NCBI RefSeq assembly: GCF_036169555.1
Contig: NZ_CP108032.1
Coordinates: 6,820,001-6,884,000 of the forward strand
Direction: 5' to 3'
DNA: 64,000 nucleotides
Source: Streptomyces sp. NBC_00306
GTDB taxonomy: Bacteria; Actinomycetota; Actinomycetes; Streptomycetales; Streptomycetaceae
Numbering within the stretch: the stretch's first letter is position 1; the number at the start of each line of letters is the position of its first letter. Shown piece after piece: positions 1-64,000 of this stretch. A program made the translations under genes and the position numbers. The notes beneath the pieces were generated by a model. The model worked only from the letters and a program-made list of their open reading frames with translations. It ran no database searches and was not told the origin of the DNA.

Positions 1-44
1 CGCCCGTGCAAAACACGTCACATCACGGACCACTTCCGCCCTGT

Positions 45-68
45 TCCGAATCAACACGTATATTCGGA
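45..68. promoter_or_regulatory. Inverted repeat upstream of the deacetylase gene
   Basis: Perfect 7-bp arms tccgaat (45-51) and attcgga (62-68) are separated by 10 nt, in an AT-richer stretch ending about 47 nt before the start codon at 116. It could be an operator or part of a promoter. There is no second copy nearby, so the assignment is tentative. Confidence 0.3.
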
Positions 69-115
69 CAGGTGTAACCGGGGGCATGTGTTTGTTTTTC
101 TGGGGGCGGAATTCT

Positions 116-1390
116 ATGGCGCAGAGTGTGAGGGCCCAGGCGCGTGCCCGTGCCCGTAAACGGGCACGCATCCGGTTCGGAGCCGCGGGGGTGGCCGCCA
201 TCGTGGCCGGAGCGGTGGGAATCCTGGCGTTGACCGGCGGGGACGGGGACGGCGCCGCCAACGCGGCGTCACGCAGTGGCGTGGGGGAGAAGTCCGCCAA
301 GGACGACGAGGAGAAGTGGGACGGCACGACCAAGGTGCTGGGGGACGGCTCGACCTCCTACACCGGGCCGCAGCCCAAGCAGCTCGAGCCCAAGAAGCTC
401 AAGCCGGGGGAGAAGCCCCCGCAGTTCGTCGTGTTCTCCTGGGACGGCGCCCTGGAGGGCGACGACCGGACGTTCTCCCGCTTCCGCAAGGTGGCCAGGG
501 AGAGCGACGCCACCATGACGTTCTTCCTCACGGGCATCTATCTGCTGCCCAAGGACAAGGCCAGTCTCTACCGTCCGCCGCAGCACGGCGTCGGCGCGGC
601 CGCGATCTCGTACCCCACGGACGAGCACATCCGCACCACCCTGAAGGAGCTCGGCGGCGCCTGGAAGGACGGCAACGAGATCGGCTCCCACTTCAACGGC
701 CACTTCTGCGGTGAGAAGGGCGGCGGCGACTGGAGCGTCGAGGAGTGGAAGAGCGAGATCGAGCAGACCTACGGTTTCGTCAAGAAGTGGAAGACGAACA
801 CGGGCATGAAGGATCTGCCGCCGCTGCCCTTCGACGTGCAGAAGGAGACCGTGGGTGGTCGCGCTCCGTGCCTGGAGGGCCAGAAGAACCTGATCCCCGC
901 GATCAAGAAGTTCGGCTGGCGCTACGACGCGAGCTCGTCCGGTGACTTCCAGATCTGGCCGTCCAAGATCAACGGCATCTGGAACTTCCCGCTCCAGCTC
1001 CTGCCCTACCCGGACAAGGAACTCCAGGTCCTCGCCATGGACTTCAACTTCCTCTACAACCAGTCCGGCGGTACCACCGAAGGTGATCCGTCGCGCTACG
1101 CGGAGTGGGAGAAGGAGACCCGGGACGCCTACCTCAACGGGTTCGAGCGGGTCTACAACGGCAGCCGCGCCCCCATGTTCATCGGCAACCACTTCGAGAA
1201 CTGGAACGGCGGCATCTACATGGATGCCGTGGAGGACGTCATGCGGAAGGTCTGCCCCCGCTCCGACGTGAAGTGTGTGTCGTTCCGGGAGCTCAGCGAC
1301 TGGCTCGACGTCCAGGACCCCCAGGTCCTCGCCAATCTGCGCGGCCTCGACCCGGCGCAGTCCCCGGACTGGAAGGCCTTGATCGACTGA
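116..1390 (+). CDS. Membrane-anchored NodB-like polysaccharide deacetylase family protein
   Basis: A 424-residue protein. The start at 116 is preferred over the ATG at 86 because gggggcgga lies 6 nt upstream of it. An Arg-rich N-terminus (residues 6-20) is followed by one hydrophobic segment (about 22-42), so it is anchored or exported by a signal-anchor. The rest resembles the NodB/carbohydrate-esterase-4 fold: FSWDGA near residue 110 (metal Asp position), TFFLTG about 30 residues later, and NEIGSHFNGHFCG near residue 185 (the HxxxH metal pair). The substrate is unknown; family members remove acetyl groups from peptidoglycan or other polysaccharides. It converges with the penicillin-binding protein gene, which also suggests a cell-wall role, but that is inference. 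Confidence 0.75.
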   Translation: MAQSVRAQARARARKRARIRFGAAGVAAIVAGAVGILALTGGDGDGAANAASRSGVGEKSAKDDEEKWDGTTKVLGDGSTSYTGPQPKQLEPKKLKPGEKPPQFVVFSWDGALEGDDRTFSRFRKVARESDATMTFFLTGIYLLPKDKASLYRPPQHGVGAAAISYPTDEHIRTTLKELGGAWKDGNEIGSHFNGHFCGEKGGGDWSVEEWKSEIEQTYGFVKKWKTNTGMKDLPPLPFDVQKETVGGRAPCLEGQKNLIPAIKKFGWRYDASSSGDFQIWPSKINGIWNFPLQLLPYPDKELQVLAMDFNFLYNQSGGTTEGDPSRYAEWEKETRDAYLNGFERVYNGSRAPMFIGNHFENWNGGIYMDAVEDVMRKVCPRSDVKCVSFRELSDWLDVQDPQVLANLRGLDPAQSPDWKALID

Positions 1391-1437
1391 GGCGGGTCAG
1401 GGGGCGCGGCAGACCTGTCGACGCGCCCCGGGGCCGC

Positions 1438-1466
1438 GCACGCCCCGGCCGTGCCGGGGCGCGTGC
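1438..1466. terminator. Bulged GC hairpin between convergent genes
   Basis: gcacgccccggc pairs with gccggggcgcgtgc with a 2-nt bulge and a short cgt loop. It lies in the 81-bp gap between the convergent deacetylase and PBP genes, so it could serve both. There is no T-run, as is common in Streptomyces. Confidence 0.45.
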
Positions 1467-1471
1467 GCCGG

Positions 1472-3595
1472 TCACCGCGCCGACGCCATGTGGTCCTTCC
1501 AGATCTTCGTCGCCATCGAGACCGGTGAGCCGGCGTCCGGCCCGCCCAGCCCCTTGAGCGGCAGCAGCTCCAGCTTCCTCAGGTCCGTCCGGTAGAGCAC
1601 CACCGCCGTGGACTCCTGCGGTGTGTACCCGACGAACCAGGCCGCCGTGTCGTCCTGTGTCGTCCCGGTCTTGCCGGCCGCGTCCTCGCCGACCGACTTG
1701 GCCGCCCGTCCGCTGCCCTCCTGCACCGAGTCCCGGAGGGCGTCGGTGACCTTGGCGGCCACATCGGGGCTCATCGCCCGGTCCGCGTCCGGCCGCGGCA
1801 GCCGCAGCAGCTTCCCGTTACGGGTCACCTTCAGCACCGAGTAGGGCTCGGTGTGCATGCCCTCCGCGGCGAAGGTCCCGTACGCGGTCGCCATACGGAT
1901 GGCACTGGGCTTGGAGTTGCCGAGCGAGAACTCCGGTATGGAGCGCCCGAAGCTGGACGTCAGCAGCCCGGAGTCGGCCGCGGTCTTGCGGACCTTGTCC
2001 AGGCCGACGTCCATGCCGAGCTGGAGGAACGGGGTGTTGACCGAGTTGGCCATGGCTGTGCGCAGGCTGATCGCCTGGCCCCACGACCGGTTATCGTCGT
2101 TGCGGCCCTTGACGATCTTGCCGCTGCGGTCCCAGTACGGGCCCTCCGGCGTACGGACCGCGACGTTGTCGTTGCCGTTGTAGAGGGTGTCCGGGGACAC
2201 CGGAACGCGCGGCGCCTCCCGTTCCTTCTGGACGCCTTCGGCGAGCCCCGCCGCGTACACGAACGGGGTGAAGGCCGAACCGGCGGGCACGGTCACCGCG
2301 TTCGCCTCGTTGAAGCCCTGCTTGAGGTAGTCGGGCCCGCCGTACACGGCGAGAATGCGGCCGTTCGGGGCGACGGACGCGGCGCCGGTCTTCACGTAGG
2401 TGTCGGTGGGACGCTTCTTCGGGTCGAGCTTCGCCCGCACCTTCTCCACCGACGAGGTCAGCGAGGCGACCCGCTGTTTGTCGAACGTCGTGTAGATCTG
2501 GTAGCCGCCGAGGTCGAACTGGGCGTCGGAGATCTCCACGTGCTTGGACGTGTAGTCCTTCGCCAGCTCCACGAGATAGCCCTGCTGACCGCTCAGATTG
2601 CCGGGCGGGGCCGCCTTCTTCGGCTCGGGGAACTTCGTGTACCGGGCCCGCTCCTCGCGCGAGAGCTTGCCGACCGCCACCATGCGGTCGAGCGTCCAGC
2701 TCCACCGCTGCTCCGCGCGTTCGCGGTTCTTGGCGCTGATGGTCGGGTCGTAGAGCGCGGCGCCCTTCAGCAGTGAGGCCAGAAAGGCGCCCTCGCTGGC
2801 GTTGAGCTGCGAGGCCTCTTTGCCGTAGTACGCCTGCGACGCCCGCTGGATGCCATAGGTCCCGCGGCCGAACCAGCTCGTGTTGAGGTAGCCCTCCAGG
2901 ATCTCCTTCTTGCTCAGGCGGTTGTCCAGCTTCACGGCGAGCAGGACTTCGGTGAACTTCCGGGAGTAGGTCTGGTCCTGGTTCAGATAGGCGTTCTTGA
3001 TGTACTGCTGGGTGATGGTCGAGCCGCCCTCGGTGTCGCCGCCGCCGACCATGTGACCGAGTGCTCTGACGATGCCCGACACGGAGATGCCGGGGTCGGA
3101 GTAGAAGTTGGCGTTCTCGGCGGAGAGAACCGCCCACTGGACGTCCTCCGGCACCTGGTCGAGCGACGTCTCCTGCCGGCTGACCCAGCCGGACCGCGCC
3201 ATCTGCGTCCCGTCGGACCAGTAGTAGATGTTGTCCTGCTGAGTGGCGAACTCGTTGAGGTTCTTGGGGATGTCGGTCTTGACGTAGGCGAACATCACCA
3301 GCAGCGTCACACCGGCTGTGGAGACCAGGAACAGACTCAGGGACTGGCGCCACGACGGCACCCAGCGCCGCCAGCCCTGGCGGGTCGAGCGCGGGTAGTC
3401 CACGCTGTGCCACATGTCCGCCAGCCGGGTGCGCAGTCCGAGCGCCCGTACGATCCGCTTGACGTTCGGCTGCTGCATCGCCTCCCGGAGGCGCGCGACC
3501 CTGAGGCGCGTGACGAGGCCGCTCAGTGTGGTGCGGCCGGAGGCCGGTGCGGAGTCGTCGCCGTCCGTCTCGGGTCCTCGTCCGTGTCTACCCAT
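1472..3595 (-). CDS. Class A penicillin-binding protein with altered SxxK motif
   Basis: A 707-residue bifunctional peptidoglycan glycosyltransferase/transpeptidase. The start at 3595 (MGRHGRGPETDG) is chosen over the longer ORF start because the 22 extra residues look non-coding. Cytoplasmic N-terminus, one transmembrane segment (about residues 88-108), GT51 domain (about 125-300) with SAENANF, GGSTITQQ and KKEILEGYLN, so both catalytic Glu residues are kept. The transpeptidase domain (about 370-690) has SVN and KTGTT. The active-site motif, usually SxxK within GST(F/Y)KPF, reads GSAFTPF: the nucleophile Ser codon is 2276-2278, but the general-base Lys is Thr (2267-2269). The glycosyltransferase should work; the transpeptidase may be inactive or altered. 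Confidence 0.9.
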   Translation of the reverse strand: MGRHGRGPETDGDDSAPASGRTTLSGLVTRLRVARLREAMQQPNVKRIVRALGLRTRLADMWHSVDYPRSTRQGWRRWVPSWRQSLSLFLVSTAGVTLLVMFAYVKTDIPKNLNEFATQQDNIYYWSDGTQMARSGWVSRQETSLDQVPEDVQWAVLSAENANFYSDPGISVSGIVRALGHMVGGGDTEGGSTITQQYIKNAYLNQDQTYSRKFTEVLLAVKLDNRLSKKEILEGYLNTSWFGRGTYGIQRASQAYYGKEASQLNASEGAFLASLLKGAALYDPTISAKNRERAEQRWSWTLDRMVAVGKLSREERARYTKFPEPKKAAPPGNLSGQQGYLVELAKDYTSKHVEISDAQFDLGGYQIYTTFDKQRVASLTSSVEKVRAKLDPKKRPTDTYVKTGAASVAPNGRILAVYGGPDYLKQGFNEANAVTVPAGSAFTPFVYAAGLAEGVQKEREAPRVPVSPDTLYNGNDNVAVRTPEGPYWDRSGKIVKGRNDDNRSWGQAISLRTAMANSVNTPFLQLGMDVGLDKVRKTAADSGLLTSSFGRSIPEFSLGNSKPSAIRMATAYGTFAAEGMHTEPYSVLKVTRNGKLLRLPRPDADRAMSPDVAAKVTDALRDSVQEGSGRAAKSVGEDAAGKTGTTQDDTAAWFVGYTPQESTAVVLYRTDLRKLELLPLKGLGGPDAGSPVSMATKIWKDHMASAR

Positions 3596-3868
3596 GGTCC
3601 GGCACCGCCCCGTGCCCCCGGACAGTCCCGACGTCCTCGCCGTTGAACATCTAGCCCCCACGCTCCCACTGGCCCTGGCCGGACCACTCCCCAGGGATTC
3701 ACCCTACGAAGCGCCGGATGTCCGTCGGCACCCGGGGTCCCCGAAAAGCAGACCACTGCCGGTCGGACGCGTGCCGCACCGGCCAGACGAGTGTTTTAGG
3801 AGGCGCGGGAGCGCGCTCGGACGGGGGGTGGGTACGAGGGGACACATCGGACCGAACAGGGAGAGACC

Positions 3869-4075
3869 ATGAACGATCCACAGTCCGGCGCGAACCCCCC
3901 GCCCGATGACTCCGTCACGCCCGACTCGTTGCTGCACACCGGCTCCGAGGGTGAGGTCTCACCCGAGGATCTCGTTCTCGCCTCAGGTCGTGACCTCACC
4001 CCCGAGAACCTGGCCTGGGCGCAGCGCAAGCTGGCCGAGGAAGGCCCCGGTGCCATCGACAAACTGCTGCCCTGA
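3869..4075 (+). CDS. Small conserved hypothetical protein (68 aa)
   Basis: A 68-residue acidic protein (starts MNDPQSGANPPPDD) with a good ribosome site, cagggagag, 6 nt before the ATG. There is no signal peptide or transmembrane segment. The N-terminal half is Pro/Ser/Asp-rich and probably disordered; the C-terminal half (SPEDLVLASGRDLTPENLAWAQ) looks helical. The function is not recognisable. It stands alone between the divergently oriented PBP gene (273 bp upstream) and the convergent FMN reductase gene. Confidence 0.65.
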   Translation: MNDPQSGANPPPDDSVTPDSLLHTGSEGEVSPEDLVLASGRDLTPENLAWAQRKLAEEGPGAIDKLLP

Positions 4076-4141
4076 CCGCCGGGCGCGGACGTCTGCCGAG
4101 GTGCCGACGCCGGGGGCCCGGCCCCCGGGTCCCGCCCGGTC

Positions 4142-4702
4142 TCAGGCGGCCCGCAGCGGCGCCAGCGCCTGGCTCCAGGAGACGACCTGGTCGAGCGTCG
4201 TCGTGAGTGCGTCCCGCTGGAAGTCGCCCGGCTTGAACACGCTGAAGTTCTCGAAGTCGGTGAACAGCGACAACGCGACCTGCGCCCGCACATCGGCCAT
4301 CTGGAGCTCGCCTGCTATCAGGCGCAGGTGCTCCACCGCGCGGGTGCCGCCGGCCGAGCCGTAGCTGACGAATCCGACGGCCTTGTTGTTCCACTCGGCG
4401 TAGAGGAAGTCGATGGCGTTCTTCAGCGCGCCGGAGGTGGAGTGGTTGTACTCCGGCGTCACCATCACGAAGCCGTCGAACGAGGCGATCTTGCTCGCCC
4501 AGCTCAGCGTGTGCGGCTGCGAGTACTGGCCCAGTGACGGCGGGTACGCCTCGTCGAGGTGGGGGAGCTTGTAGTCGAGCAGGTCGACGAGCTCGAACTC
4601 CGCGTCGTCGCGCTGTGCGGCGATGTCGTGCACCCAGCGGGCGACGGCCTCTCCGTTACGCCCCGGGCGGGTGCTGCCGAGAATGATGCCGATCTTGGTC
4701 AT
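4142..4702 (-). CDS. NADPH-dependent FMN reductase family protein
   Basis: A 186-residue flavodoxin-fold reductase. The start MTKIGIILGS at 4702 is supported by gaggga upstream; the longer ORF reads through the shared promoter region. The N-terminal GSTRPGRNGEAVARWV is the FMN phosphate-binding loop of the NADPH-dependent FMN/azo/quinone reductase family, and TPEYNHSTSGALKNAIDFL (about 75-95) is the second flavin-contact motif. It probably reduces FMN or quinones with NAD(P)H in the cytoplasm. It is divergent from the MarR gene and separated by a 116-bp region with a palindromic MarR-like operator, so it is the likely MarR target; the LLM oxidoreductase downstream of marR may use the reduced flavin. 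Confidence 0.88.
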   Translation of the reverse strand: MTKIGIILGSTRPGRNGEAVARWVHDIAAQRDDAEFELVDLLDYKLPHLDEAYPPSLGQYSQPHTLSWASKIASFDGFVMVTPEYNHSTSGALKNAIDFLYAEWNNKAVGFVSYGSAGGTRAVEHLRLIAGELQMADVRAQVALSLFTDFENFSVFKPGDFQRDALTTTLDQVVSWSQALAPLRAA

Positions 4703-4760
4703 GGGTGTCCCTCGATAAATCTGTCGTGATCCGGACTCTGTGGTGATCCGGCCTACAGGT

Positions 4761-4818
4761 CCTTGCCTCGTCAAGTATCCACCTAGAACTTGCTTCGTCA
4801 AGCAAGTACTATCGAGAT
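4761..4818. promoter_or_regulatory. MarR operator and leaderless-type promoter
   Basis: A perfect inverted repeat with 8-bp arms (acttgctt / aagcaagt, 4-nt centre cgtc) spans 4788-4807. A degenerate copy (ccttgcctcgtcaagt) lies at 4761-4776, about 27 bp away. The TAnnnT box TACTAT (4807-4812) abuts the strong operator and sits 6 nt before the marR ATG, so the marR transcript is probably leaderless and autorepressed. The second copy lies towards the FMN reductase gene. Confidence 0.6.
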
Positions 4819-5277
4819 ATGACCGACGCCGAGCAGCAGCCGCTGCGACCCCTGAGCACCGACGAGGAAGCGCTGCTGCGCGAGCTCGGTCGCGTGATGA
4901 TCGTTCTGCCGCGCGTGATCGACGCCGACATGATGCGCGAGCAGCGCATCCCGGTCTCCGAGTACACGACCCTGATGCACCTCTCCGAGGCGCCGCACCG
5001 GCTGATGCGGATGAACGAGCTCGCCGCCGCGTGCAATCTCTCCCTCAGCGGGATGACCCGCGTGGTGACCCGCCTCGAGACCCAGGGTCTGGTCGCGCGG
5101 ACCCGCTGCGACGAGGACGCCCGCGGCTGGAACGCCGTACTCACCGACGAAGGCCTCGCCCGGCTGGAACAGGCCTGGCCCGCCCATCTCGCGAGCGCCC
5201 GCCGTCATGTCTTCGACCACCTCGAAGGCGCCGATCTGGCCCGGCTCACCCAGGCACTGCGGCGCATCGCGACCTGA
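4819..5277 (+). CDS. MarR family transcriptional regulator
   Basis: A 152-residue winged-helix regulator. Residues 25-125 show the MarR layout: a dimerisation helix, then LMRMNELAAACNLSLSGMTRVVTRLETQGLVART (helix-turn-helix and wing start) and DEDARGWNAVLTDEGLARL (the wing DxRxxxxxLTxxG pattern). MarR proteins bind palindromes and release on small phenolic or oxidant ligands. The start has no clear Shine-Dalgarno but has TACTAT 6 nt upstream, consistent with leaderless translation. It is divergent from the FMN reductase and 62 bp upstream of the LLM oxidoreductase, both likely targets. Confidence 0.9.
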   Translation: MTDAEQQPLRPLSTDEEALLRELGRVMIVLPRVIDADMMREQRIPVSEYTTLMHLSEAPHRLMRMNELAAACNLSLSGMTRVVTRLETQGLVARTRCDEDARGWNAVLTDEGLARLEQAWPAHLASARRHVFDHLEGADLARLTQALRRIAT

Positions 5278-5339
5278 CCCACCCGTGACGCGCGACGCGA
5301 CCGCGAGAACCACGCGTCACACCATGCAGGGAGTACGAC

Positions 5340-6404
5340 ATGACCAGCCCTTCGACCGGCCGGACCGATGGGGGAGACCTCACGCTCGGCCTGGACACGT
5401 TCGGCGATGTGACCGATGACCGCGACGGCCGTCCGATGTCACACGCGCGGACCATCCGCCATCTCGTGGAGGAAGGCGTCCTCGCCGACCAGGTCGGCCT
5501 CGACCACTTCGGCATCGGCGAGCACCACACCGACACGATGCCCCTGTCGGCCGCCGACGTCGTCCTCGCCGCCATCGCGTCGCGGACCTCACGGATACGC
5601 CTCGGCTCGGCGGTGACGGTCATCAGCTCCGACGACCCCGTCCGCGTCTTCCAGCGGTACGCCACCCTCGACGCCGTGTCGAACGGCCGGGCCGAGCTCA
5701 TCCTCGGCAGGGGATCGAGCACCGAGTCGTTCCCCCTCTTCGGCTACGAGCTCAGCGACTACGAGGAACTCTTCGAGGAGAAGGTGGGCCTGTTCGCCGA
5801 GCTCCTGAAGGAGAAGCCGGTCACCTGGTCGGGCAACACCCGCGCGTCCCTCGACGGTCTCCCGGTCTACCCGCACAGCGAGTCGGGGGCGATCCCGACC
5901 TGGATCGGTGTCGGCGGCAGCCCTCAGTCGGTGGTCCGCACCGCCCGCTACGGCTTCTCCCTCATGCTCGCGATCATCGGCGGCGAGACGGCCCGCTTCG
6001 CACCCTTCTCACAGCTGTTCCGGCAGGCGCTGGAACAGTTCGGTCAGCCACAGCGGCCGGTCGGTATCCATGCGCCCGGGCACGTCGCGGCCACCGACGA
6101 GCAGGCGATCGAGGAGTTCCTGCCCGCCCTGGAGGCCGCGATGCGCAGGGTGTCCCGCGAGCGCGGCTTCCGCACCCCCACCCGCGAGACTCTTCTGCGC
6201 GACGTTGGCCCCGGGGGCGCACTGCACGTCGGCTCGCCCGAGACCGTGGCCCGCAAGATCGTGAGGACGCTCACCGACCTGGACGCGACCCGTTTCGACC
6301 TGAAGTACGGCATGCACGGCATGGCGCACGACGCGGTGATGACCAATATCGAGCTGTTCGGGACCAAGGTGGCGCCCCTGGTACGGGAGATGATGGCCGA
6401 CTGA
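5340..6404 (+). CDS. LLM-class (luciferase-like) flavin-dependent oxidoreductase
   Basis: A 354-residue TIM-barrel flavoenzyme of the bacterial luciferase-like monooxygenase family. Visible motifs: DTFGDV near the N-terminus, ADQVGLDHFGIGEHHTD (about 52-66), RIRLGSAVTVISSDDPVRVFQRYATLDAVSNGRAELILGRGSS as the barrel core with the flavin-contacting segment, and TWIGVGGSPQSVVRTARYG near 190. Such enzymes use reduced FMN or F420; the substrate cannot be told. A good ribosome site (cagggag) precedes the ATG. It follows marR in the same direction and may receive FMNH2 from the reductase encoded divergently. Confidence 0.9.
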   Translation: MTSPSTGRTDGGDLTLGLDTFGDVTDDRDGRPMSHARTIRHLVEEGVLADQVGLDHFGIGEHHTDTMPLSAADVVLAAIASRTSRIRLGSAVTVISSDDPVRVFQRYATLDAVSNGRAELILGRGSSTESFPLFGYELSDYEELFEEKVGLFAELLKEKPVTWSGNTRASLDGLPVYPHSESGAIPTWIGVGGSPQSVVRTARYGFSLMLAIIGGETARFAPFSQLFRQALEQFGQPQRPVGIHAPGHVAATDEQAIEEFLPALEAAMRRVSRERGFRTPTRETLLRDVGPGGALHVGSPETVARKIVRTLTDLDATRFDLKYGMHGMAHDAVMTNIELFGTKVAPLVREMMAD

Positions 6405-6431
6405 CGCCTGCGGCCCCGCTCGGGCTCCGCC

Positions 6432-7649
6432 TCACCACGTCACGGCAAGCCGGTCCAGTCCTCGCAGCAGGCTGGGCCGCCACGCCGGCGGGGCGGACGG
6501 GTCGGCGAGAGCGAGGTCCGGGAGGCCTTCGAGCAGGGTGCGCAGGGCGATCGCGGATTCCATGCGGGCCAGCGGAGCGCCGAGGCAGTGATGGATGCCG
6601 TGGCCGAACGACAGATGCGTACGCGTGGTGGCCGGGTCACGGTGGATGTCGAAGCGGTCCGGATCGGCGAACACCGCCGGGTCGCGATTGGCGGCGGCCA
6701 GGCTGAGCACGACGGGTTCGCCCTGGGGGACCGTGGTGCCCGCGATCGTCACGTCCGTGACCGGATAGCGGTAGGCCGCGGCGAGGGCAGGCGGCTCGTA
6801 GCGCATGGCCTCTTCCACGGTGCCTTCGAGGAGGGTCCAGTCCGCGCGCAGGGCGGCGAGCTGCGCCGGGTTGCGGAGCAGCAGGTTCACGGCGCTCGAG
6901 ATCAGGTTGGCCGTGGTCTCATGGCCGGCCACCAGGAGCAGGAAGGCCATCCCGAGCAACTCCGGTGCCGTCAGGGGCTCTTCTTCCGCGCTGTCCGCGT
7001 GGGCGAGAGCGTGCAGCAGGTCGCCCCGAGCCGAGCCGGCCGTCTCGGTCTCCGTGGGGGACGGGAGGGCGCGCTTGGCCGCGATGAGGTCGGTGAGGTA
7101 CGCCGTCATCGCCAGGCCGGCGGCCGACGCGGCCTCGTGGCTGGTGGCCGCGACGATCTCGGCGGACCAGGCACGGAAGGGGGCCCGGTCCTCGCCCGGT
7201 ACGCCGAGCAGTTCGCAGATCACGGTCACCGGCAGCGGAAAGGCGTAGGCATCGACGAGATCGGCCTCTCCCGCCGGTGCCAGCGCGCCGACCAGGCCGT
7301 CGGCCATCTCCTGGACGCGCCCGCGCATCGCCTGGACGCGGTGCCGGGTGAACTCGCGTGCCACCAGCCGGCGTAGCCGGGTGTGGTCCGGCGGGTCGAC
7401 CTGGAGCAGGTTCCGTCCGATCGCGTACCCGCCGTCGTGGGTCCAGGACGCCGAGTGCCGTACGTCGTTGCGCAGCCGCTCGTCGGCCAGCGCGGCCCGT
7501 ACCGCTCGGGCGTCGGTCACCAGCCAGGCGGCCTCCTTCGACGGCAGCAGCACATGGTGGATGCCTCCCTGTGCGCGCAGTTCCGCGTAGCGGCTGTGCG
7601 GATCGGCGGTGAAGCGGTCCTGGTCGGGGACCAGTTCGACGAGTGTCAC
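6432..7649 (-). CDS. Cytochrome P450
   Basis: A 405-residue class I-type bacterial P450. The GTG start at 7649 (VTLVELVPDQ) has ccggaggg upstream and gives the usual family length; the longer ORF crosses the operators. Motifs: I-helix AGHETTANL, K-helix EEAMRYEPP, and the heme loop FGHGIHHCLGAPLAR with the proximal Cys at about residue 355. It hydroxylates an unknown small molecule with electrons from ferredoxin/ferredoxin reductase, neither of which is encoded nearby. It is divergent from a TetR gene, with two near-identical operators between them, so TetR control is likely. Confidence 0.95.
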   Translation of the reverse strand: MTLVELVPDQDRFTADPHSRYAELRAQGGIHHVLLPSKEAAWLVTDARAVRAALADERLRNDVRHSASWTHDGGYAIGRNLLQVDPPDHTRLRRLVAREFTRHRVQAMRGRVQEMADGLVGALAPAGEADLVDAYAFPLPVTVICELLGVPGEDRAPFRAWSAEIVAATSHEAASAAGLAMTAYLTDLIAAKRALPSPTETETAGSARGDLLHALAHADSAEEEPLTAPELLGMAFLLLVAGHETTANLISSAVNLLLRNPAQLAALRADWTLLEGTVEEAMRYEPPALAAAYRYPVTDVTIAGTTVPQGEPVVLSLAAANRDPAVFADPDRFDIHRDPATTRTHLSFGHGIHHCLGAPLARMESAIALRTLLEGLPDLALADPSAPPAWRPSLLRGLDRLAVTW

Positions 7650-7707
7650 GGTGCCTGCCCTCCGGTGGCGTGGACGTGCGGCGGATGACGGCGGCAGCAG
7701 CCCCAGC

Positions 7708-7772
7708 AAGTGGGGACTGCTCCCCGCTTCCGGTTTCCGACCGTAGCAGAAAGTGGGGAGTGCTCCACGGTT
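7708..7772. promoter_or_regulatory. Two TetR-type operators between P450 and TetR genes
   Basis: Two 22-bp imperfect palindromes share the core aagtgggga-n-tgctcc: site 1 at 7708-7729 (ggggactgctcccc core, perfect) and site 2 at 7751-7772 (right arm degenerate). The start-to-start distance is 43 bp, about four helical turns. Site 1 is nearest the P450 start; site 2 overlaps the expected -35 region of tetR. This is the classic layout of a divergent autoregulated TetR switch. Confidence 0.65.
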
Positions 7773-7776
7773 CGGG

Positions 7777-7788
7777 TAGCGTGAGGGT
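7777..7788 (+). promoter_or_regulatory. Leaderless-type -10 box for tetR
   Basis: TAGCGT at 7777-7782 lies 6 nt before the GTG start at 7789, placing transcription start at or next to the start codon. Confidence 0.4.
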
Positions 7789-8403
7789 GTGAGACAAGAC
7801 GCGGAGCGCAACCGGCTACGGATCCTGGAAGCAGCGCGGGAGGTCTACGCGGAGCAGGGCGTGGAGGCCCCCCTCGACGTGATCGCCCGCCGGGCGGCCG
7901 TCGGCAACGCCACGCTCTACCGGCGGTTCCCGGACCGCGCCGCCCTGATCGAGGCGGTGTTCCACGACCTGCTGGCAGCGACGCGCGAAGCGGGCGAGCG
8001 TGCCCGCGAGGCCGAGGATCCGTGGGCGGGTCTGGTCGACTACGTGACGCACATCTTCACGGGACTCGCCGCCGACCGGGGCGTCACCGACCTGATGACC
8101 ACGACGATCCCCGGAATCCCTTCGCTGGAGGGCCTGCACGCCCACAACGCCGAGACCTTCGGACTGCTCCTCGCCCGCTGCCGCGAGAACGGCACGGTCT
8201 GCGAGGACGTGACGGTCGAGGACCTGCTCTTCCTCCTCGCCGCCCTGGGCCGGGCGGTCCCGGCCGCCGAGGCGGCGTCGCCCGGTGCCTGGCGGCGTCC
8301 GCTGGCGATCCTCCTCAACGGGCTGCGGGCCACGGGCGCGTCCCTGCCCGGCCCCGTTCCGACCCCGGGCGGGCTGGAGCAGGCGCTGTCCCGACTGCAC
8401 TGA
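7789..8403 (+). CDS. TetR family transcriptional regulator
   Basis: A 204-residue repressor. The N-terminal DNA-binding domain (residues 5-55) reads ILEAAREVYAEQGVEAPLDV, then IARRAAVGNATLYRRFPDRAAL, the TetR helix-turn-helix signature. The C-terminal helical domain (about 70-200) would bind the ligand and dimerise. Starts with GTG; a TAnnnT box lies 6 nt upstream. Divergent from the P450 gene; the two palindromes between them are the likely binding sites, so the P450 substrate or a related compound may be the inducer (inference). LysE-type exporter follows in the same direction. Confidence 0.92.
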   Translation: MRQDAERNRLRILEAAREVYAEQGVEAPLDVIARRAAVGNATLYRRFPDRAALIEAVFHDLLAATREAGERAREAEDPWAGLVDYVTHIFTGLAADRGVTDLMTTTIPGIPSLEGLHAHNAETFGLLLARCRENGTVCEDVTVEDLLFLLAALGRAVPAAEAASPGAWRRPLAILLNGLRATGASLPGPVPTPGGLEQALSRLH

Positions 8404-8493
8404 TCGCGCCCGCCGGCGGACGATGTGCCGGTGTCCCGCGGGCAGTGAACCCGCAGGCAGAAAAAGGGCTGCGAGCGAGCGTGGCGCTCTGGC

Positions 8494-8506
8494 TACGATC
8501 GGCCGC
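8494..8506 (+). promoter_or_regulatory. Leaderless-type -10 box for the LysE gene
   Basis: TACGAT at 8494-8499 lies 7 nt before the ATG at 8507, and there is no purine-rich ribosome site between them. Confidence 0.4.
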
Positions 8507-9145
8507 ATGCTCTCCACCGACCGTCTTCTCGCCTTCGCGGCGATGTCCTTCCTGCTGATCGTGATACCCGGCCCGAGCGTGCTGTTCGTGGTCGGGAGGG
8601 CACTGGCGCAGGGCCGTCGCGCCGCGCTGACCACCGTCGTGGGGAACACGCTCGGTGCCTACGTCCTCGTCGTCGCCGTGGCCCTCGGGGTCGGTGCCGT
8701 GGTCGAACGCTCGGTCGTCGTCTTCACGACGCTGAAGCTGGTGGGCGCCGCGTACCTGGTGTATCTGGGGATCAAGGCCGTACGGGAACGCGGGTCGTTG
8801 CATGCCGCGTTCTCGGGCGACGCCCCTGTGCACAGCAGTTGGCGCACGCTCGCGGACGGGTTCGCCGTCGGGGTGGCCAACCCGAAGACCATCGTGTTCT
8901 TCGCCGCCGTGCTGCCGCAGTTCGTCGACCGCGGTCAGGGAAACGTCACGGGCCAGATGCTGCTGCTCGGCCTGGTCTTCAACGTCATCGCGCTGGCCTC
9001 CGACAGTGTCTGGGGGCTGGTCGCCGCCACCGCGCGGAGCTGGTTCGCCAGGTCGCCGCGGCGGCTGGCACTGGTCGGCGGAGTGGGCGGGGTGACCATG
9101 ATCGGCCTCGGCGTCACGGTCGCCGCGACGGGCCGCAAGGACTGA
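8507..9145 (+). CDS. LysE/RhtB family amino-acid exporter
   Basis: A 212-residue inner-membrane protein with about six hydrophobic segments. The start MLSTDRLLAFAAMSF at 8507 is typical for the family; the upstream ORF extension is not membrane-like. The N-terminal IVIPGPSVLFVVGRALAQGRRAAL is the LysE/RhtB signature, and GFAVGVANPKTIVFFAAVLPQFV (about 125-147) is the second conserved loop. It exports amino acids or derivatives using the proton gradient; the substrate is unknown. It lies 103 bp after tetR and may be co-regulated, though it seems to have its own promoter. Confidence 0.9.
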   Translation: MLSTDRLLAFAAMSFLLIVIPGPSVLFVVGRALAQGRRAALTTVVGNTLGAYVLVVAVALGVGAVVERSVVVFTTLKLVGAAYLVYLGIKAVRERGSLHAAFSGDAPVHSSWRTLADGFAVGVANPKTIVFFAAVLPQFVDRGQGNVTGQMLLLGLVFNVIALASDSVWGLVAATARSWFARSPRRLALVGGVGGVTMIGLGVTVAATGRKD

Positions 9146-9423
9146 CGCCGCCCGGTCCTCGTGCGCGGAGCCGGTGAGCATACGGAGGCGAGCACGGGGG
9201 GTGACCGGTGTGACGCTGCGGATACGCCGGCAGGTGCGCGAGCAGGCTCCCGGCCGAGGCCGGAACGGAGTGCCCGGCCGGCCCGCCCGGCCCGTCGCGC
9301 CGGGCTCGTCCTGCCTGGTCACGACCGATCCCGGCCCCGGAAAAAGGCAGTCACGGAGGGCCCTGAACCCCTGGTATTGTTGTCCATGTCGCCGCGGGGA
9401 TGCTCACGGCCGACACACACCTT

Positions 9424-9511
9424 GTCCGGGTGGCGGAATGGCAGACGCGCTAGCTTGAGGTGCTAGTGCCCTTTATCGGGCGTGGGGGTTCAAGTCCCCC
9501 CTCGGACACCA
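9424..9511 (+). tRNA. tRNA-Leu (anticodon GAG)
   Basis: An 88-nt cloverleaf: acceptor stem gtccggg/ctcggac, discriminator A, encoded CCA (9509-9511), anticodon stem ctagc/gctag with loop ttGAGgt, long class II variable arm (tgccctttatcgggcg) and T-arm gggggttcaagtccccc. Anticodon GAG reads CUC/CUU leucine codons. TATTGT at 9375-9380 may be its -10 box. A strong terminator follows at once. tRNA-Leu genes can be integration sites, but no integrase or repeated 3' end is seen. Confidence 0.97.
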
Positions 9512-9515
9512 CGGA

Positions 9516-9548
9516 GAAACCCCACATGATGTGGGGTTTCTTTTGTTT
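9516..9548 (+). terminator. Intrinsic terminator after tRNA-Leu
   Basis: A perfect 11-bp stem gaaaccccaca / tgtggggtttc with a tga loop is followed by ttttgttt. It is a textbook rho-independent terminator, 4 nt after the encoded CCA. Confidence 0.9.
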
Positions 9549-9566
9549 CCGGGCTCGAAAGGTACG

Positions 9567-9590
9567 CGGTCCGGTCCGGTCCGGTCCGGT
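9567..9590. repeat. Short CCGGT tandem repeat
   Basis: Four full ccggt units (9571-9590) plus a partial one lie in the spacer between tRNA-Leu and the acyl-CoA synthetase gene. Probably a slippage repeat without function. Confidence 0.5.
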
Positions 9591-9655
9591 TCGGGCCGCG
9601 CCCGCCCGGCCCGCGCACCGCGCTCACTCCGTGCCGGTCGCCCGGCGAGGCCCCC

Positions 9656-11485
9656 TCACCGCCGGTAGAGCGCGTTGATGTCCGCCGCGTACGCTCCCGC
9701 GATCGCCCGCCGCTTGAGCTTCAGCGTCGGTGTCATCAGACCGGAGTCCAGCGTGAACTCCCTCGGCAGGATCCGGAAGGCGCGGATGGACTCCGCCTGC
9801 GACACCCGGGTGTTGGCCCGGGAGACCGCGCGCTGGATCTGGGCCCTCAGGTCCTCGTCGTCCGTCATCGCCGACACGTCCCACTGCGGCTTCCCCTTCA
9901 GGGCCAGCCAGTGCGCCAGCGCCTCCGGGTCCACCGTGATCAGGGCGGCGATGTACGGCTGGTCGTCGCCGACGATCAGGCACTGGGAGATCAGCGGATG
10001 GTGGCGCAGCTGCTCCTCCAGCGGCAGCGGGGCCACGCTCTTGCCGCCGCTGGTGATGATGATGTCCTTCTTGCGGCCCGTGATGACGAGGTAGCCCTCC
10101 TCGTCGAGATGGCCGGTGTCACCGGTGGCGAACCACCCGTCCCGCAGCACCGCCTCGGTGGCCTTCGGGTTGTTGAGATAGCCCGCGAAGACCGTCTCGC
10201 CGGCCACCCACACCTCGCCGTCCTCCGCGATGTGCACCGCGCAGCCCGGAATCGGCCGGCCCACCGTGCCGAACCTGACCTCGCCCGGCGGCTGTGCCGT
10301 GATCGCTCCCGCGGTCTCGGTGAGGCCGTAGCCGTCGTACACGGTGACGCCCGCGCCCGCGAAGAACAGCCCGAGCTCGCGGCGGAGAGTGGAGCCGCCC
10401 GAGACCGCGGTGCGTACCTGGCCGCCCAGTACCGCACGCAGTTTGGTGTACACCAGACGGTCGTACACGGCGTGCAGGACCTTCAGCGAAGGACCCGGAC
10501 CGTGGCCCGCGCCGGTCGACTGGCGCTCCAGGGACTCCGCGTAACGCACCGCGACGGCGGCGGCCTTGTCGAAGAGGCCGAGGTTGCCCGCGCCCTCGGC
10601 GGTCCGGCGGGCCTTGTGGAAGATCTTCTCGAAGATGTACGGCACCGCGAACAGGAACGTCGGCCGGAACGACGACAGGGCCGGCAGCAGCGACTCGGGG
10701 CTCAGATCGGGCTGATGGCCCAGCCGTATGCCGCCGCGCAGACACGCGACCCCGACCATCAGGCCGTAAATGTGCGCGACGGGAAGAAAGTTGAGGATCG
10801 ACGGCTGCACACCGGGTTCGGCGAGAATGCCGCCCCACCCTTCGAGCAGGATGTCGCACTCGGCGGCGAGGTTGCCGTGCGTGATGAGGCAGCCCTTGGG
10901 GCTGCCGGTGGTGCCGGAGGTGTAGGTGATCGCGGCGATCTGGTCCGGCAGCACCGCGGCACGGTGACGGTGGATCATCTCGTCGTCCAGCGTGAGCCCT
11001 TCCTCGACGAGGGTCGCCACACAGCCCCGGTCCATCTGCCAGATCGCGGTCAGCGCCGACTGTGAGTCGGAGGCCGCCGCGACCGTCATCGCGTGGTTCT
11101 CGTGCTCGACCACGATCGCCCTGACCTGGGCGTCGTTGAGGATCCAGCGCACCTGCTCGATGGACGAGGTGGGATACACGGGAACGATCTCCGCGCCCAC
11201 CGACCACAGGGCGTGGGCCAGCACCGTCCACTCGTAGCGCGTACGGGACATGAGCGCGACGCGGTCGCCGAAGCGGATGCCGTTGGCCAGGAACCCCTTG
11301 GCCACGGCGACGACTTGATCGCACAGCTCCCGCGCGGTCACCGGCTCCCAGGTGCCCTCGTCCCGCCCGGTACGGCGTGACACCTGCACGAGGGAGGGAT
11401 GGCGCAGAGCGGCCTCGAACACCGAATCGGCGAGGCCGCCCGTGCGTTCGTACCCTGGACGGAACGGAGGACCGTGTCCTTGCAT
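9656..11485 (-). CDS. Long-chain acyl-CoA synthetase (AMP-binding)
   Basis: A 609-residue adenylate-forming enzyme. The start MQGHGPPF at 11485 has aagggagagg upstream; the longer ORF has no support. Motifs: YTSGTTGSPKG (P-loop, about 190-200), GYGLTETAGAIT (adenine-binding, about 385), GWFATGDTGHLDEEGYLVITGRKKDIIITSGGKSVAP (hinge, about 465-500). It activates fatty acids with ATP and CoA for degradation or lipid synthesis. It is monocistronic; a 14-bp palindrome in its upstream region may be the site of a fatty-acid-responsive repressor (inference). Confidence 0.92.
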   Translation of the reverse strand: MQGHGPPFRPGYERTGGLADSVFEAALRHPSLVQVSRRTGRDEGTWEPVTARELCDQVVAVAKGFLANGIRFGDRVALMSRTRYEWTVLAHALWSVGAEIVPVYPTSSIEQVRWILNDAQVRAIVVEHENHAMTVAAASDSQSALTAIWQMDRGCVATLVEEGLTLDDEMIHRHRAAVLPDQIAAITYTSGTTGSPKGCLITHGNLAAECDILLEGWGGILAEPGVQPSILNFLPVAHIYGLMVGVACLRGGIRLGHQPDLSPESLLPALSSFRPTFLFAVPYIFEKIFHKARRTAEGAGNLGLFDKAAAVAVRYAESLERQSTGAGHGPGPSLKVLHAVYDRLVYTKLRAVLGGQVRTAVSGGSTLRRELGLFFAGAGVTVYDGYGLTETAGAITAQPPGEVRFGTVGRPIPGCAVHIAEDGEVWVAGETVFAGYLNNPKATEAVLRDGWFATGDTGHLDEEGYLVITGRKKDIIITSGGKSVAPLPLEEQLRHHPLISQCLIVGDDQPYIAALITVDPEALAHWLALKGKPQWDVSAMTDDEDLRAQIQRAVSRANTRVSQAESIRAFRILPREFTLDSGLMTPTLKLKRRAIAGAYAADINALYRR

Positions 11486-11949
11486 CGTGGCCTCTCCCTT
11501 CCCCACCCCCGGGGCGCCGTGCCGTGCACTCAGGGAGCGCAAGATACCGTCCGGACGGTCCGGCTGCCTAGGTTCCGGGCACATCGGCACATTTTCCGTG
11601 TGCATGGCGCCCGCTCGGGACGCGGAATGACGGTGCGTCATGCCGGTCGGAGTCGCGCCGCAGGGGCCCGTGACCTGCCCGCCGCCCCCGTTCCTGTCCG
11701 CGGATCCGGTGTCGCGGCGCAGCTCGTACGCCCCGTGCTGTGGAGCGACCGGGTGAACTGCCTCCGCCACGCACCACGCACGCGAGGTCCCCGGGCATAG
11801 GTGGTGTGTCTGCCGCCCGGGCGGACCCCTTCGTCCAGGGGAGACCCGTCGCGCGGGAGCGGTGGCGTCGAGCGCATCACCCGACGAGGGCCCAGTCGCA
11901 CGTGACCGGTCACGACCGGCGCGTGTCTCGTCCCGTCCCGGAGCTGCCC
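11486..11949. other. 464-bp divergent intergenic region (acyl-CoA synthetase / GtrA)
   Basis: No gene could be supported. It contains a perfect 14-bp palindrome at 11546-11559 (listed separately). The open frames that cross it are 5' extensions of flanking genes without ribosome sites. Confidence 0.5.
11546..11559. promoter_or_regulatory. 14-bp perfect palindrome upstream of acyl-CoA synthetase gene
   Basis: accgtccggacggt reads the same on both strands and lies 61 bp upstream of the acyl-CoA synthetase start. Its size and symmetry suit a TetR-type (FadR-like) repressor operator. The regulator is not in the window. Confidence 0.4.
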
Positions 11950-12432
11950 ATGCACGAGGCGAAGCCGAGGCACAACGCGACGCCGCCCCCGCTGATGCGC
12001 GAGATGCTGCGGTTCGGCACGGTCGGCGGCCTCGGTGTGGCGGTGAACTTCGCCGTGTTCAATCTGTGCCGCGCGGCCACGTCCGAGTCGGTCGTGCGAT
12101 GCAGTATCGCCGGCACCGCCGCGGCGATCGTCTTCAACTACCTGGGCTATCGCTACTTCACCTACCGCGAGAGGGACAAGCGCAGCCCCGCCCGGCAGTT
12201 CTCCCTGTTCGTCGCCTTCAGCCTCGTCGGTCTGCTGATCGAGAACGGAACGCTCTACGCGGCGACCTACTGGCTCGGCTGGAACGGCGTCCTGCAGAAC
12301 AACCTGGTGAAGGCACTCGGCCTCGCGGCCGCGACGGCCTTCCGGTTCTGGGCGTACCGCACCTGGGTCTTTCTGCTGCCGTCCGGCGCACACAGGCGGG
12401 ACTCCCCGGCGCCTCAGGGCCGTGGGTCCTGA
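11950..12432 (+). CDS. GtrA family membrane protein
   Basis: A 160-residue protein with four hydrophobic segments (about residues 17-37, 45-62, 80-100, 115-135). Start MHEAKPRHN at 11950 has cccggagc 6 nt upstream. MLRFGTVGGLGVAVNFAVFNL and FNYLGYRYFTYRER are the GtrA/DPMS signature regions. GtrA-type proteins help flip or deliver polyprenyl-phosphate-linked sugars for cell-surface polymers. It converges with a CDP-alcohol phosphatidyltransferase gene 35 bp away; whether it belongs with the glycosyltransferase cluster downstream is unknown. Confidence 0.85.
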   Translation: MHEAKPRHNATPPPLMREMLRFGTVGGLGVAVNFAVFNLCRAATSESVVRCSIAGTAAAIVFNYLGYRYFTYRERDKRSPARQFSLFVAFSLVGLLIENGTLYAATYWLGWNGVLQNNLVKALGLAAATAFRFWAYRTWVFLLPSGAHRRDSPAPQGRGS

Positions 12433-12467
12433 GAGCTGTGCCGCAATGCGCGTACGGGCCGGGCCCG

Positions 12468-13253
12468 TTACGCAGCCGAGCTGTGCCGCACCGCGTCCGC
12501 CGCCGTACGACGCGGCGATGCGAAGACCTCCGACTCCGGAACGTTCCGCACCCGCCACAGGTACCTGATGTCCCGGCCGAACGACCACAGCAGGAGGCCC
12601 AGCGCCATGCCCACGGCCGTCAGCGCCGGCCACTGCGGCAGGATTTCCGCGCCCACCACCAGGAGCACGATCCCCTGGAGCGCCGCCACCGTCTTGCGGG
12701 CCGTGCTCGGGGGGAGGGCGCCGTTCAGCCAGGGGAGGACGCGGGCCGCGGCGACGAACGCGTAGCGCATCGTGCCGATCAGCAGCACCCAGGGACCCAG
12801 CGACATGGCGACATAGATGCTGAGCACCAGGATGAGGAAGGCGTCGACCTCCATGTCGAAGCGCGCCCCGAGTGCGGACGACGTTCCCGTGCGCCGGGCC
12901 ACCTTGCCGTCGACCGCGTCGAGTATCAGCGCCACCGCTGTCAGGGCGACCAGCACGGTGACCGGGCGGGGGCTCTCGAAGGAGTCCGCGACGAGCGCGG
13001 TCACTCCGCCGACGAGCGTGGCCCGGGCGAGCGTGACGCGGTTGGCCGCGCCGAAGGAGCGGAGCCAGGAGCGGGACAGGGCGCGGGTGAGCACGGCCCA
13101 GGTGACGAGCGCGAACGCCAGGCCCGTCAGCCACCCCGCGAGCCCCAGACCCATCGCCGATCCGAGGAGGGCGAGCAGCAGCAGTTGAGCACCCGCACCC
13201 ACGGCCGTCTCCTGGTGCAGGAGCCTCCTGTCGAGCGTGTCGTTCAAGGTCAC
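12468..13253 (-). CDS. CDP-alcohol phosphatidyltransferase family protein
   Basis: A 261-residue integral membrane enzyme. The GTG start at 13253 (VTLNDTLDRR) is preceded by ggagg with good spacing. The full family signature DGKVARRTGTSSALGARFD..D (DG-x2-AR-x8-G-x3-D-x3-D) is intact near residues 110-132, so it should be active. It transfers a phosphoalcohol from a CDP-linked donor to an acceptor alcohol, as in phospholipid synthesis; the actual alcohol cannot be told. About six transmembrane segments. It is divergent from the MDR dehydrogenase gene across a 109-bp gap. Confidence 0.88.
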   Translation of the reverse strand: MTLNDTLDRRLLHQETAVGAGAQLLLLALLGSAMGLGLAGWLTGLAFALVTWAVLTRALSRSWLRSFGAANRVTLARATLVGGVTALVADSFESPRPVTVLVALTAVALILDAVDGKVARRTGTSSALGARFDMEVDAFLILVLSIYVAMSLGPWVLLIGTMRYAFVAAARVLPWLNGALPPSTARKTVAALQGIVLLVVGAEILPQWPALTAVGMALGLLLWSFGRDIRYLWRVRNVPESEVFASPRRTAADAVRHSSAA

Positions 13254-13362
13254 CGTGTGTCCTCCGGCTGTGTGACAGAGTCCGTGAGTGCCGCGTACCG
13301 TGTCCGCGGCTTCGTAAAGATCAGTACGTGGACCGCTGCCCGAATGTTCAGGAGGACGCCTC

Positions 13363-14355
13363 ATGGAGCTCACCGCCCGCGCCTTCTGGCTCCGCTCACC
13401 CGGCCACGGAGAGATCCGGGACGTGTCCCTGCCGGCCCCCACGGACGACGACGTCGTGGTGCGCACCCTCTACTCGGGGGTGAGCCGAGGGACGGAGACT
13501 CTCGTCTTCCGGGGCGGAGTTCCGGAGAACCAGCACACGACGATGCGGGCGCCGTTCCAGGAGGGCGACTTCCCGGGCCCGGTGAAGTACGGGTACCTCA
13601 ATGTCGGCCTGGTGGAAGCGGGGCCGCGGGAGCTGGTCGGCCGTACCGTCTTCTGTCTCTACCCGCACCAGACCCGCTATGTCGTCCCCGCGAGCGCCGT
13701 GACACCGGTGCCGGACGGGGTGCCCGCCGCGCGGGCCGTGCTGGCCGGAACCGTGGAGACCGCGGTGAACGCCCTGTGGGACGCCGCGCCGCTGGTCGGC
13801 GACCGGATCGCCGTCGTCGGAGCGGGCATGATCGGCGCGTCGGTGGCCGCCGTCCTCGCCCGGTTCCCCGCCGTACGCGTCCAGTTGGTCGACGCCGACC
13901 CCGGCCGTGCCACCGTCGCCAAGGCCCTCGGGGTCGACTTCGCGCTCCCCGAGGAAGCCAAGGGCGACTGCGATCTCGTCGTCCACGCCAGCGCCACCGA
14001 GGCCGGGCTCACCCGCTCGCTGGAGTTGCTCGCCCCGGAGGGGACGGTTCTCGAACTGAGCTGGTACGGCGACCGCCGCGTCAGCCTGCCGCTCGGGGAG
14101 GCCTTCCACTCCCGCCGGCTGGTCGTCCGCAGCAGCCAGGTGGGGACCGTGTCCCCGGCCCGGGGCTCCCGCCGGACGTTCGCCGACCGGCTCGCCATCG
14201 CGCTCGATCTTCTCGCGGACCCCGTCTTCGACACGTTCGTCACCGGCGAGTGCGCGTTCGACGAGCTTCCGGAGGTACTGCCGCGGCTCGCCTCGGGCGA
14301 CCTGCCTGCGATGTGTCTCCGGGTTCTGTACGAATCTGCTGCTGATCCGGCCTGA
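13363..14355 (+). CDS. MDR-type alcohol dehydrogenase-like protein, first gene of pterin-like cluster
   Basis: A 330-residue medium-chain dehydrogenase/reductase homologue with aggagg 7 nt before the ATG. The N-terminal GroES-like part includes YSGVSRGTETLVFRGG (about 39-54). The Rossmann motif VVGAGMIGASVAAVLARFPAVRVQLVDAD lies near 147-175. The GHE catalytic-zinc motif and Cys cluster of classical zinc alcohol dehydrogenases are absent, so it is probably zinc-independent. It is followed by four co-directional genes, three linked by 4-nt overlaps, and probably starts that operon. The substrate is unknown; context suggests a step on a pterin/flavin-like or glycosylated intermediate. Confidence 0.85.
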   Translation: MELTARAFWLRSPGHGEIRDVSLPAPTDDDVVVRTLYSGVSRGTETLVFRGGVPENQHTTMRAPFQEGDFPGPVKYGYLNVGLVEAGPRELVGRTVFCLYPHQTRYVVPASAVTPVPDGVPAARAVLAGTVETAVNALWDAAPLVGDRIAVVGAGMIGASVAAVLARFPAVRVQLVDADPGRATVAKALGVDFALPEEAKGDCDLVVHASATEAGLTRSLELLAPEGTVLELSWYGDRRVSLPLGEAFHSRRLVVRSSQVGTVSPARGSRRTFADRLAIALDLLADPVFDTFVTGECAFDELPEVLPRLASGDLPAMCLRVLYESAADPA

Positions 14356-14433
14356 ACAAGGAGAACAGGCCGGCCGTACTACACGACAGACCCCGGCAGG
14401 GGGTCAGAGGCGCCGTACCTGGAGGATCGTCCG

Positions 14434-14832
14434 TTGTTCAGCATCACCGTCCGCGATCACCTCATGATCGCTCACAGCTTCCGTGGAGAGGTCTTCGGAC
14501 CCGCGCAGCGCCTGCACGGAGCGACCTTCCTCGTGGACGCCACGTTCCGGCGTGCCGAACTCGACGCCGACAACATCGTCGTCGACATCGGCCTCGCCAC
14601 CACCGAGCTGGGCACCGTCGTGGCCGCGCTGAACTACCGCAACCTCGACGACGAGCCCGACTTCGCGGGCATCAACACCTCCACGGAGGCGCTGGCCAAG
14701 GTCATCGCCGACCGTCTCGCCGACCGGGTGCACGCCGGTGCACTGGGCGAAGGCGCCCGGGAGATCGCCGGCATCACGGTCACCCTGCACGAGTCCCACA
14801 TCGCGTGGGCGAGTTACGAGCGAACGCTGTGA
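14434..14832 (+). CDS. 6-pyruvoyl-tetrahydropterin synthase / QueD-like protein with altered active site
   Basis: A 132-residue T-fold protein. It starts with TTG at 14434, supported by ggagga 7 nt upstream. Homology to QueD/PTPS shows in IAHSFRG, RLHGATF (about 26-32), the middle helix with [15 protein letters not shown] and the terminal HES motif. Compared with E. coli QueD, zinc ligands H16 and H31 match H14 and H28, but the third ligand (H33) is Ala30, the catalytic Cys27 position is Ala24, and the LDHHYLND segment is LNYRNLDD. It is unlikely to be a standard 6-carboxytetrahydropterin synthase and may act on a related pterin or pyrimidine, or be non-catalytic. The glycosyltransferase gene overlaps it (GTGA). 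Confidence 0.82.
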
Positions 14833-15959
14833 CGCCCGTGGACCGTGCCGACGCCGCCACCCCGCCCTCGCGCGCGGTGCACTTCGTCATGCCCGGTGGT
14901 GTCGACGACCCCGCCGCACCCAGCGGCGGCAACGTGTACGACCGCCGGGTCTGCCGGGACCTGTCCCGTATCGGCTGGCAGGTCCACGAGCACACCGTCG
15001 CGGGCGGCTGGCCGCAGCCCGACGCCGCGGCCCGCAACGAACTGCGCCGCATCCTGGCCGAGCAGGCCGACGGTTCCCTCGTCCTCGTCGACGGAATCGT
15101 CGCCTGCGGGGTGCCCGACATCGTCGTCCCCGAGGCGGAGCGGCTGCGCCTGGTGGTCCTGGTGCATCTGCCTCTCGGCGACGAGACGGGGCTGGTCGCC
15201 GCCAAGGCGGCGGAGCTGGACGCCCTGGAGCGCGACACCCTGCGCGCCGTCAGGGCGGTCGTGGTGACGAGCCATTGGGCGGCACGCCGCCTCGCGGCCC
15301 ACCACCGGCTCGCACCCGACCGGCTCCATGTCGCCGCCCCCGGCGTCGACACCGAGCCCGCGGCACCCGGCACCGACGGTGTCTCGCGGCTGCTGTGCGT
15401 GGCGGCCGTGACTCCGCGCAAGGGCCAGTACCGGCTGGTGAAGGCGCTTGCGGGCGTCGCGGACCTGCCCTGGTCCTGTCTGTGCGTCGGCGGCCTCGAC
15501 CACGACCCCGGCTACGTCTCCGGGCTGCGTGAGCTCATCGGCAACTCCGGTCTCTCCGACCGTGTCCGGCTCGCGGGTCCGCTCCCGCGGGAAGAACTCG
15601 CCGCCCACTACGCCGCCGCCGATCTGCTCGTCCTCACCTCGTACGCCGAGACGTACGGCATGGCCGTCACCGAGGCACTCGCCCACGGCGTGCCCGTCCT
15701 CGCGACGGCCGTGGGCGGACTTCCCGAGGCGGTCGGCCGGGCACCCGACGGCAGTGTGCCGGGCATCCTCGTCCGGTCCGAGGACCCGTCGGCCCTCCCG
15801 GCGGCGCTCCGCCGCTGGTTCGACGAGCCCGAACTGCGCCGGCAACTGAAGGCGGCGGCACTCGGCCGCCGCGCCGTGCTCGACGGCTGGGAGTCGACAG
15901 CGCGTCATCTCGCCGGAGCACTCGAACACCTCCTGCACGAACCCCGGAGGGTCGCATGA
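14829..15959 (+). CDS. GT4-family glycosyltransferase
   Basis: A 376-residue GT-B fold enzyme. The GTG at 14829 overlaps the TGA of the preceding gene, indicating translational coupling; a start 8 codons earlier is possible. The C-terminal half has [20 protein letters not shown] (about 185-205), [46 protein letters not shown] (about 245-290) with the ETYGMAVTE pattern of GT4 retaining enzymes. It transfers a sugar from a nucleotide donor. In a pterin-like cluster it may glycosylate the product, as pterin glycosyltransferases do in cyanobacteria, or build a lipid-linked glycan with the flippase-like gene; context alone does not decide. Confidence 0.88.
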
Positions 15960-16801
15960 CCGCCACCGAAGTGCCTCGTTACGCCCCCGAGTGGCTGGAG
16001 CTGCGCGAGCCCGCCGACGCGGCCGCACGCGCGCGTGAACTCCTCGCCCCCCTGATCAGCGCTCTGACGAGTGGTCAGGACGACGGCACGGGTCTCGTGA
16101 TCCACGACCTCGGCTGCGGCAGCGGGTCCATGGGCCGCTGGCTCGCCCCCCGGCTGACCGGCGCGCAGCACTGGGTCCTGCACGACCGCGATCCCGAACT
16201 GCTCGTGCTGGCCGCCGACCGAACCCCCCGGACCGCCGACGACGGCAGCCCCGTCACGGTCGCGACCGTACACGGTGATCTCGCCGGTCTCACCGCCGCG
16301 ACGCTCGCGGGCGCCTCGCTCGTGACGGCGTCGGCCCTGCTGGACGTCCTGACCCGCGAGGAGATCGACTCTCTCGCCGCGGCCTGTGCCGAGGCCGGCT
16401 GCCCGGCGCTGCTGGCCCTGTCCGTCATGGGCCGGGTCGAACTGACCCCCGCCGACCCGCTCGACGCCGAGATCCAAGAGGCGTTCAACGCCCACCAGCG
16501 GCGCGGTGGACTGCTGGGCCCCGACGCGGTGACGCAGGCCTCGGAGGCCTTCGCACGGCACGGCATGACCGTGCGGGTGCACGCCAGCCCGTGGCGGCTC
16601 GGCGCCGAGGAGTCGGAGCTGACGGGGGAGTGGCTGCAGGGCTGGGTCGGCGCCGCGTGCGAGGAACGCCCGGACCTCGGGCCGCGTGCCGTCGAGTATC
16701 TGCGGCGCCGCCTGGCGGCCTGCGCCGCGCGCGAGTTGGAGGTGGTCGTGCACCACAGCGATCTGCTGGCACTGCCCCGGCCGACGGGCGGGACGTCATG
16801 A
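15956..16801 (+). CDS. Class I SAM-dependent methyltransferase
   Basis: A 281-residue Rossmann-fold methyltransferase. ATG at 15956 overlaps the upstream stop (ATGA). Motif I is IHDLGCGSGSMGRWLAPRL (about 49-67), with HDRDPELLVLAADR (about 76-89) after it and a motif near VTVATVHGDLAG. Transmethylation target is unknown. It sits in the middle of a tightly coupled four-gene block, so it probably modifies the same product as the glycosyltransferase. Confidence 0.85.
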   Translation: MTATEVPRYAPEWLELREPADAAARARELLAPLISALTSGQDDGTGLVIHDLGCGSGSMGRWLAPRLTGAQHWVLHDRDPELLVLAADRTPRTADDGSPVTVATVHGDLAGLTAATLAGASLVTASALLDVLTREEIDSLAAACAEAGCPALLALSVMGRVELTPADPLDAEIQEAFNAHQRRGGLLGPDAVTQASEAFARHGMTVRVHASPWRLGAEESELTGEWLQGWVGAACEERPDLGPRAVEYLRRRLAACAARELEVVVHHSDLLALPRPTGGTS

Positions 16802-18114
16802 GCGCACAGAACCTCAAGGGCCGGATCGGCACGATCGCCGGTGCGGCGATCCTCGCGGTACTGCTGTGGCGCCTGGGCACCGGCGCCTTCCTGGACGGAC
16901 TGCGCAGGATCGACGGTCCCACCCTCCTCGCCGCGCTCGGGATCGGTCTGTTCACCACCGTTCTCAGTGCCTGGCGCTGGTGCGTGGTCGCCCGCGGACT
17001 GAACATCAAACTGCCGCTCGGCGGCGCCGTCGCCGACTACTACCGGGCCCTGTTCCTCAACGCGGCACTGCCCGGCGGCGTACTCGGCGATGTGCACCGA
17101 GCCGTACGGCACGGGCAGAACACGGGCGACATCGGCCGGGGGGTCCGCGCCGTCGTCCTGGAGCGGACGGCGGGCCAGATTGTGCTGCTCGTCGCAGGCG
17201 TAACGATCCTGCTCACGCTGCCCTCGCCGGTCCTGGCCGTGACCCGCGACGCGGTCGCGTCCCCCCTGGCCGCCGTCGTACTCGCGGCGCTGTGCGCCCT
17301 CGGTGTCGCGGCCGCCGTCCGCCGGCGCCGCAAGCCCGCAACCTCCCGCTGGCGCAGGGCGGTCCGCGCCACGCTCACCGAGGCGCGGACCGCGCTGCTG
17401 GCCCGCGGGAGCTGGCCCGCCGTGGTGGTCTCGTCCGTCGCCGTACTGGCGGGCCACCTCGCGATGTTCCTCGTGGCGGCCCGCGCCGCCGGCTCCACCG
17501 CGCCCTTCGCCGAACTGGCCCCGCTGATGGTGCTGGCGCTGCTCGCCATGGCGCTGCCGCTCAACGTCGGCGGCTGGGGCCCAAGAGAAGGCGCCACCGC
17601 CTGGGCCTTCGGCGCCGCCGGCCTCGGCGCGGCCCAGGGCCTGACCGTCGCCGTGGTGTACGGAGTTCTCGCGTTCGCCGCGAGTCTGCCCGGCATGCTC
17701 GTGCTTGCCGGGCAGTGGCTCGTGCGGCTACGGCGTTCCGAGTCCGAACTCGAAGAGGGTGTCCTCGCCGAGCATGGCGCGCCGCGTCGGCGGACGCAGC
17801 GCCTCACGCATCACGGACGTGCCCGCGAAGCGCAGACCGGGAACGCCGTCGCCCAGCAGGACCGGTGCGACGGTGACGTACAGCCGGTCGAGTGCCTGCT
17901 CGTGCAGGAAGCGCGACACGGTGACACCGCCGCCCTCGATCAGCATCCGGCCGAGACCGCGGCTCGCCAGGGTCTCGACCAGCCGACGGGGGGCGAACGC
18001 GTCGTCGTCCGGCAGCGTCAGCACGTCAACACCGCCACTGCCGCCACCGACACTGTCGCGCACCCGCTTCTCGTGGCCGCCGCCGGCGCCGACCACCCAC
18101 AGAGTGGGAGCTGA
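16798..18114 (+). CDS. Lysylphosphatidylglycerol synthase-TM / flippase-like membrane protein, overlapping the RibD-like gene
   Basis: A 438-residue ORF. ATG at 16798 overlaps the methyltransferase stop (ATGA). Residues 1-310 carry about eight hydrophobic segments and the UPF0104/flippase-like pattern, including YYRALFLNAALPGGVLGDVHRA (about 80-101) and LPLNVGGWGPREGATAWAFG (about 253-272). Typical family members end near residue 310-330. Here the frame continues about 128 residues as a hydrophilic tail that is antisense to the last 387 nt of the convergent RibD-like gene. The tail is probably not a conserved domain; either the normal stop was lost or there is a true long antisense overlap. 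Confidence 0.78.
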   Translation: MSAQNLKGRIGTIAGAAILAVLLWRLGTGAFLDGLRRIDGPTLLAALGIGLFTTVLSAWRWCVVARGLNIKLPLGGAVADYYRALFLNAALPGGVLGDVHRAVRHGQNTGDIGRGVRAVVLERTAGQIVLLVAGVTILLTLPSPVLAVTRDAVASPLAAVVLAALCALGVAAAVRRRRKPATSRWRRAVRATLTEARTALLARGSWPAVVVSSVAVLAGHLAMFLVAARAAGSTAPFAELAPLMVLALLAMALPLNVGGWGPREGATAWAFGAAGLGAAQGLTVAVVYGVLAFAASLPGMLVLAGQWLVRLRRSESELEEGVLAEHGAPRRRTQRLTHHGRAREAQTGNAVAQQDRCDGDVQPVECLLVQEARHGDTAALDQHPAETAARQGLDQPTGGERVVVRQRQHVNTATAATDTVAHPLLVAAAGADHPQSGS

Positions 18115-18573
18115 CCCATCGGTGAAGACCTTGCGCTCCAGAGGGACCCGGCCGCGCGGATCGAGCACGACACGCACCGGGTTGGTACCGGCGCAGGCGC
18201 GCACCGTCAGCTGGGGATCGTCCGAGACGGCGGTGCCCGCCCCGACCACGACCGCGTCGGCGAGCGCCCGGAGCCGGTGCAGATGACGACGGTCCTCCTC
18301 GCCGGTGACGAAGTCGGCGTCACCGGTACGCGTGGCGATGAAGCCGTCGACGCTCTGACCGAGCTGAGCGACGGTCAGACGCGGACCGGCCAGGCACAGC
18401 GGCAGATACAGATCGGCGAGCGCCTCCGCTTCGGGCGAAGCGTCCTGGCTCCACCGCCGGACCCCGTCCCGGCCGAGCACCAGCCCGGCGGCCTCGGCAT
18501 CCGCCTCGGAGCGCACACCGAGCAGCAGTTCCCACGCCTGTTCCTCCGTCAGGGAGGTGCCGTGAACACTCAT
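17728..18573 (-). CDS. RibD C-terminal (5-amino-6-ribosylaminouracil reductase-like) protein
   Basis: A 281-residue protein. Residues 65-275 match the DHFR-like reductase domain of RibD/RibG: GPRLTVAQLGQSVDGFIATRTGDADFVTGEEDRRHLHRLRALADAVVVGAGTA and LIEGGGVTVSRFLHEQALDRLYVTVAPVLLG. There is no deaminase domain; the first 60 residues are a short non-deaminase extension. It should use NADPH to reduce the ribosyl group of a pyrimidine phosphate. Standing alone next to a creatininase-family gene and GTP cyclohydrolase, it fits the archaeal order in which reduction precedes deamination (ArfC-like). Its start overlaps the creatininase stop by 4 nt; its 3' end overlaps the flippase-like ORF. Confidence 0.85.
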   Translation of the reverse strand: MSVHGTSLTEEQAWELLLGVRSEADAEAAGLVLGRDGVRRWSQDASPEAEALADLYLPLCLAGPRLTVAQLGQSVDGFIATRTGDADFVTGEEDRRHLHRLRALADAVVVGAGTAVSDDPQLTVRACAGTNPVRVVLDPRGRVPLERKVFTDGSAPTLWVVGAGGGHEKRVRDSVGGGSGGVDVLTLPDDDAFAPRRLVETLASRGLGRMLIEGGGVTVSRFLHEQALDRLYVTVAPVLLGDGVPGLRFAGTSVMREALRPPTRRAMLGEDTLFEFGLGTP

Positions 18574-19322
18574 CGCGCCTCCTCCCCGGAGAGAAGTGAC
18601 AGGTATTCACCGAAGGAATCGACGAGTGAGGCCAGCAGCTCCTTCCCCTTATCCGCGGACGCCAGCGACGGGCGGCCGATGACACCGGACTCCGTATAGC
18701 CCGGCATACCGAGAGTGAGCAGATGCCTGCGGTCGTCGGCGACGTGATCCGCCGTCTCATAACCGGGACGGACCACGTCCGGATGGGCGTGCAACAGGAT
18801 GGATGTCTCCACTTCTCCGGCATGCATATCGCTGTGCGACGAGGTCTCCAGACCGGCTCTCGTCCGGGCCGCAGCCCAGTCGCCCGAGCCCGGGAAAAGA
18901 GCCATCCGCATACCGCTGAAGGAGGCGGATTCCTGAACAACATTACGCAGCACGTAATTTCCGCCGTGCCCGTTCACCAGAATCAGCGAGGTGATACCGG
19001 AGCGGCGGAGGGAGTCGGCGATATCACGGACCACGGCATAAAGCGTCGTGGCGGAAATACTGACAGTACCCGGCCAGGCGGCATGCTCGTGGGAGCAGGA
19101 CACCGTCACGGGAGGAAGGTGGAGAACCGGATGCGCGGCGGCGATCTCGGCGGCGATCGTGCCGGCGATGACCGTGTCGGTCACCAGGGGGAGAAATGCT
19201 CCGTGTTGCTCGAAGCTGCCGATGGGAAGCACGGCAACGTCGGCCCGGCGGGCCCGTACGTCCTCCGTGGTGTCCGTCGGGAGCAGGCCCGAAGCCCACT
19301 GTGGTGTTCCCGAACCGCTCAT
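18570..19322 (-). CDS. Creatininase-family amidohydrolase, candidate FAPy deformylase (ArfB-like)
   Basis: A 250-residue protein of the creatininase fold. Conserved metal-site motifs: PIGSFEQHGAFLPLVTDT (about 33-50; E, H, D ligands), LVNGHGGN (about 115-122) and DMHAGEVETS (about 165-174). Members include creatininase, mycofactocin MftE peptidase and the archaeal ArfB deformylase, which removes formate from the formylaminopyrimidine made by GTP cyclohydrolase III. Divergence from a GTP cyclohydrolase II paralogue with the Met120 change, plus a 4-nt overlap with the RibD-like reductase, make the ArfB role the best guess. MftE is unlikely because no other mycofactocin gene is present. Confidence 0.8.
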   Translation of the reverse strand: MSGSGTPQWASGLLPTDTTEDVRARRADVAVLPIGSFEQHGAFLPLVTDTVIAGTIAAEIAAAHPVLHLPPVTVSCSHEHAAWPGTVSISATTLYAVVRDIADSLRRSGITSLILVNGHGGNYVLRNVVQESASFSGMRMALFPGSGDWAAARTRAGLETSSHSDMHAGEVETSILLHAHPDVVRPGYETADHVADDRRHLLTLGMPGYTESGVIGRPSLASADKGKELLASLVDSFGEYLSLLSGEEAR

Positions 19323-19426
19323 GTCGTTCCGGCCTTTCGTACGTCACTGCAAGGGATATGGCCGGTCGAACGTGATGAACCGGGCACTCGGTTGATGCGT
19401 CGTCTCTCATTTTCCCCCACGCCGCC

Positions 19427-19460
19427 TTGGAATTACCACCTGCCCGGTTAGGATCGAGCC
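19427..19460 (+). promoter_or_regulatory. Promoter of the GTP cyclohydrolase gene, leaderless type
   Basis: TTGGAA (19427-19432), a 16-nt spacer and TAGGAT (19449-19454) form a good vegetative promoter. TAGGAT lies 6 nt before the ATG, so transcription should start at or beside the start codon. Confidence 0.55.
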
Positions 19461-20114
19461 ATGATAGAAAGTGATGACGTGTTCGACGACGACGGTACTC
19501 GTCCGTCCGGAGTCGAGCGCGCGGTGAGTGTCCGGCTTGCCACCGTGCACGGCGATTTCCTTGCCGTCGGCTACCTCGACCGCAATCGCGGTGAGGAGCA
19601 AATGGTGCTCGTTTACGGAGACGTCGAGACCGAAGGTGCGCTCACCCGACTGCACTCGGAGTGTCTCACCGGAGATGTCTTCGGCTCCAAGCACTGCGAT
19701 TGCGGCGAGCAACTGTCCGCGGCGCTGGGTGCGATAGTCAAGGAGGGCCGCGGCATTCTTGTCTACCTCCAGGGACATGAGGGCCGGGGGATCGGGCTGC
19801 TCGCCAAACTCCGTGCGATGAAACTCCAGGCGGAGGGCATGGACACGGTCGAGGCCAATATCGCCCAGGGGCTGCCGGTCGACGCGCGTGACTACCAGGT
19901 CGCGGCCGACATCCTGCACGACCTCGGCGTGCGGTCCGTGCGGCTGCTGTCCAACAACCCGCGGAAGCGGGAGTCGCTGCAACGGCACGGGATCAAGATC
20001 GACTCCCAGGTGCCGCTGCTGATTCCGCCGAGCGAGGAGAACAAGTCCTACCAGTGGACGAAGCGCGACCGTCTCGACCACTACCTGCCGCACCTTGACG
20101 TCGCGGCGGACTAG
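19461..20114 (+). CDS. ribA: GTP cyclohydrolase II paralogue with Met120 in place of catalytic Tyr
   Basis: A 217-residue RibA-family protein. Zinc site CLTGDVFGSKHCDCGEQL (Cys69, Cys79, Cys81), GTP-binding HEGRGIGLLAKLRA (107-119), DTVEAN and LLSNNPRK (about 173-180) are intact. The residue matching E. coli Tyr105 is Met120 (codon 19818-19820). From memory, a Streptomyces coelicolor paralogue with the same Met120 makes the formylamino-pyrimidine (FAPy) instead of releasing formate, so this enzyme probably stops at FAPy, like archaeal GTP cyclohydrolase III. The divergent creatininase-family gene would remove the formyl group. A separate housekeeping RibA is expected elsewhere in the genome. 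Confidence 0.92.
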   Translation: MIESDDVFDDDGTRPSGVERAVSVRLATVHGDFLAVGYLDRNRGEEQMVLVYGDVETEGALTRLHSECLTGDVFGSKHCDCGEQLSAALGAIVKEGRGILVYLQGHEGRGIGLLAKLRAMKLQAEGMDTVEANIAQGLPVDARDYQVAADILHDLGVRSVRLLSNNPRKRESLQRHGIKIDSQVPLLIPPSEENKSYQWTKRDRLDHYLPHLDVAAD

Positions 20115-20158
20115 CGGACGCGCCCCGGTCGTTGGGGCGGGCCGACGACGCGGTGGGC

Positions 20159-20190
20159 GGCCGGCCCGGGAGTCGAAACACGGGCCGGCC
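20159..20190. terminator. Strong hairpin between convergent genes
   Basis: Perfect 10-bp arms ggccggcccg (20159-20168) and cgggccggcc (20181-20190) with a 12-nt loop, in the gap between the convergent cyclohydrolase and KstD-like genes. No T-run; probably works both ways. Confidence 0.65.
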
Positions 20191-20251
20191 GGTGCTCATG
20201 GCATGGGCCGGCGCGGGGCTCAGTTCCCGTCGCGCTCGGACCCGGGCGGGC

Positions 20252-22030
20252 TCAGGGACTGTCCGCGATGTCGTTCGCCGCTATGTAGCCGAACGTCATC
20301 GCCGGACCGATCGTCGAGCCCGCCCCGGCGTAACTGCGCCCCATGACAGCCGCGCTGGCATTCCCCGCCGCGTACAGGCCCGGGATCACGGAGCCGTCGG
20401 GGCGGAGAACCCGGGCGCGGGCGTCGGTCGTCAGGCCGCCCTTGGTGCCGAGGTCACCGGGCACGATCCGGAACGCGTGGAACGGCGGCAGCCATAGCGG
20501 TGCCAGGCAGGAGTTGGGCGCGATCCCGGGGTCGGTGTAGTAGTGGTCGTACGCGCTGTCGCCTCTGTAGAAGTCGGCGTCCGAGCCCGCGCGGGCCTGG
20601 CTGTTGAAGCGGTTGACGGTCGCCCGGAGCGCCGCCGCCGGTACGCCGATCCGCCCCGCCAGCTGGTCCAGGCTCCACGCCGTGTGCACGGCACCGGACG
20701 CGTACCAGGAGTCCGGGAGGACGAAGGTGGGCGCGATGTCCTTGAACAGATACCGGTTGCGGTAGTTCTGGTCGACCACCAGCCACGCCGGGATGTCCGG
20801 TGAGCTCGCGTTGCGCTCGTACATGACGTGGACGACATCGCTGTAAGGCGCCGCCTCGTTGACGAACCGCGCCCCGGCCTGGTTGACCAGGAGACTGCCC
20901 GGCAGGGTGCGTTCGGCCAGGCAGAAGTACGGTTCGCCCGGCAGCGGGATCGCCGGCCCCCACCAGGCGTCGTCCATCAGGGCGAGCGCCCCTCCTGCCC
21001 GTTCACCCGCCCGGATCCCGTCACCCGTGTTCTCCTTGGCGCCCACCGTCCAGTCGGTGCCGATCGGCTGCTGCTGATAGCGGTCGCGCATCGCCGCGTT
21101 GTGCTCGAAGCCGCCCGACCCGACGACGACCGCGCGCCGGGCCCGGACGAGCCCGGGTGCGCCGCCGCGTGTCACGACCGCGCCGGTGACCCGGCCGTTC
21201 TCCATGTGCAGATCGGAGAGCGGGGTGCTCAGCCACACCGGTACCCCCGCGCTCATCAACCCGGCCCGCAGTCCGCCCGCCAGTGCCTGGCCCATGGTGA
21301 GCGGCCGCTGTCCGAGCAGGGCGGCCCGGGTCCCGCGGGCCAGGCACTCGGCCGCGACGGCGGCACCCTTGATGCTGACGGTGGCGAGGGCGATCCACTT
21401 GTAGTCGGCGCTGAAGACGACCATCCCGGCGGGGACGGGGAGGTAGGGAGCGTTCAGCCGGCTCAGCTCCGCGCCGAGGATGTTGCCGTCCAACTGAGCG
21501 GGCTCGATGGACCGTCCCACCGACAGTCCGCCGGGCAGCTCGGGGTAGTAGTCGCTGTAGCCCTCCATCCAGCGGAATCGCAACGGGCTGTTGGCCATCA
21601 CGAACGAGATCATGGACGGTCCGTGCGCGAGGAACGCCTGTTGCCGGTCGGCGCCGACCTCGTCCCCCACGACGGCGGCCAGGTAGGCCGTGGCCTTCTG
21701 CGGGGTGTCGGGCACACCCGCGGCGAGCGTCACCGGATTGTTCGGAATCCAGATCCCCGCGCCGGACCGGGCCGCCGAACCCCCGTACGTGGGCGCCTTC
21801 TCCACGACCACACAGCTCAGCCCGCGACGCGCGGCGGTGAGCGCGGCGGTCATCCCGGCCGCACCGGAGCCGACCACGACGACGTCGTACGTCCCGAGGA
21901 GAGGCGGCTGCGCCGCGTGGGCGGAGGCCGCCGGCAGACCGGTGGCGACGACGAGCCCCGCGCCGGCGGCCCCGAGGACATGGCGGCGCGAGGGTCCGAT
22001 GGTGTCCGGTACCGGCGTGATCTCGGGCAT
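20252..22030 (-). CDS. Tat-exported FAD-dependent oxidoreductase, 3-ketosteroid-dehydrogenase-like
   Basis: A 592-residue flavoprotein. The start MPEITPVPDTIGP at 22030 has ggagcg upstream. Residues 15-45 form a Tat signal (PSRRHVLGAAGAGLVVATGLPAASAHA). The FAD motif TYDVVVVGSGAAGMTAALTAARRG follows at about 48-71, and the C-terminal SYAGAGSTIGPAMTFGYIAAND is typical of KstD and fumarate-reductase-type flavoproteins. It may introduce a 1,2 double bond into a steroid or a similar ring, but no other steroid-catabolism gene is near and Tat export is unusual for KstD. The natural substrate is uncertain. Confidence 0.85.
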   Translation of the reverse strand: MPEITPVPDTIGPSRRHVLGAAGAGLVVATGLPAASAHAAQPPLLGTYDVVVVGSGAAGMTAALTAARRGLSCVVVEKAPTYGGSAARSGAGIWIPNNPVTLAAGVPDTPQKATAYLAAVVGDEVGADRQQAFLAHGPSMISFVMANSPLRFRWMEGYSDYYPELPGGLSVGRSIEPAQLDGNILGAELSRLNAPYLPVPAGMVVFSADYKWIALATVSIKGAAVAAECLARGTRAALLGQRPLTMGQALAGGLRAGLMSAGVPVWLSTPLSDLHMENGRVTGAVVTRGGAPGLVRARRAVVVGSGGFEHNAAMRDRYQQQPIGTDWTVGAKENTGDGIRAGERAGGALALMDDAWWGPAIPLPGEPYFCLAERTLPGSLLVNQAGARFVNEAAPYSDVVHVMYERNASSPDIPAWLVVDQNYRNRYLFKDIAPTFVLPDSWYASGAVHTAWSLDQLAGRIGVPAAALRATVNRFNSQARAGSDADFYRGDSAYDHYYTDPGIAPNSCLAPLWLPPFHAFRIVPGDLGTKGGLTTDARARVLRPDGSVIPGLYAAGNASAAVMGRSYAGAGSTIGPAMTFGYIAANDIADSP

Positions 22031-22148
22031 GGTGAGTCGCTCCAGTGGGGTGACGGGGGCGGTGCGGCGCCATGCTGATGGGTCGTCAGAGAAGGTCGCG
22101 CGGGGGTCTTGTGAAGTCAAGAGGCCCGCGGCCGGTGCCCTGCCTCGG

Positions 22149-22700
22149 TCACACGGGCGGTTCGGCGGCCTCCGTCGGATCCACCACACCGGGCACGAAC
22201 TCGGGATTGACCGTGTCGAAGTACACGCTGTTCGTGCCGAGATCGAAGTGGAACCGGCCCCGGTAGACCGCCTGCGTGATGTGCCGGTCGTAGCGCGGGC
22301 TGGTCAGCCACCGTGCGTGCTCGGGCAGAAACCTCTCCAGGGCCGTGGGCGCGGGCTCCGGGACCCCGGGGGAGAAGCCGTACGCGGTCAGGCCGACGAC
22401 GGCCGCGGCTCTGCCCGCCGGTAGCCGGGCGATGCCGACCACCCGGATCTGCGGATCGGGTTCGGGGACGGACGCACGTCCGTGGCGGTTCGGGTTGAAG
22501 CCGAGCCAGTGAGGATCGGACAGCTGCCCGATGGAGGTGAACCGCCGTCGGAGCGGGGCCGTGTCCGTGCGCACTGTCTCCCGGTCCGCCCGGGAGGGGT
22601 CGTCATCGGTGGCCGCGTAGATGCCGGTACCGCCGCCGACGACAGTGAGGCCGCCCAGAAGGAGCCAGCCGCGGCGGCTCAGCGAGATCGACACCGTCAT
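22149..22700 (-). CDS. Secreted or membrane-anchored hypothetical protein
   Basis: A 183-residue protein beginning MTVSISLSRRGWLLLGGLTVVGGGTGIYAAT, a twin-Arg-like signal or anchor. The mature part has no cysteine and no recognised domain; FHFDLGTNSVYFDTVNPEF near the C-terminus looks like beta structure. gggggcc precedes the ATG. It lies between the APC permease and KstD-like genes on the same strand (36 and 118 bp gaps) and may be co-transcribed with them. Function unknown. Confidence 0.65.
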   Translation of the reverse strand: MTVSISLSRRGWLLLGGLTVVGGGTGIYAATDDDPSRADRETVRTDTAPLRRRFTSIGQLSDPHWLGFNPNRHGRASVPEPDPQIRVVGIARLPAGRAAAVVGLTAYGFSPGVPEPAPTALERFLPEHARWLTSPRYDRHITQAVYRGRFHFDLGTNSVYFDTVNPEFVPGVVDPTEAAEPPV

Positions 22701-22736
22701 GGCCCCCGTTCGTTCGACGGCAGATCCTAGCCCTCG

Positions 22737-24704
22737 TCAGCCCACGTGCACCCGCGGCCTGCGCGCCGGGTCCGGTTCCGCACGGCGCAGGATCTCGCGT
22801 GTTACCGGTGCCACCTCGCCGCTGCCGAAGACGAGGAAGCGGAACAGCTGGCCGATCGGGCCGCCTTCCGTCCAGGTGAAGTACGCGTGGGGGACCCGGC
22901 CCGTTCTGTCGCGCAGCGACATCAGCACCGCGGCGACCGTGTTGGGCACGGTCGTGCCCTCCACCCGCAGCCGGCGCACGCCGTGCTTCTCGTCGCCATG
23001 GACGATCAGGTCGGCGCTGAAGTCGGAGGAGTCCTTCACGAACGCCTCCAGGAAGAGGACCTGCCGTCCGAGCGGGATGGGGGTCTCCTCGCGCTGGCTC
23101 CGTTCCTTCTCGCGGTAGGCGGCCGTGCTGTGTTCCTGCGGCTCGTTGGCGATGAGCTGGAGCGGCCCCTCGGCGGCCGCCTCGTCGATGAACTGCGCCG
23201 CCCTGCCGTCGAAGACGACCTCGACCGCACGCAGCTCGAAGGCGCGGCGGACGCGGGAGACGAAGGACGTCACCATGATCGCGAAGATGAACAGCAGCGC
23301 GATCTTGATGCCGTCGGGCCGTTCGATGATGTTGGCGACCAGCGTGTACGCGAAGACGGCGGTGATCGTCCCGAATCCGATCGCGGCCCGCCGGCGGCCG
23401 CTGCGGTGCACCGCGACCGTCGAGGCGAAGGCCGCCGACAGCATGAGGACCAGCACGCCGGTGGCGTACGCGCCGCTCTGCTTGTCGACGTTCGCGTCGA
23501 AGTACACCGTGATCAGCACGGCGATCGCCATGAAGACCAGGACGAGGGGCCGCACCGCACGTGCCCATTCGGGCGCCATGCCGTAGCGGGGCAGGAACCG
23601 CGGTACGAGGTTCAGCAGCCCGGCCAGCGCGGACGCTCCGGCGAACCACAGGATGCAGATGGTGGAGAGGTCGTAGACCGTGCCGAAGACCTCGCCCAGA
23701 TTCTCGTGCGCCAGATAGGCGAGCGCCCGCCCGTTCGCCGGACCGCCGGCCTGGAACGCCTCCTGCGGGATCAGCAGGGTGGTGGCCAGGCTGGACAGCA
23801 GAAGGAAGCAGCACATCGTCAGCGCGGCCGTGGTCAGCAGCTTGCGGGTGTCGCGGATCCGGCCGGCCGGATTCCGGTACGTGTCGCCGGGACCGCCCTT
23901 GATCTGCGGCATCACCGCCACGCCGGTCTCGAAGCCGGACATGCCGAGCGCCAGCTTCGGGAACACCAGCAGTGCCACACCGATCATGGCCAGGGGAGAG
24001 GAGTGCTCGGCGGTCATGCCGCTCCACCAGTCGCCGATCACCACGGGCTTCCCGATCACCTGCCAGGCGGCGGAGACCAGCACCACCAGATTGAGCCCGA
24101 GATACGCGGCCACGAGGGGGACCGCGATGCCGATCGCCTCGTGAAAGCCCCGGAGGAAGACGGCACCCAGCAGTCCGATGAGGATCAGGGTGATCCAGAT
24201 GCCCGAGTTGTGCATCCAGTGCGGCGCGAACGGGTTCTCCACCACGTGCGCCGCGGCGTCGGCGGCCGAAAGAGTGATGGTGATGACGAAGTCGGTGGCC
24301 GCGAAACCCAGCAGCACCAGGACCAACAGCTTCCCTGACCACCATGTCAGGAGCCGCTCCAGCATCGCGATCGAGCCCTCGCCGTGCGGTGACTCCTTGG
24401 CCACCCGCCGGTAGACGGGCAGGGCGCCGAACAGGGTCAGCGCCAGCAGGACGAGGGTCGCGATCGGGGACAGCAGCCCCGCGGCGAGCGCCGCGATACC
24501 GGGCTGGTAGCCCAGGGTCGAGAAGTAGTCCACGCCGCTGAGGCACATGACGCGCCACCAGGGATTGCCCGGGTGGTCGGGCGGCGGTTCGCCGTGCGGC
24601 GCGGGGTACCGGGCCGCCTGTTCGCTGCCCTGGAGCAGCCACGTACGCCAGCGTCGCTTCCCCACCCGCCGTCGGGGCCCGGTCTCGGTCTGCGCGCCGG
24701 TCAT
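22737..24704 (-). CDS. APC superfamily amino-acid/cation permease with cytoplasmic C-terminal domain
   Basis: A 655-residue transporter. The start [10 protein letters not shown] at 24704 has gaggagg upstream. About 12 hydrophobic segments occupy residues 50-470; [24 protein letters not shown] (about 53-76) is the first-helix signature of this APC group. The last 170 residues are hydrophilic, with [21 protein letters not shown] and ending HVG, probably a cytoplasmic regulatory domain. Substrate could be an amino acid or potassium; it cannot be decided from sequence. Confidence 0.8.
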
Positions 24705-24865
24705 GGGCCTCCTCACCTTCGTCGCGTGCGCGGACAGCGAGCCCATCGTCGCCCGGGGGCCGGGCGTCGGCAGCCCGCGTGAGGGCCGTTCAGTGGGCGT
24801 ACGTCGGCGGCGGGCGGGCGAACCGTCGACAGCCGGTCCCTACCGCCCCCCGCTCCGGCCGCGCC

Positions 24866-27736
24866 TCACGCCATCTGGCGGCGCACCAGCTCCTGGAGGT
24901 GACCACCGCGCGCGAGCAGGTCCGCGGGTGCCCCTTCCTCGACCACCTTGCCGTCCGCCATCACGATCACCCGGTCGGCGTCCATCACCGTCGACAGCCG
25001 GTGCGCGATGACGATCCGGCTGGCGCTGAGCGTGCGGGTGCTGTCGATGACGATGCGCTGGGTCTCGTTGTCCAGCGCGCTGGTGGCCTCGTCGAAGAAC
25101 AGGACGCGCGGCCGGCGGATCAGCGCCTGAGCGATCATCAGCCGCTGCCGCTGGCCACCGGAGACCGCGCCGCCTCCCGCGATCATGGTGTGCAGCCCCA
25201 TCGGCATCCGCTTGATGTCCTCGGCGAGGCCGGCCATCTCGGCGGCCTGCCACACCTCTTCCTCACCGAATTCCTCGGCACCGCAGATGCAGTCCAGGAT
25301 CGAGCCGGTGAGCGGCTGCGCGTTCTGCAGGACGACACCGCACTGCCGTCGTACGGCCGCCTGGTCCAGCGCGGCCAGATCCTGGCCGTCGTAGAGCACG
25401 CTGCCGGAGACCGGACGGTCGAAGCCGATGAGCAGCCGCAGCAGGGTCGACTTGCCGCAGCCGCTCGGCCCCACGATCGCCACGAACTCGCCGGCACCCA
25501 CCTGGAGGGAGACGTCGTCGAGAACCAGCGGGCCGTCGTCGCCGTAGCGGAACGACAGCCGGCGTGCCTCCAGGGCACCGGTCAGCGCGCCGGGCTGGGC
25601 GCTGGAGCCGCGGACCTCCGGGGCCTCGTCGAGCACCGGCCTGATCTGCTCGATCATCGGCAGTGCGGCGGCGACCGAGACGAGCGCGCCGGTGAGCTGG
25701 GTGACCGAGGAGAGCAGCATGGTGACGGCGGTGTTGAACGTCAGGAACTCCCCCGCCGACATGCTGCCGCGGGCGGGGCCCGCCAGCAGCATGAACATCG
25801 TGAGGGCGCACAGCGGCAGATAGACGGCGTCGAGCACGGTCGTCAGATTCCTGATGCGGCCCGCGCGCTGCTGCAACTCGCGCGAGCGCGCGAACTCCCG
25901 GGCCCACGCCGCGTACGCGAAGCTCTCCGCCGCGGCGACCCGCAGCTTCGGCAGCCCTCGCAGGGTCTGGAACGCCTGGTTGTTCAGCTTGTTGCCGAGT
26001 TCCACCAGCTCCCGCTGCCACTTCAGCTGCCACAGGCCCATCCCGAGGAAGACCGCGCCGATCACGACGAGCATGCCGATGGCGGCCAGCGCCAGGGGCA
26101 CGCTGTAGCAGAGCAGCAGCACGATGTTCATGGTCCCGATCGTGCTCGCCTGCACCGCGACCGGACCGATGCCGGACAGCACCCGGCGCACCGCGCTGAC
26201 ACCCATCGCCGCACTGGCCAGCTCCCCGGTGGAGCGCTCGGCGAAGAACGTCGTCGGCAGCCGCAGCAGCCGGTCCCACACGGCCGGTTGCAGCGAGCTC
26301 TCGATCCGCCCCTCCATCCGCAGAACCGTGAGGTTCTGCAGCAGCATGAAGGCCGCGGCCACGATGCCGGCGATCATCACGGCCACCGACACCTGCACGA
26401 TCAGGCTGCGCTCGGCCGTGGGCACGTACACGCCGAGGACCTGTCCGGTGGCGATGGGCACCAGCGCCCCGAGGCCGACCGTCACCAGCGCGCCGACGGC
26501 GAGATTGCGCAGATCCATCCGGGTGCCGCGCAGACTGAACCGCAGCAACCGCCAGAACGTCGGAGGCTCTTCCGGCAGCGGCCGGTAGAACATCACGCCG
26601 CTCGGTTCGAACTCCTCCGCGCTGTCCCCGCCGATGCGCCGCCGCAGTCCCGATGCCGGGTTCACGGCCTCGTAGCGTCCTCGCCGCCACAACAGCGCGA
26701 CCGGCGCACCCGACTTGGCCCAGTGGCCGACCAGCGGACCGATGTCGGTGCGCCACCAGCGTCCGGAGAGCCGGACCGTGCGGGTCCGGATCCGGGAGTG
26801 CATCGCCACCCGCTCCACCGGGCCGACCCGGTCGTCGACCGCGGTGCCCTTCGGCGGCTCGGTCAGCGTGATCCCCGCAGCCTCGGCGACCTGACGGCAC
26901 ACCGCGTACGTGGCGTCGTCCGCGGCGGTGTCCCGTCCGCTCGCGCCGCGCCCGGCCCGGTCAGGTCTGCCGATCGAGGCGATCAGCGCCTGGTCGGCCC
27001 TGGCCCGTACGGCTTCACCGGCCCTGATGCCGGCGGCCGTGCGGTCCTCGTGGGCGCGCTCCAGCTGGTCGATCCAGCGGTCGACCGCCGACAGGAGCCG
27101 GTAGTGCTGGTTCACCATGCGCTGCCAGAGTGCGGCGTCGACGAGCAGATCGCCGGCCGCGTCGGCGCTGTAGGCGCCGCCGTACTGGACGCTGCCGGAC
27201 GGCACCGGCATCCACAGGATGTCGTCGTCGGCGACGGCCTCCTCGACCGGCCGGCCGTTGAGCGCAGCCTCGAAGAGGACCCCGAGAGCCCGTCCGGTCC
27301 CGAGGGAGAACGCGTACTCCAGGGCGGTCGGCATCCCCTCCTGGCCGTACTGCACGGTGTCGTACTGGCCCGTGTCGAACTGCCCGGTGTCGTACCCGGC
27401 GTACTCGGGGCGGTACAGCTCCCTCAGTTGGATCCGGCGCAGCAGACAGTCCTGCGACGGGCGGCCGACCAGGGTGTGCTGCGGTCCTTCGACCGGGCCG
27501 AGGAGTACGGTCCCCGCCTCCAGCCGGCCGAGGAAGTGCCACTGCCCCTGCTGCGCCGCGTCGACGGCGAACACGTCGAGCGCACCGCCGACGACGAGCC
27601 ACAGCACCTGCGGCCCCTCCAGCGGCACGCTGCGCAGTCCTGCGCAGTCGACGGGGTGGCCGAGGCCGCCGAGAGCGTGGGTGACGGGGTCGCCGCTGCC
27701 GGGGCCGGCGACGGCTGACGGGTGGACGGACGACAC
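24866..27736 (-). CDS. NHLP-type peptide export ABC transporter, permease/ATPase subunit without peptidase
   Basis: A 956-residue half-transporter. The GTG start at 27736 lies just after the TGA of the C39 transporter gene and has agggag upstream. Residues 1-400 are a soluble N-terminal region with a small YDTGQ/FDTGQ/YDTVQ repeat (about 115-130); then a six-helix ABC membrane domain (about 410-690) and an ATPase with GPSGCGKST, VSGGQRQR and RVLFFDEATSALD. It matches the second ABC protein of nitrile-hydratase-leader-peptide (NHLP) export systems and probably forms a complex with the C39 transporter and the HlyD-like protein to export the peptide encoded upstream. Confidence 0.9.
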   Translation of the reverse strand: MSSVHPSAVAGPGSGDPVTHALGGLGHPVDCAGLRSVPLEGPQVLWLVVGGALDVFAVDAAQQGQWHFLGRLEAGTVLLGPVEGPQHTLVGRPSQDCLLRRIQLRELYRPEYAGYDTGQFDTGQYDTVQYGQEGMPTALEYAFSLGTGRALGVLFEAALNGRPVEEAVADDDILWMPVPSGSVQYGGAYSADAAGDLLVDAALWQRMVNQHYRLLSAVDRWIDQLERAHEDRTAAGIRAGEAVRARADQALIASIGRPDRAGRGASGRDTAADDATYAVCRQVAEAAGITLTEPPKGTAVDDRVGPVERVAMHSRIRTRTVRLSGRWWRTDIGPLVGHWAKSGAPVALLWRRGRYEAVNPASGLRRRIGGDSAEEFEPSGVMFYRPLPEEPPTFWRLLRFSLRGTRMDLRNLAVGALVTVGLGALVPIATGQVLGVYVPTAERSLIVQVSVAVMIAGIVAAAFMLLQNLTVLRMEGRIESSLQPAVWDRLLRLPTTFFAERSTGELASAAMGVSAVRRVLSGIGPVAVQASTIGTMNIVLLLCYSVPLALAAIGMLVVIGAVFLGMGLWQLKWQRELVELGNKLNNQAFQTLRGLPKLRVAAAESFAYAAWAREFARSRELQQRAGRIRNLTTVLDAVYLPLCALTMFMLLAGPARGSMSAGEFLTFNTAVTMLLSSVTQLTGALVSVAAALPMIEQIRPVLDEAPEVRGSSAQPGALTGALEARRLSFRYGDDGPLVLDDVSLQVGAGEFVAIVGPSGCGKSTLLRLLIGFDRPVSGSVLYDGQDLAALDQAAVRRQCGVVLQNAQPLTGSILDCICGAEEFGEEEVWQAAEMAGLAEDIKRMPMGLHTMIAGGGAVSGGQRQRLMIAQALIRRPRVLFFDEATSALDNETQRIVIDSTRTLSASRIVIAHRLSTVMDADRVIVMADGKVVEEGAPADLLARGGHLQELVRRQMA

Positions 27737-27737
27737 G

Positions 27738-30050
27738 TCAGTGCTCCCTGACCAGGTCGGCGTAGGCACCGCCGGCTGCCACCAGATGCTCGTGACGGCC
27801 GCGTTCGACCACCGTGCCGTGGTCGAGGACGACGATCTCGTCGCTGTCCCGCACGGTGCTCAGCCGATGGGCGATGACGACGCACGCACAGCCGCGGCGC
27901 CGCAGGTTGTCGATGATGAGCTGCTCCGTCTGCGCGTCGAGGGCGCTCGTCACCTCGTCGAGGACCAGGACGCTGGGCCGGCGCACCAGCGCGCGGGCGA
28001 TCTCCAGCCGCTGGCGCTGCCCGCCGGAGAAGTTGCGGCCGTCCTGCTCGACGCGGCTGTGGATGCCGTCGGGGCGGCGGGCGATCACATCGTCGTAGAG
28101 GGCTGCGTCCCGCAGGGCCGCGACGACGGCGTCGTCCGGGATCGAGGGGTCCCACAGGGCCACGTTGTCGCGGACGGTGCCCTCGAAGAGGAAGACGTCC
28201 TGGTCGACGAAGGAGACCGAGGCCGCCAGCGCGCTGCGGGGAATGTCCTCGAGACGCCGGCCGTCGATCCGGATCGTGCCCTCCCACGGGCTGTAGAGCC
28301 CGGCGATGAGGCGCGAGACGGTGGACTTGCCGCTGCCGGATCCGCCGACGAGCGCGACCTGCTGTCCGGGCCCGACGGTCAGCGAGAAATCGGTGAGCAG
28401 GGGCTTGTCCAGCGGGCTGTAGCCGAAGGTGATGCCGTCCAGCGTCACATGGCCCGTGAGCCTGCGGGTGCTGGGGTCCGGCTCGTCGCGCGAGTAGAGC
28501 TCGTCGACCGGGAAGTTCTCGACGTCCTTCAGGCGGGCCACATCCGCGGCGAAGTCCTGGATACGGCCGGCCACACCGTTCAGCCGGGTGATCGGCGCGG
28601 TGAAGCGGGTCACGAGCGCCTGGAACGCGACGAGGAGACCGACCGAGATCGCTCCCTCCACCGCCCGCATACCGCCGATCCACAGGATCAGCGCGCTGTT
28701 GAAGGTCGCGAGGGTCGGTGCGACGATCGCGAGGACCGCGCTCGGCACACCGAGGCGCTGCTGCTCCTCCAGCGTGGTCGCGTGCTGCCCGGCCCAGCGG
28801 CGGAAGAAGCCGTTCTCGCCGCCGGTCGCCTTCATGGTCTCGATGAGCTGAAGGCCCGTGTACGAGGTGTTCGTCAGCTTCGCGCTGTCGGCCCGCAGCT
28901 TCTGTGTATGGGTGGCCCGCAGCCGGATCACGATCCGCATCGCCACCACGTTCAGCAGCGCGATCAGCACGCCGATGACGGTGAGTTGGGGGTCGTAGGT
29001 CCACAGCAGGAAGGCGTAGAGGATCACGACGACGCCGTCCACGCCCGCCGCGGCGAGATCGCGCGCCAGGGTCTCGGCCACCGCGTCGTTGGACTGGAGC
29101 CGCTGCACCAGATCGGCCGGGCTGCGCTGGGCGAAGAACGTGACCGGCAGCCGCAGCAGATGGCGGAAGAACCGCGCGCTGCCGAGGGTCGAGGAGATGA
29201 CACGGCCGCGCAGCAGATTCGCCTGCTGGAGCCAGGTGAGGACGGCGGTGAGCACCACCAGCGCGGCCATCGAGGCGAACAGCGGCCCCAGTAGCGAGGT
29301 CTGCTCGCCGATCAGGAACATGTCGATGTAGGTGCGGCTCAGCGCGGGCAGCGCGGCGCCCACGGCGACCAGCAGCAGACTCGCGAACAGAGCGGCCAGC
29401 AGGGTGCCCTTGGTGCCGCGCAGCCGGGCGGGCATCGCGCCCGCGACGCCAGGCTTGCGGCCGCCGCGGCGGAAGGCGGCGGTCGGCTCGAAGACCAGGA
29501 CGACACCGGTGAAGCTGGTGTCGAAGTCCTCCATCGTCACGAAGCGGCGGCCCTTGTCGGGGTCGTTGATGTGCACCCCGCGCCGGCCGAAGCGGCGCCC
29601 CATGCCGTCGTAGACGACGTAGTGGTTGAACTCCCAGAACAGGATGGCCGGCGCCTGGACCTCGGCGAGCGCCGCGGGCTCCATCTGCATGCCCTTGGCC
29701 TGAAGGCCGTAACTCCGGGCGGCCTTGAGGACGTTGCTGGCGCGCGATCCGTCGCGGGAGACACCGCAGGCGATCCGCAGCTCCTCCAGCGGCACATGCC
29801 GTCCGTAGTGGGCGAGCACCATGGCGAGCGACGCGGCGCCGCACTCCAGGGCCTCCATCTGGAGGATGGTGGGGGTGCGGACGGTGCTGCGCCTGCGCGG
29901 CTTCGGGGGACGGCTGCGCTGCGCGCGCCGTCGGCCGCCGCCGGTCTCCTGCCGCTGGCGGCGGCGGCCCGGAGGAGGCAACTGCTGCTGCGGTGCCTGC
30001 CGTTGTGACCCCCGCCGCTGTGACGCTGCGGTGTTGCCTGTCGCGGTCAT
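27738..30050 (-). CDS. NHLP-type peptidase-containing (C39) ABC transporter
   Basis: A 770-residue exporter. The ATG at 30050 overlaps the HlyD-like stop (ATGA). Residues 1-55 are a basic Gln/Arg/Pro-rich extension. The C39 protease (56-185) has Cys70 in LQMEALECGAASLAMV, His143 in EFNHYVVYDG and Asp163 in INDP, a complete catalytic set for cutting after double-glycine leaders. A six-helix membrane domain (about 215-490) precedes the ATPase: GGSGSGKST, FSGGQRQRLEIARALV, SVLVLDEVTSALD. It should cleave the VAGG leader of the 77-residue precursor and export the core. Confidence 0.95.
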   Translation of the reverse strand: MTATGNTAASQRRGSQRQAPQQQLPPPGRRRQRQETGGGRRRAQRSRPPKPRRRSTVRTPTILQMEALECGAASLAMVLAHYGRHVPLEELRIACGVSRDGSRASNVLKAARSYGLQAKGMQMEPAALAEVQAPAILFWEFNHYVVYDGMGRRFGRRGVHINDPDKGRRFVTMEDFDTSFTGVVLVFEPTAAFRRGGRKPGVAGAMPARLRGTKGTLLAALFASLLLVAVGAALPALSRTYIDMFLIGEQTSLLGPLFASMAALVVLTAVLTWLQQANLLRGRVISSTLGSARFFRHLLRLPVTFFAQRSPADLVQRLQSNDAVAETLARDLAAAGVDGVVVILYAFLLWTYDPQLTVIGVLIALLNVVAMRIVIRLRATHTQKLRADSAKLTNTSYTGLQLIETMKATGGENGFFRRWAGQHATTLEEQQRLGVPSAVLAIVAPTLATFNSALILWIGGMRAVEGAISVGLLVAFQALVTRFTAPITRLNGVAGRIQDFAADVARLKDVENFPVDELYSRDEPDPSTRRLTGHVTLDGITFGYSPLDKPLLTDFSLTVGPGQQVALVGGSGSGKSTVSRLIAGLYSPWEGTIRIDGRRLEDIPRSALAASVSFVDQDVFLFEGTVRDNVALWDPSIPDDAVVAALRDAALYDDVIARRPDGIHSRVEQDGRNFSGGQRQRLEIARALVRRPSVLVLDEVTSALDAQTEQLIIDNLRRRGCACVVIAHRLSTVRDSDEIVVLDHGTVVERGRHEHLVAAGGAYADLVREH

Positions 30051-30853
30051 GGAAGCAGCCAATCGATCGGGTGCTGCTCGCTGAGACGGATGGCAGCGCT
30101 CGTGAGGGTCATCGACTCGATCTCGAAGGGCGGGCCGTCCGAGGAGGACCAGGTGTAGCCGGATCTGGTCGTCTTCGAGGCGTCGAGGCGCACCAGGACC
30201 GCCACCGGCTGGCCGCTCTGCGAGAACTGCTCACCGAGCTGGCTGCTGCCGAGGAAGCCGCTGATCCGCTGACGGGTCTGCGCGGTCCTGCCCACGGCCT
30301 TCACCGTGCCGCGGAGCACGCCGTACTGCTGGGTCGGCACGGACTGCACGGTGAGATCCACCGAGGCGCCGACGGGCACGGTCGATCCCCGCTCCGCCGG
30401 TACGTAGACCATCGCCATCAGGGGGTCGTTCGCCCCCTTCGCACGCTCCACGGCGGCCACGTCGGCTCCGGTCGTGACCACGGAGCCGATGGTGGCGGCG
30501 AGCGTCGTCAGCCGTCCGGCGGCGATGCTGCGGACGACGACGGCTCCCTGCTGGGTACGCACCTTCACCAGGGGGGAGTTGGCGGCCACCCGCTCACCCT
30601 CCTCGGCGAGGACCTCGGTGATCTGACCGGAGACGGGGCTCTGGAGGATGTAGCTGCCCTGGCCGTAGGTGAGGACGCCGGGGGCCTTCACGGTGGAGGT
30701 GATGGATCCGGTCACGGCCCAGAACGCTGCGGCGATCATGACGAGAACGGTCACGGACAGCACGAGCAGACCCTGCGGCCGGGCGAACCGTACCGGCAGG
30801 TCGAGTTCCTCGGGCGAACGCAGTTTGGAGAGGGCCTGTTGGCGGAATTGCAC
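30047..30853 (-). CDS. HlyD-like membrane fusion protein of NHLP export system
   Basis: A 268-residue protein starting with GTG at 30853 (agaggga upstream). One transmembrane helix (about residues 28-48), then a biotinyl/lipoyl-like hammerhead: GSYILQSPVSGQITEVLAEEGERVAANSPLVKVRTQQGAVVVRSIAAGRL, typical of NHLP secretion proteins. It bridges the exporter to the cell surface. Stop overlaps the next ATG by 4 nt. It lies 271 bp after the precursor gene, with strong hairpins in the gap. Confidence 0.88.
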   Translation of the reverse strand: MQFRQQALSKLRSPEELDLPVRFARPQGLLVLSVTVLVMIAAAFWAVTGSITSTVKAPGVLTYGQGSYILQSPVSGQITEVLAEEGERVAANSPLVKVRTQQGAVVVRSIAAGRLTTLAATIGSVVTTGADVAAVERAKGANDPLMAMVYVPAERGSTVPVGASVDLTVQSVPTQQYGVLRGTVKAVGRTAQTRQRISGFLGSSQLGEQFSQSGQPVAVLVRLDASKTTRSGYTWSSSDGPPFEIESMTLTSAAIRLSEQHPIDWLLP

Positions 30854-30999
30854 GACGCTTTCCCTCTACTGCGGGGATCCCCGGCGCTGCGGGAATCGGT
30901 GACGGGCGCGGAACACCCGTGGACGTACGGGTCCGTGGGGTACACGGGTACAGCGGGAAGGACACGGGGGCGGACCGGGACGGGCCCCACACGGACGAC

Positions 31000-31041
31000 G
31001 GCCGTGCTGTCCGGAACCTGGTGGGCTCGGACAGCACGGCC
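31000..31041 (-). terminator. 14-bp perfect hairpin between precursor and exporter genes
   Basis: Arms 31000-31013 and 31028-31041 are exact reverse complements (core ccgtgctgtccg / cggacagcacgg) with a 14-nt loop. There is no U-tract. It probably acts as a partial terminator or RNA-stabilising element, so the precursor mRNA exceeds the exporter mRNA. Confidence 0.6.
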
Positions 31042-31047
31042 ATGGCG

Positions 31048-31075
31048 CGTCGGCTCAAGAGGGGAACAGCCGACG
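31048..31075 (-). terminator. Second hairpin downstream of precursor gene
   Basis: 8-bp arms cgtcggct (31048-31055) and agccgacg (31068-31075) with a 12-nt loop, between the two other hairpins. Confidence 0.45.
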
Positions 31076-31094
31076 GGCCGTCATCGACCGGTGG

Positions 31095-31117
31095 GTGTGC
31101 CGCTCGGGGCGGCACAC
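31095..31117 (-). terminator. Hairpin directly after precursor stop codon
   Basis: 8-bp arms gtgtgccg and cggcacac with a 7-nt loop start 8 nt after the precursor stop (31125); outer gacc/ggtc bases can extend it. This is a common place for attenuators in bacteriocin operons. Confidence 0.5.
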
Positions 31118-31124
31118 GGTCCAG

Positions 31125-31358
31125 TCAGAGACCGGCGACGAGGCCCGTCACGCCGGCGGTGTTCAGGCCGGTGAGGCCCTCGACCGTGCCGGTCACGGAG
31201 CCGACGGTGCCGGCGGCGGCGGCGAGGGTGCCGGAGACGGGAACGACCGAGTCGACGGTGCCCGTGACGGCGCCGACGGCCTGGTTCACGAGGCCACCGG
31301 CCACGTTGTCGAGGTCGGCGTCCGAGATTTCCTGGGTCTCGACCTGGAAGTTGTTCAT
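31125..31358 (-). CDS. Double-glycine leader peptide precursor, Cys-free (putative bacteriocin-like peptide)
   Basis: A 77-residue peptide. Start MNNFQVETQ at 31358 with gaaggga upstream; an upstream in-frame extension looks non-coding. The leader EISDADLDNVAGG (10-22) is a classic double-glycine C39 site. The 55-residue core has no Cys, no Lys and no Arg and is made almost only of G, V, T, A, L and S. It holds two related halves: GAVTGTVDSV and GSVTGTVEGL about 24 residues apart. Without Cys it cannot be a lanthipeptide or sactipeptide, and no modification enzyme lies near. It could be an unmodified membrane-active peptide, a surface peptide or a signal. It is the first gene of the NHLP export operon. 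Confidence 0.82.
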   Translation of the reverse strand: MNNFQVETQEISDADLDNVAGGLVNQAVGAVTGTVDSVVPVSGTLAAAAGTVGSVTGTVEGLTGLNTAGVTGLVAGL

Positions 31359-32035
31359 GATGGGGGTTCCCTTCGCATGGATATATCGAAATTGCCGCGA
31401 CCGAGCCATCGTCAGGTGAGTCCTGTCGCAGCGGCGGTGGTCGTACGAGTCAGGCGAGCCCGTATTCGGAAACCCCTTCGTACGACTCCCGCGGTGCGAA
31501 GGATCAAAGCACGGGGCTGCGTTGCTCAGCCAATCGGACAAGCGCCGATCCGCTGTCTCCAAGGCCGCTGGATTACCTGACGTGTACGCGCGTCCATGAG
31601 TTGGCGGCAGCTTCTTCACGTGTCTCCACGCATTGATCGCCGCACGTCAGCGCGACCAGGCCGACGGAACGGGACATTCCGCCTCGACGTGTACGGTGCG
31701 CGGACCCGCAGGGGAACGGCTGTCGGAAACGTTGTGACGCCGAGGTATTCAGTGTGCAGATTCGCTGAAGAGTGCCGTGTGTTTCGGCGGCATGTCGCCG
31801 GATGTCACGCGATGCAGTCGAGAGGCTATTCCGTGCTACCGCCGACCCTGGGTGCGCGGCACATAAAGGCATAACGGAGTTCCGTCGGGCGAGATACGGA
31901 ATGGTCGAATTACTGCCGATTCTTCAGTGCTCCAGGATGCTCAACGCCCCCTTTCGGGACGAGGTGGTGCAAGGTGCGACAGCGGCATCCGCCGGAACCA
32001 TTGACAAGCTGACGGTCCGTCAGGATGTTGTGGGC
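31359..32035. other. 677-bp divergent region between precursor and GH5 genes
   Basis: No gene could be supported; the open frames here are 5' extensions without ribosome sites. It is AT-richer than its surroundings (for example aatttcgatatat around 31380-31395, near the precursor promoter side). Half-sites acggag/tccgt/acgga at 31874-31900 and gacggtccgtc at 32011-32021, just before the GH5 start, could be operators. Confidence 0.45.
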
Positions 32036-33958
32036 ATGGCGAAGATGCGCGGGCGTCTGATCGGTCTCCTCATCGTCCTGACGGCCTCGTTGACGGTGGG
32101 AGAGCCGTCCGTTGCCGCTCCGGTGCCCGAACCCCAGCCGGGTACACCGCCGTTCGGTGAACGGGCCGCGGCCGTGCGCGCCGCCCCCGGCGGGCTCTGG
32201 TTCGACGAGCAGGCCGCTTCCTCGTTCACCGTCGGGAACGGGCGCTTCACCGACGGACTCGGCCGCGAGGTCGTCCTGCGCGGCTACAACGTCTCGGGCG
32301 AGACCAAGCTCGCCGAGAACAAGGGGCTGCCCTTCGCCTCCGTCGCCGACGCGGAGAAGTCGGCGGCCGCGCTGCGCAACCTCGGCGGCGGCAACACGGC
32401 GCGCTTCCTGCTCTCCTGGGCGTACGCCGAGCCCGTGCGCGGGCAGGTCGACGTCACCTACCTCGCCGCCGTCACCGCGCAGATACGGGCCTTCCTCGCG
32501 GCAGGCGTCCGCGTCTACCCCGACTTCCACCAGGACCTCTTCTCCCGCCACCTCTTCCACGAGGGCAGTTGGTACACCGGCGACGGCGCCCCGCGGTGGG
32601 TCGTCGAGGCAGGCGGCTACCCCCGGGAGTCCTGCGGGATCTGCCTCTTCTGGGGGCAGAACATCACCCAGAACGAGGCCGTGAAGCGCGCCACGTACGA
32701 CTTCTGGCACAACCGGGGCGGAGTTCAGGACGCCTTCCTCGCCACCGCGCGGACCACGATGGCGTACCTCGCCGAGCACCTCACCCCGGCGGAGTTCGCC
32801 GGCATCGCCGGCTTCGACCCCTACAACGAACCGCACGCCGGGACCTACGACGCCGGCCAGAGCAGCCCGGCCTGGGAACGGGACGTCCTCTGGCCGTTCT
32901 ACGAGAAGTTCCGTGCCCGCATGGACGAGGCGGGCTGGCGCCACAAGCCCGCGTTCGTGGAGCCGAACCTCTTCTGGAACGCCAACCTCGCCTTCCAGAA
33001 GCAGGAGGGCGGCCTGCTGGACGCCGGGACGCTCGGCCCGCGCTACGTCTTCAACACCCACTTCTACGACCAGAAGGCCATCTCCGGCATCTTCATGTGG
33101 GGCAAGGCGGCCGACGGCCAGTACAGCGGCGACTTCGGCACGGTCCGCGACCGCGCGGCGGCCGCGGGAACGGCGGGCATCGTCAGCGAGTTCGGCCACC
33201 CGCTCACGGGCTCGGTCTCCGACAAGGCCCCGACGATCGGCAAGGCGATGTACCAGGCCCTGGACTCCCGCCTGCCCGGCGCCACATGGTGGTCACGCCC
33301 CCAGGACTCGGGCCCGGTTCTCTCGGGCACCCAATGGCAGTGGGACATCTACCACGGCCGCCACCACGAACTCATGAACGGCAACCCGGACAAGGTCCTG
33401 ACCGCGGCGGACGCGTGGAACGACGAAGACCTCTCGGCCGTCCGCCTGGACGACTCCGGCACCCCGGTCCTGCGCCAGGACGCCCGGCTCCTGGACCGGC
33501 TGTACCCGAGCGCCGTGGCAGGCCGCACGGTGGCCTTCACCTACGAGGACCGGGCGCGCGACGGCTCGACGACGCTGACATGGAACCCGGTCCCGGCCTC
33601 GCTGCCGAAGGTCCGCGAACTGGTGGGGGCGGGCCAGTACGGTCTCCTGCTCTGGCGCTCGACGGGCGTCACCGCGCCGACAGAACTGCACCTGCCGGCC
33701 TCGTTCCCGAGTGCGACGACGACGGTGGTCTCGGACGTGGGTTCGGTACACGGCTTGCCGGCGTATGCGGCGGGGGTACCGGTGGCAGTGGCGCCGGAGG
33801 TGGGCGGAACGGGAAGCAGGCGGCTACTGCTGACACCGGCGCCCGAGGGGCTGCACTACGCACTGGTGACGAACGGGGCGGAGGCGTCGGCGCCGTCGGG
33901 GGAGCTGCTGCGGGCGGCGAAGGCGGAACTGGCGGGGTGGGCGGCGGGGCGGGGCTGA
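32036..33958 (+). CDS. Secreted GH5 endoglycosylceramidase-like glycosidase
   Basis: A 640-residue protein. Start MAKMRGRLIG at 32036 with agga about 10 nt upstream; residues 4-28 are a Sec signal peptide ending near SVAAP. The catalytic TIM barrel (about 45-470) has the GH5 acid/base Glu in GFDPYNEPHAG (about 265) and the nucleophile Glu in GIVSEFGHP (about 385). FNTHFYDQKAISG and the length resemble actinomycete endoglycosylceramidases (GH5_29-type), which free oligosaccharide from glycosphingolipids. The C-terminal 170 residues form a beta-rich domain. It is monocistronic. Substrate assignment is by family resemblance; other beta-glycosides are possible. Confidence 0.85.
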   Translation: MAKMRGRLIGLLIVLTASLTVGEPSVAAPVPEPQPGTPPFGERAAAVRAAPGGLWFDEQAASSFTVGNGRFTDGLGREVVLRGYNVSGETKLAENKGLPFASVADAEKSAAALRNLGGGNTARFLLSWAYAEPVRGQVDVTYLAAVTAQIRAFLAAGVRVYPDFHQDLFSRHLFHEGSWYTGDGAPRWVVEAGGYPRESCGICLFWGQNITQNEAVKRATYDFWHNRGGVQDAFLATARTTMAYLAEHLTPAEFAGIAGFDPYNEPHAGTYDAGQSSPAWERDVLWPFYEKFRARMDEAGWRHKPAFVEPNLFWNANLAFQKQEGGLLDAGTLGPRYVFNTHFYDQKAISGIFMWGKAADGQYSGDFGTVRDRAAAAGTAGIVSEFGHPLTGSVSDKAPTIGKAMYQALDSRLPGATWWSRPQDSGPVLSGTQWQWDIYHGRHHELMNGNPDKVLTAADAWNDEDLSAVRLDDSGTPVLRQDARLLDRLYPSAVAGRTVAFTYEDRARDGSTTLTWNPVPASLPKVRELVGAGQYGLLLWRSTGVTAPTELHLPASFPSATTTVVSDVGSVHGLPAYAAGVPVAVAPEVGGTGSRRLLLTPAPEGLHYALVTNGAEASAPSGELLRAAKAELAGWAAGRG

Positions 33959-34112
33959 ATCCTCTCCCCTTTTCCCGGCCGCAGTGACCGCTGACGGTCT
34001 CTCACCATGTCCTCACAGGTCGTCTGGAACCTTGTAGAGCCCATCAGTTGTCTCATGCGAGAGTAGATGATCTTAAAGTCGTACTGGTTGTTGTGACGGG
34101 GGTAGGTGCGTC

Positions 34113-37100
34113 GTGGGTTACACGATTCCTGAGGGCGTCGACACGATGCTCGACGTGGTCGGCGTGGGCTGGCCCAACGTCGACGAGGACGCGTACCGCG
34201 ATATGGCGGACGCGCTGCGGGAGTTCGCGGACGACGCGGACGAGGACGGCCATGCCGCGCACCAGCACGTCCAGCGCCTGCTTTCCAGCGGTCAGAGCGA
34301 ATCACTGACGGCGCTGGACAAGCACTGGAAGAAGGTGTCGGGCAAGCACAAGGACCTGGCGAAGGCGGCCCGCATCATCGCCGGCGCGCTGGACCGGGTG
34401 GCCGACATCATCGTGGCCCGGAAGATCGCCGCGGTCGGCGAACTCGCCGACCTGTGCGCCACGGTGGGCATCACCCTGGCGTTCGCTCCGGTGACCGCCG
34501 GTCTGTCGACGCTCATCGCGGGAGCGAAGATCGCGGCCACCCGGATCGCGTTCAAGCGGATCCTGAAGGAGATGGCGGAGGCAGCGGTCTCGGAGATCGT
34601 CGCGACGCTGACCCAGCCCGCGGTCGCCGCGATCGAGAACGTGGTGGCGGACCTGGCCATCCAGACCGCGATGAACATCGCCGGGGTGCAGGACGGGTAC
34701 GACAAGGACCAGACGGTGAAGGCCGGGAAGGAGGGCCTTCAGCTCAACTCCGCCTCTGGCCCCGGCGGTCCGGGACCCGGTGGCGGGCCGGTGATCGACC
34801 ACGACGCGCACGGCAATGTGGGGATGCACCTGGCCGGCGTGCAGGTGTCGATGAACAACAAGGCCGGGAGCAAGCTCGGCAAGGCCAAGGGCCACCACGG
34901 CCGCGCCAAAGGCAAGGACTCCCTGACCGCGGTCCTGGACACGACCATCGAAGGCGTCACGGAGAAGCTCGGCAAGGCGCTGAAGGACCTGGGCGAACAC
35001 GTCGGCACGACCTTGCCGAAGGCGATCGGCAAGAGCTCGAAGACGCACAAGGAAACCGACCAGGACATCCACGACAGGGTGCGCGGGATCAAGGGCGGGG
35101 ACCGCAAGGGCGAGGGTGGGGTGGAGGGGCGGCGGGGTGCTTCGGGGCCTGCGCGACCCCGTCCCAAGTCGATGCGAGAGCTGGTGGAACGGGCCCGCGA
35201 GGTCGCGATGGCACTCCTCAGCAGGCGGTGCAAGACCGACCCGGTGGATGTGGCGACCGGCGAAATGGTTCTCACCCAGACGGATCTCGCCCTGCCGGGC
35301 GTCCTGTCCCTGGTACTGAGGCGCACCCACATATCCAGCTATCGCTTCGGCACCTGGTTCGGCCCCAGCTGGGCCTCCACGCTCGACGAACGCCTGGAGA
35401 TGACCGGCGCGGGCGCTGCCTGGGCACGGGAGGACGGCTCCGTCCTGGTCTATCCGGCGCTTCCGTCCGAGGACGGCGAGGTGGAGGTGTTGCCGCTGGA
35501 GGGTGAGCGGATGCCTCTCGTTTTCGAGGAGCGAGGGGTCCTCGGCGATGTCACGTACGCGGTCACGGATCCGCGTTCGGGTATCACCCGGCGGTTCACG
35601 GGCAACCCGTACGGCTCGGGTCTGTACTGGCTGGGTGAAGTCGAGGACCGCAACGGCAATGCCGTACTGATCGGCCGCGGCGAGGACGGCCTGCCCGTCA
35701 CTGTCGTCCACGAGGGCGGGTACCGCGTGCGCGTCACCACCGACCCCGGCCTGGGCCGGGTCACCGCTTTGGACGTGCAGACTCCTGAAGGGCCGGTGCG
35801 GGTCGCGTCCTTCGGCTACGACCCGGAGCGGAACCTGGAGGCCGTCTCGGGCGCATCCGGCGTGCCGTTGCGTTTCACCTACGACGACGAGCGCCGCGTC
35901 ACGTCGTGGACCGACCGCAATGATCACACCTACTCCTATGTGTACGACACCGCGGGGCGGGTGGTGGAGACGATCGGCCCCGACGGGGCCCTCTCCTCGC
36001 ACTTCTCCTACGACTCCGAGTCCCGCGTCACCCGGTTCACGGACTCCACCGGGGCGGTCACCGTCACCCGCCTGAACAGCCTCGGCCAGACCATCGCCGA
36101 GACCGACGCCCTCGGCCACACCGTGCTGTTCACCTGGGACCGCTACGACAATCTGCTCTCCCGCACCGACGAACTCGGGACCACGTCCCGGTTCACCTAC
36201 GACGAACGCGGCAACCTGACCACGGTGCACTACCCGGACGGACGGGAGGCGTCGGCCACGTACGACGACCTGCACCTGCCGGTATCGATGACGGGTCCGG
36301 ACGGCACTGTCTGGCAGCAGGCATTCGACGAGTCCGGCAACCGAACCACGATCATTGCCCCCGACGGAAACTCGACCGCGTTCACATACGACGGGGCCGG
36401 CGCCCTCGCCACGGTGACCTTCCCCAACGGCACCGTGGAGCGGCGCACCAACGACCCGGCGGGTCTGACGCTATCGGTCACCGATCCGCAGGGCGCAACC
36501 TACGCGGTCAGGCGCGATGCCTTCGGGCAGCCCTGTGAGTCGATCGATCCAGCCGGGTCGGTCACCCGCCTGGAGTGGACGCATGAGGGCTGGCTGTCGC
36601 GATGCACGGCACCGGACGGCACGAGCGAGTCGTGGACGTGGGACGAGGAGGGCAACTGCCTCTCGTACACCAATCCCATGGGCGGCGTTGTCGGGTTCGA
36701 GTACACGTGGTTCGACCTGCTCGCCGCCCGGACGGGCGCCGACGGGGCACGCTACGAGTTCACCTACGACACCGAGCTACGGGTCACCGGCGTCCTCAAC
36801 CCGCAGGGCAGGACGTGGAGTTACCGTTACGGACCGACCGGTCTCCCCACATCGGAATCCGATTTCGACGGGCGTACCACTACGTACGACCACGATGCCG
36901 CAGGACGCCTCATCGCCCGTACGAGCCCTCTCGGCCGGCGCATCGCCATGTCGTACGACGCCGTCGGCAACGTGGTGGCGAAGGACGCCGCCGGAATCGT
37001 CACCCGCTACTCCTACGATGTCGCGGACCGACTGACCCGGGCCGAGTCACCGACATCCACGCTCGCCGTGGAGCGCGACGCGACGGGGCGGCTGCTGGCA

Positions 37101-38807
37101 GAGACCGTCGACGGGCGCGCCATGTTCTTCGGCTACGACGCACACGGCGAACTGGTGTCGCGCACCACCCCCACGGGGGCGGTGACCTCGTACTCGTACG
37201 ACGCCGGCGGCAACCGGGTGCGCGTCGAAGGGTCCGGGCACGTCCTCGACTACAGGCGCGATGAACTGGGCCGCGAGCTGCAGCGCTCGTTCGGGCCCTC
37301 CGACGCACCGGTAACGCTCGCGTCGGGCTGGGACGCGATCGGTCGCCTGACGTCGCAGACGGTTTCCACAGCGCGGCGCACAGTCTGCTCGCGGGCATTC
37401 GCCTATCGCGCCGACGGCTTTCTCACCTCAGCGACCGACCAACTGAGCGGCCTGACGACGCGGTTCGAGCTTGACCCGGTGGGCCGCCCGCTCGGCGTCA
37501 CTGCCGGCGACTGGTCGGAGAGTTACACGTACGACGCCACCGGAAACCAGACCGGCGCTCAATGGCCCGACAAGGCCCGCCACACGGAGGGCCGCGGCGA
37601 ACGGACCTACGACGGGACGCGCCTCCTCGGAGCGGGCGGTGTGCGCTACGAGTACGACGTCGCCGGACGGATCGTGCTGCGCCAGAAACGGCGCCTGTCC
37701 CGCAAGCCCGATACCTGGCGCTACGCGTGGGATGCCGAGGACCGCCTGGAGTCCTGCACCACCCCCGACGGCACGGTCTGGCGATACACCTACGACCCGC
37801 TCGGGCGCCGCACGGCCAAGCACCGCATGGCACCCGACGGAGCTACGGTCGCAGCCACCGTTCACTTCGCCTGGGACGACACGCGGTTGGCCGAGCAGAC
37901 GGACACCTCGACCGGGGTGACGCTGACCTGGGACCACGAGGGGTACCGCCCCGTCTCCCAGCTGGAACGCCGTACAGTCGCGGACTCCTCGCAGGACGAG
38001 GTCGACAGCCGCTACTTCGCCATCGTCACCGACCTCGTCGGCACGCCCACCGAACTCGTCGACGAGCAGGGCCGGATCGCCTGGCACAAGCGCTCCACGG
38101 TCTGGGGCCTCACAGCCTGGGCCCGCGAAGCGGACGCTTACACTCCGCTGCGCTTCCCCGGTCAGTACGACGACCCGGAAACCGGTCTCCACTACAACCT
38201 CCAGCGGCACTACGACCCGGAGACGGCGCGCTATGTGTCGGCGGACCCGTTGGGCTTGGCGCCGGCGCCCAATCCGGCGACCTACGTGACCAATCCGTAC
38301 ACGTGGATGGACCCTGAGGGGCTGATCTCCAAGGGCTGTACGGTCAACGGTGGTTGGTACGGCGGTCTGATGCCCGCGAATCTGAAGGACAAGACGACGG
38401 GCAAGCCCCTGTACGGCGTCAGGATGGAGGTCAATCACATTCCACCCAAGGCGGCCTGGAAAGACGTCACCAACCCTGGCTTCTATCGAGCGGGGAAACC
38501 GCACGACGAGCAGGAGGTTCGCCGGGGACCGGCCATCCGCATGGAGCGGGACGATCACCTGGACCTCTACAGCACCGGATACAGCGTCCAGACGCAGGCA
38601 TGGCATCTGAGGCAGCGAGAGCTGATCAGCCAGGGGCGTCTGACCGAGGCGATGAGGATGGATATCGTCGACATCAAGAGTAAGTTCCCTGGGAAGTACG
38701 ATCAGCACATCGAGGAGATGGTCGCGAGTCTCAAACACAATAAGCCGCTCCAGGCCATGCTGGCCAAGCGCGGCTGGTCGATCGACGAAGCGGCCCTGTT
38801 GGCCTGA
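34113..38807 (+). CDS. RHS-repeat polymorphic toxin with HNH-like C-terminal toxin domain
   Basis: A 1564-residue toxin, GTG start at 34113. Residues 10-60 (VGVGWPNVDEDAYRDMADALREF) and the helical region to about 200 resemble WXG100/CpnT-like N-termini, suggesting type VII secretion. A basic linker (200-370) leads to a DUF6531-like segment with CKTDPVDVATGEMV (about 373-386), then YD/RHS repeats (about 450-1300). The RHS core ends in LRFPGQYDDPETGLHYN and RYVSADPLGLA. The variable C-terminal 160 residues (from 1405) carry MEVNHIPPKAAW and GPAIRMERDDHLDLYSTG, an HNH-like His pair consistent with a nuclease. Putative immunity genes follow 36 nt downstream. Confidence 0.9.
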   Translation: MGYTIPEGVDTMLDVVGVGWPNVDEDAYRDMADALREFADDADEDGHAAHQHVQRLLSSGQSESLTALDKHWKKVSGKHKDLAKAARIIAGALDRVADIIVARKIAAVGELADLCATVGITLAFAPVTAGLSTLIAGAKIAATRIAFKRILKEMAEAAVSEIVATLTQPAVAAIENVVADLAIQTAMNIAGVQDGYDKDQTVKAGKEGLQLNSASGPGGPGPGGGPVIDHDAHGNVGMHLAGVQVSMNNKAGSKLGKAKGHHGRAKGKDSLTAVLDTTIEGVTEKLGKALKDLGEHVGTTLPKAIGKSSKTHKETDQDIHDRVRGIKGGDRKGEGGVEGRRGASGPARPRPKSMRELVERAREVAMALLSRRCKTDPVDVATGEMVLTQTDLALPGVLSLVLRRTHISSYRFGTWFGPSWASTLDERLEMTGAGAAWAREDGSVLVYPALPSEDGEVEVLPLEGERMPLVFEERGVLGDVTYAVTDPRSGITRRFTGNPYGSGLYWLGEVEDRNGNAVLIGRGEDGLPVTVVHEGGYRVRVTTDPGLGRVTALDVQTPEGPVRVASFGYDPERNLEAVSGASGVPLRFTYDDERRVTSWTDRNDHTYSYVYDTAGRVVETIGPDGALSSHFSYDSESRVTRFTDSTGAVTVTRLNSLGQTIAETDALGHTVLFTWDRYDNLLSRTDELGTTSRFTYDERGNLTTVHYPDGREASATYDDLHLPVSMTGPDGTVWQQAFDESGNRTTIIAPDGNSTAFTYDGAGALATVTFPNGTVERRTNDPAGLTLSVTDPQGATYAVRRDAFGQPCESIDPAGSVTRLEWTHEGWLSRCTAPDGTSESWTWDEEGNCLSYTNPMGGVVGFEYTWFDLLAARTGADGARYEFTYDTELRVTGVLNPQGRTWSYRYGPTGLPTSESDFDGRTTTYDHDAAGRLIARTSPLGRRIAMSYDAVGNVVAKDAAGIVTRYSYDVADRLTRAESPTSTLAVERDATGRLLAETVDGRAMFFGYDAHGELVSRTTPTGAVTSYSYDAGGNRVRVEGSGHVLDYRRDELGRELQRSFGPSDAPVTLASGWDAIGRLTSQTVSTARRTVCSRAFAYRADGFLTSATDQLSGLTTRFELDPVGRPLGVTAGDWSESYTYDATGNQTGAQWPDKARHTEGRGERTYDGTRLLGAGGVRYEYDVAGRIVLRQKRRLSRKPDTWRYAWDAEDRLESCTTPDGTVWRYTYDPLGRRTAKHRMAPDGATVAATVHFAWDDTRLAEQTDTSTGVTLTWDHEGYRPVSQLERRTVADSSQDEVDSRYFAIVTDLVGTPTELVDEQGRIAWHKRSTVWGLTAWAREADAYTPLRFPGQYDDPETGLHYNLQRHYDPETARYVSADPLGLAPAPNPATYVTNPYTWMDPEGLISKGCTVNGGWYGGLMPANLKDKTTGKPLYGVRMEVNHIPPKAAWKDVTNPGFYRAGKPHDEQEVRRGPAIRMERDDHLDLYSTGYSVQTQAWHLRQRELISQGRLTEAMRMDIVDIKSKFPGKYDQHIEEMVASLKHNKPLQAMLAKRGWSIDEAALLA

Positions 38808-38843
38808 GACGGGTTGCGGCCGAGCATAGAAAGCAGAACAACG

Positions 38844-39320
38844 ATGGACATTGAAATCGTGCCTCATGTCGGCGCCGGACCGTTCCGTCTCGGCATGTCC
38901 TTCGATGAGGCCATGCAAGTGGCGCACGAGCGGGGCACTGTGAAGCACGGTGCCGAAGGCGAAAGGCCGCCTGGCAAGTATGTGGTGAAGCAGCCCGACA
39001 CCACCCTCAACTTTGTGCTCATCTTCGAAGCAGACGAGAAATTGGACGGCATCGAATTGTGGCGCTTTCTGAGTGAGGACGAGGACGTGCAAGTCACCCT
39101 CGACGGGTTCGATGTCTTCCGCACCCCGAAGAAGGAGCTGCGCCGCCGGATCGAGGGCCGCGGACACGTCATCGATTACAACGACCTCGGCTTCGACGGT
39201 ATCCCGGACCTCAACGTCATCCTCGCCAACGCGAGCAGCCAGGAGTTCCCCACCGATCCGAGGACCGGTGCCCCGCTGTACTTCGACTACGCGTTGGTGG
39301 CCACGAGGATCGCCTTGTGA
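38844..39320 (+). CDS. Putative immunity protein, array copy A
   Basis: A 158-residue acidic, cytoplasmic protein starting MDIEIVPHVGAGPFRLGMS, 36 nt after the RHS toxin stop. Conserved blocks shared with the copies downstream: GPFRLGMSFDEAM near the N-terminus, ELWRF in the middle, TLDGFDVFRTPKKEL, and YFDYALVATR at the end. The family is not one I can name. Position directly after the toxin makes it the likely cognate immunity protein. Confidence 0.75.
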   Translation: MDIEIVPHVGAGPFRLGMSFDEAMQVAHERGTVKHGAEGERPPGKYVVKQPDTTLNFVLIFEADEKLDGIELWRFLSEDEDVQVTLDGFDVFRTPKKELRRRIEGRGHVIDYNDLGFDGIPDLNVILANASSQEFPTDPRTGAPLYFDYALVATRIAL

Positions 39321-39369
39321 AGCCGTCGAGCGGATGGACGCCCGACCTGTTGCCGCTCGTAGGTGCGCG

Positions 39370-39444
39370 ATGATTCCGGAGCTGTTGCCGAAGGCGGGGG
39401 TGTCCGAGGTTGCCGGCTTGCACCGAGTCGGCAACAGGGAATGA
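39370..39444 (+). pseudogene. 5' remnant of an immunity-family gene
   Basis: Reads MIPELLPKAGVSEVAGLHR and stops after 24 codons. The first nine residues match the start of copy D (MILELLPEVG). It looks like the surviving 5' end of a deleted copy. Confidence 0.45.
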
Positions 39445-39453
39445 GCAGCACGT

Positions 39454-39789
39454 ATGGATGTCGATATTCTGCCGCACATCGGTGCTGGCCCGTTCCGGCA
39501 CGGCATGCCCTTCGACGAAGCCATGGAGAGCGCTCATAGGCTGGGCCGGATCAGTCATCGGCCAGGGGCCGAGCGGCCGCCGGGGATGTATGCGGTGAAC
39601 CTCGATGACTCCGCGTTCCCATTCGTCCTGTCCTTCCCTCAGGACGGGACGCTGACTGCTGTTGAGCTCTGGCGCTTCCGCGTGGAGGACGCCGATATCA
39701 ACGCCACCTTCGATGGACTGGACGTTTTCCGTACTCCCGGCGAGCAGCTGGTTTCGCAGATGGAGGAAAGCGGTCACTCCGTCGCCTGA
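39454..39789 (+). CDS. Putative immunity protein, array copy B, C-terminally truncated
   Basis: A 111-residue paralogue of copy A (MDVDILPHIGAGPFRHGMP, VELWRFRVEDADI, DGLDVFRTPGEQL). It stops at GHSVA, about 45 residues before the family end, so the terminal beta-rich block is missing. It may be non-functional or a partial immunity protein. No clear ribosome site. Confidence 0.6.
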   Translation: MDVDILPHIGAGPFRHGMPFDEAMESAHRLGRISHRPGAERPPGMYAVNLDDSAFPFVLSFPQDGTLTAVELWRFRVEDADINATFDGLDVFRTPGEQLVSQMEESGHSVA

Positions 39790-39827
39790 CGGATTCCCAG
39801 CGACGGCGAGCGGATCGGAACTGCGGC

Positions 39828-40328
39828 GTGGACATGGACCTGGTACTCGACCCTCCTCGTGGAGTGGCGCCCGTGCTCCTGGGGATGACACTGGATGAAG
39901 CGGTGTCCGCGGTGAGTGTCTGGGGCGAGGCCAAGGTGCTGCGCCGTAGCACCCGCAGGTCCGTGAAGGTCTTGGCAGTGTGCGAAGGCGTCAGCTATCA
40001 GGCGCTGCTGGAGGACGGGGAGCGCGTCACCGCGATCGAACTGTGGTGGCCGGGTGAAGGCAAGGAGACCAACACGCGCGTCCTGCTGGACGGCGACGAC
40101 GTCTTCAGGACACCGGCCGAGGACATCCTCGAACGCGCGAGGGCGGCGGGCCTGCGTGTCGACGATTCCCAGCCGGATTCTCCGGTCGTCCCCGGCGTCT
40201 CGCTGGGATTCACACGGCAGACGTCGCAGGAAGTTCCCCGTGACTCCCACGGCCTTCCGCTGTATTTCACGTCCGTCCTTGTCGGGAACGAGGACTATTA
40301 CAACTACCGCTACGAGAGCGGCTCTTGA
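39828..40328 (+). CDS. Putative immunity protein, array copy C (divergent)
   Basis: A 166-residue paralogue. Start GTG 39828 (or ATG 39834). Shared blocks: VLLGMTLDEAV, IELWWPGEGKETNTRVLLDGDDVFRTPAEDIL, PLYFTSVLVG. The GEGKET insertion distinguishes it from A, B and D and is found again in the degenerate copy at 40986. Probably immunity to a related but different toxin. Confidence 0.7.
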   Translation: MDMDLVLDPPRGVAPVLLGMTLDEAVSAVSVWGEAKVLRRSTRRSVKVLAVCEGVSYQALLEDGERVTAIELWWPGEGKETNTRVLLDGDDVFRTPAEDILERARAAGLRVDDSQPDSPVVPGVSLGFTRQTSQEVPRDSHGLPLYFTSVLVGNEDYYNYRYESGS

Positions 40329-40419
40329 CGGCACTCAGGGTGAACGTCAGTCGCCCACAACCTTCTCGGTGGGGGGCAAGCAGTGTGGCCCCGGGGGTGG
40401 ACAACGTGAGGAGGGGACG

Positions 40420-40905
40420 ATGATTCTGGAGCTGCTGCCGGAGGTGGGAGTTGCCACGCTCAGGCTCGGTATGTCGGCCGACGAGGCGGTTGGGGCCGCG
40501 CGCGAACTGGGCTTTGCCCCTTCCGACCCGGAATACGGCGGCGCGCCTGGGCAGGTGCTCTGCGAGCATGAGGAGTCCCAGACGGAGTTCAATCTCGGCT
40601 TCACCAAGGGCGCGCTGACAGACATCCACGTCTACCGGTTCCGAGTCGAGGACGCGGATGTGACGGTCGTCCTCGACGGGCTCGACGTCTTCCGGACTCC
40701 CAGTGAAGATCTGTTGGAGCGCCTTGAGGAGCGTGGCCACACGGTCGAGCAGAACGACGACGGCGTGGACACCCTTCCCGCCCTCAAAGTCATTCTGTCG
40801 AACGAGAGCAGCTTCGAATACCCGATGGACGAGGAGGGGGACCCGGTCTACTTCGACTACGCCCTCGTCACCTCGGTGGACTTCTTTGGGCCGCGCGGGG
40901 ACTGA
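40420..40905 (+). CDS. Putative immunity protein, array copy D
   Basis: A 161-residue full-length paralogue with a strong ribosome site (gaggagggg). It begins MILELLPEVGVATLRLGMSA, has YRFRVEDADVTVVLDGLDVFRTPSEDLLERLEERGH in the middle and ends PVYFDYALVTSVDFFGPRGD. It is the best-preserved member after copy A. Confidence 0.72.
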   Translation: MILELLPEVGVATLRLGMSADEAVGAARELGFAPSDPEYGGAPGQVLCEHEESQTEFNLGFTKGALTDIHVYRFRVEDADVTVVLDGLDVFRTPSEDLLERLEERGHTVEQNDDGVDTLPALKVILSNESSFEYPMDEEGDPVYFDYALVTSVDFFGPRGD

Positions 40906-40985
40906 CCCCTGCGGCCGTCCGGGGCGGGCACGGTCGCGGCCAACAGTGGAACAGGGACCGACGGTGCCTTGTACCGCGCCGGGCT

Positions 40986-41318
40986 GTGCTGCCGGGTGAC
41001 GACCTATCGCGGGCGATCCGGCTGAAGCCAGCGCTGCTGGGGGACGGGCAGCAGGTCACGGCGACAGACCTGTGGTGGTCGGGCGAGGGCAAGGAGACCG
41101 GCACGCGCGTGCCGCTGGACTGCGAGGACGTCTTCCGAACGTCCGCGGGGGACATCCTCGAATGTTCACGGGCGCGAGCGCGGCCGGAATCCCCGGTCAT
41201 TCCCGGAGCCTCGCTGGGCTTCACCGGCGGACGTCACACTGGAACGTACCGTGGCGCGCGGTCGGGGCTGCGCGCTGCCTGGGCCTCGGTGGGCTTCGGG
41301 GGTCCGCGCGGAGGCTGA
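40986..41318 (+). pseudogene. Degenerate immunity-family copy E
   Basis: The frame contains ATDLWWSGEGKETGTRVPLDCEDVFRTSAGDIL and PVIPGASLGF, closely matching the middle of copy C, but the N-terminal third and the YF.. end are missing. The last residues (GFGGPRGG) resemble the end of copy D. It is a decayed, possibly recombined copy. Confidence 0.55.
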
Positions 41319-41351
41319 CGAACTGCAACAGCGGCACTGGCGGGGGTTTCT

Positions 41352-42038
41352 GTGACCAGCTTCGACGACCTCGTCCGGCTCTGTCCGCCCCCGGCCGACC
41401 CGCCCCGGGTGGACTGGGACGCCGTCGAAGGCACCCTGGCCATTCGGCTGCCGGAGGACTACAAGCAGCTGGCCGCCGCCTTCGGTCCCGGCGCATTCTG
41501 CAACTTCATGCGCGTTCACCACCCGCACGGGGCGACCGACTGGGTCTGTCTCACCGGCTCGATGCCTGCCACTGTTCGTGCCCAGCTGGAGCAGGACCGC
41601 AATCGAGGCACCGACACCGGGCCCCATGACCCGGCGAACCTCTTCGCCATCGGGGTGACCGACAACGGCGAGTACTTGTTCTGGGTCAGCGAACCGGCCA
41701 CGGAGCCTGATACCTGGTGCATTGCTGTCAACGAAGCCCGTGGCCCCGGCTGGTACACCTTCGACGGCACACTCACCGACTTCCTCGCGTCGGTGCTCAG
41801 CGGCACGACACGCGTGCCGTTGTTTCCGGATGATCTCCTCGCCCAGGGGCCGTCTTTCGCCCCCTCCGCAACAGCATCCGGCGACCCCGAGCCCTCAGCT
41901 CCCCGTGCTCCCCGAGCCCTTGACGGCAAGACGGTCCGAGCCTGGGCCCGCGCCAACGGCTACCAGGTACCGGACCGCGGACGCATCCCCGCCGAGATCC
42001 TCACCGCGTGGGAGCGGGCCAACAGCAGCGCGCCGTGA
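41352..42038 (+). CDS. SUKH (SMI1/KNR4) domain fused to Lsr2-like DNA-binding tail
   Basis: A 228-residue protein with GTG start. Residues 15-155 match the SUKH immunity fold: DWDAVEGTLAIRLPEDYKQLAAAFGPGAF, ending WYTFDGTLTDFLASVL. After a Pro/Ser/Ala linker (170-190), residues 193-224 (TVRAWARANGYQVPDRGRIP) match the C-terminal domain of Lsr2, with the RGR minor-groove motif at 209-211. SUKH proteins usually give immunity to contact-dependent toxins; the Lsr2-type tail suggests nucleoid binding. It follows the immunity array and may belong to the same island. Confidence 0.78.
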   Translation: MTSFDDLVRLCPPPADPPRVDWDAVEGTLAIRLPEDYKQLAAAFGPGAFCNFMRVHHPHGATDWVCLTGSMPATVRAQLEQDRNRGTDTGPHDPANLFAIGVTDNGEYLFWVSEPATEPDTWCIAVNEARGPGWYTFDGTLTDFLASVLSGTTRVPLFPDDLLAQGPSFAPSATASGDPEPSAPRAPRALDGKTVRAWARANGYQVPDRGRIPAEILTAWERANSSAP

Positions 42039-42048
42039 TGGCCGGTTC

Positions 42049-42867
42049 TTACCCACGCGGGGGAGTCAGCGCGTTCACCAGCTCCGCCAGCGCCACCGCC
42101 AGCGGAGTCAGCCCCGGCCCCGTCGGCCCTCCCGGTTCCTTCATGTAGACGTCCCGCCGGATCTCGACCATCAGCGCGCTGACCCGGGCGTCCTTGGCGT
42201 AGTACTCCAGCGGTACGTACGTCCCGGTGAAGGGGCTGTTGATGCCGGTGCCGCCGAAGTCCCCGAACGCCTCCTGTGCGAGGGCGAGAAGTTCGGGCGG
42301 AGTGTGGAAGGCGTCCGTGCCCAGGCAGATGGGCGGCCGCGGGCCGTCGCCGTGGAGTTCGTACGGCAGGGGCTCGCTCGGGTACGAGTGGACATCGATG
42401 ATCACGGCTCGCCCGGCCGTCTCCAGCCGGTCCGCAACGGCCGCGGTCATGGCCGCCGCGTACGGGTGGAAGTAGCGGTCGATCAGCGGCCGGCCGTCGA
42501 AGCCGTCGGGGCGGAGCGGCTCCCGGTGCGTGGTCCGCGTGTAGACCGCGCCCATGCCGACCGAGAGCATTTCCTCCCGCTCATCGGGGAAGCGTTCCGG
42601 GTCGATCACCAGCCTGGACAGCCGGTTGACGAACTGCCAGGGCGGGAGGGGGCAGAGTCCGGCGGCCGCGGTGGCCAGTTCGGCCGTATGGGAGTCGGTG
42701 ATGTGGCCGAGTTCGGCCGCGAGGGAGTCGTCGTCCAGCAGGATCCCGTCACGCACGGACGCCGGAAGCGCCCGCGAGGAGTGCGGGACGTGAAGGATCA
42801 CCGGCGACGCCTCGGCACCGGCCAGCAGATGGAAGGGCTCGCGCGCGTTCTCGGGGAGTGTGGTCAT
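42049..42867 (-). CDS. N-formylglutamate amidohydrolase family protein
   Basis: A 272-residue hydrolase. Start MTTLPENAREP at 42867 with gagaagg upstream. VILHVPHSSRALP (about 24-36), the IDVHSYPSEPLPYE block (about 165-178) and GFDGRPLIDRYFHPY match the family that cleaves N-formyl-glutamate to glutamate and formate in histidine degradation. It is not in a hut operon here, so the physiological substrate could be another N-formyl amino acid. Confidence 0.85.
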   Translation of the reverse strand: MTTLPENAREPFHLLAGAEASPVILHVPHSSRALPASVRDGILLDDDSLAAELGHITDSHTAELATAAAGLCPLPPWQFVNRLSRLVIDPERFPDEREEMLSVGMGAVYTRTTHREPLRPDGFDGRPLIDRYFHPYAAAMTAAVADRLETAGRAVIIDVHSYPSEPLPYELHGDGPRPPICLGTDAFHTPPELLALAQEAFGDFGGTGINSPFTGTYVPLEYYAKDARVSALMVEIRRDVYMKEPGGPTGPGLTPLAVALAELVNALTPPRG

Positions 42868-43023
42868 CGCCTTCTCGTGGGCCGGGGCCGGTGGCCGGTG
42901 TCGGACTCCACGACCGTAGCCGAGCGCAGCCCCGACGAAGGGTGGGCGGGCAGGTCGTGGCGACCGGAGCACCTGATAACTTCTGCGAATTGTGACCAGC
43001 GGCAAAGAGCACGAGGGGGGCGC

Positions 43024-44349
43024 GTGAGCGACGCGGGGGAGGACCGGGCAGGCACACGGCTGCCCGAGGGAGTGCCGCCGATGAGACCACGGTGGCTGCC
43101 GCGGATACCGGGCAGGCCTGATCAAGGGCCTTGGCGGCGCCGGTCCAACCAACTGCTGTACGTTCTCGCGCTGGCCGGGATGGGAGCGAGCCTCTGGGCG
43201 TTCTGGCTCACGCTGGAGGACATGGGCGAGAAGGCCGACAGCAAAGACCGGATCGCCGAAGCGTGCGCGGGACTTGTGGACGCCGATGCCGTGTTGTCGC
43301 TGCGAGGCGGGGTGGTCAGGACGCAAGCCGACAGCGGTGCGGACTCCGGGCTCCGTATCGACTCCCTGCCGAGCGCGTGCCGGATCTACGGGGTATCGGA
43401 GTCCGGACGATCGGACGGCCTCTTCTCACTCGTGGTCCGCGCGACGGCCGACGGTCGTCCCCTGCATGTCGTGGGCGACGAGAGCAGGCTGGAACCGTTC
43501 CAGAACCCGTTGGGCCGTGAGAGCGACGACGAGGATGTGACCCGCACGGCGGACCACGCGGAGCCCCACCCCCTGGGGGACGGCGCTCCGGGTGACTACC
43601 GCGACGACTCCGTGACGGTACGGGCGGTGTGCGCGTCGGGGAAGCCCGCAACTCTGTCGGTCACCGCCCGGGCCGACTACGAGGACGTGTCGGACCAGGA
43701 CCGCCGGACGCTCGCCGAGGTCGCCCACGGGTCGGCGGTGAAGGCCGCCGCTCGGCTGAAGTGCGACGCGAAGGTGTCTGCTCTTCCGGCGGAGTTGCCC
43801 ACGCCGGGACGGGAACTCGGCGACCCGACGTCCGCGAAGGCGTCCTGCGGTTGGTACCGGGGTTACCTGGGCCGTACGGACCGGGGGCGGCTGCCCGACC
43901 GCGTGCTGGAGGCACCGCTCGGTGCCAAGAGCTCCACGGAGTCGTGCCTGTTGGCGGTCAGCCCGACCGCCGTGGGCGAGATCGCCGACGATCTGAAGGG
44001 ATCGGACAGGGAGTTCGCCGAACCGGCGCTCACCCACTCTCCGTGGTGGATGAGGGCATCGTCGTTCCTCGGCACCGAGGCCGAGTCGGTGGGGCACTCG
44101 CTCTTCACCGACACCACCTTCCTGAAGCCGGGCACGGCCGGGGGTGACGAGGGTGCCGGCGTCTGGTGGGCCTCCTCCGTCTGCGACGGGCGGCCTGCCC
44201 TGCACGCGCTCACCGTGAGCTACACGTACGACGGCGTCGTGAGCGGGCAGATGGCCGCGCTACTGCGTGCGTACGTGGATGACGTGACCGAGCGCAGGGG
44301 GTGCACGGACGTCGTGTTCCCGCCGGCTTCGGTATTCGCGCCGAAGTAA
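43024..44349 (+). CDS. Membrane-anchored hypothetical protein
   Basis: A 441-residue protein, GTG start at 43024 with gagggggg upstream; ATG 43081 with gagggag is an alternative. A single transmembrane helix (about residues 40-62, LLYVLALAGMGASLWAFWL) places a large extracellular domain outside. Scattered Cys residues (EACAGL, SACRIYG, ASCGWY, ESCLLA) could form disulfides. No recognised domain. Confidence 0.7.
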   Translation: MSDAGEDRAGTRLPEGVPPMRPRWLPRIPGRPDQGPWRRRSNQLLYVLALAGMGASLWAFWLTLEDMGEKADSKDRIAEACAGLVDADAVLSLRGGVVRTQADSGADSGLRIDSLPSACRIYGVSESGRSDGLFSLVVRATADGRPLHVVGDESRLEPFQNPLGRESDDEDVTRTADHAEPHPLGDGAPGDYRDDSVTVRAVCASGKPATLSVTARADYEDVSDQDRRTLAEVAHGSAVKAAARLKCDAKVSALPAELPTPGRELGDPTSAKASCGWYRGYLGRTDRGRLPDRVLEAPLGAKSSTESCLLAVSPTAVGEIADDLKGSDREFAEPALTHSPWWMRASSFLGTEAESVGHSLFTDTTFLKPGTAGGDEGAGVWWASSVCDGRPALHALTVSYTYDGVVSGQMAALLRAYVDDVTERRGCTDVVFPPASVFAPK

Positions 44350-44439
44350 TGGGTGGCCTGGCGTGCCGGTTCCGGACGAGGACGGGGGCGACGGCACGCT
44401 ACGTATCAGCGGCACCTGCACCCGAGGTGGACACAGGAC

Positions 44440-45441
44440 ATGGACTGCACACGCTTCGCGGCTGAACTCATGGCCCAGGAAGAGTTTCCCGGATTCGCGC
44501 TTCACCCTCGCGACGCCTGGCTGGTGTGCGACGGAGCGTGCTGGCTGGTGGCCGAGCGGACGGGGGAGACCATCGTGGGGCGGGTCGACGAGGACTCCTC
44601 TCGTGTCCTCACTCGGCAGCGACGTTGGCCTTCGCCCCGGCCCGGACCAGGGCATGGATTCGCCTCCCCGCTCCCCGACGGCGGTCTCGCAGTCAGTGGC
44701 AGGGACGCCATCACCGTGTACGACGCGGACGGGTGGGTGCGCTGGACGTACAGCCACGACGCCTGGCCCGGCGAAGGGAACATCGGCTCCGGTGCGTGCG
44801 TCGCCGATGCATCGGGTCGCCTGCTGCTCGCCACGGTGTCGGGTCCGGCGGAGCCCGGCTCGTACCCGGGTGACCTGTGTATCGCCCTCGACCTGGCCGG
44901 TGGCCGGCGGGTGACGCAGACCGTGCTGCCGTCCGCCTCCTCGGGCTACACCTTTCAGCGGTCGCTGACCGATCCCTCGCAGGTGTTCCTCGACGCGGCG
45001 GGAGGCGACACGTTCCACTCCCTCGTCATCACGGTCGAGGACGACGCGCTCCGTGCGCAGCCGGTGGGTCTGGAGGACGAGCCGTTCGCCGGACTGAGCA
45101 GGGACGGTGCGTTTCTCAAGCTGGACGTGGGCGGGGAGTGGCTGAGCCGCTACGCCTCAGGGCAGGCCGATGTCAGCGTCGACGCGGAGGACGTGCTGCC
45201 CGAAGGCCTGCGTTTCGTCGGGTACCGTCCGGGCTTCCTGGACACGGACCGGGTGTTGGCCGCTGTCGGCAAGGAGCAGGACTCGCAGGACAATCGGCAC
45301 CTTGTCCTCGACGGTCGCACCCTGCAGCCCGTGGCCGAGGTGGACTACCCGGGCACCAATTGCTTCGACCCCCTGGCGCTGGGCGACGGCACGTGGCTGA
45401 CCGTGGAGGGTGACACCGTCCGGCGCTGGCGCACAGCCTGA
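44440..45441 (+). CDS. Hypothetical protein with repeated beta-strand pattern
   Basis: A 333-residue cytoplasmic protein. ATG at 44440 is supported by gaggtgg 9 nt upstream; the ORF extends upstream without support. Repeated blocks of the form DGxxAVSGRDAITVYDADG, VADASGRLLLATVSG and VTVEGDTVRRW suggest a beta-propeller, as in WD40-like proteins. Function unknown; co-directional with the preceding gene, 90 bp apart. Confidence 0.65.
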   Translation: MDCTRFAAELMAQEEFPGFALHPRDAWLVCDGACWLVAERTGETIVGRVDEDSSRVLTRQRRWPSPRPGPGHGFASPLPDGGLAVSGRDAITVYDADGWVRWTYSHDAWPGEGNIGSGACVADASGRLLLATVSGPAEPGSYPGDLCIALDLAGGRRVTQTVLPSASSGYTFQRSLTDPSQVFLDAAGGDTFHSLVITVEDDALRAQPVGLEDEPFAGLSRDGAFLKLDVGGEWLSRYASGQADVSVDAEDVLPEGLRFVGYRPGFLDTDRVLAAVGKEQDSQDNRHLVLDGRTLQPVAEVDYPGTNCFDPLALGDGTWLTVEGDTVRRWRTA

Positions 45442-45564
45442 CCCGGGGTACGCGTACGGCACCGGGAGCCCGAGAGGTGCCTGCTGCCGAGTTGCCGCTG
45501 GGCTCGCACCGTCACCGGCCCTGGCCCGTCCGGGCACTCCTGACCGCGCAGCCACCGGCAGCCC

Positions 45565-46809
45565 TCAGCCACCTACCGGCCCGCTCGAACTCGCCGACGG
45601 CGTGATCTCCTCGTGCCCCGGTACTCCGCCCGGCCCCGTCGGCAGCCCCGGCTTCGGAGGCGTTCGCCGCAGCCGGGAGAGCAGCGGTTCCGTCCAGCGC
45701 GCCGCCAGGGGGCCGAGGATCACCATGATCAGGACGTACGCCGTCGCGATCGGGCCGATACGGGGTTCGGTCGCGACCGCGAGGCCCGCGATCACGATCG
45801 AGAACTCGCCGCGGGCCACCAGCGCGCCGCCCGCCCGGAGCCGGCCGCGGGGCGCGATGCCCGCGCGGCGGGCCGCGTACCAGCCCGTCAGGATCTTGGT
45901 GGCCGCCGTGACCACCGCGAGCAGCAGCGCGGGCAGCAGGACCGGCGGGATCTCGGACGGGACCGTGGAGAGGCCGAAGAAGACGAAGAACACGGCCGCG
46001 AACAGGTCCCGCAGCGGGGTGAGGAGTTTGCGCGCGCCCTCGGCGACCTCGCCGGAGAGGGCTATGCCCACCAGGAACGCGCCGACCGCCGCCGAGACCT
46101 GCAGTTCCTGGGCAACTCCCGCCACCAGCAGGGTCAGGCCGAGGACGACCAGCAGCAGCATCTCGGGGTTGTCGGACGAGACCGCGCGGCTGATCAGCCT
46201 GCCGTGGCGGAGCGCGAGATGGAGGACGACGCCGACCGTGCCCAGCGCGATCAGCAGGGTGATGCTGCCGCCCGCGAGTCCCGCGCCCGCCAGCAGGGCG
46301 GTCAGCAGCGGCAGGTAGACGGCCATCGACAGGTCCTCGATCACCAGGACGCCCAGGATCACCGGTGTCTCGCGGTTGCCGAGACGGCCGAGGTCGGTCA
46401 GCACCTTCGCGATGACGCCGGACGACGAGATCCAGGTGACACCGGCGAGGGCCACGGCCGCCACGGGTCCCCAGCCGAGGATCAGGGCCGCGGCCGCGCC
46501 CGGCACGGCGTTGAGGACGAAGTCGACCGCGCCCGACGGGTACTGCGTCTTGAGGCTGCCGACGAGTTCGGACGCGCTGTACTCCAGTCCGAGCAGGAGG
46601 AGCAGCAGGATGACGCCGATCTCCGCGCCGACGGCGATGAAGTCCTCGCTGGCGCTGAGCGGCAGGAGCCCGCCCTGCCCGAAGGCGAGTCCCGCCAGGA
46701 GGTACAGGGGGATGGGGGAGAGGCCGATGCGGCCGGCGAAGCGGCCTATCAGCCCCAGGCCGAGGATGATCGCGCCGAGTTCGATCAGCAGGGTCGTCGT
46801 CTCGTGCAC
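45565..46809 (-). CDS. CPA2-family monovalent cation:proton antiporter
   Basis: A 414-residue membrane protein with 12-13 hydrophobic segments. GTG start at 46809 lies 2 nt after the stop of the RCK_C gene, with ggagg upstream. ELGAIILGLGLIGRFAGRIGLSPIPLYLLAGLAFG opens the Na+/H+ exchanger domain, and GNRETPVILGVLVIEDLSMAVYLPLL carries the acidic ion-binding ED pair. Such KefB/KhtU-like proteins exchange K+ or Na+ for H+. It should form a complex with the RCK_C regulator upstream. Confidence 0.9.
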   Translation of the reverse strand: MHETTTLLIELGAIILGLGLIGRFAGRIGLSPIPLYLLAGLAFGQGGLLPLSASEDFIAVGAEIGVILLLLLLGLEYSASELVGSLKTQYPSGAVDFVLNAVPGAAAALILGWGPVAAVALAGVTWISSSGVIAKVLTDLGRLGNRETPVILGVLVIEDLSMAVYLPLLTALLAGAGLAGGSITLLIALGTVGVVLHLALRHGRLISRAVSSDNPEMLLLVVLGLTLLVAGVAQELQVSAAVGAFLVGIALSGEVAEGARKLLTPLRDLFAAVFFVFFGLSTVPSEIPPVLLPALLLAVVTAATKILTGWYAARRAGIAPRGRLRAGGALVARGEFSIVIAGLAVATEPRIGPIATAYVLIMVILGPLAARWTEPLLSRLRRTPPKPGLPTGPGGVPGHEEITPSASSSGPVGG

Positions 46810-46811
46810 GG

Positions 46812-47282
46812 TCAGCCTCCGGCGATGATCTCGACAAGGGCGTCGACGCCCTCGCGCGTGCCGACCGCGACGAGCGTGTCGCCCGCCGCGAAACGGAAGT
46901 CGGGTCCGGGGGAGGGATGCGCACCGGTACGGCGGAGCACCGCGACGATCGACGCGCCGGTGCGGGTGCGGGCCTGGGTGTCGCCGAGGAGCCGTCCTGC
47001 GTACGGCGACCGGATGCCGACCGGGATGTGCTCGGTGACCAGGTCGATGCCGTCGGTCCGTACGGCGTCGATGGGCGCCGGGTCGATCAGATGGGCGAGG
47101 GCGGTGGCCTCGTCCGACGAGAGCGGGACGGACAGCAGACACGCGTCGGGGTCGTCGGGGGCGAAGAAGCCGAGGAAGCGCCGTCCGTCGTGGTGGACGA
47201 CGACGGATATGTGCCGGCCCGCCTCGGTCGTGAAGTCGTACTGCGTACCGACTCCCGGCAATGAGGTACGACGGGTGCCCAT
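46812..47282 (-). CDS. TrkA-C (RCK_C) domain regulatory subunit of the antiporter
   Basis: A 156-residue cytoplasmic protein, start MGTRRTSLPGVG at 47282 with gggaggcg. The N-terminal 70 residues form a KhtS/KhtT-like domain; residues 85-155 (IPVGIRSPYAGRLLGDTQARTRTGASIVAVLRRTG... FRFAAGDTLVAVGTREGV) match RCK_C, which senses nucleotides or ions. Encoded 2 nt before the antiporter, as in KhtTU systems. Confidence 0.88.
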   Translation of the reverse strand: MGTRRTSLPGVGTQYDFTTEAGRHISVVVHHDGRRFLGFFAPDDPDACLLSVPLSSDEATALAHLIDPAPIDAVRTDGIDLVTEHIPVGIRSPYAGRLLGDTQARTRTGASIVAVLRRTGAHPSPGPDFRFAAGDTLVAVGTREGVDALVEIIAGG

Positions 47283-47447
47283 GCTCGCCTCCCATGGCGT
47301 TGGCCGGCCCCCACCGAGGACGGGGTGGGCCGTGATGTCCGAGAGTTCGAACAGTCTACGTAAGCCGATCGATCCCGGCCCGTGTGGCATCTCCCGGGCC
47401 GGGGCGGCTGACCTGCGGCTCTCGGTACCTCCCGGTCGACCCGGCCG

Positions 47448-48713
47448 CTATCGGCGGGAGCAGCGCAGCTGCTCCGGGTCGACGGCGTCGGCCATCACCG
47501 GCATCCCCGCGTCGCCGGGGTGCAGATGGTCTCCGCTGTCGTACGCGGGCAGGATCCGGGACGGGCGGGCGGGGTCACGGACGGCCGCGTCGAAGTCGAC
47601 GACCTCGTCGAACGCCCCGCTCTCCCGTACGAAGGCGTTGACCTCCTGCCGCAGCGCCTCGCCGCTGGGGCTCCACTCACGCCAGCCCTCGTACGGCATG
47701 ACGGTCGCGCCGACCACGCAGATTCCGGCGGCGTGCGCGCGGTCGATGATCTGCCGGTAGCCCGCGATGAGGGCGGCGGCGGTGGGCGCGGGGGTCGCCT
47801 TGAGGTCGTTGACGCCTTCGAGCAGGAACACGGTGTGCAGCCCGCGCTGCGACAGGACGTCACGGTCGAGGCGCTTGAGGGCGCTCTGGCCCGAGCCGTC
47901 GCTGAGGACCTTGTTGCCGGAGATCCCTTCGTTGGCCACACCCTTGATCCGCGTGCGGGGATCGGCGGCGAGCCTGCGGGCGAGGAAGTCGGGCCAGCGG
48001 CGGTTGGTGTCGGCCGTCGACGAGGCGCCGTCGGTGATCGAGTCGCCGAGCGTGGCCACGGCGCCGGTGCCGCGCCGGGCGTTCACGACGGCGGCGTCGA
48101 GATAGAACCAGGAGGTGGCGCGGTCGGTGTACGCGGTGGCCGCCTCGTCCGGCGCGTGGTCGCCCGAAGGGGCGATCCAGGAGGTCTGGAGCGCCATCTT
48201 GTGACCGGTGGCGGGACCGCTCGCCTGCCGCACGTACAGACTGACCGCGAGATCGGCCTGCGGGCGGAGCGTGCCGCGCAGCGGGTCGCTGTAGACGGAC
48301 GCGCCGGGCGCCAGGGTGACGGTGGGGGAGCCGCCGAAGCTGAGCTGCCGATTGCTGCCGGGCACCAGCGCCGCGCCGGTGGACCGCAGGCCGGCGTACG
48401 CCCGGCCGAAGGTCACGGGCCGGGTGCCGAAGGTGTTGGAGAGCCGGATGCGCAGTCCCTCGCCGCCCACGCTGGTACGGACGATGAGGCGGTAGGTGCG
48501 CTCCTGGAGGGCGGTGGGGCTGACGAGGTCCGTACTGGCGGCCCAGGTGACGACGGGCGTGGGGCGCGAGATACCGGGCACGGCATCGGCGCCCGGGACT
48601 GCCGGGGCCGCCCCGATCAGGGCGCCGGTCGCCAGCACGGCTGTGGTGAGGTGCAGGGCCCGGGTGCGCGGCCGTAACCGGGATCTGGGGGTGGTGGGCG
48701 GGGTGGTGTTCAT
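47448..48713 (-). CDS. Secreted SGNH/GDSL hydrolase
   Basis: A 421-residue esterase. Start MNTTPPTTPRS at 48713 with gggagga upstream. The signal peptide covers about residues 1-45. The SGNH blocks are present: VATLGDSITDGASS (Ser), NEGISGNK (Gly), EGVNDL (Asn) and DHLHPGD (Asp/His). An N-terminal beta domain (60-200) precedes the hydrolase. It probably deacylates or de-esterifies extracellular polysaccharides or lipids. Confidence 0.88.
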   Translation of the reverse strand: MNTTPPTTPRSRLRPRTRALHLTTAVLATGALIGAAPAVPGADAVPGISRPTPVVTWAASTDLVSPTALQERTYRLIVRTSVGGEGLRIRLSNTFGTRPVTFGRAYAGLRSTGAALVPGSNRQLSFGGSPTVTLAPGASVYSDPLRGTLRPQADLAVSLYVRQASGPATGHKMALQTSWIAPSGDHAPDEAATAYTDRATSWFYLDAAVVNARRGTGAVATLGDSITDGASSTADTNRRWPDFLARRLAADPRTRIKGVANEGISGNKVLSDGSGQSALKRLDRDVLSQRGLHTVFLLEGVNDLKATPAPTAAALIAGYRQIIDRAHAAGICVVGATVMPYEGWREWSPSGEALRQEVNAFVRESGAFDEVVDFDAAVRDPARPSRILPAYDSGDHLHPGDAGMPVMADAVDPEQLRCSRR

Positions 48714-48885
48714 GTGCCGGGGTTCCTCCCTTGCGGCGCGGGACCCGTCGGGCCCCGGGGCGACGGCATGGGCATGAGACGGAAGGCATGAACATGCCAT
48801 TGATGGTGCAGGGGTCATTCACTCCCGGTCGGGTGCGCGGTGTCCAGACCGCCTGGGGCCGCACCCGACCTGCGGTGAACTCCCT

Positions 48886-48905
48886 TACTGAGTAACGGGG
48901 TTACT
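48886..48905. promoter_or_regulatory. Overlapping palindromes upstream of DUF574 methyltransferase
   Basis: ttactgagtaa (48886-48896) and agtaacggggttact (48891-48905) share a central half-site, giving three alternating TTACT/AGTAA half-sites. They lie 81 bp before the methyltransferase start. Candidate operator. Confidence 0.4.
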
Positions 48906-48985
48906 TGCCGGAGGGCACGCCTCCTGGGATGATCACCGATCGTTGAACCCTTGACCTGAGCACCTCCGCCCCCAAGGAGCCTCGT

Positions 48986-49798
48986 ATGACCGGGACCGAG
49001 CCGACCAGCCCCAGGATCGACACCAGCAAGCCGCATCCTGCCCGTGTGTACGACTGGTTCCTGGGCGGCAAGGACAACTACCCGGTGGACGAGGAACTCG
49101 GCCGCCAGATCATGAGCATCGATGCGCGCGCCAAGCATGTCGCCCGGACGAACCGCTGGTTCATGCAACGCGTCACCCGCTGGCTGGCGGGGGAGGCGGG
49201 AATCACTCAGTACCTCGACGTCGGCACCGGCATTCCCACCGAGCCGAATCTGCACCAGATAGCCCAGGGCATCGCCCCCGAGGCGCGCGTGGTCTACACG
49301 GACAACGACCCCATCGTGCTGACGCACGCGGAGGCGTTGCTGCGCAGCACCCCGGCGGGCGTCACCGACTACATCCAGGCCGACGTCCGCGAGCCCGAGC
49401 TCATCCTCGAACAGGCCCGGAAGGTCCTGGACTTCGACCGGCCCGTCGCCCTGTCGCTGGTGGCACTCCTGCACTTCGTCGGCGACGCCGACCGCCCGTA
49501 CGACCTGGTCGGCCGGCTCGTTGACGCGCTGCCGTCGGGCAGCTTTCTCGTACTGTCGCAGCTCACCTCCGACTTCGACCCGGAGGCGGTCCAGCGCGGA
49601 GTCCAGATGTACGCCGCCGGCGGAGTCACCCTCGCGCCCCGCACGCAGGCCGAGATCGCGCGCTTCTTCGAAGGTCTCGACGTGGTCGAGCCGGGAATCG
49701 TCCAGCTCACCCGGTGGCATCCGGAACTCGCCGTCGACGAGGCGGCCGAGGGGAACGAAGGGGCGTCGCTGTACGCGGCGGTGGGGCGCAAGCCGTAG
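48986..49798 (+). CDS. DUF574-type SAM-dependent methyltransferase
   Basis: A 270-residue protein with ggagcc before the ATG. RIDTSKPHPARVYDWFLGGKDNYPVDEELG (about 10-38) is the hallmark of the DUF574 group, which is much expanded in Streptomyces. YLDVGTGIPTEPNLHQIAQ (about 76-94) is the SAM-binding loop. Target unknown. Confidence 0.9.
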   Translation: MTGTEPTSPRIDTSKPHPARVYDWFLGGKDNYPVDEELGRQIMSIDARAKHVARTNRWFMQRVTRWLAGEAGITQYLDVGTGIPTEPNLHQIAQGIAPEARVVYTDNDPIVLTHAEALLRSTPAGVTDYIQADVREPELILEQARKVLDFDRPVALSLVALLHFVGDADRPYDLVGRLVDALPSGSFLVLSQLTSDFDPEAVQRGVQMYAAGGVTLAPRTQAEIARFFEGLDVVEPGIVQLTRWHPELAVDEAAEGNEGASLYAAVGRKP

Positions 49799-49869
49799 CG
49801 GGCGCGCCGAACTCGTGTCTCCCGACCGTCCGGAGGGTGGGGGAGTCGCGTGCCGGGAAGGCAGGATGC

Positions 49870-50031
49870 ATGGGCATCTTCCGTCGACGTCGCCGGTCCA
49901 CGTCACCCGGCGACCGACAGCAGCGCTAGCGGATCAGCGTGGAACAGGGGAACGGTGACTACGCGCGCGTTCTCGACGAGAGCGGCGCCGTGGCCGGCCT
50001 CTGGCTCGAGAAACCCGCACCACGCCCATGA
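49870..50031 (+). pseudogene. Short ORF interrupted by an in-frame amber codon
   Basis: The frame begins MGIFRRRRRSTSPGDRQQR, meets TAG at 49927-49929, then continues RISVEQGNGDYARVLDESGA and LWLEKPAPRP to TGA at 50029. Both parts look protein-like and codon use fits Streptomyces, so this is probably a 53-residue gene with one nonsense change. gaaggcagga lies before the ATG. Readthrough or a sequencing error are alternatives. Confidence 0.4.
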
Positions 50032-50038
50032 CACCTTG

Positions 50039-50611
50039 ATGATCGACGCCCTGCTCCACAAGCTGGACCAGCCCGCTCTGATGGGTGAGGCTCATCGTGT
50101 CGTCGCCAACACGGTCGACGGCAAGGGCGGATTGTTCGTCATGTTCGGCGGCCGGCGCGCCCCCGGTGAGCCCGAGCCCGCGCCGTTCGCGCACGACGAG
50201 GGCTTCGCCGGTGGCGAAGGAGCGGCCGCCGGCCGATCGTTGATGATCAACGGCCACCGGTACCCGCTGCACGAGGAGTTCGAACCCTTCCGCCGGGACG
50301 CGGCGGCGGGCAGGATCGCGCTGCTCAGAACGACGATCTCCGGCCTGACCATGGGCGACCGGATGCGGCTGTTCGACGTCGTGGCGGCCGTCTTCGGCGA
50401 GGACTGTCCCGAGACCCGCGCGGTGGTCGGCGCGGGCTTCCACTGCCTCACCTGCTTCCAGGGCTACTCGGCGATGGTCATCCAGGTCCGCGATCATCTG
50501 CGCAACGGTGGACGGTCGAACCTGCGGGACATCACCGAGTGCCGTGAATGCGGAGGGACGGACGCGGTCTGGGTCTACCGGCCGCCCGCGGAGGCGGCAC
50601 CGACTCAGTAG
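50039..50611 (+). CDS. Hypothetical protein with C-terminal Cys pairs
   Basis: A 190-residue protein starting MIDALLHKLDQ at 50039, 8 nt after the preceding short ORF; an upstream GTG at 49955 is possible but would overlap that ORF in another frame. Two Cys pairs (CLTCFQGY near 140; ECRECGGTDAVWVYRP near 170) look like a zinc ribbon. No known function. Confidence 0.6.
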   Translation: MIDALLHKLDQPALMGEAHRVVANTVDGKGGLFVMFGGRRAPGEPEPAPFAHDEGFAGGEGAAAGRSLMINGHRYPLHEEFEPFRRDAAAGRIALLRTTISGLTMGDRMRLFDVVAAVFGEDCPETRAVVGAGFHCLTCFQGYSAMVIQVRDHLRNGGRSNLRDITECRECGGTDAVWVYRPPAEAAPTQ

Positions 50612-50681
50612 CCGGTGCCGCCCGGCCGGGCCGGCCGAACGGGTCGGCCGGCTCGTTCAGCCGGCTCCCGCCTGTCGCGGG

Positions 50682-52160
50682 TCAGCGGGTGAGCAACGCC
50701 GGCGTCGCCCGCTCCAGCACCTCCGAGACCCGCTCCCATGTCTCCATGTCCCTTTCCACCGGCGGAAGGTGGGCAGCGCGGCCGCCCTGCCAGCGGCCCG
50801 CCAGCGCCACCGGGTCCTCGCCCGAGGCCGCTGCCGCCGCCAGCGCCGCCGCTCCCACGGCGACCAGCTCCTCGCTCTCGGGGATCAGCAGGGGCCGTCC
50901 GGAGAGGCGGCGTACGGTCTCCACCCAGTACCTGCCCCGCGCTCCGCCGCCCACCAGACGCAGTGGGCGCGACGCGACGTCCGCGTCCGCCGGGTCCGTA
51001 CCGCAGGCGCGCAGCACCTCGTCGAGGGCCCGCAGCACGGTCACGACAGCGCCCTCGTAGGCCGCTCCGAGGATCTGCTGGCGGCTGGTGGTGTGCCGCA
51101 GTCCGGTCAGGAGTCCGGAGGCAGCGGGCAGATCGGGTGTCCGCTCCCCGTCGAGGTACGGCAGCAGGACCACCTCGCCGCCCGCCTCCGCCGTGTCCCG
51201 GCTCAGGCCGAACAGGGTGGCGATCCGGTCGACGGCCTGGGTGCAGTTCAGGGTGCAGGCCAGCGGGAGGTACGTGCCGTCGGCGGCGGCGAAGCCCGCG
51301 AGGACCGCTGAGGCGGGCCGGGTGCGGGTCGCCGCGAACACCGTGCCCGACGTGCCGAGGCTCAGGGCCGGATGGTCGAGCAGCCCCGCGCCGCCGAGCC
51401 CCAGCCCGACGGCCGCGGCCATGTTGTCCCCGGTGCCGGCGGCGACCGCGATGCCCGCGGGCAGTCCGAGGTCGTCGGCCGCCGCGTCGATGAGTGAGCC
51501 GACACGGGTGGCGCCGGTCTCCGCGACCTCGGGCAGCAGATCCGCCTCCAGTCCGACGAGCTCCAGCAGCCGCGGGTCGTAGGCGCCGGTCGCGGTGGAG
51601 TACCAGCAGGTCCCCGAGGCGTCGCCGGGGTCGGTGGCGGCGGTGCCGGACAGCCGTTCGGTGAGGAAGTCGTGGGGGAGGCGCACGGCGGCGGTGGCCT
51701 TCGCGGCGCGCGGCTCGTTCTCCCGCAGCCACTGCCACTTCGCGGCGGTCATCGAGGCGACGGGCACCGAGCCGGTACGGGCGGTCCAGGCCTCCGGGCC
51801 GCCGAGCGCCTCCGTGAGCGCGGCGGCCTGCGGGGCCGAACGGGTGTCGTTCCACAGCAGCGCCGGGCGCACGGGACGGCCGCTGCTGTCCAGGACGACC
51901 AGACCGTGCTGCTGTCCGGCGACCGCGATGCCCGTCACGGTGGAGGCGGACACGCCGGACTCCCGCAGCCCGATGGCCACCGCCTCGCGCAGGGCGTTCC
52001 ACCAGACCTCGGGGTCGGTCTCGCGAGCGCCGTGGTCGCCGCTGACCTGATGGGCCGCGCGGCCGACGGCGAGTGTCCTGCCGCTGGCCGCTTCGATGAA
52101 CGCCGCCTTGGTGGACTGGGTCGAGCTGTCCACGCCGATGACGACAGCCTGCGTCGGCAT
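50682..52160 (-). CDS. xylB: Xylulokinase
   Basis: A 492-residue FGGY-family kinase. Start MPTQAVVIGVDSSTQSTKAAF at 52160 with gtggagg upstream. The N-terminal phosphate-1 motif GVDSSTQSTK, GIAVAGQQHGLVVLD, WNDTRS, ALSLGTSGTVFA and LRLVGGGARGRYW are all in place. It phosphorylates D-xylulose to xylulose 5-phosphate. It is divergent from xylA over a 171-bp region that is unusually AT-rich near 52205-52320 and probably holds the xylose operators. Confidence 0.95.
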   Translation of the reverse strand: MPTQAVVIGVDSSTQSTKAAFIEAASGRTLAVGRAAHQVSGDHGARETDPEVWWNALREAVAIGLRESGVSASTVTGIAVAGQQHGLVVLDSSGRPVRPALLWNDTRSAPQAAALTEALGGPEAWTARTGSVPVASMTAAKWQWLRENEPRAAKATAAVRLPHDFLTERLSGTAATDPGDASGTCWYSTATGAYDPRLLELVGLEADLLPEVAETGATRVGSLIDAAADDLGLPAGIAVAAGTGDNMAAAVGLGLGGAGLLDHPALSLGTSGTVFAATRTRPASAVLAGFAAADGTYLPLACTLNCTQAVDRIATLFGLSRDTAEAGGEVVLLPYLDGERTPDLPAASGLLTGLRHTTSRQQILGAAYEGAVVTVLRALDEVLRACGTDPADADVASRPLRLVGGGARGRYWVETVRRLSGRPLLIPESEELVAVGAAALAAAAASGEDPVALAGRWQGGRAAHLPPVERDMETWERVSEVLERATPALLTR

Positions 52161-52331
52161 TGCCTCCACCTCTCCGTCCGGGACCGGTCCCGTCCAGGGC
52201 CTATTTGGCCGTGGGAGAAACAAATTACGTCAACCCATCGCCGGGGAACAGGTGTTGCGGGGCTTCAGAGATCGGCGGGGGAAGTGCATTATTAGTAAGG
52301 CCAGAAAACAAACTGTGGATCGAAGGCGGTC
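52161..52331. promoter_or_regulatory. xylA-xylB divergent promoter region
   Basis: 171 bp of locally low GC. Candidate elements are aacaaattacgtcaac (52219-52234), which includes a TTACGT-like box, and attattagtaagg (about 52289-52301). No perfect palindrome is seen. The ROK regulator downstream of xylA is the likely binder. Confidence 0.5.
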
Positions 52332-53507
52332 ATGGCGATGACGGAACGCTTCACCCCCACCCCCGAGGACCGGTTCAGCTTCGGCCTCTGGACGGTCGGC
52401 TGGCAGGGCAGGGACCCCTTCGGGGACGCGACCCGGCCGCCTCTGGACCCCGTCGAGTCCGTGCAGCGGCTCGCCGCGCTGGGTGCGTACGGCGTCACCT
52501 TCCACGACGACGACCTGATCCCCTTCGGCGCGACCGAGGCGGAGCGCGAGTCCCACATCAAGCACTTCCGCCAGGCGCTGGACAAGACCGGTCTCGTGGT
52601 GCCGATGGCCACCACCAACCTCTTCACCCACCCCGTCTTCAAGGACGGCGGCTTCACGTCCAACGACCGGGACGTGCGCCGCTACGCCCTGCGCAAGACG
52701 ATCCGCAACATCGACCTGGCGGCCGAGCTCGGGGCGCAGACCTATGTCGCCTGGGGCGGGCGCGAGGGTGCGGAGTTCGGCGCCGCGAAGGACGTGCGGG
52801 CCGCGCTCGACCGGATGAAGGAGGCGTTCGACCTGCTGGGGGAGTACGTCACCGAGCAGGGCTACGACCTGCGCTTCGCCATCGAGCCCAAGCCCAACGA
52901 GCCGCGCGGCGACATCCTGCTGCCCACCGTCGGCCATGCGCTGGCCTTCATCGAGCGCCTGGAGCGGCCCGAGCTGTACGGCGTGAACCCGGAGGTCGGG
53001 CACGAGCAGATGGCCGGGCTGAACTTCCCGCACTCCATCGCGCAGGCCCTGTGGGCGGGGAAGCTCTTCCACATCGACCTCAACGGACAGAACGGCATCA
53101 AGTACGACCAGGACCTGCGCTTCGGCGCGGGCGATCTGCGGTCCGCGTTCTGGCTGGTGGACCTGCTGGAGACGGGCGGCTACGAGGGCCCGCGCCACTT
53201 CGACTTCAAGCCGCCGCGCACGGAGGACTTCGACGGGGTGTGGGAGTCCGCGGCCGGGTGCATGCGGAACTACCTGATCCTGCGGGAGAGGGCCGCCGCC
53301 TTCCGTTCCGACCCGAAGGTGCAGGAGGCGCTGCGGGCCGCCCGGCTCGACGAGCTGGTCCTCCCGACCGCCGAGGACGGGCTGGCAGCGCTGCTCGCGG
53401 ACCGGTCGGCCTTCGAGGAGTTCGACGTGACGGCCGCGGCGGAGCGGGGAATGGCCTTCGAGGCACTCGACCAGCTGGCGATGGACCACCTGCTCGGGGT
53501 GGCCTGA
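52332..53507 (+). CDS. xylA: Xylose isomerase
   Basis: A 391-residue TIM-barrel enzyme. Start ATG 52332 with gaagg upstream, or ATG 52338. [50 protein letters not shown] (metal-binding Glu), [15 protein letters not shown] and [10 protein letters not shown] (metal-binding Asp) all match the short class I enzymes of Streptomyces used as glucose isomerases. It converts xylose to xylulose for the adjacent kinase. Confidence 0.97.
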
Positions 53508-53562
53508 CCGTCTGCCGGGCAGGGCCCAGGGTGCTGTCCCGGAGCTACGGATCTCCGGGAGG

Positions 53563-53619
53563 GCCGGGCGGGCTCGAGAGGTTGGACGGGGCCGGGTGGG
53601 CTCGAGAGGTCGGACGGGC
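53563..53619. repeat. 28-bp direct repeat pair
   Basis: gccgggcgggctcgagaggt at 53563 and gccgggtgggctcgagaggt near 53591, each followed by a ggacggg segment. Two copies, upstream of the 49-bp repeat array. Confidence 0.5.
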
Positions 53620-53637
53620 CGGGCGGGCCGGGGCTGT

Positions 53638-53800
53638 TCAGGCCCGTCCGGCGGAGGCCGACACCCGGGCCACCCGGCGAACGAGGTCAGGCCCGTCCGG
53701 CGGAGGCCGACACCCGGCCCACCCAGCGGCCGGGGTCAGGCCCGTCCGGCGGAGGCCGACACCCGGCCCACCCGGCGACCGGTGTCAGGCCCGTCCGGCG
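53638..53800. repeat. 49-bp tandem repeat, three copies plus partial fourth
   Basis: Units start at 53638, 53687 and 53736, with a partial unit at 53785; each opens tcaggcccgtccggcg. The partial unit is the stop codon and last codons of the ROK regulator gene, so the array looks like repeated duplication of that gene's 3' end. It fills the xylA/ROK convergent spacer. Confidence 0.75.
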
Positions 53801-55062
53801 ACCGAGGGAATCGCGTACGCCACCGGGTCCGTCAGCACGTCCTGCACCACCAGCGCCGCGGCACCCCGCGCGGCGTCCGCGGCGGGGGAGGAGGCCCGGA
53901 GCCGGTCGCCGCCCTCCGGCCACAGGCCCGACACCACCCGTCCGCCCAGTTCCGCACCGGCGGGCGGGGCGAGCCAGGGCACCAGGGGGCGGTAGATCCC
54001 GCCGAGCACCACCGCGTCCGGGTCGAAGAGGTTGACCGCGCCGGACAGCACCCGGCCCAGCATCGACCCGGCACGCTCCAGTGCTGTCAGCGCTGCCGCC
54101 TCACCCGCCCGGGCCCGGCGCTCCAGCTCCGCCACGGCCACCGCGCCGTTCGTCTCGTCGATGCCCGCGGCACGCAGCAGGGCGGACTGACCCGCGTACT
54201 GCTCCAGACAGCCGCGCGAGCCGCAGCGGCACTCCGGACCGTCGGGCGTGACGACGACATGGCCGATCTCGCCGGCGAAACCGTGCGCCCCGCGCAGCAG
54301 CTCGCCGTTCAGAACCAGGGCGCCGCCGACACCGATCTCACCCGTCAGGTACAGGAAGGTACGCATCGCGCCGAGGCCGCCGAACCACAGCTCGGCCAGC
54401 GCCGCCAGGTTGGCCTCGTTCTCCGAACGGACCGGCAGCGCGGGCAGTCCGGGGTGCAGGGCGGCGAGCGCGTCGGCGAACGGGAGCTCGGCGGCGACCT
54501 GGCTCCACCCGAGGTTGGGTGCCTGCCGCACGGTGCCGGCGGCGACCAGGCCGGGCAGCGCCAGGGCGGCTCCGACCGGCTGGAGCTGCTGCTCGACCGC
54601 GGACGTCAGCGCGCGGGCCGCGATACCCGCGGCGCGCGCGAGCACCCGGGCGGGCGGCGCACCGCGGTTGTCGAGGTGCTCGACGAGCCGGACCCGGTCG
54701 GTGCCCGCCAGGTCCACCACGCACACGGACACATAGTCGACGTTGATCTCGACGCCGATCCCCGCGACTCCGGTCCGGGCGACCTTCAGCACCGTGCCCG
54801 GGCGGCCGGCCTGACCGCTGAAGGTCTTGCCGGACTCCGAGAGGAACCCGCTCTCCAGCAGTTGTTCCACCAGGGAGGAGATGGCAGCGCGGGTCAGGCC
54901 CACCCGGGCGGAGACCCCGGCCCGCGTCACCTCACCGGCCTCGCGCACGGCTCGCAGCACCAGGCTCAGATTGTGTCGTCGCACCGTGTCCCTGTCGGCC
55001 TTGGGCTCCAGCGGTGTGCGGCCCACCGGGCCGGCCAGTGTTACGCGTGCGGGTGGTTCCAC
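53785..55062 (-). CDS. ROK family transcriptional repressor (XylR-like)
   Basis: A 425-residue regulator, GTG start at 55062. Residues 25-90 form a winged helix: GEVTRAGVSARVGLTRAAISSLVEQLLESGFL. The ROK sugar-kinase-like domain follows, with the zinc motif ECRCGSRGCLEQYAG (about 285-299) and LYLTGEIGVGGALV. Position beside xylA/xylB indicates xylose-responsive repression of these genes. Its stop lies in the 49-bp tandem repeat. Confidence 0.9.
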   Translation of the reverse strand: MEPPARVTLAGPVGRTPLEPKADRDTVRRHNLSLVLRAVREAGEVTRAGVSARVGLTRAAISSLVEQLLESGFLSESGKTFSGQAGRPGTVLKVARTGVAGIGVEINVDYVSVCVVDLAGTDRVRLVEHLDNRGAPPARVLARAAGIAARALTSAVEQQLQPVGAALALPGLVAAGTVRQAPNLGWSQVAAELPFADALAALHPGLPALPVRSENEANLAALAELWFGGLGAMRTFLYLTGEIGVGGALVLNGELLRGAHGFAGEIGHVVVTPDGPECRCGSRGCLEQYAGQSALLRAAGIDETNGAVAVAELERRARAGEAAALTALERAGSMLGRVLSGAVNLFDPDAVVLGGIYRPLVPWLAPPAGAELGGRVVSGLWPEGGDRLRASSPAADAARGAAALVVQDVLTDPVAYAIPSVAGRA

Positions 55063-55065
55063 GAA

Positions 55066-55614
55066 TCAGCCCTGTGGCCCGCGATATCCCAGGGACGCCT
55101 CGATCCGTCCGGCGAGACCGTCGCGGCTGACAGGGCCACGGCCCGTCGAACCGGCCAGCCAGGAGCGGCACTTGCTGCTGAGCAGCAGCCCGAAGCTCTC
55201 CGCCTGGTTCTCCTCGGCCTGGTCGAAACGGGTCCTGGCCGCGACCTTGAGGACGGTGGCCTGGAGGTCCGCCTCGTCGGAGAGCAGCCGTGCGGCGACC
55301 GCCGCGCCGTCGACATGATGCGTGCAGTGCCCGGCCTTCATGTGCCAGAGCTCATGGCCGAGGATGACCAGCTGGTGGTCGGGCGCGGTGCGCTCCTCGA
55401 TGACGATCAGGTCCTGGTCCCTCATGTCCAGCCAGAGGCCGCTCGCCGTGCCCGGCGGAAAGGTGGCCGTGCGGTAACGGACGGGCCGGCCGCGGCGTCT
55501 GCTCATGACGCCGCACAACGCGCCGTAGAGATCGGTGGGAGCCGCGGGGGCGGGCAGGTCGATTCCGGCTACCAGCTCGCCGCACAGCCGGCGCATCTCC
55601 TTGCCTATGCTCAC
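55066..55614 (-). CDS. ImmA/IrrE-type metallopeptidase family protein
   Basis: A 182-residue protein. GTG start at 55614 (VSIGKEMRRLCG) with ggagagg. HELWHMKAGH (about 97-106) is the HExxH zinc motif. Such proteases in Streptomyces often pair with the HTH protein encoded just upstream and may cleave it. No signal peptide. Confidence 0.78.
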   Translation of the reverse strand: MSIGKEMRRLCGELVAGIDLPAPAAPTDLYGALCGVMSRRRGRPVRYRTATFPPGTASGLWLDMRDQDLIVIEERTAPDHQLVILGHELWHMKAGHCTHHVDGAAVAARLLSDEADLQATVLKVAARTRFDQAEENQAESFGLLLSSKCRSWLAGSTGRGPVSRDGLAGRIEASLGYRGPQG

Positions 55615-55674
55615 CGTTCTCCTCTCCCCGTCAGCGGTTGTGTGCACACGTGCGGTGTCGAGCCTGGCCTGAAA

Positions 55675-56334
55675 TCAGGGGTCCGTCGGGTCCGCAGGAT
55701 CTGCCGGCGAGGTCGGTTTGACGCTCTCCAGCAGCAGGTCGAGCCACTCGGTGACCTTGTCCCGGTGCTTGTCGGTGGGCAGTTGGGCCGCGCGCCAGGC
55801 GATGCCGCGTACTCCATGGTCCTGGAGCAGGCGCTCCAGCGGGTCGCCCTCGCCGGCATAGTCCTGAAGCAGCCGCTGCTCGGTGCGCTGCAACGCACCG
55901 TTGAGCGCGTCCGCGTCCTCGGCCGTGAGGAAGCCCGCGTGGACCTTGAAGAACCTCTGGATCGCATCGCAGTGCTCCATGGTGGGGCGACGGTCGCCGT
56001 TGATGAGAGCACCTGCCTGCTGACGTGACATGGCGGCGCCGTCGGCGATCTCCTGCTGCGTGTACCGGCGGCCGTTCGGTTTGAGCCGGGTCCTGCGCAG
56101 CAGGTCGAAGCGCTGCAGAAAGCGTGTCTGGAGGTCGGGTTCGCCGGCCGGCAGGCCGTCGAGCAGTGAGCTGACCACATCGGCGGGAACGCCCGAGGCC
56201 TCCGAGAGCTGATGCACGTCGAGGACCTCGCCGTAGCTCAGTCCGAGCTTGCCTGCGAGTTCGGCGACACGGGCGGCCGACGCCGCCAAGGGGCCTGCGG
56301 CTGCCGGGCCCGGAACCGAGAAGCCGTCTGTCAC
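55675..56334 (-). CDS. Helix-turn-helix protein paired with the metallopeptidase
   Basis: A 219-residue protein, GTG start at 56334 (taggagacc upstream). The HTH at about 100-145 reads RRYTQQEIADGAAMSRQQAGALINGDRRPTMEHCDAIQRFF. The partner metalloprotease is 60 bp downstream. The layout is like ImmR/ImmA or toxin-antitoxin pairs; the C-terminal helical part has no known function. Confidence 0.78.
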   Translation of the reverse strand: MTDGFSVPGPAAAGPLAASAARVAELAGKLGLSYGEVLDVHQLSEASGVPADVVSSLLDGLPAGEPDLQTRFLQRFDLLRRTRLKPNGRRYTQQEIADGAAMSRQQAGALINGDRRPTMEHCDAIQRFFKVHAGFLTAEDADALNGALQRTEQRLLQDYAGEGDPLERLLQDHGVRGIAWRAAQLPTDKHRDKVTEWLDLLLESVKPTSPADPADPTDP

Positions 56335-56422
56335 CAGTAGGTCTCCTAGATCACGCGAGGTCGCTCCGCACACAGTTGGCTGCCCGGAGATTAGCCGCTG
56401 GAAGAAAATACAGCCAGGTCTT

Positions 56423-56436
56423 GCCACAGCTGTGGC
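56423..56436. promoter_or_regulatory. 14-bp perfect palindrome in divergent regulator region
   Basis: gccacagctgtggc lies between the HTH/ImmA pair (minus) and the MmyB-type regulator (plus). Candidate operator for one of these DNA-binding proteins. Confidence 0.4.
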
Positions 56437-56570
56437 GCGATCTGAACGCTCTACGGCGCGGAATGCCACGATAGTTGACATGGCTGCTTCCGCGGTAGCA
56501 GGATCGCCAGGCGGGGTGAAGATCCAAAGGGCGCTGCCGCAGCGGGACTTCGAGAAGGGTGGCGTTCTCG

Positions 56571-57638
56571 ATGACACATGAGGCGGGCGTTGATCGGCCT
56601 GGTGTCCATGGTCGACGGACGTGTGCGGCGACGAACCGCGGCACGGTCCGGTCGAGACGGCTGACCGACGTTCTCCGACGGCGCCGGGAGGAACTCGGGC
56701 TGAGTGTGGCGGATGTGGCGGCACGGCTGGAGATCAGTACGGGCGCCTACGGCAGCTGGGAGCGCACACCGGCGCAGGAATGGACCGACGAGAGGCTCTC
56801 CGCGCTGGTCAAGGCGCTGGAGATGACGGACCAGCAGGGCGGCTGGCTGTTCCGCCTCGCCGTCGACCGCGATCCCCCCTACGCCTCGGCCGAACCGTGG
56901 GCTTCTTCTACGCCCGTAGCTCCGCTGGGACCCGCGCGGCCGTCCGGACCGGCCTTTCCGTCCGGGCCCGTGCGTCCGTACGTACCGGTGCCCGCGCCCG
57001 CGCTGCCCGCCGAGCCGTCCGCGCCCGCCGAGCCGCACGACCCGGAGACGCAGGCGTATCTGCGGGACTACGCCGCGATGATGGACGCCGTGCCGCTGCC
57101 GTCGGTCCTCTTCGACAGCCGCTGGGACGTGGCGCACGTCAACCCCGCCTTCCACGCACTGTTCCGGGGAGTGGGGGAGCACCCCACCGCCATGCCGGAC
57201 CAGAACTTCCTGCGGTTCGTCCTCTTCCACCCGGACGCGGGCTCCGTGCTCGGCGACCGGGAGACGAGCTGGTGCCTGCCGCTGCTCGCCCAGCTGGAAT
57301 CGGCGCTCGAGAGGTACGAGGACGACCATGTCCTTCAAGCCATTCGTGACGACATCGCCGACGATCCGATCATGGATGTCGCCTACCGCTGCGGGCTGCC
57401 GCACTGGATGCGGATCACGGGCGCGGCCGCCGTCCACCACGACGGCGCCGTACGGCCGTTGCACCACCCGGACCCGCGCTGGGGCCACACGGATTGCCGG
57501 ATCGTGGACGAGACGCCCGCGACGCTTCAGGACCGGGGCTTCACCCGGATGACGCTGGTGCTGCACGAACGTCGGAGCGCCGCCCCGCCGTCCGCGCGCC
57601 GGGGCAAGCCGCATCTGCGGGCGGTCGCCGGCGGCTGA
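56571..57638 (+). CDS. XRE regulator with MmyB-like ligand-binding domain
   Basis: A 355-residue protein; ATG 56571 suits the gagaaggg site better than GTG 56559. The HTH (about 30-90) includes LGLSVADVAARLEISTGAYGSWERT. A Pro/Ala-rich linker (about 110-150) leads to a PAS-like MmyB domain (about 155-330): PLPSVLFDSRWDVAHVNPAFHALFRGVGE. MmyB-type proteins regulate antibiotic or neighbouring oxidoreductase genes; the target here is unknown. Confidence 0.85.
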   Translation: MTHEAGVDRPGVHGRRTCAATNRGTVRSRRLTDVLRRRREELGLSVADVAARLEISTGAYGSWERTPAQEWTDERLSALVKALEMTDQQGGWLFRLAVDRDPPYASAEPWASSTPVAPLGPARPSGPAFPSGPVRPYVPVPAPALPAEPSAPAEPHDPETQAYLRDYAAMMDAVPLPSVLFDSRWDVAHVNPAFHALFRGVGEHPTAMPDQNFLRFVLFHPDAGSVLGDRETSWCLPLLAQLESALERYEDDHVLQAIRDDIADDPIMDVAYRCGLPHWMRITGAAAVHHDGAVRPLHHPDPRWGHTDCRIVDETPATLQDRGFTRMTLVLHERRSAAPPSARRGKPHLRAVAGG

Positions 57639-57786
57639 GGACCGAGCGCGTCGCGCGCGGGCCCGGCGCGGCGGCAGCAGGCGGGGTGGGTGCCCTTCGC
57701 GGCACCAGGCGAGGCCTCACCGAGCCCGTCGTCCGGCCCCCGCCCGTGCCCTTGTCAGGTGCTCGGCGCGCCACGACCATGACCTC

Positions 57787-59283
57787 ATGTCGCAGCAGAC
57801 GCCAGAACCCACCGGTGATCACGCCCTCCCCCCTGGCACCAGCCGCAGATCGGTCATCGCTGCCACGGCCGGCACCGTCGCGCTCGGCGCGACGCTGTCC
57901 GGAGCCGGAGCGACGCCCGCGGCCGCCGTCACCGAGGAGACCGTCACGGGCACCGCCCCGGTGCGGCGCGGTCGCACCCCGGACCGGGACCTCCCCGCCA
58001 CCGCGCAGCGCCCTTCCCGTGAACTGCGGGCCCTGCTCGCGGAGATCGACACCGACCGCATCGAGGCGACCGTGCGCAAGCTCGCCTCCTTCGGCACCCG
58101 CCACACCCTCTCCAGCCAGGACGACCCGGAGCGCGGCATCGGTGCGGCCCGCGACTGGATCTTCGCCGAGCTCAAGCGGTACGCGGGTGTCAGCGGTGGC
58201 CGGATGACGGTGGAGCTCCAGAGCTACATCCAGGAACCGGCCTCACGTATCCCCGTGGCGACCCGGATCACCAACATCGTGGCCACGCTGAGGGGTTCGA
58301 CGGACCCGGACCGTGTCTACGTCGTCTCCGGACACTACGACTCACGTGCCACCGATGTGATGGACGCCGTGGGTGACGCGCCCGGCGCCGACGACGACGC
58401 CTCGGGTGTGGCCGTCGCCATGGAACTCGCCCGGGTGACGGCGAAGCGGCGCCCGGCCGCCACCCTCGTGTTCGCGGCCGTCGCGGGTGAGGAACAGGGA
58501 CTGTACGGGGCCGCTCACATGGCCCGGACCTTCGCGTCGGCCGGGGTCGACCTCCAGGGCATGTTCACCGACGACATCGTCGGCAGCCCGACGGCCGACG
58601 ACGGCAGCAGGGACCCGTACACCGTCCGGCTCTTCGCCGAAGGCGTGCCCACCGCCGAGACCCCCGCCGAGGCGGCCACCCGCCAGTCGGTCGGCGGCGA
58701 GAACGACTCACGGTCGCGCCAACTGGCCCGTTTCGTGCGGGACGTCGCGGACAACGACGCCACCGGCATGCACGTCCGGGTCGTCTACCGCAGAGACCGC
58801 TATCTGCGCGGCGGCGATCACATCCCCTACCTCGAACGGGGCTTCGCCGCCGCCCGGTTCACCGAACCGGCCGAGGACTACGCCCACCAGCACCAGGACG
58901 TGAAGGTGGTCGACGGCAAGCAGTACGGGGACCTTCCGGAGTTCTGCGACTTCGCCTACATCGCCCGTGTCGCGAAGGTCAACGCCGCCGCGGTGTGGAC
59001 CCTGGCCCAGGCGCCCGGCACCCCCAAGGGCGCGAAGATCCTCACCAGTGCGCTGACGAACGCGACCGAGCTGGTGTGGGAGCGGGGCAAGGAGAGCGAT
59101 CTGGCCGGTTACGAGGTCGTCTGGCGGGAGACCACCGATCCCGAGTGGACCCACGTCGTGCGGGCGGGCAACACGACGCGGCACACCGTGGACCTGTCCA
59201 AGGACAACGTCTTCTTCGGCGTCCGGGCCGTGAACCGGGCCGGTCTGCGCAGTCCGGTCGCATTCCCCGCCCCGCAGCGCTGA
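57787..59283 (+). CDS. Tat-exported M28-family metallopeptidase
   Basis: A 498-residue protein. Tat signal: TSRRSVIAATAGTVALG (residues 18-34). Zinc ligands of M28: SGHYDSR, GADDDASG, GEEQGLYG and EDYAHQHQD (about 355-365). It should remove N-terminal amino acids from peptides outside the cell. The last 95 residues form a fibronectin-III-like domain. Monocistronic. Confidence 0.9.
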   Translation: MSQQTPEPTGDHALPPGTSRRSVIAATAGTVALGATLSGAGATPAAAVTEETVTGTAPVRRGRTPDRDLPATAQRPSRELRALLAEIDTDRIEATVRKLASFGTRHTLSSQDDPERGIGAARDWIFAELKRYAGVSGGRMTVELQSYIQEPASRIPVATRITNIVATLRGSTDPDRVYVVSGHYDSRATDVMDAVGDAPGADDDASGVAVAMELARVTAKRRPAATLVFAAVAGEEQGLYGAAHMARTFASAGVDLQGMFTDDIVGSPTADDGSRDPYTVRLFAEGVPTAETPAEAATRQSVGGENDSRSRQLARFVRDVADNDATGMHVRVVYRRDRYLRGGDHIPYLERGFAAARFTEPAEDYAHQHQDVKVVDGKQYGDLPEFCDFAYIARVAKVNAAAVWTLAQAPGTPKGAKILTSALTNATELVWERGKESDLAGYEVVWRETTDPEWTHVVRAGNTTRHTVDLSKDNVFFGVRAVNRAGLRSPVAFPAPQR

Positions 59284-59499
59284 ACACCGGATGGATCAGG
59301 GGGCCGGAGCCGGGAACCGTTCGGGGCCCGGTCCCGCAGAACGCCCCCAGCGCCCTGCGGGACCGGGCCCCGCCCCGCGAGGCCATGTCCCCGCCCTTCC
59401 CCCAGGCAGGGTCGCGGCCTCTCCCCCATCCCCCCTTTTCCCCGTTGGCCTGTGTCCCCGGCTCGCCGTCAGCCGGGGCTGTCCTTCGTCGCGCGCGGC

Positions 59500-59862
59500 T
59501 CAGCGCAGGGCGGCGACCGCCCACTCGGCCGCGACCACCACGGCCACTCCCGCGCCCAGTACCGCTGTGGCCACCCGTGTACGCCCCTGCTTGCTCAGGA
59601 CCAGTGCGCTGCCGGAGAGGATCAGCGCGATCCCGTAGAACCCCATCGTCAGGACGGAGTGTGTGCTGCCGAGCCGCAGGACGAGTGTCAGACCGACCGC
59701 GACCATGATGAGCGCGGAGAGCACGATCCGGACGTGGCGTGCCTGACGTGGTGTGAGCCCCTGCCGCTCCGGGCCCGAACTGGCTTCTGCTTCTGACATG
59801 TCGGGAAGATTAGCCGTCTCGTCCCCGCTCAGGCGGTCGGGTCCAAGACGTGCGCCGCTCAT
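59500..59862 (-). CDS. Small membrane protein, hypothetical
   Basis: A 120-residue protein. ATG at 59862 overlaps the stop of the upstream gene (ATGA) and has cggagc upstream; a second start at 59799 is possible. Three hydrophobic segments in residues 45-118 (VRIVLSALIMVAVGLTLVL; MGFYGIALILSGSALVL; AVLGAGVAVVVAAEWAVAA). Last gene of the ATPase operon. Confidence 0.6.
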   Translation of the reverse strand: MSGARLGPDRLSGDETANLPDMSEAEASSGPERQGLTPRQARHVRIVLSALIMVAVGLTLVLRLGSTHSVLTMGFYGIALILSGSALVLSKQGRTRVATAVLGAGVAVVVAAEWAVAALR

Positions 59863-60278
59863 GCGCTCCGAACGCTGCCGACGCCGGCCGTCCACAGGGG
59901 AGCGGTGCCGGTGAGCTGGCAGGCGACCAGGTACAGCGGAATCGGTGGTGTGTAGGGACTGGAGTCGTCGGGCCGCCGGATGAGCCGCGGGTTCACGGCC
60001 GGTACGTACGCTCCTTCGGCGTAGTGCGATGGCAGCGGCCAGGTCAGCTCCTGGTCGGAGCCGGCCGGCACGATCCACCACCACCAGTCGGTGTCGGCGA
60101 ACACGCAGCCGTTGCGCGGCAGCCGGCCGAGCATCCGGAAGCCGTGCCGCGCGGGCACGCCCACGGCGTCGCAGCCCAGGGTGGGTACGACCGTGGGCGG
60201 GAGCTCGAGCCGGGTCAGCCCGTGCCCCCTCGTTCGGCTGCCGCCCCGGACCAGGAGCGTCACCAGATTTCTCAGCAC
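59859..60278 (-). CDS. Hypothetical protein coupled to RsbW-like ATPase
   Basis: A 139-residue protein, GTG start at 60278 (ggcgagg upstream), overlapping the ATPase stop by 7 nt. It contains four consecutive Trp (DTDWWWWIVPAGSDQELTWP, about 68-87). No membrane segment. Such proteins often follow Streptomyces RsbW-like ATPases; function unknown. Confidence 0.68.
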   Translation of the reverse strand: MLRNLVTLLVRGGSRTRGHGLTRLELPPTVVPTLGCDAVGVPARHGFRMLGRLPRNGCVFADTDWWWWIVPAGSDQELTWPLPSHYAEGAYVPAVNPRLIRRPDDSSPYTPPIPLYLVACQLTGTAPLWTAGVGSVRSA

Positions 60279-60763
60279 GGCCTCGCCGCCCCGCGCGGAA
60301 AGTCCACCCCGTAGGGGATGTCCACGTGCGGCAGCTCCGCCCAGACGATCCGGCCGGCGCCGTGGTGCGGTACGTGTGCCCCCCAGGAGCTGGACAGGGA
60401 CTCGACCAGCAGGAGTCCGCGTCCGCGCTCCTCCTCCTGCACGGCGTGGCACACATGCGGGCCGGTGGGTGTGCATCCCTGGTCCTGGACGCTTATCCGC
60501 AGGTGTTCGACGTCGTTCAGAAGTTCGCACGAGACCAGGTGACCGTCGGCGTGCACCACCGCATTGGTGACGAGCTCGCTGACGACCAGCATGGCCGTGT
60601 CATGGACATCGCCTTCTATGCCCCAGCACTGCAATCGCTCACGGGTGAGTTTTCTGGCCCGTGAGACGCATTCGGCGCGCGCCGGCAGCTCGAAGCCGTA
60701 CCGATGGTGGTCGGCCTCTGAGCACGGGTCCAAGAGTGGGGCAAGGAGCGCGTCGAGGTTCAC
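60272..60763 (-). CDS. RsbW-like ATP-binding protein (HATPase_c)
   Basis: A 163-residue GHKL-type protein. The N-box is LVVSELVTNAVVHAD (about 60-74), followed by RISVQDQGCTP and RGRGLLLVESLSSSWG as the ATP-lid motifs. It may act as an anti-sigma-like kinase, as in abaA/whiJ-type clusters. Divergent from an XRE/DUF397 pair, with which it makes the usual Streptomyces trio. Confidence 0.88.
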   Translation of the reverse strand: MNLDALLAPLLDPCSEADHHRYGFELPARAECVSRARKLTRERLQCWGIEGDVHDTAMLVVSELVTNAVVHADGHLVSCELLNDVEHLRISVQDQGCTPTGPHVCHAVQEEERGRGLLLVESLSSSWGAHVPHHGAGRIVWAELPHVDIPYGVDFPRGAARPC

Positions 60764-60800
60764 CGCACCACTGTCCCGCTGTAATAGTCACCTTGGCAAG

Positions 60801-60827
60801 GCCCACTCTGAAAAATCCAGAGTGGGC
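60801..60827. promoter_or_regulatory. 10-bp-arm inverted repeat between ATPase and XRE genes
   Basis: gcccactctg (60801-60810) and cagagtgggc (60818-60827) with centre aaaaatc. Perfect arms, in the 124-bp divergent promoter region. Likely operator of the XRE regulator encoded next to it. Confidence 0.55.
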
Positions 60828-60887
60828 ATATTCATCCATGCAGGCGCGTGGCACACTGCTCGCAACAGCACGTGGGGAGGTCTCGAA

Positions 60888-61748
60888 GTGAGTGAACCGC
60901 GGTCCGCCCCCACCGTGGGGCAGGTCGTACTCGGCAAGCGCTTGCAGGATCTGCGCGAGCGAGCCGGGCTGAGGCGCGAGGAAGCCGCGAAGGTTCTTCG
61001 TGTGGCCGCGGGCACCATTCGCCGGATGGAGACCGCCGAGGTCGCCCTGAAGATCCCGTATGTCCAGCTTCTGCTGGGTGCGTATGGGATCCATGAGGAG
61101 GAGGCGCGCGGCTTCATAGAGCTGGCCGAGGAAGCCAATAAGCCGGGATGGTGGCAGCGCTTTCACGATGTGCTGCCTGGCTGGTTCTCGATGTACGTCA
61201 GCCTGGAGGGCGCGGCCAGCATCATCCGTGCCTACGAGCCGCACTTCGTGCCGGGTCTGCTTCAGACGGAGGACTACGCCCGGGCGATCATGCGCGGCGG
61301 CGCCGTCGGAGGGACCGACTCCGCGGACATCGAGCGTCATGTGGCGCTGCGGATGGAGCGGCAGGCACTCCTCACCCGGCACGACGCCCCCAGGCTGTGG
61401 GTGATCATGGACGAGACGGTGTTCCGCAGACCCGTCGGCGGTCCCGGCGTCATGAGAGCGCAGATCGACCGGCTGCTCGAAGGCGCCCAGCTGCCCAACG
61501 TCACCTTGCAGATCGCGGAGTTCTCGACCGGACACCACCCCGGCACCTACGGGCCGTTCGTGCTGTTCCGGTTCGCTGTCCCCGAGCTCCCGGACATGGT
61601 CTACAGCGAGTACCTCACCGGTGCCGTCTATCTCGACGCGCGCCCGGAAGTGGCCTCGCATCTGGAGGTTCTGGACCGCATGGCGGCTCAGGCCGCGACT
61701 GCGCAACGCACGAAGGAGATCCTCAACGATCTCCGCAAGGAGCTGTGA
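60888..61748 (+). CDS. XRE family regulator with DUF5753 domain (WhiJ-like)
   Basis: A 286-residue protein, GTG start at 60888 with ggggagg. HTH at about 15-60: LGKRLQDLRERAGLRREEAAKVLRVAAGTIRRMET. The DUF5753 part (about 100-280) carries EPHFVPGLLQTEDYARAI and LPNVTLQIAEFSTGHHPGTYGPFVLF. These regulators control development in Streptomyces together with small DUF397 proteins, here encoded directly after it. Confidence 0.93.
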   Translation: MSEPRSAPTVGQVVLGKRLQDLRERAGLRREEAAKVLRVAAGTIRRMETAEVALKIPYVQLLLGAYGIHEEEARGFIELAEEANKPGWWQRFHDVLPGWFSMYVSLEGAASIIRAYEPHFVPGLLQTEDYARAIMRGGAVGGTDSADIERHVALRMERQALLTRHDAPRLWVIMDETVFRRPVGGPGVMRAQIDRLLEGAQLPNVTLQIAEFSTGHHPGTYGPFVLFRFAVPELPDMVYSEYLTGAVYLDARPEVASHLEVLDRMAAQAATAQRTKEILNDLRKEL

Positions 61749-61985
61749 ATGGATCACATATACAACGGCATGCCTGCCGCCGACCTGGGTGAGGTGGGCT
61801 GGCACAAGCCGTGGAGCGGCGGGAACGGCGGCAACTGCTTCGAGACCATGAAGCTCGCCGACGGCCGTGTCGCGGTGCGCCAGTCCGCCGATCCGGACGG
61901 GCCCGCGTTGATCTACACCTCCAGCGAGATCGCCGCCTTCATCCAGGGGGCCAAGTCGGGCCAGGCGGACTTCCTCCTCACCTGA
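61749..61985 (+). CDS. DUF397 protein, partner of the XRE regulator
   Basis: A 78-residue protein whose ATG follows the upstream stop directly. Typical DUF397 pattern: WHKPWSGGNGGNCFETM and VAVRQSADPDGPALIYTSSEIAAFIQGAK. It probably binds or modulates the adjacent XRE protein, by analogy with WhiJ systems. Confidence 0.92.
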   Translation: MDHIYNGMPAADLGEVGWHKPWSGGNGGNCFETMKLADGRVAVRQSADPDGPALIYTSSEIAAFIQGAKSGQADFLLT

Positions 61986-62118
61986 TCACGTCCCTGGCCG
62001 CTGCCACCTGCGCCTTTTCGATGCTCACCATCGCCGGCCAGGGCTTCCGGGCCGGTACACGAACACCATGTCGGCGACGCCCCGCGGGGCGCCGCCGACA
62101 TGCTGTTCCCGGGCGGAT

Positions 62119-64000
62119 TCAGCGGGTGGCGCCCGGCGGGACCAGCGTCGCCAGGAACGCCTTCGGCGCCGAGACGTTCCCGGCCGCGTCGATCGTGCGG
62201 TGTTCGATCGTGTGCGTTCCGTAGTCAGGGGTCGCGTCGTCCCAGGGCACGGCACGTGAGGCCCCGAGCTTGCCGTAGACGAGGTCGTCGATGACGGTGC
62301 CGCCGGGCGTGAAGCGGAAGGGCGCGTCGGCGTCGGTCGGCCAGCCGTAGTACGTCTGCCAGCCGTCGCCGTCGACCCGGAACTGCGAGACGACGTGCCC
62401 GGCCCGGTCGTCGCGGGCCGTCAGCTTCATCGTGAAGGGGCCGTCGTACACGTACTCCACGGGCCGGCCCGGCCGGTGGACCGTGCGCAGGGGCTCGGAC
62501 AGCGCGTACCGGCTGCTCGCCGGGCTCGCGTCCACCGTCCAGTTCAGCGTGGTGGCCGTCCCGGCGATCCGCGCGGTGAGGCGGTGGCTGCCCGGACGCA
62601 GCCGCAACGCGCCCAGGTCGAGATCGCGGTCGTTGCCGGGGTTGGCCAGCGGGCGGCCGTCGATGCTCCACCGCACGGCGAGCGCGCGGTCCGCGGGGTG
62701 CGTCGTGTCCGCGTACACGACCGCCTCCGAGCCCACCGGGGCTCCGGTGCCCGTGTGACCGGTGAAGGCGGCCGGGACCGCCTCGGGCGGGGTGGTCACG
62801 GCCGTGTCCACCGTCCAGGTGACGGTGCGTGTCAGGGCCGACGAGCCGCGGATCGCCGGGTCGCGCACGTACGGCGTCGGGTCCGTGACCGTCGCGGTCA
62901 GCTCATGGGTGCCGCGCGGCAGACGCAGGCTGCGCAGGTCCAGCGAGCGTGCGTCGCCGGCCCGGTGCAGCGGGCGGCCGTCCAGGCGCCAGACGACGTC
63001 CAGCTCACCGCCGACCGGATGCAGCGTCTCGACCCACACCGTGCGGTCGTCGCCGACGGGCGCGGTGTTCGGTGCGTGGCCCTGGAGGAGGTTCACCTTG
63101 CCGGAGATCTTCTGGACCATCACCTCGCGCCCCACCTGGTCGAACGCGTAGCCCAGCGTCTTCATGATCGAGTGCTTGCTGGGCCGCCAGACGCCCTTCG
63201 TGGCGTACATACCGCCTTCGTGGCGTCCGATGACACCGCCCGACTCGCTCTTCTCGCCCAGCCAGCGCCACCACTTCGCGCGCTGCTGCTTCATCTGGTC
63301 CTCGGTGAGCACGGTGTGGTGGGCGGAGTTGGGCTCGCCGCCCTCGTGGGTGCCGCCGGGAACCCCGCGCCCGTAGTAGTCGTACTCGTCCTGGAGCTTG
63401 CCCAGGGAGTGGCCTATCTCGTGCGGGGTGATCAGCGAGGACAGGGCGTTGCCGCCGGAGGCGGTGGCGTACGTGCCGCCGGCGCCGCCGTACGTGTCGC
63501 TGTTGGCCAGCGCGACGATCTGCCGGTTCGCGTCCGCCGACCCCGGCACGAGGTCGGCCAGCGCGCTCGCCGCCCCGCTGTTCACGGTGAGCAGGCGCTG
63601 CACGCTGCCCGCGTTGCAGCCGCCCCAGAAGCCCATACCGAGGGCGGTGTCGCGGCGCGGGGAGTCGAGTCCGGGGTCGCAGTCCACCCCGGACTCGGCC
63701 GAGGGGACCTCCACGGCCCAGACGTTGATGTAGGAGCGGTAGGAGGCGAAGGGTTCGACGGACCAGAGCACGTTGAGGTGCTTGTCGACGTCGGCGCGGA
63801 AGGCGGGCATCTCTTCGGCGGTGTAACCGTCGCCCATGAGAACGATGTTGAAGCGCTTGTCGGCCGGACCGGTGGTCTGTACGGGGACGACGGTCGCGGC
63901 CTCCGTGACCGGTGGGGCCTCCTCGGCGGTGGCCGGGTGGGCGGCGGCCAGCAGACAGCCGGCCAGCAGGGCGCCCGCGGTGGCGAGCAGCGTCGCTCTT
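62119..64000 (-). CDS. Secreted M64-family metallopeptidase, 5' end beyond the window
   Basis: At least 627 codons; the frame stays open to base 64000, where the sequence reads as a signal peptide (LLATAGALLAGCLLAAAHPA), so only the first few codons are missing. The internal ATG at 63837 is not the start. M64 core: FNIVLMGDGYT and HEIGHSLGKLQDEY (zinc HExGH with the distal ligand). Two or three beta-sandwich domains follow (VDTAVTTPPEA, RWSIDGRPLANPG). It would cut extracellular proteins; family name comes from IgA peptidase, the actual substrate is unknown. Confidence 0.87.
   Translation of the reverse strand, partial: RATLLATAGALLAGCLLAAAHPATAEEAPPVTEAATVVPVQTTGPADKRFNIVLMGDGYTAEEMPAFRADVDKHLNVLWSVEPFASYRSYINVWAVEVPSAESGVDCDPGLDSPRRDTALGMGFWGGCNAGSVQRLLTVNSGAASALADLVPGSADANRQIVALANSDTYGGAGGTYATASGGNALSSLITPHEIGHSLGKLQDEYDYYGRGVPGGTHEGGEPNSAHHTVLTEDQMKQQRAKWWRWLGEKSESGGVIGRHEGGMYATKGVWRPSKHSIMKTLGYAFDQVGREVMVQKISGKVNLLQGHAPNTAPVGDDRTVWVETLHPVGGELDVVWRLDGRPLHRAGDARSLDLRSLRLPRGTHELTATVTDPTPYVRDPAIRGSSALTRTVTWTVDTAVTTPPEAVPAAFTGHTGTGAPVGSEAVVYADTTHPADRALAVRWSIDGRPLANPGNDRDLDLGALRLRPGSHRLTARIAGTATTLNWTVDASPASSRYALSEPLRTVHRPGRPVEYVYDGPFTMKLTARDDRAGHVVSQFRVDGDGWQTYYGWPTDADAPFRFTPGGTVIDDLVYGKLGASRAVPWDDATPDYGTHTIEHRTIDAAGNVSAPKAFLATLVPPGATR

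Follow-up and report, generated by a model that had tools for sequence, protein, structure and literature searches.

A gene set in the window, the 64,000-nucleotide stretch of Streptomyces sp. NBC_00306 DNA analyzed as a whole, constitutes a real, widely conserved pathway of bacteria and salt-loving archaea. Its apparent course is from GTP to a pyrimidine or pterin that bears sugar and methyl groups. For the first steps, this strain seems to use the "archaeal" route of two enzymes. The product is probably joined to a membrane lipid.

A preliminary description had named eight of the genes (Table 1). All eight lie where it placed them, without internal stops, and Pfam bore out the assigned families: GTP_cyclohydro2 (E = 7e-63), Creatininase (7e-64), RibD_C (2e-36), PTPS (8e-23), LPG_synthase_TM (2e-35), Glycos_transf_1 (5e-28), and Methyltransf_25 (9e-8). 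The dehydrogenase matched ADH_zinc_N below the cut-off only (24.5 bits; cut-off, 31.8). The description overlooked a ninth gene, encoding a CDP-alcohol phosphatidyltransferase, and its flippase ORF is corrected here to run on antisense over the reductase gene. Four-base overlaps join the PTPS and GT4, GT4 and methyltransferase, methyltransferase and flippase, and creatininase and reductase genes.

Table 1. Features of the gene cluster, in window coordinates
Feature	Coordinates	Strand	Remarks
CDP-alcohol phosphatidyltransferase	12468..13253	-	261 aa; GTG start preceded by GGAGG; divergent from dehydrogenase
MDR-superfamily dehydrogenase	13363..14355	+	SxGTE subfamily; constant pathway member
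PTPS-fold protein	14434..14832	+	SCO6650 / PDB 3d7j orthologue; Ala at third zinc histidine
GT4 glycosyltransferase	14829..15959	+	Glycos_transf_1 match; start taken as GTG 14829
Class I SAM-dependent methyltransferase	15956..16801	+	Pfam Methyltransf_25
LPG-synthase-TM (MprF/AglD-type) flippase-like membrane protein	16798..18114	+	Pfam domain ends near 17690
Stand-alone RibD C-terminal-type reductase	17728..18573	-	RibD_C; variable cluster part
Creatininase-family amidohydrolase	18570..19322	-	Proposed FAPy deformylase
GTP cyclohydrolase II paralogue with Met120	19461..20114	+	GTP_cyclohydro2
Met120 codon of cyclohydrolase (Tyr in RibA enzymes)	19818..19820	+	

Relatives of the cluster were collected by a genome scan with the MDR dehydrogenase as the query. 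The core of dehydrogenase, PTPS-like protein, GT4, and methyltransferase recurs in Pseudomonadota, Acidobacteriota, Gemmatimonadota, other Actinomycetota, and haloarchaea. Among 156 loci with both the dehydrogenase and the PTPS-like protein (lone PTPS copies L095 and L097 left out; group labels assigned by hand), GT4 was present in 150 and the methyltransferase in 141. Absence here means no tblastn match at 1e-5 in the analyzed stretch, and several stretches stop at contig ends; the family scan of flanking ORFs covered 82 of 180, picked by size and place. In 150 Streptomyces genomes, the PTPS-like protein, the Met120-type cyclohydrolase, and the creatininase were each found 67 times, 66 of them together (genome lists compiled by hand). 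This co-occurrence (66/67), like the recurrence of the core in several phyla, is far beyond chance.

The stand-alone RibD-type reductase is not a regular companion. Of 39 Streptomyces loci, 10 contain it (one, L098, as just a 30% match), and it went undetected in 29 (tblastn, 1e-5; the L159 stretch stops at a contig end). The idea that the three early enzymes form a fixed trio was rejected on this count. In Pseudomonadota, Acidobacteriota, and Gemmatimonadota, 54 of 57 loci contain the reductase. RibD-like proteins in 17 reductase-free cluster genomes were at most 37% identical to the window reductase; since reductases of two Tyr-type clusters (G716 and G682) are just 33 and 35% identical to it, a reductase encoded elsewhere may still serve these genomes.

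The core proteins carry distinctive residues. The dehydrogenase motif S-x-G-T-E was present in 12 of 12 aligned rows, and the window protein lacks the catalytic-zinc cysteine motif, which we take to mark zinc-dependent MDR alcohol dehydrogenases. The PTPS-like protein (match to its SCO6650 orthologue, E = 1.6e-73) is degenerate, as had been claimed, with H14, H28, and Ala30 at the zinc positions. Across 156 relatives, this triad reads HHA in 139, HHV in 1, and HHH in 13 Rubrobacter-like and 2 haloarchaeal proteins and is gapped in 1. An EX7E-like motif was found in 128 of 153 GT4 relatives.

The cyclohydrolase has methionine at exactly residue 120, as the preliminary description stated. It passes the RibA model NF001591 (218.2 bits; cut-off, 148) and yet differs from RibA at this position, where tyrosine presumably marks the formate-releasing type. 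In Pfam it matched PF00925 alone and not PF05165 (GTP cyclohydrolase III, ArfA). Outside the genus, 37 genomes matched; 34 were newly analyzed (35 loci), G157 and G346 came from the earlier set, and G619 was excluded because its match is cut at a contig end. Among actinomycetes outside the genus, 24 further clusters have an in-locus cyclohydrolase, 11 with Tyr120 and 13 with Met, His, Leu, or Gln. The creatininase lies within 12 of the 13 non-Tyr loci; in the 13th, it is encoded some 10 kb past the flippase gene. None of the 11 Tyr120 loci contains it, nor was a cluster-type creatininase found elsewhere in those 11 genomes (best match, 42% identity). In the earlier set, all 41 non-Tyr cyclohydrolases (37 Met, 4 His) were accompanied by a creatininase. 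The non-Tyr cyclohydrolases form a single clade (support, 97/92), and the 13 non-Tyr clusters all belong to one family (f89), with the 11 Tyr clusters spread over nine others; the co-variation thus represents a single linked evolutionary event, not 13 tests, and its Fisher value of 4e-7 assumes an independence of clusters that the tree contradicts. This tree retained the window and 7 Streptomyces rows, the other Streptomyces rows being near-copies; most proteobacterial rows were trimmed short of residue 120, and their tyrosine was read in a separate analysis.

Seven haloarchaeal regions were opened. In three of them, the gene immediately preceding the dehydrogenase encodes GTP cyclohydrolase III, a FAPy-forming enzyme (PF05165, E = 3e-81 in L100 and 2e-87 in L101; by annotation alone in L284); in the other four, it is not adjacent. 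The L101 region has no annotated PTPS. Two observations support the proposed FAPy-plus-deformylase front end: the natural variation among actinomycetes, which counts as one event, and the GTP cyclohydrolase III that some haloarchaeal clusters carry. Because residue 120 and the creatininase co-vary, the deformylase idea is directly testable with two small proteins.

The likeness to ArfB held at the level of the creatininase superfamily and not at that of the curated equivalog (NF033501, 39.9 bits; cut-off, 180). The best creatininase-type curated match, to MftE of mycofactocin biosynthesis (TIGR03964), also fell below its cut-off (128.2 of 172 bits), and PDB matches at E <= 0.001 comprised 26 chains, all creatininase-family. 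Residues E38, H40, D49, H119, and E172, which we take to be a Glu/His/Asp/His/Glu metal site, are invariant across 35 aligned rows. The ArfC-like reductase likewise has RibD_C without a deaminase domain, as claimed, and misses the archaeal-reductase cut-off (TIGR01508, 106.6 of 186.45 bits). For both proteins, "works like" is therefore better supported than "is."

The creatininase is not confined to non-Tyr cyclohydrolases everywhere, a restriction rejected on 15 proteobacterial or acidobacterial clusters that combine a Tyr-type cyclohydrolase with a creatininase of a different clade; the creatininase may therefore have a different job there. In the creatininase tree, which kept 8 Streptomyces sequences and dropped the rest as near-copies, the support bearing on orthology of the actinobacterial and proteobacterial cluster proteins is 66/90. 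A cluster-neighboring creatininase of Haloarcula marismortui (L213, "nonCl") falls outside both cluster clades. Seven loci (L124, L131, L141, L142, L169, L172, and L178) have a creatininase without a cyclohydrolase in the stretch, and close relatives of the protein also occur in Streptomyces outside any such cluster.

The phosphatidyltransferase (Pfam CDP-OH_P_transf, E = 1e-13) carries the catalytic motif D..DG..AR...G...D...D, as do 113 of 115 related matches, and its AlphaFold model (pLDDT, 90.9) matches PgsA best (Z = 14.1). It is present in 38 of 39 Streptomyces loci, 37 of 44 other actinomycete loci, 38 of 57 loci of Pseudomonadota, Acidobacteriota, and Gemmatimonadota, and 2 of 3 haloarchaeal loci; by annotation, it occurs in four of the seven haloarchaeal regions opened. 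Neither it nor the flippase was detected in 13 Rubrobacter-like loci (tblastn, 1e-5). Together, the phosphatidyltransferase and flippase point to a lipid-linked product.

The genes present, their synteny, and the way residue 120 co-varies with the creatininase are observed; from them we infer every reaction, the sequence of steps, and that the product is a lipid. We give this scheme about an even chance. The non-Tyr cyclohydrolase II would open GTP with retention of the formyl group, giving the FAPy nucleotide, from which the creatininase-family enzyme would remove that group. Where present, the RibD-type reductase would reduce the ribosylamine, yielding a ribitylamine. In other lineages, the same intermediate may arise through a Tyr-type cyclohydrolase II, or the pathway may begin with the archaeal GTP cyclohydrolase III. 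The dehydrogenase, which lacks the zinc signature usual for such enzymes, and the PTPS-like protein would make from the pyrimidine a scaffold of pterin or pyrimidine type for decoration by the GT4 and methyltransferase. The phosphatidyltransferase could then attach a phosphatidyl (or archaetidyl) group to this scaffold, and the lipid could be flipped across the membrane by the LPG-synthase-TM protein. More tentatively, and with well under an even chance, the products may form a new class of membrane lipids of many bacteria and haloarchaea, with a GTP-derived glycosylated, methylated pterin or ribitylpyrimidine head whose precursor comes from lineage-specific cyclohydrolase systems. Some proteobacterial clusters are neighbored by genes for YceI and cytochrome b561, which would suggest a role for the lipid in electron transport or its handling on the outer face of the membrane.

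The product may instead be a soluble, glycosylated and methylated pterin or pyrimidine, for example a pterin glycoside, with the membrane genes serving export or being separate neighbors. This is rather unlikely. GT4 and PTPS suit pterin glycosides, tetrahydrobiopterin glucosyltransferase is among the GT4 PDB matches listed (the last and weakest of them; E = 0.00097), and the Rubrobacter-like loci show neither membrane gene; however, the phosphatidyltransferase keeps its full catalytic motif and stays near the dehydrogenase across phyla, including haloarchaea. The proposed deformylase could instead hydrolyze an intermediate formed further along, and do so in every version of the pathway; residue 120 would then co-vary by descent alone. 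The 15 loci with a Tyr-type cyclohydrolase, the seven with no cyclohydrolase, and the single origin of the non-Tyr type agree with such a role, but the 11 Tyr-type actinomycete clusters share the back end and none of their genomes has a cluster-type creatininase, and the actinobacterial and proteobacterial creatininases are not demonstrably orthologous in the tree. We consider this role possible but unlikely, and FAPy deformylation remains our preferred reading.

That the front end is a back-up or secretory riboflavin branch beside a glycolipid cluster, comparable to a proposal for S. meliloti, is improbable. The reductase and cyclohydrolase are riboflavin-type enzymes and BrbF (PMC9478397) offers a precedent; against this, the window-type cyclohydrolase and creatininase accompany PTPS within the genus, and GTP cyclohydrolase III abuts the dehydrogenase in some haloarchaea. 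A 7-deazapurine pathway, queuosine or toyocamycin-like, is suggested by annotation of the PTPS/QueD homologue as a 6-carboxytetrahydropterin synthase, but that protein lacks the third zinc ligand. Deazapurine biosynthesis was rejected as extremely improbable, no QueE or QueC family having been found among the nine window proteins or the plasmid annotations opened.

The proposed GTP-to-lipid pathway, if true, would explain why Streptomyces keep a FAPy-forming-type cyclohydrolase beside the normal one and would expose a pathway, with a product for which we found no name, across several bacterial phyla and haloarchaea. A GTP-derived lipid would be a new head-group class and possibly a membrane redox or light-absorbing compound. 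Searches of an open-access collection, which lacks most subscription papers, turned up nothing on pterin lipids or on this cluster.

S. coelicolor SCO6655 is reportedly a FAPy-forming cyclohydrolase II because of its Met120, and the published work on it is said to have assigned no pathway. The same organism encodes SCO6650, the orthologue of the window PTPS-like protein. SCO6655 is listed in a table row of PMC2853524. The cluster phosphatidyltransferase shares motif and fold with the CDP-diacylglycerol phosphatidyltransferases PgsA and PIP synthase but belongs to an unassigned subfamily: the NCBIfam matches of all four cluster members scanned fall short of the cut-offs (26.7 of 180 bits for the window protein and, at best, 47.1 of 109.1). 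The front end has three proposed transformations in common with the archaeal ArfA-ArfB-ArfC route to riboflavin and F420, including a deformylase of the creatininase superfamily, and some haloarchaeal clusters also have GTP cyclohydrolase III. In contrast to that route, the window has a cyclohydrolase II-family enzyme, a reductase not conserved in Streptomyces, and a creatininase and reductase scoring well under the curated ArfB and ArfC cut-offs. In PMC9478397, BrbF of Sinorhizobium meliloti and Brucella is a creatininase-family protein that strips formate from the FAPy nucleotide, serves riboflavin, and has MarR and CobW gene neighbors; its FAPy-forming partner is described there as yet undiscovered. 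That bacteria possess FAPy formamidases of the creatininase family speaks for the proposed deformylase step. Unlike BrbF, the window creatininase is tied to a glycosyl, methyl, and lipid cluster rather than to a MarR/CobW neighborhood, and the pathway proposed here, if true, would supply the FAPy-formamidase step with a candidate partner in bacteria.

All eight genes named in the preliminary description have open reading frames and belong to the families assigned there (table). SCO6650 (PDB 3d7j) is the orthologue of the window's PTPS (E 1.6e-73). The flippase open reading frame lacks a stop at the end of its domain and continues antisense across the reductase gene; those of several other Streptomyces also extend well beyond the domain.

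Features of the window cluster and of related loci
Feature	Locus	Coordinates	Strand	Remarks
Eight-gene cluster	Window	13363-20114
CDP-alcohol phosphatidyltransferase	Window	12468-13253	minus	Divergent, directly upstream of the dehydrogenase; GTG start preceded by GGAGG
MDR dehydrogenase, PTPS, GT4, methyltransferase (MT), flippase-like protein	Window		plus	In this order; 4-base overlaps couple the last four
RibD-type reductase, creatininase	Window		minus	Mutual overlap of 4 bases
GTP cyclohydrolase II	Window		plus	After the reductase/creatininase pair
Extension of flippase reading frame	Window	17728-18114
FolB-family (dihydroneopterin aldolase) gene	L060, Rubrobacter-like	8035-8529		Divergent to the reductase
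YceI-type and sulfatase-like genes	L112, Pseudomonadota	4910-7211
Sugar-kinase or inositol-monophosphatase-family genes	L286, Rhodobacterales plasmid	4131-4934, 9957-10847
Same	L108, Rhodobacterales plasmid	6818-7738
GTP cyclohydrolase I gene	L172, alphaproteobacterial cluster	7377-8009		Adjoins CDP-alcohol phosphatidyltransferase

Conservation was examined in other Streptomyces, as the preliminary description had suggested. The PTPS, the window-type cyclohydrolase (at least 67% identity) and the window-type creatininase (at least 70% identity) are each present in 67 of 150 genomes of the genus, and all three co-occur in 66. The exceptions are G085, whose 5-kb stretch has the MDR gene, the PTPS and a RibD-like match at 30%, and G102, an assembly in 1420 contigs with no PTPS match. 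Four loci (L095, L097, L287 and L288) hold a lone PTPS paralogue (74-83%) with the rest of the cluster absent; in L287 and L288, two Streptomyces plasmids, it lies amid cupin, MEKHLA-domain, MBL-fold and sigma-factor genes.

A scan of named genomes with the dehydrogenase alignment as the query found at least 585 relatives, the best 80 of which belong to Pseudomonadota, Acidobacteriota, Gemmatimonadota and Actinomycetota. The loci of these best 80 contain PTPS (79), GT4 (77), methyltransferase (76), CDP-alcohol phosphatidyltransferase (62, mostly adjoining the dehydrogenase), reductase (54), creatininase (45), flippase (45) and cyclohydrolase II (43). Plasmid records added carriers in Rhizobiaceae, Methylosinus, Thiodictyon, Microbacterium and haloarchaea. 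Thirteen Rubrobacter-like loci from another class (family f18, putative Rubrobacteraceae) keep the reductase, MDR dehydrogenase and PTPS; 12 of them also have GT4, and 11 a methyltransferase. The FolB-family gene of one of them, L060, has BLAST matches in 12 other loci (16 compared).

The preliminary description placed Met at residue 120 of the cyclohydrolase, and comparison with RibA enzymes, which have Tyr there, verified this. Tyr at this position is thought necessary for formate release, and SCO6655, which carries Met120, reportedly makes FAPy. The idea that the creatininase then removes the formyl group has a natural test in 35 same-class loci from outside the genus, 24 of which contain cyclohydrolase II. 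Thirteen of these 24 enzymes are non-Tyr at residue 120 (Met, His, Leu or Gln), and a creatininase lies within the locus in 12; at the thirteenth (L257), a creatininase (63% identical) lies about 10 kb past the flippase gene. The remaining 11 have Tyr, with an in-locus creatininase in none and a best creatininase match of 42% elsewhere in their genomes. Creatininase was likewise absent from the stretch in the 11 loci without cyclohydrolase. In an earlier locus set, it accompanies all 37 Met and 4 His cyclohydrolases. Across Actinomycetota, creatininase accompanies every cyclohydrolase lacking Tyr120 and was not found with those that retain it. The non-Tyr cyclohydrolases form a single clade (97/92), and the 13 non-Tyr loci of this same-class set all belong to one family (f89), whereas the 11 Tyr loci fall in nine others. 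The pair therefore arose once and remained linked as residue 120 varied between Met, His, Leu and Gln.

Other occurrences of creatininase count against the deformylase idea. Fifteen loci (from Halomonas, Thauera, Methyloversatilis, an acidobacterium and others) have a Tyr-type cyclohydrolase beside a creatininase, and seven loci among the best 80 of at least 585 have a creatininase and no cyclohydrolase. The creatininases paired with Tyr-type enzymes form a clade separate from the actinobacterial one (sister relation weakly supported, 66/90). These occurrences therefore point either to a second recruitment in another role or to a general function of the family at a later step. Creatininases from Streptomyces without the cluster also fall in the actinobacterial clade. 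In ten Streptomyces stretches (L192-L201), all from genomes that lack the window-type PTPS, the creatininase shares 55-67% identity with that of the window, and a regulator-like open reading frame, judged by eye, lies just upstream of it in all six inspected.

The front end of the pathway varies, the remainder less so. Three starts were seen: a Tyr-type cyclohydrolase II, a non-Tyr cyclohydrolase II with creatininase (as in the window), and, in some haloarchaea, GTP cyclohydrolase III. The latter lies immediately before the dehydrogenase in three of seven haloarchaeal regions examined. It was confirmed as PF05165 in Haloarcula sp. GH36 and Natrarchaeobaculum sulfurireducens, the latter with no PTPS annotated within the examined stretch, and precedes the dehydrogenase by annotation in Haloarcula halophila. 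Records H20 and H22 also list it at the match; it does not adjoin the dehydrogenase in the Halomicrococcus, H. marismortui, Haladaptatus and Natronorubrum regions. The three early enzymes that had been proposed as a set do stand together in the window, but the reductase occurs in only 10 of 39 Streptomyces loci (L098 counted on a 30% match; L159 truncated by a contig end) and, among the same-class loci outside the genus, in 0 of 13 non-Tyr versus 11 of 11 Tyr loci. Because non-Tyr cyclohydrolase, creatininase and reductase all co-occur there, the window is a hybrid.

The dehydrogenase has no zinc signature (S-x-G-T-E in 12 of 12 aligned rows), and its NCBIfam matches are weak, the top one being BchC (51.4 of 291 bits). 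The PTPS is degenerate, as had been noted: of the three zinc histidines it retains the first two, along with the glutamate (its own residue 120), and the third is replaced by Ala, as in 139 of 156 relatives. All three histidines persist in the 13 Rubrobacter-like forms and in two from haloarchaea, which suggests that the ancestral PTPS was a zinc enzyme and that the metal was lost in the branch containing the window.

The phosphatidyltransferase is a ninth gene, present in 38 of 39 Streptomyces loci, 37 of 44 from other actinomycetes, 38 of 57 from Pseudomonadota, Acidobacteriota and Gemmatimonadota, and 2 of 3 from haloarchaea, but in none of the 13 Rubrobacter-like loci. Its catalytic motif is complete in 113 of 115 matches. 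The best Foldseek match of its AlphaFold model (pLDDT 90.9) is phosphatidylglycerol-phosphate synthase (probability 1.00, E only 0.02). VIA-align gave Z 14.1 for that pair (rmsd 3.0, 166 residues), where middling Z scores are common for such mostly helical folds; the top 15 rows are all CDP-alcohol transferases, followed by designed helical proteins with Z up to 8.7. Taken with the GT4, methyltransferase and flippase, the phosphatidyltransferase makes a lipid-borne pterin or pyrimidine, glycosylated and methylated, the parsimonious choice of product. Neighboring genes for a YceI-type protein, which recurs in Pseudomonadota (13 of 82 flanking open reading frames scanned), and for cytochrome b561 (in the Thiodictyon and two Rhizobiaceae clusters) hint at a membrane redox function or at the handling of lipid. 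In Pseudomonadota, sulfatase-like genes are found repeatedly along with the YceI-type ones in the vicinity of the phosphatidyltransferase (L112, L121, L129, L139 and others). In two Rhodobacterales plasmid clusters (L286 and L108), which have no annotated phosphatidyltransferase, there is a sugar kinase of the PfkB or ribokinase type; one of the two also has an inositol-monophosphatase-family gene.

Searches of an open-access library turned up no publication on the cluster, each of whose enzyme families is already known; if the product is such a lipid, its class would be new. The proposed steps are like those of the bacterial BrbF formamidase (PMC9478397). They also resemble archaeal ArfA-B-C, but the window's proteins score below the curated cut-offs for ArfB and for the archaeal reductase.
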